64,000 nt of DNA, taken from contig JAPLOI010000034.1 in NCBI GenBank assembly GCA_026400815.1, positions 1 to 64,000 on the forward strand, given 5' to 3'. The position numbers and the translations under genes are program-made. This document shows positions 1 through 64,000 of the stretch, piece after piece. The first letter of the stretch is position 1, and each line of letters opens with the position of its first letter. Under the pieces are notes generated by a model. That model saw only the letters and a program-made list of their open reading frames with translations, was not told the origin of the DNA and did not search any database. The DNA comes from Alphaproteobacteria bacterium (GTDB lineage Bacteria; Pseudomonadota; Alphaproteobacteria; Acetobacterales; Acetobacteraceae).

Positions 1-1
1 T

Positions 2-169
2 GACTTCAACCCAATCGAGAACGCCTTCTCCAAGCTCAAGGCGTTCCTCCGAAAGGCCGCCGCACGCAGCATCAGCGAGCTATGGGACGCGATCCGCGAT
101 GCCTTGGACGCCTTCACGCCACAGGAATGCGCCAACTATTACACGGCGACAGGCTATGAGCCAGATTGA
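2..169 (+). CDS. IS630-family transposase, C-terminal end (cut by window edge)
   Basis: This is the last 55 codons of a DDE transposase. It begins with the DFNPIENAFSKLK block, whose glutamate is the third catalytic acid in IS630-type enzymes, and ends in YTATGYEPD and a TGA. The 5' part lies outside the window, so it cannot be said whether the element is intact. The next gene begins about 65 bases downstream, so the right end of the IS must lie in that gap. Confidence 0.75.
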   Translation, partial: DFNPIENAFSKLKAFLRKAAARSISELWDAIRDALDAFTPQECANYYTATGYEPD

Positions 170-234
170 TAGGATTCTGCTCTAGCGCCCCCGCGGCACT
201 TAGGCCCTGCACCCTGGTCGTGGAGAAATCGCCC

Positions 235-687
235 ATGCCACCCGCCGCCCCTGCACGCGCCGTCCCTCTCCGCATGTCCCTCGCGGCCGCCGTGCTCGCC
301 CTCTCCGCCGGCACCGCCCTTGCCCAGCCGCCGCCGGCCGCGGGCCCCACCACCCATGTGGAGACGGTGCGCGACCTCGCCGCCGTCTGCGATCCCGCCG
401 GGGGCGGCATGCCGCGGCTGGAGGCGATTGCCTATTGCCAGGGCTTCATCACCGCCGCCGCCCAGTACCACACCCTCACCCACCCCGCCGGTACGCCGCT
501 CCGCCCGCTCTTCTGCCTGCCGGAGCGCCGCCCCAGCGTCGCGGAATCCGGCGTGGACTTCGCCCAATGGGCCCGCGCCACGCCACGATTCGCGGAAGAA
601 CCGGCGCTGGATGGCTTCCTGCGCTGGGCCCAGGCCCGCTACCCCTGCCCGCCCGTGGCCGCCGGCCGCACCGTTCGCCAGCGCTGA
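235..687 (+). CDS. Exported Rap1a/Tai-like small protein
   Basis: A 150-residue protein with an N-terminal hydrophobic signal (the LAAAVLALSAGTALA segment) and a probable cleavage after ALA-Q, so it is expected in the periplasm. The mature part has paired cysteines (YCQGF, LFCLPE and the final RYPC) and the helix pattern seen in Rap1a/Tai-type domains, first named from type VI immunity proteins but widespread as small exported proteins. The start at 235 is preferred because GGAG lies about 9 bases upstream; an internal ATG at 274 would also give a signal peptide. No effector gene is adjacent, so an immunity role is not supported. The next lipoprotein follows 14 bases later and may be cotranscribed. 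Confidence 0.6.
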   Translation: MPPAAPARAVPLRMSLAAAVLALSAGTALAQPPPAAGPTTHVETVRDLAAVCDPAGGGMPRLEAIAYCQGFITAAAQYHTLTHPAGTPLRPLFCLPERRPSVAESGVDFAQWARATPRFAEEPALDGFLRWAQARYPCPPVAAGRTVRQR

Positions 688-701
688 GAGGGAGACCACC
701 C

Positions 702-977
702 ATGACCCGAACCCTGCGAATGGCCGCACTGCTCGCCGCCAGCCTCGGCCTGGCCGGCTGCGACGGCATGAACGCCACCCAGCAGCGCACCACAGTCGGT
801 GCCCTGGGCGGCGCCGGCGTCGGCGGCCTGCTCGGCTCCTTCAGCGGCAATGCCGGGCTGGGCGCCCTGCTCGGTGCCGGCGTCGGCGCCGGTGGCGGCT
901 ATCTGTACGACCAGTCGCAACGACAACACGACGACGACGGTTACCGCCGCCAAGACCGCCCCCGTCGCCGAAACTAA
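702..977 (+). CDS. Glycine-zipper lipoprotein
   Basis: A 91-residue protein with a lipobox (LAGC at about residues 17-20), so it is expected to be lipidated and envelope-attached. The middle is a glycine-zipper region (GALGGAGVGGLLG, then GALLGAGVGAGGG) typical of small outer-membrane lipoproteins. The tail after YLYDQ is strongly charged (Arg, Asp, Gln). GAGAGGGAGA lies just upstream of the ATG. The stop codon overlaps the end of the convergent fdsD by four bases. The exact role is unknown; structural or stress-related envelope functions are typical of the family. Confidence 0.7.
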   Translation: MTRTLRMAALLAASLGLAGCDGMNATQQRTTVGALGGAGVGGLLGSFSGNAGLGALLGAGVGAGGGYLYDQSQRQHDDDGYRRQDRPRRRN

Positions 978-1189
978 GGCGAGGCTGGTGGCCGCACCAG
1001 CGCCAGCGCCCGCCGCACCCGCGGCGCCAACGCGGCGGCGTCGGCCGCCAGCAAGCCGCGCCGCATCGGGGGCGCCCAGAACTGGTTGATATGCGCCGCG
1101 ATCGCCGCCGCCGCCTGTTCCTCCGGCAGGGCATCGAAGGCGGCCGCAATCCGGCCTGCCATCCATGCCAGCCGCGCCACCTCCGTCAT
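974..1189 (-). CDS. fdsD: Formate dehydrogenase delta subunit
   Basis: A 71-residue protein at the end of the formate dehydrogenase operon. It carries the FdsD pattern: a helical N-terminus (RLAWMAGRIAAAF), then EEQAAAAIAAHINQFWAPPMRRGLL. FdsD is a small accessory subunit of soluble NAD-dependent Mo formate dehydrogenases; in related bacteria it is needed for, or helps, active complex formation. Its ATG overlaps the fdhD stop codon (ATGA), indicating translational coupling. The last four bases overlap the convergent lipoprotein gene. Confidence 0.85.
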   Translation of the reverse strand: MTEVARLAWMAGRIAAAFDALPEEQAAAAIAAHINQFWAPPMRRGLLAADAAALAPRVRRALALVRPPASP

Positions 1190-1959
1190 TCCAGTTCTCC
1201 CGGCGTGAACCGCACCGCCCCATCGGGCCGCGCCACCGCCACCAGCGCGATCCCCAGCGCCGCCGCCCGCTCCACCGCCAGCGAGGTGGGGGCGGAAATC
1301 GCCACCACCGTGCCCGCCCCGAAGGACGCCGCCTTCTCCACCATCTCGAACGAAGCCCGGCTGGTCAGCAGCACGAAGCCGCCCCCCGGCCCGATGCCAT
1401 CCCGCAGGCAGGCCCCCACCAGCTTGTCCAGCGCGTTGTGGCGGCCGACATCCTCGCGCAGCGCCACGATCGCGCCCGCCCCGTCGCACCACGCCGCCGC
1501 ATGCACCGCCCGCGTCACCTGGTTCAGCACCTGCCGTGCCTCCAGCCCCAGCAGCGCCGCCCGGATCGCCGCCGGCGCGATTGCGGGCCCAGGCGCCACC
1601 TTCCGCCCCTGCGGCAAATCCTCCAGGCTCTCAATGCCGCAAATCCCGCACCCCGTGCGCCCGGCCATCGAACGCCGCCGCGCCATGTGCCGCCGCAGCG
1701 CCGCCGGCACCAGATCCACCTCCAGCATCATCCCGCGCGGCACCTCGCGCACCGCCACGCCGCGGATCTCCGCCGCCGCCGTGATCACACCCTCGGTCAG
1801 GCTGAACCCATAGGCGAAATCCACCAGATCCGCAGGCGTTGCCATCATCACCGCATGCGGCAGCGTGGCGTACACCAGGTTCACCGGCACCTCGGCCGCC
1901 ACCTCCACCGGCACGCGCGCCACGCCCCCGCCGTCGAAGCGCAGCGCCTCGCCATGCAC
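1186..1959 (-). CDS. fdhD: Sulfurtransferase for formate dehydrogenase maturation (FdhD/FdsC)
   Basis: FdhD-family protein that moves sulfur from a cysteine desulfurase to the molybdenum cofactor so that the alpha subunit becomes active. Visible signatures are the HAVMMATPADLVDFAYGFSL block, the CGICG loop carrying the sulfur-transfer cysteines (about Cys104 and Cys107), and REDVGRHNALDKL with TSRASFEMV near the C-terminus. This gene is called fdsC in fdsGBACD operons. I chose a GTG start at 1959 (257 residues), 19 bases after the fdsA stop; an ATG at 2055 would run deep into fdsA and add residues that do not look conserved. The stop overlaps the fdsD start. Confidence 0.88.
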   Translation of the reverse strand: MHGEALRFDGGGVARVPVEVAAEVPVNLVYATLPHAVMMATPADLVDFAYGFSLTEGVITAAAEIRGVAVREVPRGMMLEVDLVPAALRRHMARRRSMAGRTGCGICGIESLEDLPQGRKVAPGPAIAPAAIRAALLGLEARQVLNQVTRAVHAAAWCDGAGAIVALREDVGRHNALDKLVGACLRDGIGPGGGFVLLTSRASFEMVEKAASFGAGTVVAISAPTSLAVERAAALGIALVAVARPDGAVRFTPGELE

Positions 1960-1978
1960 AAGCCGGCTGGGTGCCGCG

Positions 1979-4813
1979 CTATTCGGCGGCAGGCGCGATC
2001 CGGCGCAGCTGCCCGGCCTCCTGCTGATGTGTCTCCTGCCAGCGCGACAGCGCATTGGTCCGCCGCACCTGCACCGCCGTCACCTTGTATTCCGGGCAAT
2101 TCGTCGCCCAATCGGAATAGTCGGTGGTGATCACGTTGGCCCCGGTACGGGCGTGGTGGAAAGTGGTGTACACCACGCCCGGCTGCATCCGCTCCGACAC
2201 CACGGCCCGCAGCGAAACCTCGCCAGACCGGCTGGCCAGCGCCACCAGCTCACCGCTGGTGATGCCGCGGCTCTCGGCATCGAAGGGATGGATTTCCAGC
2301 ACATCCTCGTCATGCCACGCCGTGTTCGCCGTGCGCCGCGTCTGCTGGCCCACATTGTACTGGCTCAGGATGCGCCCCGTGGTCAGGATCAGCGGGAAGC
2401 GCGGCCCGGTGCGCTCTTCCGTCGGCACGAACTCGGTGATCATGAACTTGCCAGTGCCGCGCACGAACCGATCCACATGCATGATCGGCGTGCCCTCGGG
2501 TGCGGCCGCATTGCACGGCCACTGCACGGAGCCGCGCGCCTCCAGCACCGCGTAACTCACGCCGGTAAAACTCGGCGTCACCCGCGCGATCTCGTCCATG
2601 ATCTCGCTGGGATGGTCGTACCGCATCGGGAACCCCAACGCGGTGGCCAGCGCCGCCGTCACCTCCCACTCCGCCATCCCCGCCAGCGGCTCCATCACCT
2701 TGCGCACCAGGTTGATGCGCCGCTCGGCGTTGGTGAAGGTGCCGTCCTTCTCCAGGAACGACGCACCCGGCAGGAACACGTGGGCGTACTGCGCCGTTTC
2801 GTTCAGGAAAAGGTCCTGCACCACCACGCATTCCATCGCCCGCAGCGCCGCCGTCACGTGCTGCGTGTTCGGATCGGATTGCGCGATGTCCTCGCCCTGG
2901 ATGTAGAGCCCGCGGAACCCGCCCCCGATCGCCTCATCCAGCATGTTGGGAATGCGCAGCCCGGGCTCGCCATCCAGCGCCCGGCCCCAGGTCGCCTCGA
3001 ACATCTCCCGCGTCGCGTCATCGGCCACATGGCGATACCCGCTGAACTCATGCGGAAAGCTGCCCATGTCGCAGGCGCCCTGCACGTTGTTCTGGCCACG
3101 TAAGGGATTCACCCCCACGCCCTCGCGCCCGATATTCCCGGTCGCCATCGCCAGGTTCGCCATGCCCATCACCATGGTGGAACCCTGGCTGTGCTCCGTC
3201 ACGCCCAGCCCGTAGTAGATCGCCCCATTCCCCGCCGAGGCATAAAGCCGCGCCGCCGCGCGCAATTCCGCCGCCGGCACCCCGGTGAAGCGCTCGGTCT
3301 CCTCCGGCGCATTCTCCGCCAGCGCCACGAACCGCGCCCAGGCCTCGAAATCCCCGAGGTCGCAGCGCTCGCGCACGAACGCCTCGTCCACCAGCCCTTC
3401 CGTCACCACCACATGCGCCATAGCATTCACGAAAGCCACGTTGCTGCCCGGCAGCAGCTGCAAATGATGCGAAGCCTCGATATGCGGCGAGCGCACCAGA
3501 TCGATCCGCCGCGGATCGGCCACGATCAGCTTGGCCCCCTGCCGCAACCGCCGCTTCATGCGCGAGGCGAACACCGGGTGCCCATCGGTCGGGTTCGCCC
3601 CGATCACCAGGATCACATCCGCCTTCGCAACGCTCTTGAAATCCTGTGTGCCCGCCGAGGTGCCGAACGCCGTCTTCAGCCCATACCCCGTCGGCGCGTG
3701 GCACACCCGCGCACAGGTATCGATGTTGTTGTTCCCCAGCGCCCCGCGCACCAGCTTCTGCACCAGGAACACTTCCTCGTTGGTGCAACGGGAGGAGCTG
3801 ATGGCGCCGACCGCATCGCGCCCGTACGAAGCCTGCAGCCGCTTGAACTCCGAAGCCGCATGCCCGATCGCCTCGGCCCAACTCACCTCGCGCCACGGTT
3901 CATGGATGGAGCCACGGATCATCGGCTTGGTGATCCGGTCCCGATGCGTGGCATAGCCCCAGGCAAACCGCCCCTTCACGCAGGAATGCCCCTCATTCGC
4001 GCCGCCCTGCTTGAAGGGCACCATCCGCACCACCCGGTCGCCCTGCAGCTCCGCCTTGAACGAGCAGCCCACGCCGCAATAGGCGCAGGTAGTGACAACG
4101 GATTTCTCCGGCTGCCCCATCTCGATCACGCTCTTCTCGATCAGCGTCGCCGTCGGGCAGGCTTGCACGCAGGCGCCGCAGGAAACGCATTCGCTGCCCA
4201 GGAAATCTGTCAGCCCCGGCGCCACCCGGCTATCAAAACCACGCCCGGTGATGGTCAGGGCGAAGGTCCCCTGCACCTCCTCGCAGGCCCGCACGCAGCG
4301 ATTGCACACGATGCACTTGGCGGGGTCGTAGCTGAAATACGGGTTGCTCTCGTCCTTCACGCCATCGAAATGGTTGGCGCCCTCATAGCCATAGCGCACC
4401 TCGCGCAGCCCCACCGCGCCGGCCATGTCCTGCAGCTCGCAATCCCCGTTCGCCGAACAGGTCAGGCAATCCAGCGGATGGTCGGAGATGTACAGCTCCA
4501 TCACCCCGCGCCGCAGCTTGCCCAGGCGATCGCTGTGCGTGCGCACCACCATCCCCTCCTCGGCCGGCGTGGTGCAGGAAGCCGGCGTCCCGCGCCGCCC
4601 CTCGATCTCCACCAGGCACAGCCGGCAACTGCCAAACGGCTCCAGGCTGTCCGTGGCGCACAGCTTCGGGATCTTCGTGCCCGCGTGCATCGCCGCCGCC
4701 ATCACGCTGGTCCCCGCCGGCACGCTCACGCGCTGCCCGTCGATCACCAGCGAAACGGTTGCTTCGCCCTGCCGCACCGGCGTGCCGAAATCCGTCTCCC
4801 GGATCAGCCCCAT
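1979..4813 (-). CDS. fdsA: NAD-dependent formate dehydrogenase, alpha (molybdopterin) subunit
   Basis: The 944-residue catalytic subunit that oxidises formate to CO2 at a bis-MGD molybdenum centre. In order: an N-terminal [2Fe-2S] ferredoxin domain (Cys52, 63, 66, 80); a His-Cys [4Fe-4S] site (His112, Cys116, 119, 125); two ferredoxin-type [4Fe-4S] clusters (Cys167/170/173/177 and 209/212/215/219); the cluster next to the Mo site (Cys243/246/250/278); then the molybdopterin oxidoreductase and dinucleotide-binding domains. The active-site ligand in VCHAPTGY is cysteine (Cys371), followed by the catalytic histidine, so this is a Cys and not a selenocysteine enzyme. Length matches known soluble FdsA proteins. 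It lies ten bases after fdsB and is expected to act in the cytoplasm with FdsB and FdsG. Confidence 0.95.
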   Translation of the reverse strand: MGLIRETDFGTPVRQGEATVSLVIDGQRVSVPAGTSVMAAAMHAGTKIPKLCATDSLEPFGSCRLCLVEIEGRRGTPASCTTPAEEGMVVRTHSDRLGKLRRGVMELYISDHPLDCLTCSANGDCELQDMAGAVGLREVRYGYEGANHFDGVKDESNPYFSYDPAKCIVCNRCVRACEEVQGTFALTITGRGFDSRVAPGLTDFLGSECVSCGACVQACPTATLIEKSVIEMGQPEKSVVTTCAYCGVGCSFKAELQGDRVVRMVPFKQGGANEGHSCVKGRFAWGYATHRDRITKPMIRGSIHEPWREVSWAEAIGHAASEFKRLQASYGRDAVGAISSSRCTNEEVFLVQKLVRGALGNNNIDTCARVCHAPTGYGLKTAFGTSAGTQDFKSVAKADVILVIGANPTDGHPVFASRMKRRLRQGAKLIVADPRRIDLVRSPHIEASHHLQLLPGSNVAFVNAMAHVVVTEGLVDEAFVRERCDLGDFEAWARFVALAENAPEETERFTGVPAAELRAAARLYASAGNGAIYYGLGVTEHSQGSTMVMGMANLAMATGNIGREGVGVNPLRGQNNVQGACDMGSFPHEFSGYRHVADDATREMFEATWGRALDGEPGLRIPNMLDEAIGGGFRGLYIQGEDIAQSDPNTQHVTAALRAMECVVVQDLFLNETAQYAHVFLPGASFLEKDGTFTNAERRINLVRKVMEPLAGMAEWEVTAALATALGFPMRYDHPSEIMDEIARVTPSFTGVSYAVLEARGSVQWPCNAAAPEGTPIMHVDRFVRGTGKFMITEFVPTEERTGPRFPLILTTGRILSQYNVGQQTRRTANTAWHDEDVLEIHPFDAESRGITSGELVALASRSGEVSLRAVVSERMQPGVVYTTFHHARTGANVITTDYSDWATNCPEYKVTAVQVRRTNALSRWQETHQQEAGQLRRIAPAAE

Positions 4814-4823
4814 GCCACGCTCC

Positions 4824-6317
4824 TCACGCCGCCAAAGCCCGGCGGAAATCCTCGGGAAAATGTTTCAACGCGCTCATCACCGGCAGCGGCGTCAGCCCGC
4901 CCATCGCGCACAGGGAGGCATCGGTCATCAGCGCCGCCAGGTCCTCCAGCACCGCGATCTCGCCGGCTTTCCCGGCGATGATCCGGTCCACCACCTCCAC
5001 CCCGCGCACCGCCCCGATCCGGCACGGCGTGCACTTGCCGCAGCTTTCCTTGGCGCAGAACTCGAACGCGAAGCGCGCCTGCTTCGCCATGTCCACCGTG
5101 TCGTCGAACACCACGATCCCGCCATGCCCCAGCATCCCGCCCACCGCCGCCAGCGCCTCGTAGTCCAAAGCCGTATCCAGCCGCGAAACCGGCAGATACG
5201 CCCCCAACGGCCCACCCACCTGCACCGCCCGCACAGGGCGGCCACTGCGCGTGCCGCCGCCGATGTCCTCGATCACCTCGCGCAGCGAAACCCCGAACGG
5301 CAGCTCGAACAGCCCGCCCCGCTTCACGTTGCCCGCCAGCTGCACCACCAGCGTCCCGCGCGACCGCCCGGTGCCCAGCGCCGCATAGGCCTCGGCCCCA
5401 TGCGCCAGAATCCACGGCACCGCCGCCAGCGACAGCACGTTGTTCACCACGGTGGGTTTCCCGAACAGCCCCTGCAACGCCGGCAGCGGCGGCTTGGCCC
5501 GCACCACCCCGCGCCGCCCCTCCAGGCTCTCCAGCAGCGCCGTCTCCTCGCCGCAGATGTAACTCCCAGCCCCCATCCGCAGCTCGATATCGAATCCAGC
5601 CGCCAGCACGCCCTCCGCCCGCGCAATCTCCAGCGCCGCCCGCAGCACGCGCTCCGCCTGCGGATATTCGCTGCGCAGATAGATGAACCCCTGGCTCGCC
5701 CCCACCGCCAGCCCCGCGATCACCATCCCCTCGATCAGCACGAAGGGATCGCCCTCGATCAGCATCCGGTCGGCAAACGTCCCGCTATCGCCCTCATCGG
5801 CATTGCAAACCACATACTTCTGGTCCGCCACCGCCCCGGCCACCGTCCGCCACTTCACCCCGGTCGGAAACCCCGCCCCACCGCGCCCGCGCAGGCCGGA
5901 AGACGTCACCGCCGCCACGATCGCGTCTGGCGCCAACCCCCGCGCCGCCTCCAACCCCGCCAGCCCCCCCTGCGCCCGATACGCCGCCAACGAGAGCGGA
6001 TCCGCCACCCCCACCCGCGCAAAGGTCAACCGGCTCTGCCGCGCCAGCCACGGCAAATCCTCCACCCGCCCCACCGAAAGCGCATGCCCGCCGCCGAACC
6101 CCGAAGCCACCAACCCCGCCACATCCGCCGCCCGCACATTGCGGAACCCCACCCGACCGTCCGCCCCCTCCACCTCCACCAACGGCTCCAGCCACAGCAT
6201 TCCGCGCGACCCGGTCCGCACCACCTCCATGCCCGAAGCCGCGAACGCCAGCGCCACCGCCTCGGCCCCCACCGACCGCGCCGCCGCATCCCCTGGCACG
6301 AACACCCGCACGCTCAC
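4824..6317 (-). CDS. fdsB: Formate dehydrogenase beta subunit (NuoF-like diaphorase)
   Basis: A 497-residue flavoprotein that passes electrons from FdsA and FdsG to NAD+. An N-terminal thioredoxin-like domain (about residues 1-110) precedes a NuoF module with the FMN/NADH-binding motif GRGGAGFPTG (144-153), the VVCNADEGDSGTF block, the ICGEETALLES segment, and the [4Fe-4S] ligands ESCGKCTPC (Cys426, 429, 432) plus Cys470. The GTG at 6317 is the likely start because it overlaps the fdsG stop as GTGA; the reading frame is open further upstream but that stretch is low-complexity Gly/Ala. Confidence 0.93.
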   Translation of the reverse strand: MSVRVFVPGDAAARSVGAEAVALAFAASGMEVVRTGSRGMLWLEPLVEVEGADGRVGFRNVRAADVAGLVASGFGGGHALSVGRVEDLPWLARQSRLTFARVGVADPLSLAAYRAQGGLAGLEAARGLAPDAIVAAVTSSGLRGRGGAGFPTGVKWRTVAGAVADQKYVVCNADEGDSGTFADRMLIEGDPFVLIEGMVIAGLAVGASQGFIYLRSEYPQAERVLRAALEIARAEGVLAAGFDIELRMGAGSYICGEETALLESLEGRRGVVRAKPPLPALQGLFGKPTVVNNVLSLAAVPWILAHGAEAYAALGTGRSRGTLVVQLAGNVKRGGLFELPFGVSLREVIEDIGGGTRSGRPVRAVQVGGPLGAYLPVSRLDTALDYEALAAVGGMLGHGGIVVFDDTVDMAKQARFAFEFCAKESCGKCTPCRIGAVRGVEVVDRIIAGKAGEIAVLEDLAALMTDASLCAMGGLTPLPVMSALKHFPEDFRRALAA

Positions 6318-6775
6318 GCCCCCGCCACCAACGCCCGCAGCCCGTCCAGATCCAGCAACCCCACCAGCTCCTCTCCCACCAGCGCCGCCGGCCCCAGTGC
6401 GCAATTCCCCAGGCAATACACCGTCTCCACCGAAACACTCCCCGCGGCCGGCCCGTCCACCACCACCCCAAGCCGCGCCGCCTCATCCACCAGCGCCTCG
6501 CACCCCACCGCCTGGCACGCCTCCGCCCGGCACAGCCGGATCACCCGCGCCGCCGGCAACTCCGTGCGAAAATCATGGTAGAACGTCATCACCCCATGCA
6601 CCTCGGCGCGGGACACATTCACCGCCGCCGCCACCAGCCCCACAGCCTCGGCATGCACATAGCCATACCGGGCCTGCAACGCCTGCAGCATGGGCAGCAC
6701 CTTGTCCTGCCCGCCGCCCAGGCCCGCCAGCAGCACCCGGGCCGCCGCTTCATCCCATGCAGGAAATCCTGTCAC
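6314..6775 (-). CDS. fdsG: Formate dehydrogenase gamma subunit (NuoE-like)
   Basis: First gene of the operon. A 153-residue thioredoxin-like [2Fe-2S] protein with cluster ligands Cys82, Cys87, Cys121 and Cys125 (LCRAEAC and YCLGNC), the NuoE/HoxE arrangement. It shuttles electrons between the molybdenum subunit and the flavin subunit. The start is uncertain: GTG at 6775 is preceded by an AGGGGGG tract and gives the family length, whereas another GTG at 6871 would add 32 atypical residues. It diverges from the TauD gene across about 140 bases, which must hold the operon promoter; no clear -35/-10 pair was recognised. Confidence 0.88.
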   Translation of the reverse strand: MTGFPAWDEAAARVLLAGLGGGQDKVLPMLQALQARYGYVHAEAVGLVAAAVNVSRAEVHGVMTFYHDFRTELPAARVIRLCRAEACQAVGCEALVDEAARLGVVVDGPAAGSVSVETVYCLGNCALGPAALVGEELVGLLDLDGLRALVAGA

Positions 6776-6918
6776 GCGGTGTCGATCCCCCCTTCGGCCA
6801 GGCTCCCCGGCCCGCTCCCCCAACTCTGCGGCCGAAACGCCCCGCACCGCAACGCCCACCGCGTTGACCACCCTCCCGCCCCGCCGATACCCTCTCCCAA
6901 ACCTGCAGGAGCCCCAAG

Positions 6919-7938
6919 ATGGACGCCAGCTTCCGCCTCCAGCGCCCCCTCGCCGGCGCCAGCTTCGGCGGCCGCCTCGCCCTCGAAGGCGCCACCACCG
7001 CCCACGAGGTCACCGCCGCCGCCGAGGCCACCCCCACCGCCCTGCCCGAAGCCCTGGCCGCCTGCCACGGCGTCATGGTCCTCCCCGGCATGGCCGCCAT
7101 GGCGCAAGACCCCACCCTCCTCGTCCGCCTCTCCCGCCTCTTCGGGCCAGAGGTCGAGAACTACCGCACCACCCACATGGCCGCGAACATGGTCCACCCG
7201 GAGGTGCCGGAAATCTTCGTTGTCTCCAACATCCCCCCGGTCTTCCGTGCCCCGCCGCCCAAGCCCACCCCGCCCCTCACGTCCGACGGAAAATTCCCCG
7301 TCCAGTTCCCCCATCGCCGCGGCTGGCACACCGACCAATCCTACCGCCGCCCACCGCCCGACATCTCCCTCTTCCTCGCCGTCCAGCCCGTGCCCCAGGG
7401 CCAGGGCCAGACCCTCTTCGCCGACGGCATCGCCGCCTACGAAGCCCTCCCCGCCGCAACCAAAGCCCGCATCGCCACCCTGCAAGGCCTGCACATCGCC
7501 TCAGCCGCCGGCCGCAAATACGACACGGTGAAATCCGGCGCCCCCCAACGCGAGCTCGCCCCCCACGAACGCCCCGTCCGCCAGCCCCTCGTCCGCACCC
7601 ACCCCGTCACCGGCCAGAAAGCGCTCTACCTCTGCGAATACGGCCAGATGGACTGGCTGGAAGGCCCCATCGAAGGCCTGGAGCCGGGCCCAGACGGCGA
7701 AGGCGGGCGCCTCCTCATCGAGCTCGCCGCCCACTACACCCACCCACGCTTCGTCTACGTCCACGAATGGACCCAAGGCGACCTGGTCGTGTGGGACAAC
7801 CGCTGCACCCTGCACGCCGCCACCTGGTTCGACGCCGAACACCTCGCCCGCGTCATGTGGCGCACCACCGTCTGGGGCAACCCCGGCCCCAGCTACGACG
7901 GCGAAGTGAAGTCCTGGCTGCCCGACATGGAAGCGTAG
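6919..7938 (+). CDS. TauD/TfdA-family Fe(II)/2-oxoglutarate dioxygenase
   Basis: A 339-residue member of the taurine/2,4-D dioxygenase family. The iron-binding triad is visible as HTD (His137, Asp139) and the distal histidine in WDNRCTLHA (His299). The surrounding blocks (EYGQMDWLEG, YVHEWTQGDLVVWDN) fit the family. These enzymes use 2-oxoglutarate and O2 to hydroxylate or cleave small substrates; the substrate cannot be read from sequence. AGGAG sits 8 bases before the ATG. The TAG stop falls inside a G/C palindrome at 7935-7965, and a large paired hairpin separates this gene from the convergent monooxygenase gene. Confidence 0.88.
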   Translation: MDASFRLQRPLAGASFGGRLALEGATTAHEVTAAAEATPTALPEALAACHGVMVLPGMAAMAQDPTLLVRLSRLFGPEVENYRTTHMAANMVHPEVPEIFVVSNIPPVFRAPPPKPTPPLTSDGKFPVQFPHRRGWHTDQSYRRPPPDISLFLAVQPVPQGQGQTLFADGIAAYEALPAATKARIATLQGLHIASAAGRKYDTVKSGAPQRELAPHERPVRQPLVRTHPVTGQKALYLCEYGQMDWLEGPIEGLEPGPDGEGGRLLIELAAHYTHPRFVYVHEWTQGDLVVWDNRCTLHAATWFDAEHLARVMWRTTVWGNPGPSYDGEVKSWLPDMEA

Positions 7939-7965
7939 GGCGGAACGCGGAAAGCGGTTCCGCCA
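7935..7965. repeat. G/C palindrome, short copy of a recurring element
   Basis: The palindrome GGCGGAACGC / GCGGTTCCGCC with a short purine spacer begins on the TauD stop codon. The same core (GTAGGGC, then AACGC, then GGTTCCGCCA) recurs at 10841 and 56194, where it has longer flanks. It could act as the 3' hairpin of the TauD transcript. Confidence 0.7.
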
Positions 7966-7987
7966 GCACCCAAAAGCAAGCAAGCAT

Positions 7988-8108
7988 CTTCTTTTTTCTG
8001 AAGAAAAAAGAAGCAAAAAAGACTTCCTTCGCTTGCGCGCGTGCAGGAGCACCTGGCACGCGTGCAAGCGAATAAAAGTTTTTTGGTTCTTTTTTTCAAA
8101 AAAGAACC
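7988..8108. terminator. Paired A/T-rich hairpins around a G/C stem (probable bidirectional terminator)
   Basis: Two A/T-rich palindromes (7988-8013 and about 8084-8107) face each other around a G/C stem in which GCTTGCGCGCGTGC pairs with GCACGCGTGCAAGC apart from one mismatch. On each strand the G/C stem is followed by a T-run. The element lies between the convergent TauD and monooxygenase genes and ends three bases from the monooxygenase stop codon. Related elements occur at about 10.8, 54.9 and 62.7 kb. Confidence 0.7.
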
Positions 8109-8110
8109 GC

Positions 8111-9874
8111 TTATCTCAACCCCACTTCCCGCGCCTTGATCTGCACCGCCACATGCCGCGAATACATCCGGCACTGGGAGAAGCTCCCGCCGGTGAACCA
8201 AAGCCCATCCTGGCCCGAGGGCGTCCACATATTCGCCAGTTCCTGCGCCGCGTGGTCGAACCCCCACACCTGCCCCACCTTCGCGGCCACCTCGGCCCCG
8301 AAGAAGACAGGCACCATCGCATCCTGCCCCTTGTAGCCGGTCGCCAGCACCGCCAGCTCCGACGCCACCACGCGCCCGTCCTTCATCCGCACCCCACCCG
8401 CGAAGAACGAGTCGATATCGGAATACTGGATCAACCCGATCTCGCCACGGATCAGCAGCTCGGAGCAGCCAACGTTGAAATAATACCCGCCACCGCGCGA
8501 GCGATACTTCAGCGGCCAGCCGGTCCCGTCCTCGCCGAACTCCAGCTTGAACCCGATCCGCTCCAGCCCTTCCAGCATCTCGCGGTCCAGCTCGCGGGAT
8601 TTCGCCGTCAGCAGCTTGTGCGCCTGCTTAATCACCGGCAGCGGCACAGAGGTGTTCACCAGGTCGCGATCCTCCAGCGACGGGCCATGGCCATAGTAGA
8701 TGCCATCGTACAGCTGCGCCGCCGGCTCCACATTGGTCACCAGCGTCGGGCTGCGCTGCACCATCGTCACCAGCGCGCCGTTGCCATGCAGGTCCTGCGC
8801 GATGTCATGGGCACTCGTGCCGGTCCCGAACACCAGCACGGGCTTGCCGCGATATTCCGCGCCATTGCCGAACTTGGAGGAATGCACCACCCGCCCACCA
8901 AACTTCTCCAGCGTCGGAATCACCGGAATATTCGGCACGCTGGAGACACTCGTCGCCATCACGATATGCCGCGGCCGCACCACCCGTGTGCTGCCATCGG
9001 CCATCTTCAGCCGCGCCGCCCAGCATTTCGCCGCCGAATCGTACGTTGCGCCCTCGAAGCTGGTCCGCGTCCAGAAGGCAATCTCCATCGCCTCCACATA
9101 CGTCTCCAGCCAGTTCGCGATCTTGTCCTTCGGGATGTAGCGCGGCCAGGTCTTCGGGAAGGACATGTACGGCATGTGGTTGCTGTACACTTGGTTGTGC
9201 AGCTTCAGCCCGTGGTAGCGTTTGCGCCAGTTGTCGCCGACGCGCTCCATGCGATCCACCACCAGCGTATCGACATTCAGCGCGCCGAGCGCCGCCGCCG
9301 CCGCCAGCCCGGCATGCCCGCCGCCCACCACCAGAACGGCGGGCTCCCGGTCATCGAAGCGCCGCGCCGCATCGCGCTTGTCCAGCCAGTTCGGCCCCTG
9401 CCAGTCGCGCTCGAAAGCCGGCTCCTCACGCGCCTCCCGCGCGCTCTCCTCGTCATGCCCGGCGATGTGGTCGAGCGAGGTCATCAGCGTCCACGCCTTC
9501 AGGCTGTCGGCATCGGAAACCTTGATCCGCAGCACCCCGGCGCCAACGCCCACGCGGGTCCTGAAGCGCAGGATCGCCTCCACCGCCGGCTCCCCGGCCC
9601 GCTCCACCTCGCGCGGCGGCGTGCGCATCGGGTCCACCTCGAACTCCCGCGCCCCCTGCGCCTGCGCACCGCCCAGCAGCGAAGCCGCAACATCGTCGCC
9701 GCTCCACGTCGCGATCTTCCAGCTCAGCGCCACGATATCGCGCCAATGCCCATCGTCGCGGAACAACGCCCCCACAGCCGCCGCGTCGCCGCCCTCCAGC
9801 GCCGCATTGAACCGCCGCAGCCACGCCTCGGCCACCGCCCGCGCCCGCTCCCCCGTCGAAACCATCACGTCCAT
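8111..9874 (-). CDS. Flavin-containing monooxygenase with N-terminal NTF2/SnoaL-like domain
   Basis: A 587-residue protein in two parts. Residues 1-150 look like a SnoaL/NTF2-type cone domain (AEAWLRRFNAALEGGDAAAVGALF, DDGHWRDIVAL). The remainder is an FAD/NAD(P)H monooxygenase of the FMO/Baeyer-Villiger (CzcO-like) type: the FAD Rossmann motif VVGGGHAG (184-189), ERVGDNWRKRY, and a second NADPH-type Rossmann motif VFGTGTSAHDIA near residue 350, then LATGYKGQD near the end. Such enzymes insert oxygen into ketones or heteroatoms. The substrate is not predictable. It stands alone between convergent and divergent neighbours. Confidence 0.87.
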   Translation of the reverse strand: MDVMVSTGERARAVAEAWLRRFNAALEGGDAAAVGALFRDDGHWRDIVALSWKIATWSGDDVAASLLGGAQAQGAREFEVDPMRTPPREVERAGEPAVEAILRFRTRVGVGAGVLRIKVSDADSLKAWTLMTSLDHIAGHDEESAREAREEPAFERDWQGPNWLDKRDAARRFDDREPAVLVVGGGHAGLAAAAALGALNVDTLVVDRMERVGDNWRKRYHGLKLHNQVYSNHMPYMSFPKTWPRYIPKDKIANWLETYVEAMEIAFWTRTSFEGATYDSAAKCWAARLKMADGSTRVVRPRHIVMATSVSSVPNIPVIPTLEKFGGRVVHSSKFGNGAEYRGKPVLVFGTGTSAHDIAQDLHGNGALVTMVQRSPTLVTNVEPAAQLYDGIYYGHGPSLEDRDLVNTSVPLPVIKQAHKLLTAKSRELDREMLEGLERIGFKLEFGEDGTGWPLKYRSRGGGYYFNVGCSELLIRGEIGLIQYSDIDSFFAGGVRMKDGRVVASELAVLATGYKGQDAMVPVFFGAEVAAKVGQVWGFDHAAQELANMWTPSGQDGLWFTGGSFSQCRMYSRHVAVQIKAREVGLR

Positions 9875-9993
9875 CGAAACCGTCCTTCTCCCGAACCCCC
9901 AAACTACCGGCCCGGCACCACCGCGCCAACACCCCGCCTTGCCCTCCCTCCCCGCCCCCCCTACCCTCCGCCCTCACCCCCGGAGCGCCTCCC

Positions 9994-10779
9994 CTGAGCC
10001 TGCTGCACGACCCCAGCCACGACATCGTCTTCGTGGGCGACATCCACCGCCACTGGCACCACGTCGAAGCCGGCCTCCAGGCCCAGCCCCGCACGCCGCG
10101 CCACGTCATCCTGCTCGGCGACATGGAATGCACCGCGCCGCTCGATCACCACGTGGCCCCCATCCTCGCCACCGGCGCCTCGCTGCACTGGATCTTCGGC
10201 AACCACGATGCCGATGGCGGCCCCAACATGTGGGCCAACCTGGCCGACCCCAGCCGCAACCCGCTCACCGCCAAAGGCGCCCTGCACGGCCGCGTCATCG
10301 AAATTGCCGGCCTGCGCATCGCCGGTCTCGGCGGCACCTTCCACACCCGCGTCTGGAACCCGCCCCAAAAACCCCGCCTCAGCAGCCGAGACCAGCTGCA
10401 AGCGGACATGGCCACCATCGGCCCAGGCTGGAGCCCGGATGCCACCGCCGCGCTGGCCCGCAACCTCGCCACCCTGGCCATCTGGCCCGAAGACGTCGAA
10501 TCCCTCGCCACAAAGCGCGCCGACATCCTCGTCACCCACGAAGCCCCCAGCAGCCACCGCAGCGGCGCCACCGTGCTAGACAGCCTAGCCCGCGCCATGG
10601 GCGCCACCCTGGTCGTCCACGGCCACCACCACACCACCTACCGCGCCACCGCGCCCGACGGCCTCCAAGCCCAAGGCGTCGCCGCCGCCTGGGGCACCAC
10701 CCTCGCCGGAACCCCCATCTGGCCCGGCGACAAACCCCGCCTCCTTCCCCGCGTCGAAGGCTGGCTCTACCAGGACTGA
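9994..10779 (+). CDS. Metallophosphoesterase
   Basis: A calcineurin-like phosphoesterase of about 261 residues. All the metal-site motifs are visible: DIH at the N-terminus, LGDMEC, GNHD, THEAPSSH and GHHH. The start is unusual: a GTG at 10033 would begin inside the first motif (GDIH) and delete the first beta strand, whereas the open frame continues upstream as SLLHDPSHDIVFVGDIH to a CTG at 9994 with GGAG 8 bases before it. I therefore infer a CTG start. It reads away from the monooxygenase gene. The substrate is unknown; phosphodiesters or nucleotides are typical. Confidence 0.7.
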   Translation: MSLLHDPSHDIVFVGDIHRHWHHVEAGLQAQPRTPRHVILLGDMECTAPLDHHVAPILATGASLHWIFGNHDADGGPNMWANLADPSRNPLTAKGALHGRVIEIAGLRIAGLGGTFHTRVWNPPQKPRLSSRDQLQADMATIGPGWSPDATAALARNLATLAIWPEDVESLATKRADILVTHEAPSSHRSGATVLDSLARAMGATLVVHGHHHTTYRATAPDGLQAQGVAAAWGTTLAGTPIWPGDKPRLLPRVEGWLYQD

Positions 10780-10780
10780 A

Positions 10781-10824
10781 GAAAGATTCTTCTTTTTGTG
10801 AACAAAAAGAAGCAAAAAAACTTC
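10781..10824. repeat. A/T-rich hairpin element, single arm
   Basis: Directly after the phosphoesterase stop: the palindrome CTTCTTTTTGTGAACAAAAA continuing to GAAG at 10812, then an A-run and CTT. It nearly matches the left arm at 54833, including the preceding GAAAGA. No facing arm is present here. Confidence 0.75.
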
Positions 10825-10840
10825 ATTTGTTCCAACCCAT

Positions 10841-10938
10841 GTAGGGCGGAACGCGAAGCGGTTCCGCCATCTTTCTTTCTCTCCCTTGCCTTGCTCCTCT
10901 GTGTCTCTGTGCCTCTGTGGCCACTTTCTTTCTTGCTA
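10841..10938. repeat. G/C palindrome element with one long arm
   Basis: The core GTAGGGCGGAACGCGAAGCG plus GTTCCGCCA is followed by a pyrimidine-rich arm (cccttgccttg, then ctgtggccactttctttctt). The same core and arm occur at 56194-56286. At 7935 only the core is present. It sits between the phosphoesterase and a decayed small gene that also has a relative at 56.4 kb. Confidence 0.7.
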
Positions 10939-10980
10939 GCTTACTTCTTTCCCCTCGGCGAAGCCGGGGAGAGCCGGAGG

Positions 10981-11192
10981 GGGGCACTTTGCCTCCTCAC
11001 CCGCCTCGAAGCCCGCACCTGGCCCACCACCACCCGCAAGCCTCGGCCGAGTACAACGAGGAAACCCGCCGCCGCATCCCCACCTGGCACGCCCACAACC
11101 GCGGCGCCCAGCCGCAGGCACGCCCCACAACCGCACGCGCCCCACCGCGCCCCATCCTCGCCAGAGAACGGGGCCCGCCAGGGTACGCCTAA
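10981..11192 (+). pseudogene. Decayed copy of a small Arg/Pro-rich gene
   Basis: The segment translates in one frame as LEARTWPTTTRKPRP and then, one frame away, as EYNEETRRRIPTWHAHNRGA and ARPTTARAPP. These pieces match, in order, parts of the 127-residue protein at 56383-56766 (WHATTTTRQAPSEYD, RRRIPTWRARNRGA, ARPITARAPP). The frame change and a missing middle section suggest a broken paralogue. An open frame of 91 codons can be read from a GTG at 10917 inside the upstream repeat, but only its second half is related. Function unknown. Confidence 0.5.
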
Positions 11193-11212
11193 ATTGTTGC
11201 ATGATCGAAACT

Positions 11213-12475
11213 CTATCCAACGGTATTCCGCGGCACATCCCGGAACGGCTTCTTGGTATCCTCGCTCGGCTCCCGCGGCATCCCCAGCACCCGCTCGGCG
11301 ATGATGTTCCGCTGGATCTCATCCGTCCCCCCGGCAATAGAAACCGCCGGCACCGACAGCAGAATCTCCGCCACCGTCCCGCCGGCCGCCGCCTCCGGCC
11401 CGGCCAGCAACGCCCCTGCCCCGGTCATCTGCGTATGAACCCGCGCCGCCGCCCGCGCCACCACGCTCGCCGCAAGCTTGCCCAGCGACCCCTCCGGCCC
11501 CTGCGGCTTGCCCTGCTCCTTCGCCGCCCGCGCCCGCCGCGCCGTCCACTCGGCACAGCGCGCCATCACCAGCAGCTTGCCCACTTCCTGCCGCACCACG
11601 GGATCATGGATCGCCCCGGTCTCGATCGCCCGCGGCAACACCATATCCACCCGGCCGGCACGGCTGGGGTACCAACGATACGGCTCCAGCGCGACAGCGA
11701 TCTCGTCGCGCTCCTCGCCATAGATCCGCTCCGGCCGGTCGCTGCCCTTCGGCTGCGCCCGCAACCCATCCGCCCCGCGCCGCTCATGCATCAGCGTCGT
11801 GTTCGTCACCGTCCACCCATCGCCCTCGGTGGAAACGATCATCTCCGGCGGCACGATCGCGTCGGTCAGGAACACCTGGTTGAAACTGGCGAACCCGTTC
11901 ATCTGCCGCAGCGGCGAAACCGAAACGCCCGGCTGCTTCATGTCGATGATGAAATACGAAAGCCCGCGATGCTTCGGCGCATCCCAGTTCGTTCGCGCCA
12001 GCAGCAGCCCCCAATGCGCCTTGTGCGCGCTGGTGGTCCACACCTTCTGCCCGTTCACCACCCACTGGTTGCCCTGGAACTCCGCCCGCGTCACCGCGCC
12101 GGCCACGTCGCTCCCGCTGCTCGGCTCGCTGAACAACTGGCACCACGTGTCCTCGCCGGTGAGGATCCGCAGCAGGTACTTCTCCTTCTGCAGATCCGTC
12201 CCGTGCGCCAGGATCGTCGCCGCCGCCAGCGTGCGAATGCCGATCCGCGCCACGCCGATGGCGCCCGCCTGGTCGAACTCCTCCTCGATCACCGGCACCA
12301 TCGCCTCGGGCATCTCCCGCCCGTACCACCGCGTCGGCCAGGTCGGCATGCCCCAGCCGGAATGCGCCAGCCGCGTCCGCCACTCCACCAGCCCCAGCGC
12401 CGGATCCCAGTTCGCCGCCAGCCAGGCCCGAACCTCGGCGCGCACCCCCGCTTCGCTGCCCATCGCCTCGCTCAT
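11213..12475 (-). CDS. Acyl-CoA dehydrogenase (second of a coupled pair)
   Basis: A 420-residue acyl-CoA dehydrogenase. FAD-binding blocks are visible: CQLFSEPSSGSD and WTTSAHKAHW in the middle domain, and GGTDEIQRNIIAERVLG near the C-terminus. A 25-residue polar tail follows. It overlaps the upstream dehydrogenase by four bases (ATGA), so the two are translationally coupled. Such pairs often form hetero-oligomers acting on bulky, steroid-like or aromatic acyl-CoAs; this is inference here. No CoA ligase or thiolase is adjacent in the operon. Confidence 0.9.
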   Translation of the reverse strand: MSEAMGSEAGVRAEVRAWLAANWDPALGLVEWRTRLAHSGWGMPTWPTRWYGREMPEAMVPVIEEEFDQAGAIGVARIGIRTLAAATILAHGTDLQKEKYLLRILTGEDTWCQLFSEPSSGSDVAGAVTRAEFQGNQWVVNGQKVWTTSAHKAHWGLLLARTNWDAPKHRGLSYFIIDMKQPGVSVSPLRQMNGFASFNQVFLTDAIVPPEMIVSTEGDGWTVTNTTLMHERRGADGLRAQPKGSDRPERIYGEERDEIAVALEPYRWYPSRAGRVDMVLPRAIETGAIHDPVVRQEVGKLLVMARCAEWTARRARAAKEQGKPQGPEGSLGKLAASVVARAAARVHTQMTGAGALLAGPEAAAGGTVAEILLSVPAVSIAGGTDEIQRNIIAERVLGMPREPSEDTKKPFRDVPRNTVG

Positions 12476-13590
12476 GGCGTACCCTCCACCATCGCCTGCA
12501 TCATTCGCTCCCGATGCAGCGTCGCATCGCCCAGCATCACCTCGCTCGCCTTCGCGCGCTTGAACCAGAGATGCGTCTCGTTGTCCCAGGTGAACCCGAT
12601 CCCGCCATGGATCTGCACCGCATGGATCGCCGTCTGCAGATACGCCTCCGATGCCGCCGCCTTGGCGATCGAAGCCGCCACCGCCACATCCGCGTCGCCA
12701 TCATCCAGCGCCGCGGCGGCGTAGTAGGCGGCCGACTTCGCCAACTCCACCTCCATCAGCATGTCCGCCTGCTTGTGCTTCATGGATTGGAACCCGGCGA
12801 TCACCTTGCCGAACTGCATCCGCATCTTGGCGTAGGCGAGCGCATCCTCGCGCAGCCGCTCCGCCCCGCCCACCATCTCATTGGCCAGGCCCACCGCCGC
12901 CTCGGTCATCACCCGCGCGAAAGGCTCCGAAGCGCCGCCATCCTCGCCGAGCAGCTCCGCCCGCACGCCGGCAAACGCCAGCCGCGCCAGCTTGCGCGTG
13001 GGATCAATCCCCTGCACCGCCCGGCGCGAAACCGCAGCCCCGTCCACCGTGAACAGCGACAGCCCCGCCTCCGTGCGCCCCAGCACCACGATCAGGTCCG
13101 CCGTATGCCCATCGATCACGAAGCTCTTGTGCCCATCCAGCCGCCAGCCCGCGCCATCGCGCGCCGCCGACAGCGTCGTCCCCTCCGCATCCCAGCGCCC
13201 GGACTCCTCCACCCAGGCCAGCGTGCCGACCACCGCGCCGGAAGCGATCCCCGGCAGCAGCGCCGCCTTCTGCGCCTCCGTTCCCGCCTGCAGGATCGCA
13301 CCGGCGGCCAACACCGCGCTGGCGAAAAACGGCGCGCACAGCAGCACCCGCCCCATCTCCTCCATCACGATGCACTGCTCGGAGAACCCGAACCCCTGCC
13401 CGCCATACGCTTCCGGGATGCGAACCGCCGCCAACCCCATCTCGGCATTCAGCCGCGCCCAGCCCTCGCGCTCCCAGCCGGCCTCGGTCTCCATCAGCCG
13501 CCGCACCTCCTTGGTCGGCGACCGCTCCGCGAGATACCCCCGCAGGCTTTCGCGGAATGCCTCCTGCTCGGCGGAAAAGCTGAACTTCAT
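12472..13590 (-). CDS. Acyl-CoA dehydrogenase (first of a coupled pair)
   Basis: A 372-residue acyl-CoA dehydrogenase starting with the canonical MKFSFSAEQEAFRESL helix. It contains IPEAYGGQGFGFSEQ, a less conserved middle domain (LAWVEESGRWD in place of the usual TE.. FAD motif), and QIHGGIGFTWDNETHLWFKRAK at the C-terminus. The weak middle motif against the strong one in its partner is the pattern expected of a heteromeric pair in which each subunit contributes part of the FAD site. It is divergent from the luciferase-like oxidoreductase gene across about 100 bases. Confidence 0.9.
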   Translation of the reverse strand: MKFSFSAEQEAFRESLRGYLAERSPTKEVRRLMETEAGWEREGWARLNAEMGLAAVRIPEAYGGQGFGFSEQCIVMEEMGRVLLCAPFFASAVLAAGAILQAGTEAQKAALLPGIASGAVVGTLAWVEESGRWDAEGTTLSAARDGAGWRLDGHKSFVIDGHTADLIVVLGRTEAGLSLFTVDGAAVSRRAVQGIDPTRKLARLAFAGVRAELLGEDGGASEPFARVMTEAAVGLANEMVGGAERLREDALAYAKMRMQFGKVIAGFQSMKHKQADMLMEVELAKSAAYYAAAALDDGDADVAVAASIAKAAASEAYLQTAIHAVQIHGGIGFTWDNETHLWFKRAKASEVMLGDATLHRERMMQAMVEGTP

Positions 13591-13689
13591 GGATTGATCT
13601 CCCCTGCCCCCAATCTAGCCCCGAAACGCCGGTTGCCCACCCCCCCGCGCTGCGCCCACACTCGCGCAAAACCACAGGAGGACCCATCC

Positions 13690-14559
13690 ATGAAGATCGG
13701 CATCTTCTCCACCTTCATGTCCCCGCTCGCCACGCCGGCGATGATCCGCGACTTCGGCCGCCGCGCCGAGGACACCGGCCTCGATTCCATCTGGATGGGC
13801 GAACACGTGGTGCTGTTCGACCGCAACACCTTCCCCTACCCCTCCAGCAAGGACGGCCGCATCCCGGTGCCGGAGGGCGGCGGCATGCTCGATGTCGTCG
13901 CCACCTTCGGCTTCCTCGCCGCCGCCACCAGCACCATCCGCCTCGGCACCGGCGTCGCGCTCGTTCCCCAGCGCAACCCGATGTACACCGCCAAGGAAAT
14001 GTGCACGCTCGATTGGCTCACCGATGGCCGCATCGATTTCGGCATCGGCGTCGGCTGGAACAAGGAAGAAGTGGAAGCCTGCGGCTACAGCTGGGAAGAC
14101 CGCGGCGCCCGCTGCGATGAGTTCCTGGAAGTGATGCGCCGCCTCTGGACCGAACCCGTGGTCGATTTCCACGGCAAATGGGTCAACATCGAAACCTGCC
14201 GCCTGGACCCGAAGCCGATCCAGAAGCCGCACGTGCCCATCATCGTCGGCGGCTACGCCGGTGCCGCCCTGCGCCGCGCCGTGCGCTTCGGTTCCGGCTG
14301 GTACGGCTTCAGCCGCGACCCCGCCGGCACGAAGGAGATGATCGCCCGCCTCGACGCCGCCTTCGCCAAGGAGGGCAAGAAGCGCCCGCCGGAATTCCAG
14401 ATCATCATGACCCCACCACCCGGCATGCTGATCGACGCGATGCGCGAATACGAGGAAGTCGGCGTGCATCGCCTGGTGCTGCACCTCGGCAACCAGCGCC
14501 CCGAACGCACCCAGGCCCGCCTGGCCGAAATCGCCCCGCTGGTCCGCGCCTACGCCTGA
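13690..14559 (+). CDS. Luciferase-like (LLM class) F420/FMN-dependent oxidoreductase
   Basis: A 289-residue TIM-barrel oxidoreductase of the luciferase-like monooxygenase superfamily. Visible blocks: GIFSTFMSPLATP at the N-terminus, SIWMGEHVV, TSTIRLGTGVALVPQRNP, DFGIGVGWNKEE, and the C-terminal VHRLVLHLGNQ. AGGAGG lies 9 bases upstream of the ATG. The family reduces or oxygenates small molecules with FMNH2 or F420H2; cofactor and substrate are not determined. It diverges from the acyl-CoA dehydrogenase pair and converges on the ligase gene, overlapping its end by ten bases. Confidence 0.87.
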   Translation: MKIGIFSTFMSPLATPAMIRDFGRRAEDTGLDSIWMGEHVVLFDRNTFPYPSSKDGRIPVPEGGGMLDVVATFGFLAAATSTIRLGTGVALVPQRNPMYTAKEMCTLDWLTDGRIDFGIGVGWNKEEVEACGYSWEDRGARCDEFLEVMRRLWTEPVVDFHGKWVNIETCRLDPKPIQKPHVPIIVGGYAGAALRRAVRFGSGWYGFSRDPAGTKEMIARLDAAFAKEGKKRPPEFQIIMTPPPGMLIDAMREYEEVGVHRLVLHLGNQRPERTQARLAEIAPLVRAYA

Positions 14560-16142
14560 GAGGCCAGTTGGGCCAACCGCCGCAGCGCCGCCAGGTCATG
14601 CTTGGCGCTCGGCAGCAGCGGCAGCGCCGGCAGCACATGCAGCCGGCGCGGCCGCATCGCGGTCGGAACGCTGTCGCGCAGCCGGGCGATCAGCAACGGC
14701 TGCACCTCGGCCCAGTCCCGCTCCGGCACAGCGACAAAGCCGTGCAGCGACCCATCGTCCAGCTGCACCAGGGCGGCATCGCGCACCCCGTCCTCCGCCC
14801 GCAACACCGCCTCGATCTCCGCCGGCTCCAGCCGCACCCCGTTCACCTTCATCTGCCGATCGGCCCGCCCGGCGAAATACAGCAACCCATCCGCCGCGCG
14901 CCGCAGCACATCCCCGGTGCGGAACACCCGCGCCCCGGGCAGCGCGGGATCGGGCAGCATCCGCCCCGGCACCACGCGGCCCTCCTGCAACTCGCCCAGC
15001 GCCAGCTGCCGCCCGCGCAGCACCATGTGCCCCGCCTCGCCCTCGGCCACCGGCCGGTCCTCTTCGTCCAGCAGCGCGTATTCCACCCCCGGCAGCATCC
15101 GCCCCACGCTGAGCGTACCACCCTGGGCCACGCGCTCGATCGGCAGCGACCAGTCGCTCACCACCATCGCCTCGGTGGAGGCATAGGAATGGCTGATGCC
15201 GCACCCCGCCGGCAGCAGCGCCCGCCACGCGGCCAGATCATCTGCCGGCAGACCGCTGCCGCCGATTCGCAGCAGCCTCGGCCGCGCCACCGCCTGCGGC
15301 ATCGCCGCCAGCCCGCGCAACGCGCGCAGCATCGCCGTCGGCCCGGCCAGGATCGTCGCCCCCTCGCGCGCCGCTAGCCGCACCACGCCGCCAGGCCCCT
15401 CGGCCGCGAAGCTCACCACCAGCTGGGTGCCGCCGCACAGCACGCCTGCGATATGCGCCGCCACGCAGGACCCGTCGGAGATGGTCGTCGGGATCAAATA
15501 GCGATCCGCCTCCGTCATGCCCTGCCGCTCGATCATCATCGAAGCGCGCGCCATCACGTTGAACGAAGACAGCACGATCCCCTTCGGTCGCCCCGTGCTG
15601 CCGGAGGTGTAATGGATCATGCTCGGCGCATCGGGATCATGCGGCACCGCCGCCACATCGCCATCCCCGGCCAGGCAGTCCGACAGCGCAATCGCCACCG
15701 CCCCCGCCCCCGCCGGCCACGGCACCTGCAAGGCCAGCGCATCATCGAACAGCACCGCCGCCGGTGCCGCATCCTCCAGCATCAACCGCAACCGCTCGGG
15801 CGGGTCGGCGGGATTGAGCACCACGCACACGCGCCCCGCACTGGCGCACCCCAAAAGGGCCGCCACGCCCTGGGGCGTCTGCGGCAGGAACGCCGCCACC
15901 CGCGCCCCCGCCGGCACACGCCGCTGCACCGCAGCCGCCACGCGGCGCACGATGCCAATGAAATCGGGGCGGGAGAGCCGGCCAGCCGTGCCCGCCATCG
16001 CCGCATGCCCCGCCGGATGCCGGCACGCCTCCTCCAGGCACGCCAGCAGCGGCCGCAACGCCAGCGCCAGCCGCGAAGCCGGCACCGCCCCCTCCTGGCG
16101 CCACACATCTTCCCGCGGCAACGGCGCGTCCCCCATTGCCAT
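14550..16142 (-). CDS. AMP-dependent acyl/aminoacyl ligase (adenylation enzyme)
   Basis: A 530-residue ANL-superfamily ligase. The P-loop TSGSTGRPKG is at about 179-188, the adenylate-binding SHSYASTEA in the middle, the hinge FRTGDVLRR with GRADRQMKVNGVRLEP, and a C-terminal catalytic-type lysine in LLPSAKHDL. It activates a carboxylic acid as an adenylate and could load it on the carrier protein encoded just upstream, whose stop codon overlaps this start (TGATG). It is the last gene of a five-gene minus-strand run. Closest in style to stand-alone NRPS adenylation domains or fatty-acyl-AMP ligases; the substrate is unknown. Confidence 0.85.
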   Translation of the reverse strand: MAMGDAPLPREDVWRQEGAVPASRLALALRPLLACLEEACRHPAGHAAMAGTAGRLSRPDFIGIVRRVAAAVQRRVPAGARVAAFLPQTPQGVAALLGCASAGRVCVVLNPADPPERLRLMLEDAAPAAVLFDDALALQVPWPAGAGAVAIALSDCLAGDGDVAAVPHDPDAPSMIHYTSGSTGRPKGIVLSSFNVMARASMMIERQGMTEADRYLIPTTISDGSCVAAHIAGVLCGGTQLVVSFAAEGPGGVVRLAAREGATILAGPTAMLRALRGLAAMPQAVARPRLLRIGGSGLPADDLAAWRALLPAGCGISHSYASTEAMVVSDWSLPIERVAQGGTLSVGRMLPGVEYALLDEEDRPVAEGEAGHMVLRGRQLALGELQEGRVVPGRMLPDPALPGARVFRTGDVLRRAADGLLYFAGRADRQMKVNGVRLEPAEIEAVLRAEDGVRDAALVQLDDGSLHGFVAVPERDWAEVQPLLIARLRDSVPTAMRPRRLHVLPALPLLPSAKHDLAALRRLAQLASQA

Positions 16143-16396
16143 CAGCCCTCGCGCGCGGTGACCAGCAGCCGCACGATATCGCCCACGGTCTCCAATTGGC
16201 CCAGCCCACCGGTATCCACCACCACGCCCAGCGTCTCCTCCGCCAGCGCCACCGTCTCCAGCAGCCGCAGGCTGTCCAGCCCGTCAACGTCGTAAAGCAG
16301 CGTCTCCATCGCCACCTCGGGCTGCGGCCGGTTCGTCACCCGCGCCACGATCCCAACCACCACGCCCAGCACCGCCTGGGGATCAAGCCTGCTCAT
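16142..16396 (-). CDS. Free-standing acyl/peptidyl carrier protein
   Basis: An 84-residue carrier protein. The phosphopantetheine serine is in GLDSLRLLE (Ser42), with helix II (SLRLLETVALAEETLGVVVD) typical of ACP/PCP folds. It needs 4'-phosphopantetheine from a transferase encoded elsewhere. ATG at 16396 overlaps the upstream stop (ATGA) and its own stop overlaps the ligase start, so all three genes are coupled. This is not the fatty-acid synthesis ACP context (no fab genes nearby), which points to a dedicated pathway. Confidence 0.85.
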   Translation of the reverse strand: MSRLDPQAVLGVVVGIVARVTNRPQPEVAMETLLYDVDGLDSLRLLETVALAEETLGVVVDTGGLGQLETVGDIVRLLVTAREG

Positions 16397-17463
16397 GCCG
16401 CGCGCTCCCGGCCGGCATCCACCATCGCGGCGGTGGCGGCACAGATCCGCCGCCATGTGCCGTAGGAGATCGTCGCCCGGCTGAACTGGTCGATATGGCC
16501 GAGATAGAATCCGTCGCCGAGGTCATCCACCCGTCCCACCTGCTCCGGCGTCTCGGCCCGCACCACGCAGAGCAGCGGCGCGGGGCCGATGCCGCGCAGC
16601 GCGGCATGCACCGCCACGAAGCTGTCCGGGTGCGGCGCCTCGGCGGAGGACTTGAACACAAAGATGCGCTGCCCCGCCTCGATATCGGCCAGCAGCTTGC
16701 GCCGCAGCAGCCGCAGCCGCGCACAGCCCGCCAGGCGCATCTCCTCCTCCTGCGCTGGGTCGTCCAGCTTCCCGCTGGCCCAGGTATGCTGGCTGAAATA
16801 CCGCGGGTCGCGCAGCTTGTAGTCGGGCGGATCGCCGCGGAACTCCAGCAGGGTATGCGCGGGATCGCCCAGCCCTTCGAACCGCCGGCACAGCCCCAGC
16901 ACCAGCCGCGCCGCATCGGTGCCAACCCAGCGCAGCAGGCTCGCCGGCTCGATGCCTGCGCCGCGCTGCACCAGGCCGAATTCGCAATTGTCGCCGAGGT
17001 TCTCGAACCGCGCGAACAGCGCCGCCGCGGCATCGTCACCGGCGGGATAGCGCGGCAATGTCGTTGCCATCACGCACAGCCCGGCCGCGCCGGCGAACGC
17101 GGCGAACAGGCTGGCCGGCAGCACCGCGGCACCATTGGTCCAGCGTGCGCCGGTGTGCTCGATATCGTGCAGCCCGTCGTGGAGATCGGGATGGTCGAGT
17201 GGCAACGGCACCTCCCGTCCTGCCTGCGCCACGGCAAGGCCGACCAGCCGAATGCCCAGCAGCCGGTCATCCGCCGCGAAACCCAGCGCGCTGGGCCGGC
17301 CGCTGCGCGAAACCAGCTGCATATCGCTGCAGGGCAGGGAGAGGTGGAACACGAACGCGCCGTCGTCACGCAGCTGCGGATCCACCCGCCGCCCCTGCAC
17401 GATCAGATGCAGATCGGGATCGACCAAGGTGCGCTCCACCGCCGGGAGATCAGCTTCGGGCAT
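16393..17463 (-). CDS. Conserved protein with LGDNCEFG motif, unknown function
   Basis: A 356-residue protein. The N-terminal ~115 residues form a beta-rich segment (DPDLHLIVQGRRVDP, CSDMQLVSRSGRPSALGF, RLLGIRLVGLAV). The larger C-terminal part begins with FENLGDNCEFGLVQRG (Cys160), then LLRWVGTD, and closes with GHIDQFSRATISYGTWRRIC. The LGxxCE.G signature resembles DUF1796-type proteins annotated as putative cysteine peptidases, and similar proteins accompany bacterial surface-polysaccharide genes. I do not recognise an established function. It is coupled to the carrier protein (ATGA), so it may act on a carrier-bound or secreted product; that is inference. Confidence 0.6.
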   Translation of the reverse strand: MPEADLPAVERTLVDPDLHLIVQGRRVDPQLRDDGAFVFHLSLPCSDMQLVSRSGRPSALGFAADDRLLGIRLVGLAVAQAGREVPLPLDHPDLHDGLHDIEHTGARWTNGAAVLPASLFAAFAGAAGLCVMATTLPRYPAGDDAAAALFARFENLGDNCEFGLVQRGAGIEPASLLRWVGTDAARLVLGLCRRFEGLGDPAHTLLEFRGDPPDYKLRDPRYFSQHTWASGKLDDPAQEEEMRLAGCARLRLLRRKLLADIEAGQRIFVFKSSAEAPHPDSFVAVHAALRGIGPAPLLCVVRAETPEQVGRVDDLGDGFYLGHIDQFSRATISYGTWRRICAATAAMVDAGRERAA

Positions 17464-17581
17464 GGTGGGCCTCCGGTGAATCGCGTCGCGTGGCGCGAGC
17501 CCGTGTAACGCGGCCCGAACGGCAGGGGATCAGCGGGGGATAGGGCGGCACGATCAGCATCTCCTTCTCGGGCGCGCGGCA

Positions 17582-19222
17582 TCAGGGCCTGGCATTCGGC
17601 CGCGCTCCCATATCCCCTGGCCCGCGCGCAGCGCCAACCACCGGGGAAAGCCCATCCAACCGCGCCTCGTACACCACCGGGGCGCGGGCCGCCCAGATGT
17701 TCAAGGGGTGGTAGAGCGGCACCAGCGGCACGTCGTCCGCCAGCACCTGCGCCGCCTCGCGCTGCGCGCGAGCCCGCACCACGGGATCGAAGGTGGTCAG
17801 CCCCTCCTCCAGGATCCGGTCCAGCGCCGGGTTGGCGTAGCGGCCGTAATTGCTGACGCCCAGGCTGCGGGCGGGATCGTTGCTGGCCAGCAGGTCCCGG
17901 GTGACAGACAGCGTGTCCAGCGTGCTGGCGCAGCAGGCGAACAGCAGGGCGGCGAACTCGCCCCGCCCGGCGCGGCGCGCCAGCATGTTCCAGGGCATCG
18001 TCTTCACCTGCGCCGCCACACCGATGCGCGACCACATCTGCGCCAGCGCCTCGGCCACCTGGGTGATGCCGGCGTAACGGTCGGAGGGCCCATGCAGCGT
18101 CAGCCGGAAGCCCTCGCCGAACCCGGCCTCGGCCAGCAGCGCGCGGGCGGCCGCCAGGTCCTGCGCCGGGGCACCGAGCCCGTCCACGAATTGCGGGTTG
18201 CCGGTAGGGGCGATCTGTCCGGCGGGGATGCCGGCCCCGGCCAGCAATCGCTCGGTGAGCGCCGGGCGGGCCACGGCGCGCGACAGCGCCTGGCGCACCC
18301 GCCGGTCGCGCAGCGGATTGGCCGCCAGCGGCCCACCGCCAGGGCCGGCCAGGAAGGCCCCGCCATCCTCGCGCGCCACATGGGGAATGACATAAACCGC
18401 GCTTGCCGCCGACGCCCGCGCCAGGGTGAAATCCCGCCTTCCCGCCAGCATCTGCGCATCCGCCGCCGAGACCTTCTCGATCACATCGATGTCGCCGGCC
18501 AGCAGGGCGGCGGCGCGCACCGCATCGCGCGGGATGAAGCGCAGCGCCGCCGATGCCCATGGCTGCGCCCCGCCCCACCAGCCAGCGTGGCGAGCGAGTT
18601 CCAGCGACGCCTCCGGCACATAGCCAACTGCGCGGAACGGGCCGGTGCCGATCGCCTCGCGCAGGCTGTTGAACGCCTCCGGCTCCGTGACGGTGGCCTC
18701 ACTCCGGCGCAGGATCGGCACCTTGGCGAGATCGGCGATCAAGGTAGGCGCCGGACCCACCGTGTACAGGCGCAGCGCGTGCGGGCCGCGCACCTCCACC
18801 CGGGTGATCGGCTGCAACTTGCTGGCAAGGCCGCGCAGGCTGGTCTTGAGGCTGGAGGCCCGGGCGAAGCTGGCCACCACATCCTCTGCCGTGAAGGGCG
18901 TGCCGTCGTGGAACACCACCCCAGGGCGCAACGCGATGTCCCAGGCAAAACCCTCGGCGACACTCCAGCCCGTGGCCAGGGACGGGGTGGCGGCGCCCGC
19001 AGGGTCGATCCGCACCAGCGCCTCGTAGATGTTGGCATGCACGGTGCTGTCGCTGTTGGCGGCATAGGCGTGCGGGTCCAGCCCCGAGGGCGCAACGGAG
19101 AGGCCCACCACCAGCCGCCCCGCCGCAACACGCCCGTCCGCCGCTGGCCGGGGCTGGGCGGTGGCCGGCCCGGCGCTCACCAGCAGGCCCGCCAGCAGCG
19201 CCGCCAGGCAATGCCGCTTCAC
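17582..19222 (-). CDS. Peptide/nickel-type ABC transporter substrate-binding protein
   Basis: A 546-residue exported solute-binding protein of the SBP_bac_5 (DppA/OppA) family. A signal peptide occupies about residues 1-22 (CLAALLAGLLVSAGPATA-Q). Family blocks: VGLSVAPSGLDPHAYA, ANIYEALVRID, DGTPFTAEDVVASFAR, GTGPFRAVGY, and DRRVRQALSRAV. No permease or ATPase genes are next to it. Its ATG overlaps the stop of the upstream ligase (ATGA). The partner transporter must be elsewhere, or the protein acts as a periplasmic carrier for this cluster's product. Confidence 0.88.
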   Translation of the reverse strand: MKRHCLAALLAGLLVSAGPATAQPRPAADGRVAAGRLVVGLSVAPSGLDPHAYAANSDSTVHANIYEALVRIDPAGAATPSLATGWSVAEGFAWDIALRPGVVFHDGTPFTAEDVVASFARASSLKTSLRGLASKLQPITRVEVRGPHALRLYTVGPAPTLIADLAKVPILRRSEATVTEPEAFNSLREAIGTGPFRAVGYVPEASLELARHAGWWGGAQPWASAALRFIPRDAVRAAALLAGDIDVIEKVSAADAQMLAGRRDFTLARASAASAVYVIPHVAREDGGAFLAGPGGGPLAANPLRDRRVRQALSRAVARPALTERLLAGAGIPAGQIAPTGNPQFVDGLGAPAQDLAAARALLAEAGFGEGFRLTLHGPSDRYAGITQVAEALAQMWSRIGVAAQVKTMPWNMLARRAGRGEFAALLFACCASTLDTLSVTRDLLASNDPARSLGVSNYGRYANPALDRILEEGLTTFDPVVRARAQREAAQVLADDVPLVPLYHPLNIWAARAPVVYEARLDGLSPVVGAARGPGDMGARPNARP

Positions 19223-20841
19223 GGTCCCACCAGGGCGGCCAGGGCCGCATCATCGCGCTTGCCGGCGCCGGTCAGCGGCACCGCGTCGATCCTGTGCAGG
19301 CTGGCCGGGATCATCGCCGCGGGCAGCGTCCCGTGCAGCGCCGCACGCACGCCGCGCAGCAGCGCCGTGTCGGTCATCGCCGCCGCATCGGGTGCCGGCA
19401 CCACGAACCCCGCCAGGCGCACCTCGCCCGCCACCTGCCGCGCCACCACGGCGGCATCGGCAATGCCGGGCAGGCCGCGCAAGGCCATCTCGATCGTGGC
19501 CGGCTCCACACGCTGGCCGGCGATCTTCACCATCCGGTCGCGCCGGCCCAGCACCACCAGCACGCCATCCGGCGCAAGTCGCCCGATATCCCCGGTGCGG
19601 TAGACGCGCTTGCCGGGATGGCCCGGATCGGTCGGGAAGCGTGCCGCCACCATCCGTCCGCCCACCCAGTCACCCGCCGCGGCGAAGGGGGTGCGCACCA
19701 CCAGCTCGCCCGCCTCGCCGGGCGCCACGGGGTGGCCCGCCTCATCCAGGATCGCCACCTCCACCCCCTGATTGATGTAGCCGGAGCCCACGCGCACGGG
19801 GTCGTGCCGGTCCTCCTCCGGCACGAACCAGCCCGCCACCCGCGCCGCTTCGCTCAGGCTCAGCCCGTAGCTCACGCGGCACCCCGGTGGCAGGGCGGCG
19901 CGGATCAGGGCGAGATCGGCCTGCAGCAGCGCATCCCCGCCCAGCATCACCAGCCGCAGCCCCGCGAAGGCGGCACGCGCGGCAGGCAGCCCGGCCAAAA
20001 CCGTCAGCAGCCGCGGCGTGGCATGCAGCACGGTGGCCCCGGCCTGCCGCACCTGTTCCAACACGCCGCCGAGCCCCAGCGCCTGCGGATCGGGCAGCAC
20101 CAGCCCGGCCCCGGCCATCAGGGCATAGAGCCGATGCGACACCGCGCCGGCGGTGGCGGGCGGGCCGATCACCGCCACGCGGTCCTGCGGGCCAAGCCGA
20201 AGCTGGCAGATGCGCTGGGCATAATTGGCCAGGATGGTCTGCTGGATCTGCACCACCGCCTTGGGCGCGCCGGTGCTGCCGGAGGTGGAGACGATGAACA
20301 CCGGCGCGGCGGGATCGAGCAGCACCGGGTCCGCCGGCGGCACTGCGGCGGCAGCGGCGGGATCGAGCACCGGCACCGCGCCATCGAGCCGCGCGGCCAG
20401 TGCCGGCGTGGCGACCACGCCCACGAGGCCCGCGGCGGCGATGCCGGCAGACAGCATGGCACCGGGCTGATGCGGGTCGAGCAGCATGCACGGCCGCCCG
20501 GCCGCCAGGCAGCCGAACATGGCAACGAGATAGCCGGTATCGTTGGGCAGCAGCACGCCCACGGCGCCCTCCGGCCAATCCGCCGCGCGCAGCGCCGCGC
20601 CCAGCCGGCAGGCCGAGGCGTACAGCGCGGCGAAGTCCAGGCTATGGGCGCCATCGGCGATCGCGATCGCCCGTGGCTGGCGCGCGGCATGGCCGGCGAG
20701 ATGGGCCAGGATGGCGCGCCCGGCCCAGCCGGCATCGATCGCCGGTTCCGCCAGCCCCGCCGGCGGCGCCTGGTCGGCCGGGCGCGGCCCGGCGGTGAAC
20801 CAGGCCGCATCGGGGATGGGCGAAAGCAGTTGGCCGATCAC
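19219..20841 (-). CDS. AMP-dependent ligase (adenylation enzyme), first gene of the cluster
   Basis: A 540-residue ANL-superfamily enzyme with STSGSTGAPK (185-194), YGLSLSEAARVAGW, the hinge YRTGDIGRLAP with GRRDRMVKIAGQRVEP, and the C-terminal catalytic-type lysine in LTGAGKRDD. The GTG at 20841 is the first plausible start; the frame stays open further upstream but crosses an A/T-rich, promoter-like stretch. It differs clearly from the ligase at 14550, so the two probably activate different acids. It leads a minus-strand run into the binding protein, the LGDNCEFG protein, the carrier and the second ligase. Confidence 0.83.
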   Translation of the reverse strand: MIGQLLSPIPDAAWFTAGPRPADQAPPAGLAEPAIDAGWAGRAILAHLAGHAARQPRAIAIADGAHSLDFAALYASACRLGAALRAADWPEGAVGVLLPNDTGYLVAMFGCLAAGRPCMLLDPHQPGAMLSAGIAAAGLVGVVATPALAARLDGAVPVLDPAAAAAVPPADPVLLDPAAPVFIVSTSGSTGAPKAVVQIQQTILANYAQRICQLRLGPQDRVAVIGPPATAGAVSHRLYALMAGAGLVLPDPQALGLGGVLEQVRQAGATVLHATPRLLTVLAGLPAARAAFAGLRLVMLGGDALLQADLALIRAALPPGCRVSYGLSLSEAARVAGWFVPEEDRHDPVRVGSGYINQGVEVAILDEAGHPVAPGEAGELVVRTPFAAAGDWVGGRMVAARFPTDPGHPGKRVYRTGDIGRLAPDGVLVVLGRRDRMVKIAGQRVEPATIEMALRGLPGIADAAVVARQVAGEVRLAGFVVPAPDAAAMTDTALLRGVRAALHGTLPAAMIPASLHRIDAVPLTGAGKRDDAALAALVGP

Positions 20842-21046
20842 GGAGCACCCGTGATCGGGGAGAGATTCAGCATGCGGGCCCTTGCGCAATTGGCCGCTTG
20901 TCTGCGGCGGGCGGAGGGTGACCCTCAATCGAATAACAATGCAACCGATCGCAGCAAATTGTAACGATTCGCCCTGGCACACAGCGCGGCACCGCGCGCG
21001 CCAGGCCGCAAGAGGGGAACCGGGAGCGGGAAAGGGGCGGAAGGCG

Positions 21047-21275
21047 GCTCTGGATGGCGCCCGCTGCGCGGAACATGTCGTCGACCTGCAGCATGGATCC
21101 TGAGCCCCGTGGCCAGATCCGACAAGAACCTGCTGTCCCGGCCACGGTCCCCCGCCGTGGCAACAGCCGCCCCGACGGGGCCCGGCAGCCCGATTTCCCG
21201 CAACGCCGACTTACCCTGCGATGCCGGGGTGACGGGTGGAACAAGCGGCGGGGATGCCGGGGGTGGGGCGCGGCA
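21047..21275 (-). pseudogene. Decayed copy of the phage-type gene at 35225-35782
   Basis: Read on the minus strand, one frame gives LREIGLPGPVGAAVATAG and RDSRFLSDLATGL, and another gives VDDMFRAAGAIQS. Together they match the C-terminal third of the 185-residue protein at 35225-35782 (ALREAGLLGAVEAAVAAAGG, DSEFLSDLAEALGL, IDQMFRHADAIQS). Upstream bases (gatgccgg.ggtgggg) also match. At least one frameshift is present and the N-terminal two thirds are missing. Confidence 0.6.
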
Positions 21276-21283
21276 TGAACCGG

Positions 21284-21679
21284 CTACTCATCCCTCTCCA
21301 GCCGCTCAATGTCGGCGTCCGACCATCCGAAATGGTGCGTGATCTCCTGGATCAGCACGGTGCGGATCAGGCGGAACAGGTCCTCGCCGGTCTCGATCCA
21401 CTCCAGCAGGATGGGCCCGCGGTAGAGGGTGATGGTGTCGTTCTCCATCGGTGCGTCGAGAACGCTCTTCTGCGTCCGCGCAGCGCGACGGTAGAGCCCG
21501 GTCAGCGCCCAGGGGCTCTCGAAGCCGAGTTCCTGCGCCGTCTTCTCGTCCGCCACCTCCTCCACCACGATGCTGGCGCCCCGGACCAGGATCCGCAGCT
21601 TCTCCGGGATGGCGGGGAAGGCGTGCCCAGCCAGGTCCACGATATCATCAAGGGTGGGAGGGTGATGGAAGCGGTACAT
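21284..21679 (-). CDS. Zincin-like metallopeptidase-family protein, copy A (QExxH)
   Basis: A 131-residue protein of the small zincin-like family (PF06262-type): YRFHHPPTLDDIVDLAGHAF, a central beta segment, TLYRGPILLEW, and the metal motif near the C-terminus. The family normally shows HExxHHFG; here it reads QEITHHFG, so the first zinc-binding His is a Gln (residue 111). A second copy at 44290 differs at about 29 of 131 positions and has the same change. Activity as a peptidase is therefore doubtful. Flanked by a decayed phage-type gene and a tRNA-like remnant. Confidence 0.75.
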   Translation of the reverse strand: MYRFHHPPTLDDIVDLAGHAFPAIPEKLRILVRGASIVVEEVADEKTAQELGFESPWALTGLYRRAARTQKSVLDAPMENDTITLYRGPILLEWIETGEDLFRLIRTVLIQEITHHFGWSDADIERLERDE

Positions 21680-22077
21680 GGGGCATCCATCTATCAGGAG
21701 ACCGCCGCGTCAAGTGGCAGAGAGACGGCCACCTCTCTGGGCGACGTTGGGGATGAGGGAGCCCTCGGTCGCGGCGCCGATACGCGGACGCGCGGGCTGG
21801 CCGGGCCGGGACGTGATGGGCCGGGACGATGGTCCACGGTGCCTGGAGCGCAGGCAATGGTTCCGATCTCCACAAGCTGGCGCGATCAGGCCCTGCGGAC
21901 GCTTCACGCCAAGTACCAGGTGGAGGGGCTGAGGTTCGCGCACTTGGCGATCAAGCGGCACGGGTCGGCGGGGAGTGCGACGCGCAACGGAGTTGGCGGA
22001 GGGAGTGCACCCGGATTCGAACCTTCGCTGCTCGGGCGGAGCGGTCATCGCGCGCCTCCCCACACCAACCTACATCA
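21680..22077. other. Non-coding stretch between zincin copy A and the Calx-beta gene
   Basis: About 400 bases without a convincing gene. The part up to about 21880 resembles the region upstream of zincin copy B (ccgcgtcaag, ctggggatgaggg, and an agcgc.. block). Beyond it lies a tRNA-Ser-like 3' remnant near 21994. No promoter was recognised. Confidence 0.5.
21994..22030 (-). pseudogene. tRNA-Ser 3'-end remnant
   Basis: The minus strand reads GGTTCGAATCC, a short insert, then CTCCCTCCGCCA. This resembles the T-arm and acceptor end of the tRNA-Ser at 45240 (GGTTCGAATCC, CTCCCCTTCCGCCA). Similarity continues past the CCA (AACTCC..TGCGCGTC against AATTCC..TGCGCGTC). No anticodon arm can be folded upstream, so this is not a working tRNA. 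Confidence 0.5.
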
Positions 22078-24190
22078 TCACAACGTAAACCAACTGGCAT
22101 CCACTGGCCCTGCCGCCTTAACCAAGATCGTCAAGTCGGCCACCGTGTCATTGTTGATGTTGCCCTGGATGAGCAGAGTCCCTCCGCCCTGGTCCTGCCA
22201 GCGGAGCTGGCCGGGTGTACCGTTGAATGCTGCCGAGCCAATGAAGCTGAACGGGTCGTCGGCCAAGGTGCCGGCAACCGCGTCAATGGCCGTGAGGTCT
22301 ATCACCTCGCCCGCCACACGGCTGAAATCCTGCAGGGTGGTGGCGTTGCTGGCCGCGGGCCCGATCGCGGTGGGCAGGAAGCGGAACACGTCCAGCCCGG
22401 CCTTGGCCACCACCGAGTCCAGGCCACCGCCGAGCAGGAACACGTCTGGAGCGTCGGTGCCGGTGAGGGTCTGGTTCGCGGAGGTGCTGGCGAAGTCGTC
22501 GTTGACGATCACGCCGGTGGCTGATGCCGTGGTGACGGACACGCCAGCCTGCGCGTTGGAGAGTGCGACGGTGAAGCTCTCGTTCAGCTCCGCGACCGTA
22601 TCCGCGGTGACATTCACCGTGACCGTCTGAATCGCCTGCCCGGCGGAAAAGCTAACGCGGCCGGACTGGAACTGGCCGGTGGCGAAATCCGCCCCGGTGG
22701 CGGGCGTGGTTCCTGTGGCGCCGCCGCCGCTGACCGCCCAGTCGGCCGCCGCGACCCCGGAGAGATCGCCGCTGCGGGTGACGGTGAAGGTGAAGGGGGT
22801 TGTGCCGCTGGCGCCCTCGGCCTTCTGCGCCGAGGCCCTTGCGATCGCCAGCGTGCCGGTGCCGGCGGGATCGTCGTTGCGGATCGTGCCGGTGGCCGAC
22901 GCCGTGCTGATCGACACGCCGGTCGGCACGCCGGAGAGGGAGACAGTGAAGGTCTCATCCGCTTCCACCGCCGTCTCTCCGGCCACCGTGAGCGTGACCA
23001 CCTGGCTGGCCTTGGCCGGGTGCGAAGGTGACGCTGCCGAAGGGTAGGACCCCGCCGGTGAAGTCCGCCGCGGTGGCGGTGCCGGCGGTGGCGGCCCAGT
23101 TAGCGCTGGCGGGGCCTGCAATGTTGCCGGCGCGGGTGACGACGAAGGTGAAGGCGGTGCTGCCGCTGGCGCCCTCGCCGCGATCGGCCTGCAGCCCAGC
23201 GATGGAGAGCACGCCGGAGGGCGGGAAGTCGTCGTTGACGATCACGCCGGTGGCGGTGGGCGTGCCGATGGTGACGCCCAACTGCGGGGCCGCGAGGGTG
23301 ACGGTGAAGCTGTCGTTCAGCTCGATCGTGCTGTCGGCGGCAACGTTGACGGTGACCGTCGTCAGCCCCTGGCCGGCGGCGAAGTTGACGCGGCCGCTGG
23401 GCAGGGTGCCGCCAGCGAAATCCGCCGCATTGGCCGAGACAGTGCTGGGAACACCGCCGCCGGTGACGGCCCAGTCGGCACTGGCGGTGCCGGTGAGGTC
23501 GCCAGCGCGGGTGACGGTGAAGGTGAAGGCGGTGGTGCCGCTTTGGCCCTCGGCCTTCTGCGCGCTGGAGCGCGCGATCGCCAGCGTGCCGGTGCCGGGA
23601 GTGTCGTCGTTCCAGATCGTCGCGGTGGCGGTGGTCGTCCCCAGGGTGACCCCAGCCGGCGTGCCGGAGAGGGTGACCAAGAAGCTCTCGTTCAGCTCCA
23701 CCGCGGCATCGCCGGAGACATTCACCGTGACCAGCTTGCTGGTCTCGCCCACGGCGAAGGTGACGGCGCCCGAGGGCAGCGTGCCGCCGAAATCGGACGC
23801 AGAAGCGCCGACAGTGCCGGGGATGCCGCCGCCGGTGACGACCCAGTTGGCCCAGGCTGGGCCCCTGGTGTCCCTGCTGCGGGTGATCGAGAAGGTGAAG
23901 GGCGTAGGGCCCGCATTGCCCTCGTCGCGGGAGGCCTGGAGCCTGGTGATCGACAAGGTGCCGGTCGGTGGCACATCGTCGTTCTGGATCGTGCCGGTGG
24001 CTGAGGCGATACCGATGGAGGCGCCAGACGAGGGGTTGGACAGCGTGACCGCGAAGCCCTCATCGGCCTCAAAGGCCAGATCGCCGGCCATGGGGATGGT
24101 GATGGTGCGGGTGTTTTGGCCGGCGGCGAAGCTGACGGTGCAGGTGGGAAACACGCTGCCTGCGAAGTCCGCCGCGTTGTCCGACATCGC
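22078..24190 (-). pseudogene. Calx-beta repeat surface protein, 5'-truncated and frameshifted
   Basis: The remains of a large secreted adhesin-like protein. It holds one partial and four full Calx-beta repeats of about 110 residues (ending in TGTIQNDD, TIWNDD, TGVIVNDD, TGTIRNDD, TGVIVNDD) and a C-terminal serralysin-like domain (DVFLLGGGLDSVV, LQDFSRVAGEVIDLTAIDA, LLIQGNINNDTVADLTI) of the type used for type I secretion. The reading frame is broken near 23010 by one extra base in ggccaaggccagcc. Without it APGQ would run directly into ASQVVTLTVAG. The 5' end stops mid-repeat at an IS3 fragment, so signal and start are lost. Calx-beta repeats bind calcium in known proteins. Confidence 0.8.
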
Positions 24191-24401
24191 CGCACCTCGG
24201 ACACTTCGAGACCGCCGAACTTCGCCTTCCACTGGTAGAATGTCGCCGGGCTAATCCCATGCTTGCGACACAAATCCGCCGTCGCCGAACCGGCCTCCTG
24301 CTCCCGCAGCACGCCGATGATCTGCTCCTCCGTAAACCTCGAACGCTTCATCCGTCCGCCTCCTGCTTGGGCGGGCTCTCCTCAAAACTGGGTGGGATTC
24401 A
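24188..24401 (-). mobile_element. IS3-family fragment (left end and first 52 codons of OrfA)
   Basis: The start of an IS3-type OrfA is visible at 24351 (KRSRFTEEQIIGVLREQEAG, then RKHGISPATFYQWKAKFGG), with a helix-turn-helix DNA-binding region. It stops abruptly after EVSEVRR, where Calx-beta sequence begins. Upstream, TGAATCCCACCCAGTTTTGA at 24401 is a plausible terminal inverted repeat. The rest of OrfA, all of OrfB and the other end are missing. Confidence 0.8.
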
Positions 24402-24455
24402 GGGGCTCACGTCACACCGCATGGCTTGCGCCGCAACACGGCTCCTGCATCAGCA

Positions 24456-24489
24456 GCAAGCCCGCCGCGACACCTCGCGGCGGGCTTGC
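24456..24489 (-). terminator. Strong hairpin after the autotransporter gene
   Basis: A perfect 15-bp stem (GCAAGCCCGCCGCGA with TCGCGGCGGGCTTGC) and a 4-base loop lie 5 bases beyond the autotransporter stop codon. No T-run follows, so it may protect the mRNA 3' end as much as terminate. Confidence 0.65.
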
Positions 24490-24493
24490 CAGG

Positions 24494-27400
24494 TCAGAAG
24501 GCCAGCGAGGCCCGCAACATGCCGGTATGGGCGTTGTAGTTGCTGCGCAGGTCGCCCTGGTATTCGGCCCGCACCGTCAGCCTGTCGCTGTACAGCAGGG
24601 TGCCAGCCAGGTTCAGCCTTGCACCATCGGGCGCCAGCCGCGACGTGGTGCTGAAGAAGGTGGCTCCCGCCAGCTGCCCGGTGGCTGCGATGGGCCCGAC
24701 GATGTAGTCGTGGGTCCAGGACAGCCGCATTTCCGGCAGTATCGTGCCCAGTGGCGTCTCCCATCGGCCGGAGACGCGGGCACCCACCTCATGCACCAGC
24801 GCATCGACGCGGGAGCGATTGACCTGCAGATTGGCCAGGCCGGCGCCCGTTTCGCCATAGCCCTGGGTATCCGCGCGCAGATACTGCAGCGTGGCCATCG
24901 GCGTCAGCGTCACGCTGTCGGTCAGGTGCAGGTCATGCCCAAGCCCGCCCTTCAGCTGAAACTGGTAGCCACTGAACTGCGACCGCGCCGTGGCGCCGAG
25001 GAAGCCGATGTGGCGCCGCTGGATGAAGCTGTTGCTGCCGCCACCCGCCTGGCCGAACACGAAGCTGCCCGGGCGGAACTGCCAGGTGCCATAGGCGGTG
25101 AGCGAGTAGTTGGTCAGCAAGGTGGTGCTGCCGGTGGTCACGCCGCCGGTATTGGTGCGGCCCTGCATCATACTGGCGCCGATGCCGACAACGGCCGTGG
25201 GCGACAGGTTGTAGTCCAGGCCGATCATCATGCCGCCGCTGCGGCTGCTGTAGCCGTCCACCGTGGCGGTGGTGCTGCGGTTGGAGTAGCCGCCCATCAC
25301 CCGCAACCACATGCGCTTCTGGCTGCCGCCCGAGCCGGCCGCTATGCCGCCGCCGCCGCGGCCATCTTGCGCCATCAGGCCGATCTGGTGCTGTTCCACC
25401 ACCTGGGTGGTCAATGCGGCGCTCACATTCAGTGCCACGGCGCTCGCCGAGGTCTGCACCGGCGCGGTCTGGCGCACCGCGTCCTGCTGGCGCTTGCCCT
25501 CCGGCAGGTCGTCGATGTGGGTCAGCACCTGCTGCTGGAACGCGCCGCTATTGGCCGCCAGCTGGTCCAGCGTGCTGCCCATGTTGCCGGGCGTGGCACC
25601 GGAGGCACGGCCAATGGCGGTGTAGTCGCTGCTGCGGATGTTCAGCACCAGGTTGTAGTGGCCATCGATCATGGGCGTGGTGAAGAAGCCGCGATACCCC
25701 GAGAGACTGAGCTGCACGCCGGCATAGCTGGTGCCCGCGGGCGTGGCGCTGTCCACCAGCGTGTAGGTGCCGTTCCGGGCCAGCTTGAAGCCGTTGAGCG
25801 GCTGGACGCGCACGGCACCGTTGGTCATGTCCACCGTGCCGGTCACATTGAGCCGGCCCTGGCTGGCGGCATCGATGCCGAGGATGAGCAGCGAGCCGTT
25901 GTTCTGCACCAGGTTGCCGCTGATCGCTACGGGGGTATTGGCCTGCAGCGTGCCGCCCAGCGTGACCGTGCCGGCACCATCCTTCACCGCGATGTTGCTT
26001 GCCAGCAGCTGGTTGCCGGCGCCGAAGGTCAGGTTGCCGTCGGTCATCACGACACTGCCGCCCATGATGGTGCCGAAACCAGAGCCGCTGCCGCCCTGGA
26101 TGGTCACATCCTGGTTGCCCACCAGCACATTGCCGTTGATGACTCCGCTATTGGTGATGGCACCGATGGTGGCGCCGGTACCGCTGCTGTTCAGCGCATA
26201 AAGGCCGCCCGTGATGCTGCCGCTGTTCACCAGCGGGCCCATCACCCCCATGTTGCGGATGCCGGTCTCCCCGCCGCGGATGGCGCCCGCGTTGATCAGC
26301 GTGCCAATGGTGCCAATGTTGCCGAACCAATTATCGTTTCGGACGCCCACCTTGTCACCGAAGATCAAGCCAGAGCTGGTATTCTCCAGAACCCCGATCG
26401 TTCCACGGTTGGTTACGCCGTGAGAACCGTTCCATGGATTGTAAAGCGAATCGGTCGTAATGGTCCCGCTATTGGTCAGCGTCCCGATGACACCATCATT
26501 GTCTACACCCGCCCAAGACTGCCCATGGATGCGCCCCGAGTTGTCGATTCGGTCGATGGAACCGCCACTATAAATACCGGTATAGCCATGAATGAGATTG
26601 GAGTTGATAATTGACCCGATGCTACCGTCATTTGAAATAGCATAATCTGAATCGGAGCTAATAATTAACCCTGTGTTATTTATAAATCCTATTGTCCCGT
26701 CGCTATTTATGCCGTAGTCGCCGCTTATGGTCCCGCTGTTGAACAAGGCACCAATGTAACCACCGGAGGAGGCGAGGATGCCCCTTCTCTCACCGTGGAT
26801 CAGCCCGCTATTGGTCAGCGTGCCGATGATGCTCGCGTTCCGGATACCATACGAGATGCCAGTGATGGTGCCGCTGTTGCTCAGCTGGCCGATCGACCCA
26901 TCATTGTCGATACCGGCTGTCTTGCCCTGGATCAGCCCGGAGCTGGTATTGGTCAGGACGCCGATGCTGCCGGCGTTGTAAACGCCGAAATAGCCGTATT
27001 TAGCAACGGCAATGGTCCCGCTATTGGTGAGGGTGCCGATCGACCCGCCGTTAGAAACGCCAGCGTAGGATTGCGCATAAATACCCCCGGAATTCGACAG
27101 TACCCCTATCGTGCCGTAGTTGGAAACGCCGCTATAGCCGTAGATCGTCCCGCTGTTGGACAGCGTGTTGATGGCACCGTTATTGGATATGGCGTAGGCG
27201 GAGCTGCTACTGATGATGGTTCCACTGTTGAAGAGGACACCGATGGTTCCGGCGTTTTGCAGGGCCTCGCCTTCACCAAGGATTACGCCAGTGTTGTTCA
27301 GTGTCCCAATGAAGCCTTCGCTCTGAATGCCAGTATCTCCAGTGATCGTGCCGGAATTGCTGAGCACGCCGATGGAACCCGGCAGGCCCATAAAAATGCC

Positions 27401-28606
27401 AATGCTGGCACTGATATCGCCAGCATTGTTCAGCACACCAATGGAACCGTTATTGTAGACACCGGCGAACGAGTACGCGCTCCCAGATGTGCGGGCGACA
27501 ATGAAACCGCCGGCCAGGTTGGTCAGCGTATCCATTTGGCCGAGATTCATCACGCCCACGGAGTACAAGGCCGCGCTGGCGTGTGGCAGCACCAGGCCCG
27601 TGGTGGCGGTGGCGACCAGCCCGCCACCATTGGTCAGCGTGCCGATGCTGCCATCATTATAGGCGCCATACGCACCACCCAGAATGGTGCCCGAATTGGT
27701 CAACGCACCGATGGTGCCGGTGCCGACGATGGCAATGGAATAGCTTTGCAGGATGGTACCGGCAAAGCCCGTGCCCGAGAGATTGGCGATGCCGGCCACC
27801 TCACCGGAGATGGTGCCGGTGGCGCCGTTGGTCAGGGCGCCCACCGCGCCGACATTGCCTACACCGACAAGGCCGCCTATGATCGTGTTAGCATTGATCA
27901 GGCTGCCCAAGGTCGCGCCTGCGATATCGTAACCGACCTGCACGCCGAACGCAGTGCCGAAGATCACACCGCCGGCGTTGTTCACCAATGTGCCCATGGC
28001 GCCGTCGACAAAGACGCCCCCATACCCGGCCGAGACGAGCACGCCGGAGTTGGCCAGGCTACCGATGCTGCCGGCGACAGCGACAGCAACACCGGCCCGA
28101 TAGCCGCTGATCGTGCCGCTGGTCTGATTGGTCATCGCGCCGATAGTGCCGAGAGTACCGACCATCACGCCTTCGTAGGTGCCGCTGATCTGGCCGGAAT
28201 TGTCGAACGTGCCAATGCTGCCGGTGGAAAAGAGGCCGCTCCATGATCCCCTGATGATGCCGGTGTTCAACACCGTGCCGATGCTCCGGCTATTGTCGAT
28301 GGCGTGGTAGATGGTGCCGGCGACGGTGCCGGCGTTCGACAACGTGCCGAGGGTGGCGTCGCTGTTGAAGATGCCGTTGGGTCCGTTGCTGATCGCGCCC
28401 GACCCGGTCACCGTAAAGCTGGTGAAGGAAGCGTTCGGCGTGATGGGACCGGTGCAGACGGTGGAGATGACGTTGCTGGTGCAGGGGGTTGCGGCCTGCG
28501 CCCCCGCGGTGACGGCGATGGCATAGAGCGAGACGCCCGCCAGCAGAGTACGGCGCAGCAGGGCCTCGGCCTTTGGAGACTGCGCGGTCGTCGGGTGCTG
28601 CGGCAT
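24494..28606 (-). CDS. Large autotransporter with degenerate IGxLxNSGxI repeats
   Basis: A 1370-residue type V secreted protein. The ATG at 28606 has a strong ribosome-binding site (GGAGGTGATACCC). An extended N-terminus precedes a signal segment (RRTLLAGVSLYAIAVTAGAQAA). The passenger, about residues 60-1000, consists of several dozen variants of a roughly 20-residue unit such as SIGTLTNSGTI with G..GI.N.G spacing, expected to form a right-handed beta helix. It is followed by an autotransporter stalk (FKLARNGTYTLVD) and a C-terminal beta-barrel of about 280 residues ending in LRASLAF with the terminal aromatic residue. Parts of the repeat region are A/T-richer than the neighbourhood, hinting at transfer. 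Likely role: adhesion or aggregation. Confidence 0.9.
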   Translation of the reverse strand: MPQHPTTAQSPKAEALLRRTLLAGVSLYAIAVTAGAQAATPCTSNVISTVCTGPITPNASFTSFTVTGSGAISNGPNGIFNSDATLGTLSNAGTVAGTIYHAIDNSRSIGTVLNTGIIRGSWSGLFSTGSIGTFDNSGQISGTYEGVMVGTLGTIGAMTNQTSGTISGYRAGVAVAVAGSIGSLANSGVLVSAGYGGVFVDGAMGTLVNNAGGVIFGTAFGVQVGYDIAGATLGSLINANTIIGGLVGVGNVGAVGALTNGATGTISGEVAGIANLSGTGFAGTILQSYSIAIVGTGTIGALTNSGTILGGAYGAYNDGSIGTLTNGGGLVATATTGLVLPHASAALYSVGVMNLGQMDTLTNLAGGFIVARTSGSAYSFAGVYNNGSIGVLNNAGDISASIGIFMGLPGSIGVLSNSGTITGDTGIQSEGFIGTLNNTGVILGEGEALQNAGTIGVLFNSGTIISSSSAYAISNNGAINTLSNSGTIYGYSGVSNYGTIGVLSNSGGIYAQSYAGVSNGGSIGTLTNSGTIAVAKYGYFGVYNAGSIGVLTNTSSGLIQGKTAGIDNDGSIGQLSNSGTITGISYGIRNASIIGTLTNSGLIHGERRGILASSGGYIGALFNSGTISGDYGINSDGTIGFINNTGLIISSDSDYAISNDGSIGSIINSNLIHGYTGIYSGGSIDRIDNSGRIHGQSWAGVDNDGVIGTLTNSGTITTDSLYNPWNGSHGVTNRGTIGVLENTSSGLIFGDKVGVRNDNWFGNIGTIGTLINAGAIRGGETGIRNMGVMGPLVNSGSITGGLYALNSSGTGATIGAITNSGVINGNVLVGNQDVTIQGGSGSGFGTIMGGSVVMTDGNLTFGAGNQLLASNIAVKDGAGTVTLGGTLQANTPVAISGNLVQNNGSLLILGIDAASQGRLNVTGTVDMTNGAVRVQPLNGFKLARNGTYTLVDSATPAGTSYAGVQLSLSGYRGFFTTPMIDGHYNLVLNIRSSDYTAIGRASGATPGNMGSTLDQLAANSGAFQQQVLTHIDDLPEGKRQQDAVRQTAPVQTSASAVALNVSAALTTQVVEQHQIGLMAQDGRGGGGIAAGSGGSQKRMWLRVMGGYSNRSTTATVDGYSSRSGGMMIGLDYNLSPTAVVGIGASMMQGRTNTGGVTTGSTTLLTNYSLTAYGTWQFRPGSFVFGQAGGGSNSFIQRRHIGFLGATARSQFSGYQFQLKGGLGHDLHLTDSVTLTPMATLQYLRADTQGYGETGAGLANLQVNRSRVDALVHEVGARVSGRWETPLGTILPEMRLSWTHDYIVGPIAATGQLAGATFFSTTSRLAPDGARLNLAGTLLYSDRLTVRAEYQGDLRSNYNAHTGMLRASLAF

Positions 28607-29067
28607 GGGTATCACCTCCGGGTATTCACCGGGAGGCATAGCCGCTGAATTTCCCGCCCCAAAGCCACTAACTGGTTGGCCCTGCACTCCAATATTCGTA
28701 GTAATTTTTGTGCAGGGGATAATTGATTAAAGAACTGTCCTGACCAATGGTTGCTACCGCATCCGTTCAGGTGGATGTTGTTAATGGGGTTGTGGATAAG
28801 TGGCTTGCCGAAGCGGTCATTCAGATCCGGGCGCAGGCAAGCCACCTCCCCACACGGCGAAGCTCCGGCACGTGCAGAGGGGGCAACCTGCCCAACGGTC
28901 GAGAGGCGGCTTCACCGGCGTGACGTCACCATCTGACCCCGATGGACTTTCCGCACCATCCAGGCCAGCACCGTGTTCATGCGGCATCGATGGGGGCGCC
29001 GAGCCCTGGCCGGGTGCCGCCCAGGCCGGCGGCATGCCCCATGCCCGCCCAGATCGGCGCGGGCGCC
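28607..29067. other. Upstream region of the autotransporter gene
   Basis: About 460 bases, A/T-rich between 28690 and 28800, which is unusual here and suits a promoter region. Near 28615 an inverted repeat (CCTCCGGGTATTCACCGGGAGG) overlaps the ribosome-binding site of the autotransporter and could hide it. A possible small ORF (28612-28845) is listed separately. The stretch 28846-29067 holds nothing recognisable. Confidence 0.5.
28612..28845 (-). CDS. Possible 77-residue leader ORF
   Basis: An open frame from a GTG at 28845 whose stop lies five bases before the autotransporter ATG, close enough for coupled translation. The protein has a polar start (IHNPINNIHLNGCGSNHWSG) and a helical end (SPAQKLLRILECRANQLVAL). 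Codon use is A/T-rich, unlike the rest of the window. No family was recognised; it may be untranslated leader. Confidence 0.25.
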   Translation of the reverse strand: MACLRPDLNDRFGKPLIHNPINNIHLNGCGSNHWSGQFFNQLSPAQKLLRILECRANQLVALGREIQRLCLPVNTRR

Positions 29068-30000
29068 TCAATGCGGTCCAGGGTCCAGGGCCGTGGCCAA
29101 TGCGGGCTCTGCAACCACCGCCTCCAACGCGTCCAGCAGCAGGTTGGTGCGGGCCTCTCCGGCGCTGAAAAGCATCGTGTAGCGGTGCAGTGCCATTGCG
29201 CTCGGCTGCAAACCCTCACACGGTTCAAGCCACCCACCTTCACGCGCCTGGTGCAGCACCAATCTCAACGCACTCATCGAAATCTTCATTCTCTTGGCGA
29301 TTCCCGCCAACGGCACCGCTCTGTTCTCGACCGAATCCAGCACCAGATCCCACATCAAGAAGAAAAACATTCTCCGCGCCAGCGCGGCTTCTTCCGTGGT
29401 CTGCTTGAATTGGGGAAGCGAGACAAACCTTATCATCAGCCTGGTATATCTGGCACCGCCTATCCTTTCCAGCAGATCCGAGTCAGGTTGTTTTCTTCCG
29501 CAATAACTCGTGAGTTCCTTCAAATTGTCTTTGATATCCCTCGAAAAATAATCACGCATTTCAGGCGATGGCACCAGAATGATATGCCTGTTATCATGCT
29601 CGGCCCTGATTTTGGCAAAATCTCCGGTCGCTACGGATTGGTTGATGGCCGTATGAACGCTGGCGAGCGACAGCCCCGTTCGCATCGCCAGTTCAGGCAG
29701 ATGGGCGACCCGCAGCGCCGGGGCGTCTGCCAGGCTGCGGACCATCAACTCCCGCAGCAGGCTCGCCCAGAGGTAATTGCGGAACCAGAACCTGCTGATC
29801 CGGTCCTCCGCCACATGCCGGGTCGCAAAGGCTGAGGCGCGGAACCGGCGCACCCGGGGGTCTGTGGGCAGCATGGTCGGGGCTACGCCTGCCGGCACGG
29901 TTCCGGTCAAGCACTCCATCGGGCGTAACGACAAGGCATTCACGACCTTGCGCTGAACCTCCTGTTTACGATCTTCTAAACAATACACGGGCTCAACCAA
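29068..30000 (-). CDS. Probable DNA-binding regulator with two helix-turn-helix segments
   Basis: A 310-residue protein of no recognised family. Two helix-turn-helix-like stretches can be seen: LPELAMRTGLSLASVHTAIN in the first half and LAGIAKRMKISMSALRLVLH in the second, the latter followed by a winged-helix-like EGGWLEP. A polar linker (HDNRHIILVPSPEMRDYF) and a helical block (TRLMIRFVSLPQFKQ) lie between. The start is uncertain: TTG at 30000, GTG at 29988 or ATG at 29919 are all possible. Position upstream of the autotransporter on the same strand suggests, but does not prove, that it controls it. Confidence 0.55.
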   Translation of the reverse strand: MVEPVYCLEDRKQEVQRKVVNALSLRPMECLTGTVPAGVAPTMLPTDPRVRRFRASAFATRHVAEDRISRFWFRNYLWASLLRELMVRSLADAPALRVAHLPELAMRTGLSLASVHTAINQSVATGDFAKIRAEHDNRHIILVPSPEMRDYFSRDIKDNLKELTSYCGRKQPDSDLLERIGGARYTRLMIRFVSLPQFKQTTEEAALARRMFFFLMWDLVLDSVENRAVPLAGIAKRMKISMSALRLVLHQAREGGWLEPCEGLQPSAMALHRYTMLFSAGEARTNLLLDALEAVVAEPALATALDPGPH

Positions 30001-30240
30001 CCATGATCAGGGCGAAAAACAGCATTCCGGTGGTGCATGGGGCTTGCGACCCTCTTGCTTGTTGTAATAGCACGTCGGCTGCGTCCACGCCGTGCATCGG
30101 GCTTTGGATCTTAACGAGAATAGTTAAAGGCACCGCACAATTCCTGCATCTTTTTCCAGTAGTAACGCCCATTCGATTGGCCGCTCCTACGTGTCTATAA
30201 GGCGGTTTCGGCACCTGGGTAAACCATCGGGAATAACACC

Positions 30241-32337
30241 ATGAGCACCCCGGCAACGCCGCCCGCTGGCCAGCAGCTTTCCCTGCAGGAAGCCCTTGCC
30301 AAGGCGCATGACCACTGGACTGCCGGCCAGGCCGACCAGACGGAGATACTGTGCCAGCGCGTGCTGCAGGCCTGGCCCGGGCAAGCGGATGCGCTGCACC
30401 TGCTCGGGCTGATGGCGCATGCCTATGGCAATCTCGACCTGGCCATCACGTATCTCGCCCAGGCCTGCCAGGCACCGCGGGCGCCGGCGGTGTATCTGTC
30501 CAACCTGGCGGAGTTGTATCGCCAGCGCGGCCTGCTGGCGGAAGGCGAGGCCGCCGCGCGCCGCGCCGTGGCCGTGAACAACATGCTGCCCGGTGCCTGG
30601 AACAACCTCGGCATCATTCTGCAGGAAGCCGGCAAGCTGGACGAAAGCCGCATCTGCCTGGAACGCGTGCTGGCGCAGCAGCCGGACAATCCGGAAGCCC
30701 ACAACAACCTGGGCAATACCTGCAAGCGCCTGGGCCTGCTGGACCGCGCCGAGCAGCACTGGCTGCGCGCGCTGGCGCTGCGCCCTGGCTACCCGCAGCC
30801 GCACAGCAATCTCTCCAACCTGCTGAACGACCAGGGCCAGCACGACCGCGCCGCCGAACACGCCCGCCGCGCCATCGAGCTGAACCCGCAGATGGCCGAC
30901 GCCTACATCAATCTTGCCGCGGTGGAGACGGCGCGCGACCGGCATCAAGGCGCGCTGCGCACACTGGGCGCGCTGCTCAGCTTCGCCCCCTCCCACCCGA
31001 CCGGGCTGGCGGCGCGGGCGTTGAGCCTGAAGCAGTTGGACCAGTTGGAGCCAGCGCTGGAGGCCGCGCAGCAGGCTGTGGCGGCCGGCCCGCAAAGCGC
31101 CGAGGCCCATAACGCCCATGGCACGGTACTGCAGGCGATGGGCCGCTTCCAGCCGGCGCTGGCCGCCTTCGACCGCGCCGCCGCCCTGCCTGGCGTGGCC
31201 ACGGAAAGGGCGCTGGTCAACCGCGCCACCCTGTACATGGAACATGGCCGCAAGGCCGAAGCCACGGCGGCCTTTGACCGGGCGCTGGCGGCTTTCCCAG
31301 CCTCCGCCTCGGCCTGGTTCAACAGCGCGGATTTGCGGCGCTTCACCCCGAACGACCCCGCGATCGAGCGGATGGAGGCGCTGCTGTCCGAGGGCGGTGC
31401 GGCTGCAGCCAATGACCGGATGATGCTGCACTTCGCGCTGGGCAAGGCCTGGCTGGAGATCGGCGAGAGCGAACGCGGCTTCCACCACCTGCATGCCGGC
31501 AACCGGATGAAGCGGGCGCAAATCCAGTTCGACAGCGCCGCGACCAGCCAGTGGCTGGCCAGCATTGCAGAGGTCTTCACTCCTGCGCTGCTTGACCGCC
31601 TGGGTGGCGGGGGCGCGCCATCGGCGCTGCCGGTCTTCGTGCTGGGCATGCCCCGCTCCGGCACCACGCTGATCGAGCAGATCCTGGCCTCACACCCCGC
31701 CGTGCATGGCGCCGGGGAGTTGCTGAACGTGCAGCGCCTGGCAGACAGTATCGGCGGTTTCCCGCAGGCGGTGGCGGGGCTGGAGCCGAAGCCGTTGGCC
31801 GCCTTGGGCGAGGCCTATCTGGCGCAGGTTGCGCCCTTGGCCCAGGGCCGCCGCCACATCGTGGACAAGATGCCCGCCAACTTCATGTATGCCGGGCTGA
31901 TCCGCCTGATGCTACCGGGCGCCCGCATCATCCACAGCCGGCGCAACCCCGTGGATACCTGCCTGTCCTGCTACTCCAAGCTGTTCACCCGCGAACAGAT
32001 CTTCAGCTACGACCTGGCCGAGCTTGGCCAGTTCCACCTGGGCTACCAGGCGTTGATGGCGCACTGGCGCGCCGTGCTGCCGGCCAGCCACTTCCTGGAG
32101 GTGGACTACGAAGCCCTGGTGGCAGACCCCGAAGCCGAAACGCGGCGCCTGCTGGATTTCCTCGGGCTGGCCTGGAACCCCGCGGTGCTCCAGTTCCATA
32201 CCACCGACCGGGTGATCCGCACCGCCAGCGTCAACCAGGTGCGCCAGCCGATCTACCAAAGCTCGGCCGGGCGCTGGCGCCAGCATGCGGCCCAGTTGGG
32301 CCCGCTGCTGGAGGCGTTGGGACTGCCGGCGACATGA
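30241..32337 (+). CDS. TPR-repeat sulfotransferase
   Basis: A 698-residue protein with about ten tetratricopeptide repeats in residues 10-400 (AWNNLGIILQEAGKLDES, AHNNLGNTCKRLGLLDRAEQ, PHSNLSNLLNDQGQHDRAAE) and a sulfotransferase domain from about residue 465. The 5'-phosphosulfate loop is GMPRSGTTLIEQ, and IIHSRRNPVDTCLSCYSKLF is the 3'-phosphate-binding region. It should transfer sulfate from PAPS to a protein, sugar or lipid acceptor; TPR-sulfotransferases of this type are common in alphaproteobacterial surface-modification loci. It is first in a plus-strand run; its stop overlaps the next start (ATGA). Confidence 0.85.
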   Translation: MSTPATPPAGQQLSLQEALAKAHDHWTAGQADQTEILCQRVLQAWPGQADALHLLGLMAHAYGNLDLAITYLAQACQAPRAPAVYLSNLAELYRQRGLLAEGEAAARRAVAVNNMLPGAWNNLGIILQEAGKLDESRICLERVLAQQPDNPEAHNNLGNTCKRLGLLDRAEQHWLRALALRPGYPQPHSNLSNLLNDQGQHDRAAEHARRAIELNPQMADAYINLAAVETARDRHQGALRTLGALLSFAPSHPTGLAARALSLKQLDQLEPALEAAQQAVAAGPQSAEAHNAHGTVLQAMGRFQPALAAFDRAAALPGVATERALVNRATLYMEHGRKAEATAAFDRALAAFPASASAWFNSADLRRFTPNDPAIERMEALLSEGGAAAANDRMMLHFALGKAWLEIGESERGFHHLHAGNRMKRAQIQFDSAATSQWLASIAEVFTPALLDRLGGGGAPSALPVFVLGMPRSGTTLIEQILASHPAVHGAGELLNVQRLADSIGGFPQAVAGLEPKPLAALGEAYLAQVAPLAQGRRHIVDKMPANFMYAGLIRLMLPGARIIHSRRNPVDTCLSCYSKLFTREQIFSYDLAELGQFHLGYQALMAHWRAVLPASHFLEVDYEALVADPEAETRRLLDFLGLAWNPAVLQFHTTDRVIRTASVNQVRQPIYQSSAGRWRQHAAQLGPLLEALGLPAT

Positions 32338-33494
32338 GCCTGTCCCTGGCGGAGACCGAGGCGCAGGCCCGCAGTCTGCTGGCCGCCGGGCAGTTGGAGG
32401 CTGCCGAGGCGCTGGTGCGACCCTGGCTGGCCAGCGGCAGCGGACCCATTCCGCTCTGGCGTATCCTGGCCGCTTCCATCAAGCCGCAGGGCAAGCTGGA
32501 CGAGGTGCGGCTGATCCAGGAGATGCTGGTGCAGAGCTTCCCAGGCGACCTGCCGGGCCGGTTCGACCTGGCCGAGACGCTGCTGCTGCAGGGCGAATAC
32601 ACGCGCGGCTGGCGCGAATACCGGTGGCGCTACAGCCTGCAGCACACCACCCGGATGGAACGCAAGGTCCAGCGGCCACGCTGGGAAGGCGAGGCGATGG
32701 AAGGCCGCACCCTGCTGATCCATGACGAGCAGGGCTATGGCGATACCTTCCAGTTCCTCCGCCTGCTACCGGAGGCCAAGCGCCGCAGTGGCGCGCGTGT
32801 CCTGCTTGAGATCAACCACGAGACGCTGGACCTGGCGCGCCGCAGCCCCTTGGGCGTGGATGAGTACCTGACGCGCGGCACACTGCCCCCGGCATTCGAT
32901 ACGCATTGCGAGATGATGAGCCTGCCCCAGGCGCTGGGGCTGCAACCGGGCGACCTGCCGGGCCCGCTGCCCTATCTGCTGCCAGACCCGGCCCGGGTGG
33001 CCAGGTGGCAGGCGCGGCTGGCGCATCTGCCAAGGCCTATCGTGGCGCTGGCCTGGGCCGGCCGGCCGACCCATTACAACGACGCCAATCGCTCGACCTC
33101 GCTGGCGGATTTCGCCCCACTGGGGTTGCCGGGCGTCAGCTTCGTCACGGTCCAGAAGGGGCCGGCGACGGAACAGGCGAAGAACCCGCCGCCGGGCATG
33201 GCGCTGACCTTCACCAGCGACGAGATCGCCGATTTCGATGACACGGCGGCGATCCTCATGGTGGCGGACCTGCTGATCTCGGTGGACAGTTCGCCGGTGC
33301 ATCTGTGCGGGGGCTTGGGCCGACCGGCCTGGGTGATGCTGCCCTTCATGCCGGACTGGCGCTGGCTGATGCACCGGCCGGACACGCCCTGGTACCCGCA
33401 ACACCGGCTGTTCCGCCAACCGGCGCGTGGCGACTGGCCCGGTGTGATGCAGGCCATGGCGGCTGCCCTGGCGGCCCTGCGCGATGGGCGCTAG
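32334..33494 (+). CDS. TPR-linked glycosyltransferase (GT9/heptosyltransferase-like)
   Basis: A 386-residue protein. Residues 1-115 are helical TPR-like repeats ending in the RGWREYRWRY block common in such fusions. The rest is a GT-B fold: HDEQGYGDTFQFLRLLP, IVALAWAGRPTHYNDANRST, and VADLLISVDSSPVHLCGGLGRPAWVMLPF, which match the ADP-heptose:LPS transferase-like C-terminal domain. Likely adds a sugar to a glycan or protein. It overlaps both neighbours, indicating one coupled operon with the sulfotransferase. Confidence 0.8.
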   Translation: MSLSLAETEAQARSLLAAGQLEAAEALVRPWLASGSGPIPLWRILAASIKPQGKLDEVRLIQEMLVQSFPGDLPGRFDLAETLLLQGEYTRGWREYRWRYSLQHTTRMERKVQRPRWEGEAMEGRTLLIHDEQGYGDTFQFLRLLPEAKRRSGARVLLEINHETLDLARRSPLGVDEYLTRGTLPPAFDTHCEMMSLPQALGLQPGDLPGPLPYLLPDPARVARWQARLAHLPRPIVALAWAGRPTHYNDANRSTSLADFAPLGLPGVSFVTVQKGPATEQAKNPPPGMALTFTSDEIADFDDTAAILMVADLLISVDSSPVHLCGGLGRPAWVMLPFMPDWRWLMHRPDTPWYPQHRLFRQPARGDWPGVMQAMAAALAALRDGR

Positions 33495-34350
33495 GGCCGC
33501 ACTGGCGGTGCTGCTGCTGCTGCAGGCAGGCTGCACCGACCGCCTCGGGCATGGCCCGGCCCTGGCCGAAGCCGCTGGCTGGAAATGGCGCATCGTCACC
33601 GCCGGGCGGTTCGACCTTGCCACCGCCAGCCGCGCGGGGGCCCCAGGCGAGATGCTCACGGTATTCCTGGAAGGCGATGGGTTGGCCTATGTCACGCGCA
33701 GCCAGCCCGCCCAGGACCCTACGCCGACCGAGCCGCTGGGGCTGCGTCTGGCCCTGGCCCATCAGGGCAGCGGGCCGCTGGCTTGGCTCGGGCGGCCATG
33801 CCAATACACACTATCCGGCCATGGCCGCGGCTGCGACCAGGCTTTCTGGACCAGTCGCCGCTACGCGCCGGAAGTGGTCACGAGCCTTGGGTCGGCCCTT
33901 GACACGCTGAAGGCGGCTTCTGGCGCCCAGGACCTGTTGCTGGTCGGCTATTCGGGCGGTGGAGCCCTGGCCGCCCTGCTGGCGGCGGCGCGGCAGGACG
34001 TGGTCGGCCTGGTGACGGTGGCCGCCAATCTGGATCTGGCCGGATGGACCGCGGATCGTGGCCTGGCGCCGTTGACCGGGTCGCTGGACCCGGCCCTGGC
34101 GGCGGCGCCGCGATTGGGCCTTGTGCCGCAATGGCATTTCACCGGTGCCGAAGACCGCGTCACCGGAACTGGCGCCCTGCTGGGCTTCATGCGGCGCCTG
34201 CCTGTCGGGGCGCCGGCACAACTGATCGAGCTGCCCGGCTTCGACCACGCCTGTTGCTGGGCACGCGACTGGAACAGCCTGGTGGCGCCAGCATTGAACG
34301 CACTGCCGCGCCGCCAGGGCGCAGCAAAGATGGAAAACAGCCATGTCTGA
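33484..34350 (+). CDS. Alpha/beta-hydrolase lipoprotein
   Basis: A 288-residue protein with an N-terminal lipobox (LLLLLQAGC), so probably membrane-anchored on the outer face. The nucleophile elbow is GYSGGGALAALLA (Ser about 157), and the catalytic histidine is probably in LPGFDHACCW. It starts 11 bases before the end of the glycosyltransferase gene. An esterase or deacylase acting on the same surface structure would fit the operon, but the substrate is not known. Confidence 0.75.
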   Translation: MGARAALAVLLLLQAGCTDRLGHGPALAEAAGWKWRIVTAGRFDLATASRAGAPGEMLTVFLEGDGLAYVTRSQPAQDPTPTEPLGLRLALAHQGSGPLAWLGRPCQYTLSGHGRGCDQAFWTSRRYAPEVVTSLGSALDTLKAASGAQDLLLVGYSGGGALAALLAAARQDVVGLVTVAANLDLAGWTADRGLAPLTGSLDPALAAAPRLGLVPQWHFTGAEDRVTGTGALLGFMRRLPVGAPAQLIELPGFDHACCWARDWNSLVAPALNALPRRQGAAKMENSHV

Positions 34351-34951
34351 GATCACTTGTTTCCGCCTGTTCAGGACGATACTGCCACTCGCTATTGTTC
34401 TGCTGGGCGGTGCCGCCGTCGCGCAGCAACGTTCCTTGCGCCCGGGGGCGCCCGTCGCCCCAGCCGAGCCCTCTGCGGCCGCCGCCTCGACGCCGGACCG
34501 GACCAGTGCCCAATACGGCGACTGGACCGTCACCTGCATCGGTTCCGCCAACACAACCGAACGGGCCTGCGAAATGTCGCAGACCTTCGTCGACAGCAGC
34601 CAGCAAGTCATTGCTGCCGTTGCCTTTGGCCGTCCCAACGGAAGCGCCAAGTTCCACATGGTGCTGCGGGTGGCGCCGAATGTGCTTGTCGCGCAACCCG
34701 CGAGGCTGATGCTGGACAGCGAAACGCCGCTGCCCTTCACCCTCTGCACTGGCCAGTTCTGCGTGATGAATATGGAATTGCCCGATAACGCCCTGAGCGG
34801 GAAGCTGCGCGCCCTGGCACCGGAGCAACCGGCACGACTGGCCTGGCGCAATGCCACTGGCAACGAGGTGGCGGTGGGCATCTCGGCCCGCGGCTTCGGA
34901 GGGGCCTGGGATGCCATGCTGAGAGACGGCCGCCAGCCGGCCCGTCCATGA
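34343..34951 (+). CDS. IalB-family (invasion-associated locus B) exported protein
   Basis: A 202-residue protein with a signal peptide (ILPLAIVLLGGAAVA-Q), a Pro/Ala-rich linker to about residue 55, then the IalB domain: YGDWTVTCIG, RACEMSQTFVD, LRVAPNVLVAQPARLML, TLCTGQFCVMNMELP. Four conserved cysteines are visible. IalB proteins are periplasmic, of unclear biochemical role. It overlaps the hydrolase gene and the next gene start, so it belongs to the same coupled operon. Confidence 0.8.
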   Translation: MSEITCFRLFRTILPLAIVLLGGAAVAQQRSLRPGAPVAPAEPSAAAASTPDRTSAQYGDWTVTCIGSANTTERACEMSQTFVDSSQQVIAAVAFGRPNGSAKFHMVLRVAPNVLVAQPARLMLDSETPLPFTLCTGQFCVMNMELPDNALSGKLRALAPEQPARLAWRNATGNEVAVGISARGFGGAWDAMLRDGRQPARP

Positions 34952-35148
34952 CCGGCTTCCTGCGCGATTGGATCAGTCCGGGCAACGACCTGCAGCACCC
35001 GTTCAATGCCGCCGTGGTGATGCCAACAATCGTTCGCCCGGTGATCGTCGAGGCGCTGCGCTCGATCTTCGCTCAGGAGTTTCCGGGCCGGATCCAGGTA
35101 TTATACTTGTTGCGGAAGTCGGCGCTGGCTAGGGCAGGGCTGGCTTGA
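34948..35148 (+). pseudogene. Glycosyltransferase (GT2-like), truncated after about 50 residues
   Basis: Starts with an ATGA overlap on the IalB gene and reads FLRDWISPGNDLQHPFNAAV, then MPTIVRPVIVEALRSIFAQE and FPGRIQVL. That is the usual opening of a GT2 family enzyme (first beta strand, helix, second strand). After about 35102 the frame runs into unrelated sequence and stops. IS3 OrfA-like sequence lies just downstream, so an insertion probably removed the rest. The operon originally continued with a real glycosyltransferase. Confidence 0.7.
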
Positions 35149-35178
35149 AGCTGGGGGCTTCTCCGGTCACGGCGCGAT

Positions 35179-35226
35179 CGGACGCACAGCCCAGGCTTCA
35201 AAGCGAAGGTGGCTCTGGCGGCGATC
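35179..35226 (+). mobile_element. IS3 OrfA scrap
   Basis: Sixteen codons read RTHSPGFKAKVALAAI, matching RTHSRACKAKVALAAL in the IS3 OrfA at 43124-42813. No start, terminal repeat or remainder is present. It marks the break point of the truncated glycosyltransferase. Confidence 0.55.
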
Positions 35227-35782
35227 AGCTCTGGATCGCATCGGCATGGCGGAACATCTGATCGATCTGCCCGGCCCTCAACCCCAACGCTTCGGCCAGG
35301 TCGGAGAGGAACTCGCTGTCGCGGCTCCATTCGGCTCCGCCGACCCACGCATCCTGAACCCGGCCACCTGCGGCGGCCACGGCGGCTTCGACCGCTCCCA
35401 ACAGGCCCGCTTCCCTCAACGCCGCCTTGCCCTTCCAGGCGGGGATGACTGGCGGCACGGGCGGCTGGGATGCCGGAGGTGGGGTGACGTCCCACCCACG
35501 CGACGGTGTCGCCGGCATGACCAGTGATGTCTGGAAGGCGGGGTCGAGCTCACGGCCATGCCAGGCGAGGTTGACGTGATACCGCGGGTCGATCACCTCG
35601 CCGGCAACTGGGACACCACCTTCGCCCAACTGCGCCGGGCCGACGATAGGCCCCACGATATCAATCGCCACACCCTGCGGCAGTTCTGGGTTTTGGCCTG
35701 GCGGACAGGTCCATCCGGCGACCTTGCACGCCTCGAGGAACGCCGCCCGGTTGGTGAACCGGTGGTAGGTGGTGGTCCACAT
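35225..35782 (-). CDS. Phage-associated hypothetical protein
   Basis: A 185-residue protein starting WTTTYHRFTNRAAFLEACKV. A Pro-rich linker (TPPPASQPPVPPVIP) separates an N-terminal half (VAIDIVGPIVGPAQLGEGG, RYHVNLAWHG) from a helical C-terminus (AWKGKAALREAGLLGAVEAA, LSDLAEALGLRAGQIDQMF). The style resembles small proteins near tail genes in alphaproteobacterial prophages, but no tail, capsid or terminase genes are present. A decayed copy of the C-terminal part lies at 21047-21275. It starts about 120 bases from the next plus-strand gene, reading away from it. Confidence 0.5.
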   Translation of the reverse strand: MWTTTYHRFTNRAAFLEACKVAGWTCPPGQNPELPQGVAIDIVGPIVGPAQLGEGGVPVAGEVIDPRYHVNLAWHGRELDPAFQTSLVMPATPSRGWDVTPPPASQPPVPPVIPAWKGKAALREAGLLGAVEAAVAAAGGRVQDAWVGGAEWSRDSEFLSDLAEALGLRAGQIDQMFRHADAIQS

Positions 35783-35901
35783 GGCGAGGTTTCCCTATGG
35801 AGCGGTCAGCTGCTGCAACGCGGCGTCTGGCACGGCGCCATGTCGGAACGCTCGACCTGCACCGTGTCGACGCGTTCCATGTCCTGACGCAGGGAGCGGA
35901 G

Positions 35902-36396
35902 ATGGTCGCGCGGTTCTTCTCGACCGATGGTGAGGTGATGGAGCCGCTCGATGATGCCGGCGAACGCTGCCTCGTCGCTGTGGAGCGATCGGCGCTGGCG
36001 GTTCGGCACGCGGAGTTCGAGCGCTTTGAGGCCCAGCAGGTGCGGCTGCCTTCCCTGGATCGAACCGCGGCGGACCCAGACAAGGGCTCACGGCGGGGCC
36101 GCGGGGCGCCGAAGAAATTCGACTTTGAGGGCGTGCTGTGCGCCATGATCGTTCTGGTCAACGCAGAGGGGGTGCCAGCGACGCAAGCCGAGATGATCAA
36201 CAAGATGCGCGCCTGGTTCGAACAGCGGCTGGGGCCTGACAACGTGCCCTGTGACAGTTCCATCAAGCTGCGGGTGGTGCGGTTCTGGGACCACATCAAG
36301 CCGGACACGAAGAAGCCGTCCGCGCTGCAGGACATCCATGCCGCGGCGCGCGCGGACGGCGGTCGGCGTGAGAATGTGCGGGGGCGTCGTCCGTAA
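35902..36396 (+). CDS. Hypothetical protein in the recombinase region
   Basis: A 164-residue protein of no recognised family. A basic stretch (KGSRRGRGAPKKFDFEG) precedes a helical segment (VLCAMIVLVNAEGVPATQAE, MINKMRAWFEQRLG) that could bind DNA, then SSIKLRVVRFWDHI. The ATG at 35902 is preceded by GGGAG; an earlier ATG at 35797 would add 35 residues of poor quality. It precedes the recombinase module on the same strand. Confidence 0.45.
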   Translation: MVARFFSTDGEVMEPLDDAGERCLVAVERSALAVRHAEFERFEAQQVRLPSLDRTAADPDKGSRRGRGAPKKFDFEGVLCAMIVLVNAEGVPATQAEMINKMRAWFEQRLGPDNVPCDSSIKLRVVRFWDHIKPDTKKPSALQDIHAAARADGGRRENVRGRRP

Positions 36397-36428
36397 AGAA
36401 TGGGCAGGACAATGCGTGATGGAACACG

Positions 36429-36638
36429 ATGCCCCTGCCCATCCCCACCAGCCCAAACCAACACCTCCCGCCCCATCTCCAGGAAGTCTGTGGCCTCCTG
36501 GCCCGCGGCCTGCTGCGGCTGCGCAGCCGCACCGCGGAGGAAACTGCACGTGACGCCGCGGACCGTGGAGAGCGGTTGCTACACTTCTCGGCCCCCCAGC
36601 GCGTGGATGCGAACCGGACCAACCGGAGAGTCGCATGA
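36429..36638 (+). CDS. Small hypothetical protein, first gene of the recombinase module
   Basis: A 69-residue protein with the segment LPPHLQEVCGLLARGLLRLR followed by a polar tail. Its stop codon overlaps the DUF2924 gene start (ATGA), and the next two genes continue the same overlap pattern, so it is probably translated as part of the module. Function unknown. Confidence 0.5.
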   Translation: MPLPIPTSPNQHLPPHLQEVCGLLARGLLRLRSRTAEETARDAADRGERLLHFSAPQRVDANRTNRRVA

Positions 36639-37144
36639 CGCGCACCATGAAGCCCAAGCCCGCCGCCGCAGCGGCATTCACCGCCCCCACCATCCCACCC
36701 GCCGACGTGCTGGGGCGACTGGCTGCCCTGAAAGCCGCCGCCACGCCGACGCTGAAGCAGCAGTGGCGGGAGCTGTTTGGCACCGAGCCGCCGCCCTACA
36801 ACAGACGCTTCCTGGAGAGCCGGCTGGCATACCGGGTGCAGGAGCTCGCCTATGGCGGCCTGAAGCCTGAGACGCTGGCTAGGCTTGAGGCGCTGGGCGA
36901 GCAGTTCGACGGCGGCAAGGTAACCGTCCGCCGGATGCGCGGCGACGACAAGCCGATCGCCGGCACTCAACTGATCCGCGAGTATCAGGGCGTCGAGCAC
37001 ATGGTAACCGTCACGCGCGCAGGGTACGACTACCAGGGCCGTCCCTACCAGTCGCTTTCCGCCATCGCCCGCGCAATCACTGGCACGCGTTGGAACGGCC
37101 GCGTCTTCTTCGGGCTGCGGCCGAGCCGGAGTGCTGCGGCATGA
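36635..37144 (+). CDS. DUF2924 protein
   Basis: A 169-residue protein. The core is LKQQWRELFGTEPPPYNRRF, LAYRVQELAYGGL, GTQLIREYQGVEHMVTVTRA and GYDYQGRPYQSLSAIARAIT with GTRWNGRVFFGLR, the DUF2924 signature. These proteins almost always sit directly upstream of a serine recombinase in alphaproteobacteria; a DNA-binding or accessory role in recombination is inferred. ATGA overlaps join it to both neighbours. Confidence 0.85.
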   Translation: MTRTMKPKPAAAAAFTAPTIPPADVLGRLAALKAAATPTLKQQWRELFGTEPPPYNRRFLESRLAYRVQELAYGGLKPETLARLEALGEQFDGGKVTVRRMRGDDKPIAGTQLIREYQGVEHMVTVTRAGYDYQGRPYQSLSAIARAITGTRWNGRVFFGLRPSRSAAA

Positions 37145-38493
37145 AGCGCGAAGCGAAGCCGGCCGGCGCGATGCCGGCCACCGTGCGGAAGCTGCGCTGC
37201 GCGGTCTACACCCGCAAGTCGAGCGAGGAGGGGCTCGACATGGAGTTCAACTCGCTCGACGCCCAGCGCGAGGCCTGCGAGGCCTACATTGCCAGCCAGC
37301 GTGCCGAAGGCTGGGTGCTGGTGCGCGACCGCTACGACGATGGCGGCATCTCCGGCGGGACCCTGGAACGCCCCGGCCTGAAGCGCCTCGTCGTCGACAT
37401 CGAGGAAGGTCTGATCGATTGTGTCATCGTATACAAGATTGATAGGCTAAGTCGCTCGCTGGTAGATTTCACCAAGCTGGTCGAAGTGTTCGACACGAAC
37501 AGCGTGACATTTGTTTCAGTCACTCAATCCTTCAATACGACGACAAGCATGGGCCGGCTTACGCTGAACATCCTACTGAGCTTTGCGCAGTTTGAACGAG
37601 AACTTGCCGGCGAGCGAATCCGCGACAAGGTGGCGGCGTCGCGCAAGCGCGGCATGTGGATGGGGGGCTGGGCGCCCCTGGGCTACGACGTGCGCGAGCG
37701 TAAGCTGGTGGAGAACCCCACCGAGGCCGCGCTCGTGCGACGGATGTTCCAGGGCTTCGTGGAGATGGAATCCTGCACCAAGCTGGTCAAGGTGCTGCGC
37801 ACGCAGGGCGCCACCAACAAGCGGGGCAGGGTGCTGACGAAGAGCGACATCTACCGCATCCTCAGCAACCGCGTGTATCTCGGCGAGGCTGTGCACAAGG
37901 GCACGGCCTATCCCGGCGAGCACGACGCCATCGTCCCCCAGGCGCAGTGGGACGCGGTGCATGCCATCCTGCAGGTCAGCCCGCGGGTGCGGACCAACCG
38001 GGCCAGGAACACCACCGCGCCTCTGTTGATCGGGCTGATCTTCGACAGCGAGGGGCGCGCCATGTCGCCGAGCCACAGCCGCGGCAGGGGCGGGCAGATG
38101 TACCGCTACTATGTGAGCCAGGCGGTGCTGAAGGGCGGTGCGACCGAGCGGCCGGCGATCGCGCGCCTGCCAGCCGGGGAGATCGAAGCGGCGGTGCTTG
38201 CTCAGGTCCGCGCGCTTCTGCGCCAGCCCGAGATGGTGGTCGGCACTTGGCGCACGGCGCGGACGGCAGCACCGGATGTGACCGAGCAGGAAGTGCTCCT
38301 GGCGCTGGAGCGGATCGAGCCACTGTGGGATGAGCTGTTTCCCGCTGAACGGGCGCGGATCGTCCGGCTGCTGGTGGACCGGGTCGATGTCCGGGTCGAG
38401 GGCGCCGCGGTGCGGCTTAGGTTGGACGGGCTGGGCAGCTTGGTTCGTGATCTAGCGGAGCGGACGCTGGAAACCAGGAGGGTGGCGGCATGA
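37141..38493 (+). CDS. Large serine recombinase
   Basis: A 450-residue site-specific recombinase. The N-terminal resolvase domain has the catalytic serine in YTRKSSEEG (about Ser27), then VIVYKIDRLSRSL and SFAQFERELAGERIRDK. The following recombinase domain (GMWMGGWAPLGYDV, ILSNRVYLGEAVHKG) and a C-terminal region complete the enzyme. The usual zinc-ribbon cysteines are not obvious. It cuts and joins DNA at specific sites, probably to integrate or invert an element. Its target sites are not identified here. It overlaps DUF2924 and the HTH gene by ATGA. Confidence 0.9.
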   Translation: MKREAKPAGAMPATVRKLRCAVYTRKSSEEGLDMEFNSLDAQREACEAYIASQRAEGWVLVRDRYDDGGISGGTLERPGLKRLVVDIEEGLIDCVIVYKIDRLSRSLVDFTKLVEVFDTNSVTFVSVTQSFNTTTSMGRLTLNILLSFAQFERELAGERIRDKVAASRKRGMWMGGWAPLGYDVRERKLVENPTEAALVRRMFQGFVEMESCTKLVKVLRTQGATNKRGRVLTKSDIYRILSNRVYLGEAVHKGTAYPGEHDAIVPQAQWDAVHAILQVSPRVRTNRARNTTAPLLIGLIFDSEGRAMSPSHSRGRGGQMYRYYVSQAVLKGGATERPAIARLPAGEIEAAVLAQVRALLRQPEMVVGTWRTARTAAPDVTEQEVLLALERIEPLWDELFPAERARIVRLLVDRVDVRVEGAAVRLRLDGLGSLVRDLAERTLETRRVAA

Positions 38494-38942
38494 CGGAGGC
38501 GGCGCAGACCCTCACGGTGGTGATCCCGCTATCCGTGAAGCCGCGCGGCGGGCGGAAGGCGCTGGTCACGCCCGGCGTGCTGGCGCTGGAGCGCCGGCAG
38601 GACGTCACGCTCATTAAGGCGGTGGCGCGGGCGTTCCGGTGGCGGCGAATGCTGGAGGACGGCAGCTACAGCACCATCAAGGAGTTGGCGGCGGCGGAAA
38701 AGATCAACGCTTCCTACCTGTGCCGGGTGTTGCGACTGACGCTGCTGGCGCCGGACATCGTCGAGGCAATTCTGGATGGGCGGCAGCCGGAGGGGATGAC
38801 GCTACCGGGGTTGATGGAGGGGGTGGCGGTTGAGTGGGAACTGCTGCGCCAGGATTTCGCCGGGCTCAACCCGCCCTCGGTCGACCCAGCAGAGCCTGGG
38901 AGCGACACAGGTGGGCATGCACGACGCGAACCAGTGATGTAG
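38490..38942 (+). CDS. Phage-related helix-turn-helix protein of the recombinase module
   Basis: A 150-residue protein coupled to the recombinase (ATGA). A helix-turn-helix can be read in YSTIKELAAAEKINASYLCR with the recognition helix RVLRLTLLAPDIVEAIL, followed by DGRQPEGMTLPGLMEG. It is likely a DNA-binding partner or regulator of the recombinase. A truncated copy lacking the N-terminus sits at 40696-40950. Confidence 0.7.
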   Translation: MTEAAQTLTVVIPLSVKPRGGRKALVTPGVLALERRQDVTLIKAVARAFRWRRMLEDGSYSTIKELAAAEKINASYLCRVLRLTLLAPDIVEAILDGRQPEGMTLPGLMEGVAVEWELLRQDFAGLNPPSVDPAEPGSDTGGHARREPVM

Positions 38943-38996
38943 TTTTCGCCGTGTTGTGGCTGCTGCTGGTGCGGCCGACTGGACAAGGAACCCTTC

Positions 38997-40622
38997 ATGA
39001 CCCCGCGCGGCGCGATCCTGCAGATTGCCAAGATGGTCGGCCAGGACATGGCGCGTGGCGCAGCCAGCCCCGGCGTATTGGCGGCGGGCCCGATGCTTGC
39101 GCAAACCGGCGCAACACCGGATCTGGTCGCTTGCCTGGTTGCCGAGGCCGGCAAGAAGCGACCTACGGATCGGATCGTCGACGCCTGCTGCTTTCTGCTG
39201 GAGGGAGCACTCAACGATTTGCGTATCGCCGGCAATGGTGGGGACACTGAGGCACGTGCAGGGCTTGCAGAGGCCCGTCAAGCGGTTGAGACGGCGGTCG
39301 CGGTCAGCCCCCTTCCGCCCAAGGTGCTAATGCTGATCGCGCGGGCTGTCGCGCAAGCCGGTCTCGAACCAGGCGCCGCGCTCAAGGAAGCAACGCTTGC
39401 GGCTATGGAGGCTGGTTTCGCCGAGGATGTAACGTCGCAGCGCGGTGGCGGATTGAGTGATCAACTGGCACCGCTGGCCGCGGCCCTCGGCAACGACCCA
39501 TTTGCCGTCCATGCCGAAATCGCCGCCAGCGGCGCGGCCTTTCCGCCCGAACACCGCGCCGCCATGGCCGCCGAACTCGCGGCATCCAGTATCGAGGCGG
39601 TGCAGGAAGCGGCGCTCGGTTTCCTGCTCGATGCCGATCCTGCCCCAGGCCTGGCGGTGCTGAACGCTTTGAGGGCGCATGCACGGCGCCAGGTCGTGCC
39701 GAGCCGCGTCGTGGAGCGACTGGTCAGCCTGCGCCCCTGGCTCCCGCCGGCGCGCCAGCCGAATCTGGATGCGGCCATCCGCGCCCTGCGCCCCAGAACG
39801 ATCGCGCCGGTGGTCAGGAACGAGGGCGAGATCAAGGCGTTGCTCGCATCGCTCTGCGACGGGGCGGGCGCGCAAAGCCTCTTTGCCCTGCTGAAGCGCG
39901 GCCACCGCTTCGCCCTTGCCTCGGTTCTGATCAAGGCGGATGTCGGCGTGGCCGATGCCTGGGTGCGCGAGGACATGGCCAAGCGCGAAGCCGAGAGCCT
40001 CATCACCCGGATCACCGTCGAGACCGAGGCCGTCGGCGTGCCGATCAGCTTCGTCGCTAGACGTTTGTCCGATGCCCTGGCGACCAATCTGGCGCAGAAC
40101 GTCCCGCCACCGTTCGGCCTGCTGCAAGTGACCGAGGCGCTCGGGCTCGGCCTGCTGCAGCCCGCCGCGCTGTCGGCCCTGGAACTCGCCGAAGACCTGC
40201 TCGCCAGCCTGGCGCCCGAGGAAACCGGGCCGATGGCAGCGCGGCAAGCCCATCTCGAGTCGGCGGAATGGCCGCAACTGTTTGGCACGATGGCGAGCTG
40301 GTTCGAAGCTGGCGAGGGCGTCGAGGCGTTGCTGCGCCCCATCCCGTCGCGTCGCCAGCGCGTTACGGCAGTGCGCGAGCGCGTCCTGCCGGTCCGGCGC
40401 CCATATTGGGCCGAGCGATGCGCCTGGATGGCGGCCACGCTGAAGGGTGCCGGGTCCGAGGAGAGCGAAGAATGGGTGAACTTCGCCCTGGTGGCCCACG
40501 ACCTCGCCAGCGGGGAGCCGTTGGGTGATATCCCCCTATTTGACGTTATTGCCGAGGCAACGGTCGACGCCTGCGCTGCGCTCTCATCGACGCGTCGACG
40601 GGAGGCGCCGAGACGCCGTTGA
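38997..40622 (+). CDS. Large alpha-helical protein of unknown function
   Basis: A 541-residue protein, almost wholly helical and Ala/Leu/Glu-rich, without signal peptide, membrane segment or recognised motif. Sections include VDACCFLLEGALNDLRIAG and VLMLIARAVAQAGLEPGAAL, plus VRERVLPVRRPYWAERCAWM near the end. No catalytic signature was found. It follows the recombinase module by 54 bases and is bracketed by the intact and broken copies of the HTH gene, so it may be cargo of that element. Codon use is typical of the window. Confidence 0.55.
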   Translation: MTPRGAILQIAKMVGQDMARGAASPGVLAAGPMLAQTGATPDLVACLVAEAGKKRPTDRIVDACCFLLEGALNDLRIAGNGGDTEARAGLAEARQAVETAVAVSPLPPKVLMLIARAVAQAGLEPGAALKEATLAAMEAGFAEDVTSQRGGGLSDQLAPLAAALGNDPFAVHAEIAASGAAFPPEHRAAMAAELAASSIEAVQEAALGFLLDADPAPGLAVLNALRAHARRQVVPSRVVERLVSLRPWLPPARQPNLDAAIRALRPRTIAPVVRNEGEIKALLASLCDGAGAQSLFALLKRGHRFALASVLIKADVGVADAWVREDMAKREAESLITRITVETEAVGVPISFVARRLSDALATNLAQNVPPPFGLLQVTEALGLGLLQPAALSALELAEDLLASLAPEETGPMAARQAHLESAEWPQLFGTMASWFEAGEGVEALLRPIPSRRQRVTAVRERVLPVRRPYWAERCAWMAATLKGAGSEESEEWVNFALVAHDLASGEPLGDIPLFDVIAEATVDACAALSSTRRREAPRRR

Positions 40623-40695
40623 GTGCTGTCGGTGGACGACCCTACCCGGTGCTGATGAGAAGGTAATTGCCCCGATTTTCAGGGGTTAGCAGTCG

Positions 40696-40950
40696 TTGTG
40701 GTGGTGGCGCATTCTGAAAATTGGGGGAGAGGGCGGTGCCATCAACGAATTGGCCGCCGAAAAAATCAACGCATCCTCAGTGTCGCGGCTATTGAGGCTG
40801 ACACTGCTGGCGCCGGACATGGTCAAGGCGATCCTGGATGGGCGGCAGCCGGAGGGGATAACGCTGCCGGGCTTGATGGACGGGGTGGAGGTGGGGTGGT
40901 GCACAACGTCGCCCGCACCTTCCCCACCCGCTACAATGATCAATCGCTGA
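40696..40950 (+). pseudogene. Truncated copy of the recombinase-module HTH gene
   Basis: Reads INELAAEKINASSVSRLLRL and TLLAPDMVKAILDGRQPEG with ITLPGLMDGVEVGW, about 50 residues aligning with the middle of the protein at 38490-38942. The N-terminal 65 residues are missing and the C-terminus is replaced by unrelated sequence. No ribosome-binding site was seen. Confidence 0.65.
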
Positions 40951-41269
40951 TCGAGAAGAACGGCGACCTTAGCCGTTTAGACGCTCGCGCTCGGGCCTCG
41001 ACACCAACCTCCGGCGCGCCCGAAAGAGCAACTGCTTGTCCAGAAAGCCAGGCATATACACTTTGCCTTCGCCGCTGCCTGTTCGCACGCGATGCTGTCT
41101 GCGGATTCGCGCCCAGAGACCTACACCGCCCCGCTGCCGCCCCTTACACGTTGTTGCACGCCGATGCTCAAGTATGTCTAACGCTCAAGTCACCACCCCA
41201 GCACGCACGACTTTCGGCGTCAGGGAAAAGGTGGATGAGCCCCCGACTGTCACGTTCAGAGAAAACACC
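40951..41269. other. No gene recognised
   Basis: About 320 bases of mixed composition with no convincing coding frame, tRNA or palindrome. Short coding-like fragments occur but none was assigned to a family. Probably debris of older insertions. Confidence 0.4.
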
Positions 41270-41584
41270 CTATCGTGAGGCGGGAGAGCGTGCGACGGAA
41301 TCCAAAATCATGGTCTCCATCTGTAGGGCGCGCCGCATATTGGCTTCATCGATCTTGAGGGTAACGTAGACCTCGGCACCGATGTGGCAGCGGCTCACTT
41401 CTGTCACCCCCCGCAGTCGCCCAGTATCTGCTTTGGGCACACGAGCATCTCTCAGCAGCAAGGCACGGGCCCTGATCCTAGCCTCCGCCGCCGCCAATGC
41501 TCGGCTCTCTTCAGCGTCCTGCAAGGCTTCCGCTGCTGATACTGCGGTGAACACACGAGATTGCCCACCGCCATCTACCGACAC
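41270..41584 (-). CDS. Hypothetical protein, possibly remnant
   Basis: A 104-residue frame from a GTG at 41584, with a helical Ala/Glu/Arg-rich part (AAEALQDAEESRALAAAEAR) and a more ordered end (VTEVSRCHIGAEVYVTLKID, MRRALQMETMILDSV). The frame is open further upstream but there it enters an IS256 fragment. Codon use is less GC-biased than its surroundings. No family recognised; may be the tail of a larger lost gene. Confidence 0.3.
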   Translation of the reverse strand: MSVDGGGQSRVFTAVSAAEALQDAEESRALAAAEARIRARALLLRDARVPKADTGRLRGVTEVSRCHIGAEVYVTLKIDEANMRRALQMETMILDSVARSPASR

Positions 41585-41660
41585 ACCTACTGGGCCAGGA
41601 GGGGGTCGTGTCCCAGCCCGTGGTGTAGCAACGGCATGCTGAGCAGTGTCGACTGCTCGA

Positions 41661-41823
41661 TCAGGCTGCCAAGGGCGGCAAGCTGACGTGGCGATCATCA
41701 CCGAGTGTGGCGATGGTTTCCAGTGTCATGTATCGGGCGCGTTGGACGGCCCACTCGTCGTTCTGTTCGAGCAGCAGAGCCCTTCTCCAGCAGTGCGCGA
41801 AGGGCGATCTTGTCATCGGTCAT
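41661..41823 (-). mobile_element. IS256-family transposase with a large internal deletion
   Basis: The start reads [15 protein letters not shown], the usual N-terminus of IS256-type transposases. It then joins, with a frame change, [20 protein letters not shown] and [18 protein letters not shown] with TGA, the usual C-terminus. About 350 codons between them are gone, so the remnant cannot be active. Terminal inverted repeats were not recognised with certainty. Confidence 0.75.
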
Positions 41824-41895
41824 CGTGGAGGTCCTTGGGTGAGAGTTGCGTCTCGCAGCCCAACCCTACCCAGCACTGCCACGGTGACCACCGCC

Positions 41896-41957
41896 GTGGA
41901 TAAGTCGCCCGCCTCCGCCAGACTCTCGGCGGTCGCTACGGCGGGCGACTTACCCAC
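41896..41957. repeat. 18-bp inverted repeat forming a long hairpin
   Basis: GTGGATAAGTCGCCCGCC at 41896-41913 pairs with GGCGGGCGACTTACCCAC at 41940-41957, one mismatch in 18. The 26-base loop contains a smaller CCGCC/GGCGG stem. It lies between the IS256 fragment and the phage-gene remnant and contains the latter's stop codon. Confidence 0.8.
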
Positions 41958-42309
41958 CGCTCCTACACCACGCCCGGGGACACGACCCCAGGACCGCGAA
42001 GGCATCGACGATCCAGGCAGCCTGATCGCCGACGCCGCCAGCATCCGGCCAATGGGCCACGCCATGCTCGCCACGGCAGGCCGCCCACAGCCGGACAAAC
42101 TCATGCCATTCGGGACCGATGGTCAGCCGTGGGTTGCCACCCGCCCATGGCTCGCCAGCCACCAGCCACTCCGAGCCATCGGCCGGCCTCAGCCCGCCAT
42201 CGAAGGCATCGGGGTCTCGGGCGACGGCGAGCGCCCCTCGGAGTTTCCCTCCGCACGCCGCCCGACCATCGCCAGCACATAGGCCCGCCAGCCCACCACC
42301 GACAGCTCA
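41950..42309 (-). pseudogene. Remnant of a phage-type gene, frameshifted
   Basis: On the minus strand, HELSVVGWRAYVLAMVGRRA in one frame continues, after a shift near 42235, as LRGALAVARDPDAFDGGLRP and DGSEWLVAGEPWAGG, then PEWHEFVRLWAACRG and QAAWIVDAFAVLG. This reads as one protein of about 120 residues broken by a frameshift. Its 5' end abuts the truncated IS3 OrfB. The sequence style is that of prophage or gene-transfer-agent proteins; the family was not identified. Confidence 0.5.
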
Positions 42310-42816
42310 TGCGCGGGCAAGCGCTTCTCCCACGGCCTCGAGGCAGAACTCCGCCTCCAGCGTGATCGACAGCCGCCACGCCAGAACCCGCCGGCTGAAC
42401 CAATCCACCACCGCCGCCAGGTAGACGAAGCCGCGCGCCATCGGAATGTAGGTGATGTCCATCGCCCAGACCTGGTTCGGCCTATCCACTACCAGCCCGC
42501 GCAGCAGATACGGGAAGATCATGTGCCCGGGTGCAGGTTTCGATGTGTTCGGCCGGCGGTACAGCGCCTCGATGCCCATCCGCCGCATCAGTGTGGCCAA
42601 CGCCAGCCGCCCGATCACCACGCACTCGGCGCGCAGCAGGTCGCGCAGCATCCGGCTGCCGGCAAAGGGGTGTTCGAGATGCAGTGCATCGATCCGGCGC
42701 ATGATCGCCAGCCGCGCCGGGGACACCGGGCGAGGCAGGTAGTATACGCTGCTCCGGCTCAATCGCAGCATCTTGGCCTGTTTTACAACACGCAGATCAT
42801 GGGAGTGGTCGATCAT
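42307..42816 (-). pseudogene. IS3-family OrfB, truncated
   Basis: 169 residues starting IDHSHDLRVVKQAKMLRLSR, with SSVYYLPRP, the HTH_21 region (RRIDALHLEHPFAGSRML) and the start of the integrase core (PNQVWAMDITYIPM, first catalytic Asp). It ends at CLEAVGEALARA, before the second Asp (usually NTDQGSQF) and the catalytic Glu. Normal OrfB is about 280 residues, so this copy is inactive. Confidence 0.85.
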
Positions 42817-43124
42817 CGCTTTGCGCTCAGCAGGCCGGCCTTGCTGAGCGCGCCGGACAAAAAATCCTTCTCCAGCGTCAGCTCCCCGATCTTCGCATGC
42901 AGCAGCTTCAGGTCGACCGCGGGCTTGGTGTCGGCAACCGCGGGGCCCGAACCGAAAACACCCGCCGCCCCTTCCTGCAACTGAGCCTTCCACGCCGTGA
43001 TCTGGTGCGGGTGCACGTCAAACAGCTTGGCCAATTCAGCGAGCGTCTTGTCGCCCTTGAGCGCCGCCAGCGCCACTTTCGCCTTGCAAGCACGGCTGTG
43101 CGTCCGCCGTGTACGTTTCGTCAT
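42813..43124 (-). CDS. IS3-family OrfA
   Basis: A 103-residue DNA-binding protein: KRTRRTHSRACKAKVALAAL, then TLAELAKLFDVHPHQITAWK (helix-turn-helix) and a leucine-rich coiled segment (LKLLHAKIGELTLEKDFLSG). It appears intact. In IS3 elements it combines with OrfB by frameshifting to make the transposase. Confidence 0.88.
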   Translation of the reverse strand: MTKRTRRTHSRACKAKVALAALKGDKTLAELAKLFDVHPHQITAWKAQLQEGAAGVFGSGPAVADTKPAVDLKLLHAKIGELTLEKDFLSGALSKAGLLSAKR

Positions 43125-43235
43125 GTTCGCTCTTGATCTGCGGCAATATCGCCGCTGTCAGGCAAGAAAGCCACTTATCGAACTGTCCGAATTTCCCGAG
43201 CCATCTCTCCCGGGGCGGTTCAATCGGAGAAATGT

Positions 43236-43895
43236 TCAGCCAAACCACCAAGAGTGAGGGTCATGGATTGCCCTGTTATCGTTCAACGCAATGATTCCCT
43301 TGATTAGTCGTATCAAATACCAAAGGAAAGCTACCACTGGTACTATATAAAACAACGGAAGCAACACCAGCGACAATACAGGCAGAACCATCGCAATGAT
43401 AGCAAATGTGGCTATGCCGATGACGAACATTATGGCCCAAAAACCCAGATTCAACCAAAACGTCCAAATGAGAAAGGTGAGGTGTGACTGCGCAATCGCA
43501 TTCGATGTTGGGCGCTTCACATAAGCAATCACTAGACCGATGATCGTGGTAAATGCGAACGAAAAAATTCCCGCGAGATAAAGCGCGTAAACAATAAAAA
43601 TGAGTGTCTTTTCATCGATAGAAGCAGTGGAAGCATAGAATGCTGGTGCACCGGTCTGAAACGGCCGATGCGTTGATCCGAAACCTGCCGGTGGGAGAGG
43701 GGGAGAAGGTGCGGTTGCTCTGAATAGATGGGAAAACTCCGTCTCACCAAGAGTACGCCAAGTGGTTCCGAACGCTTCAGTCCAGGCCATGTGTCTCGCT
43801 TGTAGACGACCGCTCTGAATCATTTGCTGAACCTGAGCCGAGTTAAGCGGGCCCACTTGGTGGCCGGGTTGCTCAATCACATACCACTGAGCCAT
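43236..43895 (-). CDS. GYF-domain membrane protein (DUF4870-like)
   Basis: A 219-residue protein in two parts. Residues 1-60 are a GYF_2-type domain (WYVIEQPGHQVGPLNSAQVQ, MIQSGRLQARHMAW, TWRTLGETEF). A Pro-rich linker follows, then three hydrophobic helices (FIVYALYLAGIFSFAFTTII, FWAIMFVIGIATFAIIAMVL, LPLFYIVPVVAFLWYLI) with the GIIALNDNRAI end typical of DUF4870-like proteins. ATG at 43895 has GGAG 9 bases upstream. The gene is markedly A/T-richer than its neighbours and sits among IS fragments, which suggests acquisition from outside. Function unknown. Confidence 0.7.
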   Translation of the reverse strand: MAQWYVIEQPGHQVGPLNSAQVQQMIQSGRLQARHMAWTEAFGTTWRTLGETEFSHLFRATAPSPPLPPAGFGSTHRPFQTGAPAFYASTASIDEKTLIFIVYALYLAGIFSFAFTTIIGLVIAYVKRPTSNAIAQSHLTFLIWTFWLNLGFWAIMFVIGIATFAIIAMVLPVLSLVLLPLFYIVPVVAFLWYLIRLIKGIIALNDNRAIHDPHSWWFG

Positions 43896-44001
43896 CGTGC
43901 CATCTCCTACGCAATGCACTGCCCGAGGCACTACCATGCGGAAGTGTGCAGTGGATAAGCTTCTCATACAAGCGATCTGATCGTCAGTTAAGAACGCTCC
44001 T

Positions 44002-44289
44002 TCAGCGCATAGGAAGCTGGGTTGCCCGCACCGTGGCTGAGCTCGTGCTGATCGCGAGGAGGCTGATCAGGATCGCCAGAAGCCGGATGAGCCAGGCGCG
44101 GAGGAGGCGCAGGTTGTGGCCTGCGGCGGTGAGGGTGACGTTGATGGCGTCACCTGTGGCACCAGCGAGGAAATTACGGCCGAGACGGCCGTCCTCCTTC
44201 ATGTGGCCGATGCCGATGCACTCCACCTCCGGGGCGTGCAGGACATAGATCTTCTCGTGGCCCAGGTCGTCGTGACGCTGGCGCAGCAG
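44002..44289 (-). pseudogene. IS5/IS1182-type transposase, C-terminal fragment
   Basis: About 95 codons read KIYVLHAPEVECIGIGHMKE, DGRLGRNFLAGATGDAINVT and LTAAGHNLRLLRAWL. The GRNFLAG..GDAIN..L.AAG.N block is the C-terminal end of IS5/IS1182-type transposases. The N-terminal and catalytic parts are missing; the fragment begins directly at the stop codon of zincin copy B. Confidence 0.75.
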
Positions 44290-44685
44290 CTACCCCTCAC
44301 CCTCGATCCGTTCGATGTCGGCGTCCGAGATGCCGAAATGGTGCGCGACCTCTTGGATCAGGATGTTGCGGACCAAGCGGAACAGGTCCTCTCCGGTCTC
44401 GATCCACTCCAGCAGGATGGGCCCGCGGTAGAGGGTGATGGTGTCGTGCTCCATCGGCGCGTCGAGAACGGTGTTCTGTGTGCGCGGCGGGCGGCGGTAG
44501 AGCCCAGTGATCGCCCAGGGGCTTTCGAAGCCAAGCTCCTGCGCGATCTCTTCCTCCACTACCTCATCCACCAGGATGGTGACGCCCCGCACCAGGATCC
44601 GCAGTTCCTCCGGGATGGCGGAGAAGGCATGCTCGGCCAGGTCCGCGATGTCGTCGAGGGTGGGAGGATGGTGGAAGCGGTGCAT
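44290..44685 (-). CDS. Zincin-like metallopeptidase-family protein, copy B (QExxH)
   Basis: 131 residues, about 78% identical to copy A at 21284 by direct comparison (about 29 differences). It has the same blocks HRFHHPPTLDDIADLAEHAF and TLYRGPILLEWIETGEDLF, and the altered motif QEVAHHFG in place of HExxHHFG. Both copies keep an open, full-length frame despite decayed surroundings, which hints at selection. The region upstream also resembles that of copy A. The tRNA-Ser lies 555 bases further on. Confidence 0.75.
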   Translation of the reverse strand: MHRFHHPPTLDDIADLAEHAFSAIPEELRILVRGVTILVDEVVEEEIAQELGFESPWAITGLYRRPPRTQNTVLDAPMEHDTITLYRGPILLEWIETGEDLFRLVRNILIQEVAHHFGISDADIERIEGEG

Positions 44686-45239
44686 GACGCATCCACCTAC
44701 TGGCGGAGCGCCGCGTCAAGCTGAGAGAGATGGCCGATCGGGTGGACGCTGGGGATGAGGGTGGGCAGCCGCAGCAGATTCGCAGACGCTGGGGCGAGGC
44801 TGACACGCCTGTCCGCGCCGTCTGGAGCGCGCACAAGGGCTCCAGTCTTCGCCTGCTCGCGCGATCCGCCCCAGCGTGAGCTTCGTGCCGGGCGCCATGA
44901 GGAGCGGATTGAGTCCGTGCACTGGGCGACGACACGACGCAGCTTGATGAGGTGGCGTACCACGCAGTTCCCCTTTTTCGACCCCGGCACCATTCGCCAG
45001 GTAAACAGGTATTCGAACTCGCTGCCCCGCGACGCCCCTACAACCTATTGAAGATGCTGTGCTTCTGCCATCCGTACTAAATCAGCCAAGTCAACAGCTT
45101 CGGAGAGTATCGGCAACTGGAGAGCGACTTTCGGCCCCTCCCGCGTCTCGCCGGTCAACAGGTGAGGCGGAAAAGTCCCAGGATACCTGGGGATTTCCGT
45201 GCGGTGGCCTTCGGCGGAGAGCCTGACGCGCAGGGGAAT
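44686..45239. other. Non-coding stretch between zincin copy B and tRNA-Ser
   Basis: About 550 bases. The first 200 are related to the region next to copy A (the ccgcgtcaag block and ctggggatgaggg). No gene was recognised in the rest. It ends at the encoded CCA of the tRNA. Confidence 0.5.
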
Positions 45240-45329
45240 TGGCGGAAGGGGAGGGATTCGAACCCTCGGTACGCTTTCACGCACACACGCTTTCCAAGCG
45301 TGCGCCTTAAGCCGCTCGGCCACCCTTCC
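45240..45329 (-). tRNA. tRNA-Ser (anticodon GGA)
   Basis: A 90-nt tRNA on the minus strand. The acceptor stem GGAAGGG pairs with CCCTTCC, followed by discriminator G and encoded CCA. The anticodon loop CTTGGAAAG gives GGA, which reads UCC/UCU. A long variable arm (GTGTGCGTGAAAGCGTAC) and the T-arm GAGGGTTCGAATCCCTC complete the serine fold. It may have been an integration site: a decayed relative of its 3' end is near 21994. Confidence 0.95.
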
Positions 45330-45407
45330 GTCGCGGCGCGCTGAATAGCAGCGCACCGAAGGCACGTCTATGCCCCAACGGGGCAGCAGCATCGCCCAAA
45401 CGGCGCG

Positions 45408-47213
45408 TCAGGCATCCATCTTCAGGGCGGCAAGGAACGCACTCTGCGGGATCTCGACCTTGCCGAACTGCCGCATGCGCTTCTTGCCCTCCTTCTGCTT
45501 CTCCAGCAGCTTCCGCTTGCGGCTGATGTCACCGCCATAGCACTTCGCGGTCACGTCCTTGCTCAGCGCCCCGATCGTCTCGCGCGCAATCACCCGCCCG
45601 CCGATCGCCGCCTGGATGGCGATCTTGAACAGCTGCTTCGGGATCAAATCCTTCAGCTTCTCGCAGATGCTGCGCCCGCGTCGCTCCGCCTGGCTCTTGT
45701 GCGCGATGAAGGACAGCGCATCCACCGGGTCCTGGTTCACCAGGATGGAGATGCGCACCAACTCGCCCTCGGCATAGGCGTCCATCGCGTAGTCGAAGCT
45801 GGCATAGCCGCGGCTGACGGATTTCAGCCGGTCGTAGAAATCGAACACCACCTCGTTCAGCGGCAGGCGATACACCGCCATGGCGCGGTTGCCGACATAG
45901 GTGAGATCCAGCTGCACGCCGCGCCGCTCGCTGCACAGGGTCAGGATGGAGCCGAGATACTCATCGGGCACCATGATCGTGGCCTTGATCCAAGGCTCCT
46001 CGATATGGTCGATCTTGGTCGGGTCCGGCATGTCGGCGGGGTTGTGCAGCTCCGTCATGCTGCCATCGTTGGCGAACAGCCGGTACACCACGCTCGGCGC
46101 GGTCGCGATCAGGTCGAGGTCGAATTCGCGCGACAGCCGCTCCTGGATGATCTCCAGGTGCAGCAGGCCCAGGAACCCGCAGCGATAACCGAAGCCCAGC
46201 GCGGCGCTGCTCTCCGCCTCGAAATGGAAGCTCGCATCGTTCAGCCGCAGCTTGGCCAGGCTGTCGCGCAGCTTCTCGAAATCGTCGGCATCCACCGGGA
46301 ACAGGCCGCACCACACCACGGGCACACTGGGCTTGAAGCCCGGCAGCGCCTCGGTGGCCGGCTGGCGGTCATCGGTGATGGTGTCGCCCACCGCGATATC
46401 GGCCACCGTCTTGATGGCCGCGGTGATGTAGCCCATCTCGCCCGGGCCCAGATCGTCCACCGGCACCAGCCGCGGCGTGAACACGCCCACCTGCTCCACC
46501 GGATGCGTGATTCCATTGGCCATCATGCGGATCTTCTGGCCCTTGCGGATGCTGCCGTCCTTCACCCGGATCAGGATGATCACGCCCAGATACTGGTCGT
46601 ACCAGCTATCCACGATCAGCGCCTTCAGCGGCGCGTTCCGGTTGCCGGTCGGCGGCGGCAGCCGGGTCACCAGCGCCTCCAGCACGCCCTCAATGTTCAG
46701 GCCCGACTTGGCCGAAACCATCACGGCGTCCGACGCATCCAGCCCGATCACGTCCTCGATCTGCTGGCGCACCCGGTCGGGCTCGGCCGCCGGCAGGTCG
46801 ATCTTGTTGAGCACCGGCACGATCTCGTGGTTCGCATCGATCGCCTGGTACACATTGGCCAGCGTCTGCGCCTCCACGCCCTGGGAGGCATCGACCACCA
46901 GCAACGAGCCCTCGCACGCGGCCAAGGACCGGCTCACCTCGTAGGCGAAGTCCACATGGCCCGGCGTGTCCATCAGATTGAGCACGTAATCCAGCCCATC
47001 CTTGGCCTTGTAGGCCAGGCGCACCGTCTGCGCCTTGATGGTGATGCCGCGCTCCTTCTCCAGCTCCATGTTGTCGAGCACCTGCTCGGTCATCTCGCGC
47101 GCCGTCAGGCCGCCAGTGGCCTGGATCAGCCGGTCGGCGAGCGTGGATTTCCCATGGTCGATATGGGCGATGATCGAGAAGTTGCGGATGCGATCGAGTG
47201 GGGTGTCGGTCAT
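45408..47213 (-). CDS. lepA: Elongation factor 4 (back-translocating GTPase)
   Basis: A 601-residue translational GTPase. The G domain shows [10 protein letters not shown] (P-loop), DTPGH (G3) and NKID (G4). The EF-G-like domains follow, and the LepA-specific C-terminus ends in [20 protein letters not shown]. LepA acts on ribosomes, helping under stress and in assembly. It begins 31 bases after pheT, so it is probably cotranscribed with pheST. Full length for the family. Confidence 0.97.
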
Positions 47214-47244
47214 GGGTGTCAGATAGGCGCTTTGCCTCTCCCTG

Positions 47245-49704
47245 TCAGCCTCGCAGCGTGGCGCCAGTGGCCTTGGCGACGGCCACCACCACCTTCTGCC
47301 CCGCCGCTTCGATCTCCTGGTCCGTCAGCGTGCGCTCGCGCGGCTGGAACACCACCTCGATCCCCAGGGATTTGCGGCCGGCCTCCATCTTGTCGCCCTC
47401 GTACACGTCGAACAGCGCAACGCCTGCGATCAGCGTGCGCTCCGCCCCGCGCGCGGCCTTCAGCACCGCCTCGGCCGGCACGCCCGCCTCCACCACGAAG
47501 GCGAAATCGCGCCGCACCGGCTGGAAGGCCGGCAGGTCAGGAACGGACTTCTTGCGCTTCTTGGGATCCTGGATGGCATCAAGATACACCTCGAACGCCA
47601 CCGCCGGGCCCGTGAGGTCCAGCGCCGCCAGCACGCGCGGATGCAGCGCCCCGAACGTCGCCAGCACCGTCTTGGGGCCCTGCCGCACCGTGCCGCTCTG
47701 GCCCGGATGGTAGAAGCCCGGCGCATCGGCCGTCACGCTCAGCGCCTCCATCGGCACACCAAGGGCCGCCAGCACCGCCCAGAGGTCGGCCTTGGCCCCC
47801 ATCGCATCCACCGCCGTGGCGCCGCCCTGCCAGTGGCGCGCGCTGGCCCCGGCCCGCAGCCCGGCAGCCACCAGGCGCTGCCCCTCGGCATCCGGGAAGG
47901 CCGGCCCGATCTCGAACAGGCTCACATCGGCATGGCCGCGCGCGGCATTGCGCCCCGCCGCCATCGCCAGCGTGGCCAGCGGCGTTGGCCGCATCTGGTC
48001 AAGGTCGGAGGCGATCGGGTTCACCAGCCGCAACGCCTCCGGCGCCGTGCCGAACAGCCGCGCCGTCTCGGAAGGCATGAAGCTGAAGGTCACGCACTCC
48101 GCCATTCCCGCCGCCGCCAGCATGCGCCGCGCCACCGCGCTGCGCTGCTGCCGCGGCGAGAGCGTGGCCGCCGGCACCGAACCCGAAACCGGCAGGGAAA
48201 CCGGCGGCACGTTGTCCAGGCCCTTCAGGCGCAGCACCTCCTCAATCAGGTCGCATTCCTGCTCCATCGCCGCCCGCCCCTCGGCCGCCTTCGCGGCGCG
48301 ATCCGCCGGCAGGCTGGGCGAGGGCTCCAGCGGGGTGGAACCCGCCACGTCGTTGCGCCAGGAAGGCACGTTGACGGTCACGGAGGTCTCGCTGCGCGCC
48401 GCCACGGTGAAGCCGAGCCGTTCCAGCAAGGCCACGCACTCATCCGGCGCCACATCCATGCCGCCGAATTCGCCCATCCGGGCAAAGCGCATCGTCGCCG
48501 TGCGCTGCCACGCCGGCATCGCCCCGGCCACCGCCACCTCGCTCGCCTCGCCGCCGCACAGATGCTGGATCATCCGCGTCGCCGCCTCGACCGCATCTGG
48601 CAGCAGCGCCGGGTCGATCCCGCGTTCGAAGCGCTGGCGCGCATCGCTGATGATCTGGTGCCGCCGCCCGGCCAGCGCGACCGAAACGGGCTCGAACAGC
48701 GCGCATTCCAGGAACACGCTGGTCGTGCCCTCGTCGCAGCCCGTCGCCTCGCCACCCACCACGCCCGCCAAAGACTGCACGCCATTGGCATCGGCGATCA
48801 CGCAGTCATCCTGCGTCACGGTATAATCCCTGCCGTTCAGGGCCTTGAACGCCTCCCCCGCGCCCGGCCGGAACACCAGCCGCCCGCCCGCCACCTTGTC
48901 GGCATCGAACACGTGCAGCGGCCGGCCGAGATCCATGGTGAAGAAATTCGTCACGTCCACCAGCGCGTTGATCGGCCGCAGCCCCACCGCCACCAGCCGC
49001 TCCTGCAGCCATTTCGGGCTCGGCCCGTTCTTCACGCCACGAATGGTCCGGCCCAGCACCCAGGGGCAGGCCAGGGGCATCTCGATCGCCCAATCCACCG
49101 CGCTCGCGCCGTGGCTTTGCACCTTGGTCGGCGCGAACGGCACCAGCGTGCCCAGCCCCGCCGCCGCCAGGTCCCGCGCCACGCCGCGCACCGACAGCGC
49201 ATCGCCGCGATTGGGCGTCACCGCGATCTCGATCACCGGATCATCCAGCCCCGCCCACTCGGCATAGGCCATGCCCACGGGGGCCGACTCATCCAGCTCC
49301 ACGATCCCCGAATGGTCCTCGCCGAGGCCCATCTCCCGGTAGGAGAGCAGCATGCCGGCACTTTCCACGCCGCGGATCTCGCCCACCTTCAGCGTGACCG
49401 CCGTGCCCGGAATGTAGCTGCCCGGCGGCGCGAACACGCCCTTCATGCCGGTGCGCGCATTCGGCGCCCCGCACACCACGGAAACGATGCCGTTGCCGGT
49501 ATCCACCTTGCAGGCCCGCAGCCGGTCCGCGTTCGGGTGCTGCACCGCTTCCACCACATGCGCCACCACGAACGGCGCCAGCGCCGCCCCGCGATTCTCA
49601 ACGCCCTCCAGCTCCAACCCGATATTGGTCAGCGCCGTGGTGATCTCATCCAACGAGGCATCCGTCTCCAGATGCGTCTTCAGCCAGGAAAGGGGGAACT
49701 TCAT
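47245..49704 (-). CDS. pheT: Phenylalanyl-tRNA synthetase beta subunit
   Basis: An 819-residue subunit beginning [20 protein letters not shown]. The N-terminal tRNA-binding domain ([20 protein letters not shown]), the B3/B4 editing region ([20 protein letters not shown]), B5 ([10 protein letters not shown] nearby) and the C-terminal anticodon-binding FDX-ACB domain ([34 protein letters not shown]) are all visible. It pairs with PheS as an alpha2-beta2 enzyme charging tRNA-Phe. The ATG at 49704 lies four bases after the pheS stop. Confidence 0.97.
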
Positions 49705-49708
49705 GGTC

Positions 49709-50779
49709 TCACACCCCCTCGTGGAGCATCGCCGGCGCCAGGGCACTGAACCCGTAGTGCCGCAGCCAGCGGATATCGCTTTCGTAGAACGGCCGCAGAT
49801 CGGGGATGCCGTGCTTCAGCATCGTCACCCGCTCGATCCCCATGCCGAACGCAAACCCCTGCCATTCGCGCGGATCGATCCCGCAATTGGCCAGCACCTT
49901 CGGGTGCACCATCCCGCTGCCCAAAATCTCCAGCCAGTCCCCGCCTCCGCCCAGTTCGCCCGTCTTGCGGTTCCAGCCGATATCCACCTCCATCGAGGGC
50001 TCGGTGAACGGGAAGTAGCTCGACCGGAACCGCACCGGCAGGTTGGTGATGCCGAAGAACGCCCGCAGGAAATCGATCAGGCAGCCCTTCAGGTGCCCCA
50101 GCGTGATCCCGCGATCGATCACCAGCCCCTCCACCTGGTGGAACATCGGCGAGTGCGTCGCATCGTGGTCGGCGCGATAGGTGCGGCCGGGCACGATCAC
50201 CCGGATCGGCGGCGCCTGGTTCAGCATCGTGCGCACCTGCACCGGCGAGGTATGCGTGCGCAGCACCCGCTGCCGCCCTTCGGCGTCGATGCCCGGCACA
50301 TAGAACGTATCCATGTCCTGCCGCGCCGGATGGTGCGCCGGAATGTTCAGCGCGCCGAAATTGCGCCAGTCATCCTCGATATCCGGCCCCTCGGCGATGG
50401 CGAAGCCCATGGCGCCGAAGATCGCCGCCATCTCCTCCATCGTCCGGCTGATCGGATGGATCAGCCCGGTGGGGGCCAGGCGCGGCGGCAAGGTCACGTC
50501 CAGCCGCTCGCTCGCCAGCCGCGCCTCCAGCGCCGCCTCCTCCAGCGAGGCGCGCCGCGCGTCGATCGCCGCGGTCAGCGCCTCCTTCAGCTCATTCAGC
50601 GCCGCCCCGCGCGCGCGCCGCTCCTCGGGCGCCACCTTGCCCAACTCCTTGAGCAACCCCGTCAGCGAACCGCTGCGGCCCAGCACGGCCACGCGCACCG
50701 CATCCCAGGCGCGCAAATCGCCGGCGGCCGCCAGGGCGGCATCGGTTTCGGTCTTGAGGGCGAGAAGATCGTCGGTCAT
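49709..50779 (-). CDS. pheS: Phenylalanyl-tRNA synthetase alpha subunit
   Basis: A 356-residue class II synthetase subunit. An N-terminal coiled coil (to about residue 90) is followed by [31 protein letters not shown] (motif 2 region), [36 protein letters not shown], and the motif 3 [18 protein letters not shown]. It is first in the pheS-pheT-lepA unit. A 44-base symmetrical hairpin lies about 80 bases upstream of its start. Confidence 0.97.
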
Positions 50780-50856
50780 GGGCCTCGTCCGGAGCTGAAG
50801 CGTGATCGTCGAAGGCGGAATCGCCGGAGGCGTGAATCACGCGATCAAACAAAGAC

Positions 50857-50900
50857 CTAGACCATGTTCCGCGCGTCTGTCAGCGCGGATCGTGGTCTAG
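50857..50900. promoter_or_regulatory. Symmetrical hairpin in the pheST leader
   Basis: A 44-base imperfect palindrome: CTAGACCA, four free bases, CCGCGC, an eight-base loop, GCGCGG, four free bases, TGGTCTAG. It lies between the rplT terminator and pheS. It could be an RNA element in the pheST leader or an operator. No leader peptide rich in Phe codons was found next to it. Confidence 0.6.
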
Positions 50901-50909
50901 TCGCACACG

Positions 50910-50939
50910 AAAAAGGGCCGCCCCGCGCGGGCAGCCCTT
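50910..50939 (-). terminator. Intrinsic terminator after rplT
   Basis: On the minus strand AAGGGCTGCCC and GGGCGGCCCTT form an 11-bp stem (one T-G wobble) with a 4-base loop, running into TTTCG so that five T residues end the stem. It lies 33 bases after the rplT stop and should end the rpmI-rplT transcript. Confidence 0.8.
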
Positions 50940-50972
50940 CTCGTCGCGATCGGTATCCCTTGCGGGACGCGA

Positions 50973-51329
50973 TCAGGCCAGGGCGGCCTGCGCCTTCTTC
51001 ACGATCTCACCAAAGCTGGCGGGATCGTCATAGGCGATGGCGGCCAGAACCTTGCGGTCCATCTCGATGCCACTCGCCTTGAGCGCCGCGATGAACTTCG
51101 AATAGGTCATGCCGTGCTCACGCACCGCGGCGTTGATGCGCTGGATCCACAGGCTGCGGAAATCGCGCTTCTTCACCTTGCGGTCGCGATAGGCATACTG
51201 AAGGGACTTCTCCAGCCGCTCCAGCGCAATGCGATAATTGGTGGACGAACGGCCCACGAAGCCCTTGGAGGCATCGAGAACCTTCTTGTGGCGGGCGTGC
51301 GTTGTTACGCCCCGCTTGACGCGTGCCAT
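50973..51329 (-). CDS. rplT: 50S ribosomal protein L20
   Basis: 118 residues, the family length: [81 protein letters not shown]20 binds 23S rRNA early in large-subunit assembly. It follows rpmI by 14 bases and is closed by an intrinsic terminator. Confidence 0.98.
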
Positions 51330-51343
51330 GTGCTAGCGCTCCC

Positions 51344-51547
51344 TCAACCCAGACCGTACGGCGCCCACTGCTTGACGGTCAGCCCGTCAGCATGGGTCAG
51401 CGTCTGGCTGCCGCGCCCCTGGCGCTTCATCTTCTGCGGACGGTTGATCAGCCCGTGGCGCTTGTTGCCAGGGCCCGCCAGCACCTTGCCGGTGGCGGTG
51501 ATCTTGAAGCGCTTCTTCACAGAAGACTTCGTCTTCATCTTGGGCAT
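51344..51547 (-). CDS. rpmI: 50S ribosomal protein L35
   Basis: 67 residues beginning [20 protein letters not shown] and ending [19 protein letters not shown]. The second of two in-frame ATGs (51547) is preferred because GAGGAG lies 7 bases before it. infC, which usually precedes rpmI, is not here; the divergent dapF lies upstream instead. Confidence 0.97.
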
Positions 51548-51722
51548 TTGCATCTCCTCAGGTCGGAAGCTGCCCCCACCGGAATGGCAGGCACAGCCGT
51601 CGCGGCCGGGCATGCCCACACAGGCCCGGACCCACAGACGAAGGCGGGCATATACCGATCCGCCCCCCGCCATGCAAGCCGCGCGCTTTGCCGCACACGC
51701 GCAGCCCCATATAACCCCGCGC

Positions 51723-52559
51723 ATGGAAACACCCTTCCTGAAGATGCACGGCGCCGGGAACGACTTCGTCGTGTTCGACGAACGCGCCCGCACGCTCGGC
51801 CTCACCCCCACCCGGGCCGCCGCCATCGCCAACCGCCGCACCGGAATCGGCTGCGACCAGTTCATCGTTATCGAACCCCCGCCGCCCGGCTCCAGCGCCG
51901 ATGCCTTCATGCGCATCCGCAACCCCGACGGCTCGGAGGCCGGCGCCTGCGGCAACGCCACACGCTGCGTCGTCTCCCTCCTTGCCGCCGAAACCGGCCG
52001 GCCGGAGATCACCATCCAAACCATCTCCGGCCTCCTCCCCAGCCGCCTCCTCCCGGATGGCCGCGTGCAGGTCGACATGGGCCCCGCCCGCCTCTCCTGG
52101 CAGGACGTGCCCCTGGCCCACGAGACCGACACCCTCCACCTCCCGCTGTCCCTGGGCCCGGTGGCAGACCCCGCTGCCTGCTCCATGGGCAACCCCCACG
52201 CCACCTTCTTCGTGCCAAACGTGATGGCCCTGCCCATCGAATCTCTCGGCCCCGCGCTGGAAACCGACCCACTCTTCCCCGCCCGCGCGAACATCGGCTT
52301 CGCGGAAATCCAATCCCCCACCCGCATCCGCCTGCGCGTCTGGGAACGCGCCGCCGGCCTCACCTTGGCCTGCGGCTCCGGCGCCTGCGCCACCATCGTC
52401 AATGCCGCCCGCCGCGGCCTCACCGGCCGCCGCGCCACCATCGAGGCCGATGGCGGCCTGCTCGACATGGAATGGCGCGAAGACGGCCACGTGCTGATGA
52501 CCGGCCCCGTCACCACCAGCTTCCACGGCACCATCAACCTCGCCGCCTACCCGGCATGA
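51723..52559 (+). CDS. dapF: Diaminopimelate epimerase
   Basis: A 278-residue enzyme that interconverts LL- and meso-diaminopimelate for lysine and peptidoglycan synthesis. The two catalytic cysteines are in [11 protein letters not shown] (Cys76) and [10 protein letters not shown] (about Cys217). The N-terminus [18 protein letters not shown] and GNPHATFFV are also typical. Its stop overlaps mtaB (ATGA). Confidence 0.97.
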
Positions 52560-53779
52560 GCGTCGACATCCTCACCTTCGGCTGCCGCCTCAACACCTAC
52601 GAATCCGAGGTGATGCGCGGCCACGCCCAGGCGCTGACCAACACCATCATCGTCAACACCTGCGCCGTCACCGCCGAAGCCGAGCGCCAGGCCCGCCAGG
52701 CCATTCGCCGCGCCCACCGCGAAAACCCAGGAGCCCAGATCGTCGTCACCGGCTGCGCCGCCCAGATCAACCCGGACTCCTGGGCCACCCTCCCCGGCGT
52801 CACCCGCGTGCTCGGCAACGAAGACAAGCTGAAGCCAGAATCCTGGCTCCCCGATGCCGGCAGCGCCGTGTCCGACATCATGGCCGCCCGCGAAACCGCC
52901 CCCCACCTGGTCACCGAATTCGCCGGCCGGGCGCGGGCCTTCGTGCAGGTCCAGCAGGGCTGCGACCACCGCTGCACCTTCTGCATCATCCCCTTCGGCC
53001 GCGGCCCCAACCGCTCCGTCCCCATCGGCGCCATCGCCGAACAGGTCCGCACCCTCGTCGCCTCCGGCTACCGCGAAATCGTCCTCACCGGCGTGGACAT
53101 CGCCAGCTACGGCCCAGACCTCCCCGGCCGCCCCACCCTCGGCCAGATGGCCCGCCGCCTCCTCGCCGCCGTCCCCGAGCTCCCCCGCCTGCGCCTCTCC
53201 TCCATCGACCCCGCCGCGATCGACGACGACCTCTGGCGCCTGATCGAAACCGAACCGCGCCTCATGCCCCATTTGCACCTCTCCATGCAGGCCGGCAGCG
53301 ACCTCATCCTCAAGCGCATGAAGCGCCGCCACCTGCGCCAGCAGGGCCTCGATGTCATCGCCCGCGCCCGTGCGCTGCGCCCCGGAATCGGCATCGGCGC
53401 CGACCTCATCGCCGGCTTCCCCACCGAGACAGACGAGCTCTTCGCCGAAACCCTCGCCTTCGTAGAGGAAGCCGCCATCCCCTTCGTCCACGTCTTCCCC
53501 TACAGCGAACGCCCCGGCACCCCCGCCGCCCGCATGCCCGCCGTGCCCGTCCCCCTCCGCCGCGAGCGCGCCGCCCGCCTGCGCGAAGCAGGCCAACAGG
53601 CCGCCACCACCTTCCTCGCCGCCCAGATCGGCCGCACCCTCACCGTGCTCGCCGAAACCGAAACCGGCGGCCACAGCGAACACTTCGCCCCCGTCAGAAT
53701 CGCCGCGACCCCAGGCCAACTCCTCCAGGCCCGCGTCACCGCCGCCACCCCCGACCACCTTCTCGCGGAACCTGCCTGA
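52556..53779 (+). CDS. mtaB: tRNA t6A37 methylthiotransferase (radical SAM)
   Basis: A 407-residue enzyme that converts t6A37 to ms2t6A37 in tRNA. Cys10, Cys36 and Cys67 bind the auxiliary cluster, and CDHRCTFC (Cys136, 140, 143) binds the radical-SAM cluster. The MtaB-style start ([17 protein letters not shown]) distinguishes it from MiaB and RimO. A C-terminal TRAM-like region ends in LLAEPA. Coupled to dapF; ftsY follows after 127 bases. Confidence 0.93.
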
Positions 53780-53834
53780 TGTCCGGAACGCAGAACCCGA
53801 TCAACATGGAACCATCCGAGTGCCGGACATCAGG
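53775..53834. repeat. 12-bp perfect inverted repeat over the mtaB stop codon
   Basis: CCTGATGTCCGG (53775-53786) pairs perfectly with CCGGACATCAGG (53823-53834) across 36 bases. The left arm contains the mtaB stop. No T-run follows, so it is not a standard terminator; it may protect the transcript end or separate mtaB from ftsY. Confidence 0.7.
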
Positions 53835-53906
53835 CCCTTGGCTTGAGCGGCCTGCTGATCCGCTTCGTCCGTCCGAAGCCGGACGGCCTGCGCGGGCAGG
53901 ACGCTG

Positions 53907-54824
<918 letters not shown>

Positions 54825-54825
54825 G

Positions 54826-54945
54826 AAAGACTCTTCTTTTTGTGAACAAAAAGAAGCAAAAAAACTTCCTGAATGGCGCCGTGCCTCCCACTTAAAGATA
54901 CAAAAGTTTTTTGCTTCTTTTTTTCAAAAAAGAAGATTCTTCCTT
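54826..54945. repeat. Paired A/T-rich hairpin element
   Basis: The left palindrome at 54833-54856 nearly matches the copy at 10789. A facing palindrome lies at 54913-54935 (GCTTCTTTTTTTCAAAAAAG). The 55-base spacer has no clear G/C stem, unlike the copies at 8.0 and 62.7 kb. It starts one base after the ftsY stop. Confidence 0.75.
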
Positions 54946-54964
54946 CCTTCAGACGGACTCCCAA

Positions 54965-56110
54965 ATGACCGACACCCCTGCCTGGTCCCGCCGCACCCTT
55001 CTCGCCCAGGCCATGGGCCATGTGGATGAGGCCACACGCGCCGTCGTCCCCCCCATCCACCTCGCCACCACCTACATCCGCGACCCCGACAACGGCTACA
55101 GCTCCGGCTACATCTACGGCCGGCCAGACAACGCCACGATCCGGGAAGCCGAAACCATCATCGCCATGCTGGAGAACGCGGAAGCCGCGATGGTGCTGGG
55201 CTCCGGCATGTCGGCGGCCACCGCGGTGTTCCTGGCGCTGAAGCCCGGCGACCACATCCTGGCGTCCTCGGTGATGTATTGGGCCCTGCGCAACTGGCTG
55301 ATGAACGACGCCACCCACTGGGGCCTGAAGGTCGATGTGGTGGACACGTCGGATCTCGCCGCCGTGAAAGCCGCCATCCGCCCGGGCGAAACCAAGCTGA
55401 TCTGGCTCGAAACCCCGTCCAACCCGCTCTGGTCAATCACCGATATCCGCGCGGTGTCCGATCTCGCCCACAAGCACGGCGCCCGCGTCGCGGTGGACAG
55501 CACCGGCGCCAGCCCCATCCTCACCCGCCCGCTCGATTTCGGCGCCGATATCGTCATGCACTCGGCCACCAAATACCTGAACGGCCATTCCGATGTGATC
55601 GCCGGCGCGCTCGCCACCAACCAGGCCGATGATTTCTGGGCCCGCATCAAGCGCGTCCGCTCCACCCTGGGCCAGATCCTCGGCCCGCTGGAGGCCTACC
55701 TCCTGATCCGCGGCATGCGCACGCTGGATCTGCGCGTGCGCGCCGCCTGCGGCTCGGCCATGGAACTCGCCACCCGCCTGTCCAACCACGCCGCCATCAG
55801 CGAGGTCCTCTACCCCGGCCTGCCCACCCACCCCGGCCATGAACTGGCCAAGCGCCAGATGCAGGGCGGCTTCGGCGGCATGCTCTCCATCCGCATCCGC
55901 GCGGGTGAAGAAGCCGCCATCAAGGCCGCCGCCAACGTCGATCTCTGGAAGCGCGCCACCTCCCTGGGCGGCGTCGAAAGCCTCATCGAACACCGCGCCA
56001 CCATCGAAGGCGCCGGCTCCCCCTGCCCGCCCGACCTCCTGCGCCTCTCCACCGGCATCGAAGACGTCAACGACCTCTACACCGACCTCAACCGCGCCCT
56101 GCGCGCGTAG
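54965..56110 (+). CDS. PLP-dependent trans-sulfuration enzyme (cystathionine lyase/synthase family)
   Basis: A 381-residue Cys/Met metabolism enzyme. Family blocks: PPIHLATTYIRDPDNGYSSG, IYGRPDNATIREAE, VLGSGMSAATAVFLAL, IWLETPSNPLW, VDSTGASPILTRPLDFGADI, and the PLP lysine in HSATKYLNGHSD (about Lys203). The C-terminal GGVESLIEHRATIEG is typical. It could be a cystathionine beta-lyase, gamma-synthase or O-acyl-homoserine sulfhydrylase; sequence alone does not separate these. The ATG at 54965 is used because upstream codons lie in the hairpin element. Confidence 0.9.
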   Translation: MTDTPAWSRRTLLAQAMGHVDEATRAVVPPIHLATTYIRDPDNGYSSGYIYGRPDNATIREAETIIAMLENAEAAMVLGSGMSAATAVFLALKPGDHILASSVMYWALRNWLMNDATHWGLKVDVVDTSDLAAVKAAIRPGETKLIWLETPSNPLWSITDIRAVSDLAHKHGARVAVDSTGASPILTRPLDFGADIVMHSATKYLNGHSDVIAGALATNQADDFWARIKRVRSTLGQILGPLEAYLLIRGMRTLDLRVRAACGSAMELATRLSNHAAISEVLYPGLPTHPGHELAKRQMQGGFGGMLSIRIRAGEEAAIKAAANVDLWKRATSLGGVESLIEHRATIEGAGSPCPPDLLRLSTGIEDVNDLYTDLNRALRA

Positions 56111-56116
56111 TTGTCG

Positions 56117-56286
56117 AGAGAAAGCAAGAAAGCAAGCGGTCACAAAGACACTAAGACACAAAGAAGCAATCCAAGGAAGAGGACACCCTACCCGTAGGGC
56201 TTAACGCGAAGTGGTTCCGCCACCTTTCTGCCTTCTCCCTTGCCTTACTTCTTTGTGTCTTTGTGGCCACTTTCTTACTTTCTAGC
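56117..56286. repeat. 170-bp inverted-repeat element (full copy of the G/C palindrome family)
   Basis: The core at 56194-56222 (GTAGGGC, AACGCGAAG, GGTTCCGCCA) is flanked by two long arms. The left arm (aaagcaagaaagcaagcgg, cacaaagacac, acacaaagaagcaa) is the imperfect reverse complement of the right arm (ttacttctttgtgtctttgt, ggccactttcttactttct). The right arm and core are shared with 10841-10938. The layout resembles a miniature inverted-repeat element. Confidence 0.7.
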
Positions 56287-56382
56287 CCCACCCCCAGCGG
56301 TGGGAATGCCCCCCCCACACCCCCCCAAAAAAACCTCCCCCCACCCCTTGCATCGCTAACACATGTTAATTATATTCCCCTC

Positions 56383-56766
56383 ATGCACACCTCCTCTCCC
56401 ACCCTCCCGGCCCTCATCGCCGGCCTACGCACCGCCCTGGGGGCGGACGCCCGAGGTGTGTCCAATCTCCTCCTCGCCCTCCTCCTCCGTCTGCTCGCAA
56501 GCCTCGAACCCCTCGCCCGCATTTGGCACGCCACCACCACCACGCGCCAAGCCCCGTCCGAATACGACCAGGATGGCCGCCTGCGCTTCCACCTGCGCCT
56601 GCGCGATGCCCGCCGTGCCCGGATTCTGTCCCGCGGCTCCCGTGGCCGCCGCCGTATCCCCACCTGGCGCGCCCGCAACCGCGGCGCCCGCTCCCTCCCC
56701 AGCCGCGCCCAGCCCCCCGCGCGCCCCATCACCGCCCGCGCGCCACCCCACGTCCACCCCGCCTAA
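56383..56766 (+). CDS. Small Arg/Pro-rich hypothetical protein
   Basis: A 127-residue protein. The N-terminal half has a hydrophobic helix (LLLALLLRLLASLEPLARIW); the C-terminal half is very basic (RLRFHLRLRDARRARILSRG, RRRIPTWRARNRGARS). Theoretical charge is strongly positive. A decayed relative lies at 10981-11192, downstream of the same type of repeat. ATG at 56383 follows an A/T-rich stretch (acatgttaattatattcccc) that could hold a promoter. No family recognised. Confidence 0.5.
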   Translation: MHTSSPTLPALIAGLRTALGADARGVSNLLLALLLRLLASLEPLARIWHATTTTRQAPSEYDQDGRLRFHLRLRDARRARILSRGSRGRRRIPTWRARNRGARSLPSRAQPPARPITARAPPHVHPA

Positions 56767-56887
56767 CTCCAGCGCCAAACCCACCCCGCCAACCCATGCC
56801 CATTTTATTACGATATCAGAACTAATATCCCCAACTTGCCTCCAACCCGCCCCGCCGCCATCCTCCCCCCAACGGAGGAAACCAGCG

Positions 56888-57715
56888 ATGTCCATCCAAT
56901 ACACCCCCCTCTCCGGCGCCATCGGCGCCGAGATCCAAGGCATCGACCTCGCCCGCGCGACGGATGCCGAGATCGCGGAGATCCGCCAGATCTGGCTCGC
57001 CCACAACGTCGTCTTCTTCCGCGGCCAAACCCTGCCCCCGGCCGACTTCCTCGCCCTGGCCCGCCGCTTCGGCGAGCCCATCGAATACCCCTTCGTCAAG
57101 GGCATCGACGGCTTCGCGGAGATCATCCCCGTCCTCAAGCTGCCGCATGAAAAGGTGAACTTCGGCGGCATCTGGCACAGCGACACCACCTATCTGGAGC
57201 AGCCCCCGGCCGCCACGATGCTGGTCGCCCGCGAAATCCCTAGCCATGGCGGCGACACCCTCTTCGCCAACATGACCCTGGCCTACGAAACCCTGTCCCC
57301 CGGCATGAAGCAGCTGCTCGAAGGCCTGCGCTACATCTCCTCCTCCGCCAAGGCGGATGTCTCCCGCACGCGCGAAGACCGCATCAAGGACAGCAAGCGC
57401 GACGACGCCAAAACCCTCTATGAAGCCAGCCACCCCGTCGTCCGCACCCACCCGGAAACCGGCCGGAAGGCGCTCTACGTCAACGTCGCCCACGCGCTGC
57501 GCTTCGAGAACATGACGGTTGAGGAAAGCGCCCCCCTGCTGGACTATCTCTGCCAGCACGCCATCCGCCCGGAATACACCTGCCGCTTCCGCTGGACCCC
57601 GGGCGCGCTGGCCCTGTGGGACAATCGCTGCACCCTGCACAACCCGGTCAACGACTACCACGGCCAGCTGCGCTCCATGCACCGGATCACCCTGGCCGGC
57701 GACCGGCCAACCTGA
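56888..57715 (+). CDS. TauD/TfdA-family Fe(II)/2-oxoglutarate dioxygenase
   Basis: A 275-residue dioxygenase of standard TauD length. Iron ligands are IWHSDTTY (His97, Asp99) and LWDNRCTLHNP (His251); a 2-oxoglutarate-binding arginine is near RSMHRI. It begins IQYTPLSGAIGAEIQGIDLA, the usual opening. ACGGAGGAA precedes the ATG. The substrate is unknown; the GMC oxidoreductase that follows by 58 bases on the same strand may act in the same pathway. Distinct from the longer relative at 6919. Confidence 0.92.
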   Translation: MSIQYTPLSGAIGAEIQGIDLARATDAEIAEIRQIWLAHNVVFFRGQTLPPADFLALARRFGEPIEYPFVKGIDGFAEIIPVLKLPHEKVNFGGIWHSDTTYLEQPPAATMLVAREIPSHGGDTLFANMTLAYETLSPGMKQLLEGLRYISSSAKADVSRTREDRIKDSKRDDAKTLYEASHPVVRTHPETGRKALYVNVAHALRFENMTVEESAPLLDYLCQHAIRPEYTCRFRWTPGALALWDNRCTLHNPVNDYHGQLRSMHRITLAGDRPT

Positions 57716-57773
57716 TCCCTTGCAGCGCCCCCGCGCCGCGCGCAAAAGTCGTGGCACGTAGGGGAAACGACCA

Positions 57774-59381
57774 ATGAGCGAATTCGACTACATCGTGGTG
57801 GGTGCCGGCGCCGCCGGTTGCGTGCTGGCCAACCGCCTCAGCGCCAATGGCCGCCACAAGGTCGCCGTGCTGGAAGCCGGCGGGCCCGACCGCAACATCT
57901 TCATCAAGATCCCCGCGGGCTTCAACAAGACCGTCTACAACCCCAACCTCAACTGGGGCTACACCACCGCCCCCGGCCCCCATATCGACAACCGCCGCAT
58001 CGCCTATCCCCGCGGCAAGGTCCTCGGCGGCTCCGGCTCGATCAACGGCCATCTCTACGTCCGCGGCCAGGCGGCGGACTACGACATGTGGGCCCAGCTC
58101 GGCTGCCGCGGCTGGTCGTGGGATGACGTGCTGCCCTACTTCAAGCGCGCCGAAACCCGCGGCAATGGCGGCGGCGACCCCACCGTGCGCGGCAGCGACG
58201 GGCCCCTCAACATCCAGGACCAGCGCGACCCCCACCCGCTGTCGGATGCCTACATCGCCGCCAACGAGGCGCTCGGCCTCAGGCGCACGCCAGACTACAA
58301 CTCCGGCGACCAGGAAGGCACCTTCCTCTACCAGCAGATGATGAAGAACGGCCGCCGCTGGTCCCCGGCCGATGCCTATCTCCGCCCCGCCCTGGCCCGC
58401 CCCAACGTCACCCTGCTGCAGCACTGCATGGCCAGGCGCATCGTGTTCGAAGGCCGCCGCGCCACCGGCATCGCCGTCTCCATCAAGGGCGGGCCGGAAA
58501 CGATCCTGAAGGCCGGTAAGGATATCGTGCTCGCCGGCGGCAGCATCAACTCACCGCAACTGCTGCAGATCTCCGGCGTCGGCGACCCCGATTGGCTCGC
58601 CGATATCGGCGTTGCCGTCCACCACGCCCTGCCCGGCGTCGGCCGCAACTTCCGCGACCACTACGCCACCCGCGTCTCCGCCCGCGTGAAGGGCACCGGC
58701 TCGCTCAACGAACGCGCCCGCGGCATCCGCCTGGTGGGGGAGGTGCTGCGCTACGCCCTCACCCGCAAGGGCCTGCTCACCGCCAGCCCCAGCCACGCCG
58801 GCGGCTACATGAAAACCCGCGAAGGGCTGGAAACGCCCGACATGCAGCTCTACTTCGCGCCCGCCAGCTACGCCGCCGGCAACTATGGAACGTCAGACCT
58901 CGATCCCCTGCCGGGCATGACCCTGGGCTGCTCCCAGCTCCGCCCCGACAGCATCGGCCACCTCAAGGCCGTCTCGGCCGATCCGCTGGTGCATCCGGAG
59001 ATCCAGCCCAACTACCTCGCCACCCAGTCAGACCGCGATGCCCTGCTCGCCGCCATGAAATACCTGCGCAAGCTCCTGCAAACCCGCCCGCTGGCCGATT
59101 TCGTGGACCACGAGAACTTCCCCGGCAAGGATGTGGTGACCGATGCGGATTGGATGACCCACGCCCGCGCCACCGGCTCCACCACCTACCACCCGGTGGG
59201 CAGCTGCAAGCTGGGCACCGATCCGATGGCCGTGGTCGATCCCGCCACCATGAAGGTGCACGGCCTGGAAGGCCTGCGCGTGGCCGATGCCTCGCTGATG
59301 CCCACCATGGTCAGCGGCAACACCTACGCCGCGACGAACATGATCGCGGAGAAGGGCAGCGACCTGATCCTGGCTGGCTAA
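57774..59381 (+). CDS. GMC-family FAD oxidoreductase (choline dehydrogenase-like)
   Basis: A 535-residue flavoenzyme. The ADP-binding motif is DYIVVGAGAAGCVLANRL at the N-terminus. GMC signature 1 is in GKVLGGSGSINGHLYVRG; signature 2 is near LAGGSINSPQLLQISGVGD. The C-terminal active-site region is STTYHPVGSCKLG with VSGNTYAATNMIAEKG. It oxidises an alcohol to an aldehyde or ketone. The stop overlaps the convergent ATP12 gene by four bases. Substrate undetermined; choline and other alcohols are possible. Confidence 0.93.
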   Translation: MSEFDYIVVGAGAAGCVLANRLSANGRHKVAVLEAGGPDRNIFIKIPAGFNKTVYNPNLNWGYTTAPGPHIDNRRIAYPRGKVLGGSGSINGHLYVRGQAADYDMWAQLGCRGWSWDDVLPYFKRAETRGNGGGDPTVRGSDGPLNIQDQRDPHPLSDAYIAANEALGLRRTPDYNSGDQEGTFLYQQMMKNGRRWSPADAYLRPALARPNVTLLQHCMARRIVFEGRRATGIAVSIKGGPETILKAGKDIVLAGGSINSPQLLQISGVGDPDWLADIGVAVHHALPGVGRNFRDHYATRVSARVKGTGSLNERARGIRLVGEVLRYALTRKGLLTASPSHAGGYMKTREGLETPDMQLYFAPASYAAGNYGTSDLDPLPGMTLGCSQLRPDSIGHLKAVSADPLVHPEIQPNYLATQSDRDALLAAMKYLRKLLQTRPLADFVDHENFPGKDVVTDADWMTHARATGSTTYHPVGSCKLGTDPMAVVDPATMKVHGLEGLRVADASLMPTMVSGNTYAATNMIAEKGSDLILAG

Positions 59382-60082
59382 CGGCTCAGCGAAAGATACC
59401 GCGCCGCCAGCGCGATATCGCTGGCGACGCGCTCGCGCCGTTCCTGCGATTCCCACTCCACGCCCCACTGTTCCGCCTGGAACAGCTCGTCCAGCTGCGA
59501 TGCCACCGTCGCCCCGGCGGCATCCAGCACCCCCTCGGCCACCGCCAGCCCCAGCACCAGGCTGCCGGTAGAGGGAACGATGATCCCCAGCGCCGCCAGC
59601 GCCGAGACCGTCTGCGCCGCCACCGCCGCCGCCAATGCCGCCACCGCCGCAGCCGGCTGCGGCCGGTGCATCACCCCGGCCGTCACCTCCAGCGGGGCGC
59701 CATACCGCTCCGCCGCCCAGTCCAGCCAGGGATGCCACTCCGCCGCCTGCCGCGCCACCAGCGCCGCCGGATCCTCGGCGCGGTAGCACAGCAGGTCGCT
59801 CTCGGCATACTTGGCCAGTTCAAGCGCCACCGCCTCGGCATTCGGCGCCACGCGTTCCTGCGCCGTGCCGGCCAGCCGGGTCAGCGGCGTGTCGGCAAAG
59901 CTCATCTCGCCGCCCTTCTTGCCGCCCGCCGCCTGCCACTCCGCCGCGATCGCGTCGGCCAGGCCGGGCTGGCCCAGCAGCAACGGCGCCCCGCCGGGCA
60001 GGCGCATCGGCTTGCCGTCCAGCAGCACCTGCCACCGATCGCCCACCGGCTCGGCCGTGGCGTTGTCCCAGAACCGCTTCAT
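59378..60082 (-). CDS. ATP12-family F1-ATPase assembly chaperone
   Basis: A 234-residue protein. It begins KRFWDNATAEPVGDRWQVLL with DGKPMRLPGG, followed by AIAAEWQAAGG and PLTRLAGTAQERV. YAESDLLCYRAEDPAALVAR and WDWA-type WHPWLDWAAERYG are the ATP12 signature. It binds the F1 alpha subunit before assembly of ATP synthase. ATG at 60082 is ten bases after the upstream AsmA gene, so the two are probably cotranscribed. Confidence 0.92.
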   Translation of the reverse strand: MKRFWDNATAEPVGDRWQVLLDGKPMRLPGGAPLLLGQPGLADAIAAEWQAAGGKKGGEMSFADTPLTRLAGTAQERVAPNAEAVALELAKYAESDLLCYRAEDPAALVARQAAEWHPWLDWAAERYGAPLEVTAGVMHRPQPAAAVAALAAAVAAQTVSALAALGIIVPSTGSLVLGLAVAEGVLDAAGATVASQLDELFQAEQWGVEWESQERRERVASDIALAARYLSLSR

Positions 60083-60092
60083 CGCTTGGCTC

Positions 60093-62588
60093 CTATCTGC
60101 CCCGCGGCGGCGGGGCCACCAGGTCCGGCCGGGCATTGCGCCCCTGTGGCATCACCCCCACCCGCCCCGACCGCGCCTGTTCCAGCACCGTCGGGCAGGA
60201 ATCGGGCGCCACCGCCTCCGCCCGCGGCCGCGCCGGCTCCTGCGACTCCAACTCCATCCGCGGCACCCGGAAACTGCCCTCCAGCTTGGCAGGGACCGTC
60301 ACACCCTGCCCCGCCATCCGGATCGACGACCGCAGCCGCAGCGCCAGTTCCTCGGCCTTCAGGTCGATCGTGCCGTCGCCCTGGATCGTCACCCGCCCGC
60401 TTTCCAGCAGCAGCCCCGCCACCGTCACCTTGCCGCGCTCGGCATCCACCCGTGCCGCGAAGCAGCGCAGCCGCGCCAGCGTGCCAGCCAGGGTTGTCAG
60501 GTTCATCGGCACCCGCGCCGCCCCCATCACGCCAGACAGCGGATCCAGCAGCAGCCGGCTGTCGATGTTGCCTTCCACGATCGCCAGCCCCAGGCGTCCC
60601 GTGACGCTGTCGGCCATAGACCGGATCCAATCGCCCTCGGCACTGAGGTCGGCATCGATCTCCAGATCCCCGAACAGATTGTCCCGCCGTGTGGGGGAGG
60701 CCAGCAGCGGCTGCACCGGAATCCCGGGGATCGCCGCGCGCAGCCGCATCGGAATCTTCGCGTCGGAGGCATCGACCATCAGACGCACCGATGCCTGCCC
60801 ATTCGGCAAATCCGCCACCAGCGGATCCGCCACCAGCTTGCCGCCCTCCAGCACCACCCGCCCGGCCACGTTGCGCCACGTCGCCCCGGCGGCGACCAAC
60901 TCGCCCAGCGCCAGCGTCAGGTCGGCATCGGCCTGGCGCAGCGTGTCCAGGTGCAGGCGCCGGTTTGGGATCACCCGCGTATCGTCCCAGCCCTGCCGCC
61001 GGAACGGCGAGGGCCGGTCGGCCAGCTCAAGCGAACCGAACGCATCCGCCAGAACCTCGCCCAACTCATCCGCATCCAACTTCGTGCTGCGCAACGTGCC
61101 CGACAGCCCGGCCCGCGGGGACAAATGCAGCACGAAGTCGCCGCCGAGATCCCCGTGCGGGGTGACAATCGCCACGCTGCGCAACGCCACCCGCTCGGCA
61201 AAGCCACCGGCTGCGCCATCGGCCAGCCGCCCCTCCAGGGAAACATTGCGCAGCCGCGGCAGGCGCTGGCCGACCAGGGGGGAAAGCAGTTCCAGATCCG
61301 CCACCCGCGCGCTGACGGCCAGATCGAGCCCGCTGCGCTTGCCCGGCGCCGCCACGCCACCCTTGAGCGCCACCCGCGTGGCGCCGGCCTCGGCCTCGAT
61401 GTCGATCGGGAAGAACACCGACTCCCCGGCATTCTCCGGCAGGAAGGCGGAGATGCCGCCCAACGCGCCACGCAGCTTCACCGGCACGCCGTTCAACGTG
61501 CCCAGCACCTCGCCGCGCAGTGCCTGTTCCAGCTCGGGCATGGTGATATCGGCCGTATCCACCTTCAGCCCGGGCACCCAGGCGGTGAAATCGGAAGCGT
61601 CCATCTGAAGCCGTGCGCCCGAGATATCCGGAACGCTGCCTGTGCCATCGGCAATGCGGGCGGTGAGGGAGACGGTGCGCATGGCCGGCAGCCGGTACGG
61701 CAGCAGCCCGACCAGCGTGCTGGTATCGCCCACCCAGGCATCGACCTTCACGGCATAGCCGGAGAGCTCCAGCGGGCGCTGGATGCCGCCGGCCACCGTC
61801 AGCTTGGCGCCCTGCGATTCCAGCGCCACGCGCAGCGGCCAGGGCGTGGTGGCGGTGGTATCCAGCAGCCGGGGCAGCGGCCCCACCTGGCCGCTGGCGG
61901 CAATCCGCTGGGTGCCGTAGCCGAGATCGGCGGACAGCGACATCGATCCGCCGCCCTCGGCCTCCGTCAGCGTGATGCGGCGCAGGATCAGGTTGGTGGC
62001 CCGGCCGGCGCGGGCATCGGCCAGGGTGAGGCGGCCGTCCTTGAGGTTGAAGCTGCGCGGCAGGGCATGGGCCGGCCCCGCGGCTGGCTTGGTACCGGGC
62101 GGCGCGGGCGGGTTGCGCCAGTTCGGCACGCCGTCCGCGTCGATCGCCAAGTGGATCTCCGGGTCCACGATCACCAGGCGCTTGATGACGGTGCGGCCGG
62201 TGAGCAGGGAGGAGCGCGACAGCTCGGCCTCCAGCCGGCCGATGCGGGCCAGCGGTGGCCCGTCGAAGCCGGCGCGGGTGGGGATGACCACGTTCTCCAG
62301 CGCCACCGTGGCCTTGCCGACGGAATCGATCACCAGCGGGCCGGTGATCGTCACCTCCCGCCCGGTGGCCTGGCGCAGGGCGGCCTGGGCTTCCTCGCGC
62401 AGGGCCTCGGTATCGATCAGCAGGCGAATGAGCCCAATGCCCGCACCGGCAAGGAGGCTGATGCCCAGCACCGCGGCCAGGAGAAGGCGCAGCCAAGGCA
62501 AAGGCGGCGGCCGGCCCTCGCGCAGCTGGGCCAAGGGAAACGCGCCCTGCCCCGCCCGCTCGATCCTGATCCCGCTGCGCCCCGACAT
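60093..62588 (-). CDS. AsmA-family inner-membrane protein
   Basis: An 831-residue protein. One membrane helix lies at about residues 30-56 (PWLRLLLAAVLGISLLAGAG, LIRLLI). The periplasmic part shows the AsmA pattern: ALRQATGREVTITGPLVID, SVGKATVALENVVI, WRNPPAPPG, SFNLKDGRLTLADARAG, and repeated beta segments to the C-terminus, ending with the LRSSIRMAGQGV block and a Pro/Arg-rich tail. AsmA proteins are thought to shape outer-membrane lipid or protein transport. The gene follows a hairpin element and precedes the ATP12 gene. Confidence 0.88.
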   Translation of the reverse strand: MSGRSGIRIERAGQGAFPLAQLREGRPPPLPWLRLLLAAVLGISLLAGAGIGLIRLLIDTEALREEAQAALRQATGREVTITGPLVIDSVGKATVALENVVIPTRAGFDGPPLARIGRLEAELSRSSLLTGRTVIKRLVIVDPEIHLAIDADGVPNWRNPPAPPGTKPAAGPAHALPRSFNLKDGRLTLADARAGRATNLILRRITLTEAEGGGSMSLSADLGYGTQRIAASGQVGPLPRLLDTTATTPWPLRVALESQGAKLTVAGGIQRPLELSGYAVKVDAWVGDTSTLVGLLPYRLPAMRTVSLTARIADGTGSVPDISGARLQMDASDFTAWVPGLKVDTADITMPELEQALRGEVLGTLNGVPVKLRGALGGISAFLPENAGESVFFPIDIEAEAGATRVALKGGVAAPGKRSGLDLAVSARVADLELLSPLVGQRLPRLRNVSLEGRLADGAAGGFAERVALRSVAIVTPHGDLGGDFVLHLSPRAGLSGTLRSTKLDADELGEVLADAFGSLELADRPSPFRRQGWDDTRVIPNRRLHLDTLRQADADLTLALGELVAAGATWRNVAGRVVLEGGKLVADPLVADLPNGQASVRLMVDASDAKIPMRLRAAIPGIPVQPLLASPTRRDNLFGDLEIDADLSAEGDWIRSMADSVTGRLGLAIVEGNIDSRLLLDPLSGVMGAARVPMNLTTLAGTLARLRCFAARVDAERGKVTVAGLLLESGRVTIQGDGTIDLKAEELALRLRSSIRMAGQGVTVPAKLEGSFRVPRMELESQEPARPRAEAVAPDSCPTVLEQARSGRVGVMPQGRNARPDLVAPPPRGR

Positions 62589-62652
62589 GCCTGCTCCCGT
62601 TCGTTCCGGACTGTCCTAGCGCATGCGCCGAGGGGAGGGAAAGGGAAGGGAA

Positions 62653-62766
62653 GCGCCTTCTTTTTCCAGAGAAAAAGAAGCAAAAAGACTTTTGCGAGCT
62701 TGCGCCCGTGCCAGCACGGGCAAAACAGATAAAAGTTTTTTGGTTCTTTTTTTCAAAAAAGAACCC
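62653..62766. terminator. Paired A/T-rich hairpins around a G/C stem
   Basis: Palindromes at 62657-62680 and 62742-62765 flank the perfect stem GCCCGTGC/GCACGGGC with a two-base spacer at 62704-62721. T-runs follow the stem on both strands. The right palindrome touches the stop codon of the pseudouridine synthase gene, so it can serve as that gene's terminator ahead of asmA. Confidence 0.72.
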
Positions 62767-63765
62767 CTACCTTGTTCGCTTCGGCTTGAATGGCGGCGGC
62801 GCGCTGAACGCCAGCGCCTTGAACGTCTCGATCATGTGCGCCGGCAGCTCCGCCTCCACGGTCAGCGTTCCCCCTTCGGGATGCGGCAAGGAGAGGCGGC
62901 GGGCGTGAAGGTGCAGCCGCTCCGGGAAGCCTTCCACCAGGGCGGAGTTCCGATTGCCTTCGTCCTGCTTCTCGCTGCCGTAGGGGGCATCGCCGAGGAT
63001 GGGCGCGCCGATGCTGGCGCAATGGACGCGCAGCTGGTGGGTGCGGCCGGTGAGCGGGCTGAGTTCCAGCCAGGAAAGCTTGCGGCCGGCGTGATCCAGC
63101 GTGCGGTAGTCGGTGATGGAGTGGGCGGTGTCTTCGTCGTAGGGGCCGGCGACGGCGGCGCGTTCGCCGCGGAAGCCGTCGATGCGGACCAGGTCGCGCT
63201 CGATGCGGCCTTCCACCGGCACCGGGCGGCCGGCAACGACGGCCCAGTAGGTTTTCTCCACCGTGCGACCGCGGAAGGCGGCGGCGAGCTTGGCGGCGAT
63301 GCCGGGGGTGCGGGCGACGACGAGAACGCCGGAGGTGTCGCGGTCCAGCCTGTGGACGAGGCGGGGCTTCTCGCCATCGGCGTTGCGCAGGGCAGCCAGC
63401 ATCATGTCCAGGTGCTTGCTGATCCCTGGCCCGCCCTGGGTGGGCAGGCCGGACGGCTTGTTGAGGACGATGAGCTGATCGTCCTGGTAGAGGATCATCG
63501 ACTCCAGCTCGCGGCCCAGCGCGGGATCGAGCGGCGGCGGGGCGGGTGCGGGGGCGGGGCCGCTGGGCAAAGGCGGGATGCGGATGGCCTGGCCGGGTGC
63601 CAGGCGGGTGCCGGCATCGGCGCGCTTGCCGTCCACGCGCATCTGGCCGGTGCGGCAAAGCTTGTGGATCACCCCTTGGGTGATGCCGGGGAAATGGCGG
63701 CGGAACCAGCGGTCGAGGCGGATATCGGCCTCGTCCTCGGTGACTTCTTTGGTGCTGACGGTCAT
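62767..63765 (-). CDS. RluA-family rRNA pseudouridine synthase (RluC/RluD-like)
   Basis: A 332-residue enzyme. An N-terminal S4-type RNA-binding domain (DIRLDRWFRRHFPGITQGVI, HKLCRTGQMRVDGKRADAGT) precedes the synthase domain, with the catalytic aspartate in HRLDRDTSGVLVVART (Asp141) and LTGRTHQLRVHCASIGAPIL. It modifies uridines in 23S rRNA; RluC is the likely match but RluD cannot be excluded. It overlaps rarA by four bases (ATGA). Confidence 0.9.
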   Translation of the reverse strand: MTVSTKEVTEDEADIRLDRWFRRHFPGITQGVIHKLCRTGQMRVDGKRADAGTRLAPGQAIRIPPLPSGPAPAPAPPPLDPALGRELESMILYQDDQLIVLNKPSGLPTQGGPGISKHLDMMLAALRNADGEKPRLVHRLDRDTSGVLVVARTPGIAAKLAAAFRGRTVEKTYWAVVAGRPVPVEGRIERDLVRIDGFRGERAAVAGPYDEDTAHSITDYRTLDHAGRKLSWLELSPLTGRTHQLRVHCASIGAPILGDAPYGSEKQDEGNRNSALVEGFPERLHLHARRLSLPHPEGGTLTVEAELPAHMIETFKALAFSAPPPFKPKRTR

Positions 63766-64000
63766 GCGCCGCGGTCCTGGCGCAGCTTGGCCCAGTAGGC
63801 AAGGCGTTTGCCCACCTCGCGCTCGAAACCACGTTCCACGGGGTGGTAGAATTGCTGCCGCGGCATCGTATCCGGGAAGTAGTTCTGGCCGCTGAAGCCG
63901 TCTTCCGTGTCGTGATCGTAGGCGTAGCCGGCGCCGTAGCCGAGGTTCTTCATCAGCTTGGTGGGCGCGTTCAGGATATGGGCGGGGGGCATGAGGCTGC
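63762..64000 (-). CDS. rarA: Replication-associated recombination protein A, C-terminal part (cut by window edge)
   Basis: The last 79 codons of a RarA/MgsA-type clamp-loader-like ATPase: LNAPTKLMKNLGYGAGYAYD, DTEDGFSGQNYFPD, and RQQFYHPVERGFEREVGKRL. The frame is open past the window edge, so the start is not visible. RarA acts at stalled replication forks. Coupled to the pseudouridine synthase gene. Confidence 0.9.
   Translation of the reverse strand, partial: SLMPPAHILNAPTKLMKNLGYGAGYAYDHDTEDGFSGQNYFPDTMPRQQFYHPVERGFEREVGKRLAYWAKLRQDRGA

Follow-up and report, generated by a model that had tools for sequence, protein, structure and literature searches.

Five minus-strand genes, designated E, D, C, B and A in that order, occupy positions 14550-20841 of the window (the whole stretch of 64,000 nucleotides that was analysed), which belongs to a 5.1 Mb genome (G000) with relatives named Acetobacteraceae or Rhodospirillales. 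The features of this locus and its flank are as follows.

19219..20841, minus strand: E, AMP-forming ligase of the NRPS-adenylation type, 540 aa (Pfam AMP-binding)
17582..19222, minus strand: D, SBP_bac_5 solute-binding protein with an N-terminal signal-like segment (Pfam, 211 bits; cut-off 32.4)
17464..17581, minus strand: D-C gap of 118 bases, the upstream edge of the C-B allele swap relative to genome G001
16393..17463, minus strand: C, LGDNCEFG protein, 356 aa, with an N-terminal beta domain and a predicted papain-like, DUF1796-related domain
17044..17421, minus strand: N-terminal beta domain of C, residues about 15-140
16396..17031, minus strand: papain-like candidate catalytic domain of C, residues about 145-356
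16984-16986 and 16786-16788, minus strand: codons of the candidate dyad of C, Cys160 and His226, respectively
16142..16396, minus strand: B, stand-alone carrier protein, 84 aa, phosphopantetheine Ser in GLDSL
14550..16142, minus strand: A, AMP-forming ligase of the NRPS-adenylation type, 530 aa
13690..14559, plus strand: LLM, luciferase-like monooxygenase, convergent with A, the two tails sharing 10 bases
11213..13590, minus strand: acyl-CoA dehydrogenase pair, a separable neighbour

A first-pass annotation had placed five minus-strand open reading frames here, and all are present with the coordinates and gene calls that it gave. Pfam and the gene list also agree with its account of two AMP ligases, a carrier with a DSL serine (here within GLDSL), and a binding protein lacking permeases: A and E match AMP-binding, D matches SBP_bac_5, and B is a member of the PP-binding family PF00550 (30.5 bits against a cut-off of 20.8). 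No permease genes were found in the operon or among its immediate neighbours, and neither dltB nor dltD is among the cluster genes. The C/B junction (ATGA, the B start overlapping the C stop), the B/A junction (TGATG) and the 118-base gap were reported correctly, while the E/D overlap is GTGA instead of the ATGA given earlier, with the GTG start codon of D lying inside the E stop. The one larger gap stands, but five genes have four junctions, so that three rather than four of them are tight. No sigma-70-like promoter was found at 14000-22000, the sigma-70 model being one that says little for this organism.

The same annotation proposed a small dedicated pathway, suggested looking for the five-gene order in relatives, and named a failure of the genes to co-occur as the result that would count against it. 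The order E-D-C-B-A is in fact kept in at least 3 related genomes, namely G001, G007 (93-99% identity to the window) and G003 (contig C173, about 60% identity), and this co-occurrence supports a dedicated pathway. The operon is partial, cut at contig ends, in G004 and at locus L039. At L044 the order is E-D-C-A-B, and since D and C overlap there, D is a genuine member of the unit. Locus L038 has C-B-A, and the more distant L054 and L087 have C and B only, with A adjoining on the opposite strand. A close E was found in 3 of 200 family genomes, and a strong C match (E<=1e-30, domain-only relatives included) in 19 of the same 200. The full five-gene set is uncommon; the tight functional unit is A-B-C, to which E and D, as part of the operon, are rarer additions whose roles we infer. 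A place for B in ordinary fatty-acid synthesis was rejected, because its partner is always C and the cluster, as noted earlier, holds no fab gene. Elsewhere, an E ligase 92% identical to that of the window (L153; G429 contig C356, 308-1921) lies in a genome placed in another genus, reflecting either a recent transfer or a misbinned contig.

The flanks were also compared. LLM is convergent with A in G000, G001, G004, G007 and G003, and with a fused gene in G028. The acyl-CoA dehydrogenase pair lies directly downstream of a second C-B pair in G003 and G006, but it was not accepted as a core member of the cluster because G002 and G008 carry it with no close C. At L027 (8723-12401) and L029 (4471-8157), the second C-B pair directly upstream of the dehydrogenase pair sits between xanthine-dehydrogenase-like gene sets, with no ligase adjoining. 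A first-look search of the window's own genome returned 132 candidate SBP_bac_5 relatives of D, 8 of them at E<=1e-60; judged by these matches, the genome has a large expansion of binding proteins. Farther along the window, a pair of similar Zincin_1 metallopeptidase genes is separated by about 23 kb (21284-21679 and 44290-44685). A 1370-aa autotransporter (PF03797) with a repetitive passenger (24494-28606) has Calx-beta-repeat ORFs next to it (22078-24187), with an apparent start of an IS3-type transposase near 24351. Positions 30241-33494 hold the gene of a TPR-sulfotransferase protein (698 aa) and, after it, another gene that overlaps it by 4 bases, and 37141-38490 encodes a serine recombinase with Resolvase and Recombinase domains, in a region that is possibly a mobile-element remnant.

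Ligases A and E share 36% identity. Each retains the C-terminal Lys and has the NRPS adenylation model as its best-scoring match. Their scores against the DltA model (99 and 103 bits, respectively) are so far below its cut-off of 559.85 that a D-alanylation system was rejected. In adenylation domains Asp235 (GrsA numbering) binds the alpha-amino group of the substrate. Following the earlier suggestion that the adenylation pockets be checked, we read position 235 in the orthologues of both ligases and in fused paralogues described below, and found Asp in the fused paralogues only: the residue is Gly in A (G, A or S in its orthologues) and A, S or T in E orthologues. As neither ligase keeps the Asp that binds the alpha-amino group, their substrates are likely to be non-alpha-amino acids. 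Known alpha-hydroxy-acid adenylation domains carry Gly or Ala at this position, and one Phe-activating domain carries Val (PMC11253843). Alpha-amino acid substrates for A and E were considered and found unsupported given the small residue at 235, and an Asp one column earlier in A was set aside because its conservation is lost in more distant A orthologues. Several genomes of the genus also have, at a conserved position, a second A-like ligase (43-49%).

Protein C has no family match in Pfam, NCBIfam or PHROGs. Neither PF08795 (DUF1796; curated cut-off 23 bits) nor BtrH_N (PF14399) matched it at E<=1, and on the latter ground C was rejected as a member of the BtrH family; a PycTM match below cut-off was ignored. 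Aligned with hhalign, 74 sequences of the C domain matched nine DUF1796 sequences with 85.6% probability (E 5.6e-6, 184 columns), placing Cys160 and His226 on the Cys and His of DUF1796 with a Trp in register as well; a reversed and ten shuffled controls all remained below 1%, and the probability with only three DUF1796 sequences was 42.5%. Alignments of the C-terminal domain show G157, C160, E161, G163, Q166, H226 and W337 to be near-invariant. C160 is kept in 73 of 74 sequences, a count that is partly circular because the search pattern required the Cys, and H226, which lies outside that pattern, in 71 of 74.

AlphaFold2 modelled the whole of C with a pLDDT of 89 and its C-terminal domain with a pLDDT of 94.7 and a pTM of 0.90; in the predicted model Cys160 opens a helix and His226 closes a strand, as in papain-like folds. 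The conserved Gln of C (Q166) follows the Cys, whereas papain has its Gln before the Cys. Against the viral fold library BFVD, whose names are themselves predictions, C gave 8 matches at E<1e-3 (best E 3.7e-6, TM 0.60), 7 of them to giant-virus papain-like cysteine peptidases and the eighth to a protein annotated as a glycosyltransferase. A PDB sequence search returned nothing, and a PDB fold search gave no match below E=0.001; the best informative entry was 2g6t (E 0.006, probability 0.97), which we take to be linked to DUF1919. Assignment of C to DUF1919 was rejected for lack of similarity (0.1% by hhalign), and fold matches to PtuA were discarded as long-helix matches with a TM of about 0.2 or lower. 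Taken together, these comparisons indicate that C is a remote relative of DUF1796 with a probable papain-like fold, and that Cys160 and His226 form a candidate catalytic dyad.

The residue pattern could also be read as structural, in that C would be a carbohydrate-binding or structural partner rather than an enzyme for acyl-B, with Cys, Glu and His keeping the fold or binding a metal. Residues E161, G163 and Q166 are conserved equally with C160, and the N-terminal beta domain recurs toward the C terminus of a Hint-domain protein and of other large proteins. We nevertheless regard this reading as improbable, since the Cys at a helix start and the His at a strand end are predicted to lie as in papain and both align with the Cys and His of DUF1796. 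Of the roles earlier proposed for Cys160 (acceptor, transferase or peptidase), a transferase (or a thioesterase) is favored over an acceptor, because Cys160 is conserved together with its counterpart His226 in a domain that is papain-like and related to DUF1796.

At five loci (L026, L053, L055/L033, L062/L035 and L076/L031) a single polypeptide contains A, carrier and C, and in G001 the same fusion gene is split (L036/L083). C stands at the C terminus of the fusions, a position normally taken in NRPSs by a thioesterase. The L026 fusion (1469 aa; contig C52, 10812-15221) is in the window's own genome, near group-1 glycosyltransferase genes and an ABC transporter, and like L053 it starts with a condensation domain; hence the earlier observation that no condensation gene is present applies to the cluster but not to the genome. 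The four fusions that were sampled group in a single clade (100/99), suggestive of one fusion event as opposed to several. Fused paralogues keep Asp at the equivalent of position 235, and because L026 has Asp235, the substrate of this paralogous system is probably an alpha-amino acid.

C and B have also changed together, in two sister genomes. Compared with G001, E and D are 94-95% identical and A is 92% identical, whereas C and B are only 57% and 62% identical, respectively. The comparison with G004, in which E and D are cut, gave similar values (A 92%, C 57%, B 64%). A 200-base profile against G001 runs mostly at 88-98% on both flanks and at 61-78% inside, with sharp edges at the D/C gap and the B/A junction; in the comparison with G007, the similarity of C and B equals or exceeds that of the flanks. 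These alignments are most simply explained by replacement of C-B as one cassette, as a matched carrier–enzyme pair would predict, and the joint replacement offers a natural experiment on carrier–transferase matching.

We further asked which genes accompany C in other genomes, scanning those of 84,980 species. The 80 loci obtained are mostly from Acetobacteraceae and Rhodospirillales MAGs, with a few from other hosts, e.g. Nitrospirillum, Methylosinus and Reyranella. All 16 full-length (N+C-type) C proteins examined (15 plus L038) either are encoded next to a carrier gene or are fused to a carrier domain. For the other C-domain genes, a carrier lay within 3 genes in 23/64, compared to 38/433 genes away from C (Fisher 8e-8), and FkbH was present in 13/64 compared to 11/433 (Fisher 7e-7), values that are indicative because the loci are partly dependent. 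The identity of FkbH was checked for two (TIGR01686, 309 and 305 bits; cut-off 147). Gene orders include FkbH-ACP-C (L045, L063), C-FkbH-ACP (L070), C-ACP-ligase (L047) and C-ACP with an opposite-strand ligase (L107), and FkbH-ACP pairs adjoin LGxNCEFG proteins at L045, L050, L052, L063, L065, L066, L070, L071, L105 and L114. These relatives near FkbH (glyceryl-ACP) and carrier genes are in glycosyltransferase neighbourhoods, one FkbH-ACP operon contains a GT2/GT9 protein, and C-domains are found fused to GT61, GSCFA or TPR domains; glyceryl decoration of a glycan is a possible function of the FkbH-ACP loci. As judged from gene neighbourhoods, the C-domain is tied to carriers with three distinct modes of loading, and its context is often that of glycans. 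That context surrounds only the relatives of C, the cluster itself containing no acceptor or glycan gene, and the surface or signalling product proposed earlier is putative.

These associations bear on whether C is instead a peptidase or amidase that acts on a peptide or glycopeptide, with A and B supplying a separate acyl group. The NCBI name of the related family is 'putative cysteine peptidase' and the viral fold matches are named alike, but such names are unverified predictions. Three observations argue against a peptidase, to which we give little credence: A, carrier and C can be joined in a single chain, B is replaced along with C, and even widely differing relatives of C have carrier genes next to them.

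Gene content, operon-like layout, conservation, A-B-C fusion, C-B exchange and the relationship to DUF1796 can be taken as established at the level of sequence, and the families involved suggest that A loads B and that C attacks acyl-B through Cys160. With moderate confidence, we favor a thioester relay of A, B and C in which C is a papain-like acyltransferase and E and D contribute added steps. In this relay, A would adenylate a carboxylic acid, probably a non-alpha-amino one, and load it onto B; Cys160 of C, activated by His226, would take the acyl group from B; and C would pass it on, the most likely acceptor being a hydroxyl or amine on a glycan or small metabolite that the N-terminal beta domain may hold or orient. 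E would activate a second acid and deliver it to B or some other carrier, and D would capture a precursor or product in the periplasm; it counts against the relay that this genome is very rich in binding proteins of the D type. We know of no activity for any DUF1796 relative. BtrH, a papain-superfamily ACP:aminoglycoside acyltransferase (PMC10318531), provides a precedent for C as a transferase.

Hydrolysis of acyl-B to a free acid is the other outcome of attack by Cys160, and C would then be a thioesterase serving release after tailoring on B, or editing. Activating an acid and then hydrolysing it without tailoring would be futile, which argues for transfer; a tailoring step on B would remove this objection. 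C is terminal in the NRPS-like fusions, A and one fusion each have a candidate tailoring enzyme (the flavin monooxygenase) as a neighbour, and in G003 and G006 the genes immediately after C-B encode acyl-CoA dehydrogenases. However, the dehydrogenase pair may not belong, given its presence in G002 and G008, and the FkbH-ACP-C and ligase-ACP-C sets have no evident tailoring gene, so that hydrolysis there would be futile. Moreover, C is large, and its beta or TPR domain suggests an acceptor. We therefore consider a thioesterase unlikely, and retain acyl transfer as the preferred function of C.

A domain that recurs across many alphaproteobacteria and has no Pfam or NCBIfam model thereby acquires a testable role, acyl transfer from carriers. 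If correct, this role would also offer a first biochemical way into DUF1796, whose sole annotation is that of a putative peptidase, and the set of NRPS domains would gain a papain-like one for release or transfer. More broadly, and with rather less confidence than in the relay itself, we tentatively suggest that LGxNCEFG proteins are a new class of carrier-dependent, papain-like acyltransferases that work with free AMP ligases, FkbH or NRPS loading (replacing the thioesterase), decorate glycans or metabolites with a variety of acids, and are exchanged between strains with their carriers as a cassette. In the literature searched, from which most subscription journals were absent, DUF1796 is not mentioned, and neither this gene composition nor a C-type transferase with its partners is described, in keeping with the first-pass statement that no named system of this composition was known. 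Systems built of a ligase, a carrier and a transferase are a known kind; what the searched literature does not describe is the candidate transferase, along with the variety of partners that it has.

Several known systems share part of this arrangement. DltABCD likewise combines a stand-alone adenylation enzyme with a small carrier, and A and E match DltA models and structures, but they do so far below the DltA cut-off, DltB and DltD are absent, and position 235 is not Asp. ABC importer binding proteins share the SBP_bac_5 domain of D, which has no dedicated permease genes alongside. DUF1796 (PF08795, putative papain-like cysteine peptidases) resembles C over the full-domain profile, with Cys, His and Trp in register, and in the kind of predicted fold, and it occurs in glycan loci on Priestia and Terribacillus plasmids; in contrast, C is missed by the Pfam model and has an extra beta domain, and no carrier gene is annotated in the plasmid loci seen. 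In FkbH-ACP glyceryl-thioester systems, relatives of C lie beside FkbH and ACP as C lies beside A and B, whereas the window cluster uses AMP ligases. NRPSs of the C-A-T-TE type are matched by the own-genome paralogue, a condensation-A-carrier-C chain with C in the place of the TE, but C is predicted to be papain-like where a TE is an alpha/beta-hydrolase, and the cluster proteins are separate polypeptides. In the butirosin pathway BtrJ is a stand-alone ligase and BtrI a stand-alone acyl carrier protein. C differs from BtrH in giving no BtrH_N match at E<=1, the ligase here is of the NRPS-adenylation type, E and D are added, and no aminoglycoside genes were recognised near the window cluster; nevertheless, BtrJ-BtrI-BtrH and A-B-C are alike in that a separate ligase loads a separate carrier, from which a papain-superfamily enzyme moves, or in the case of C would move, the acyl group to an acceptor.
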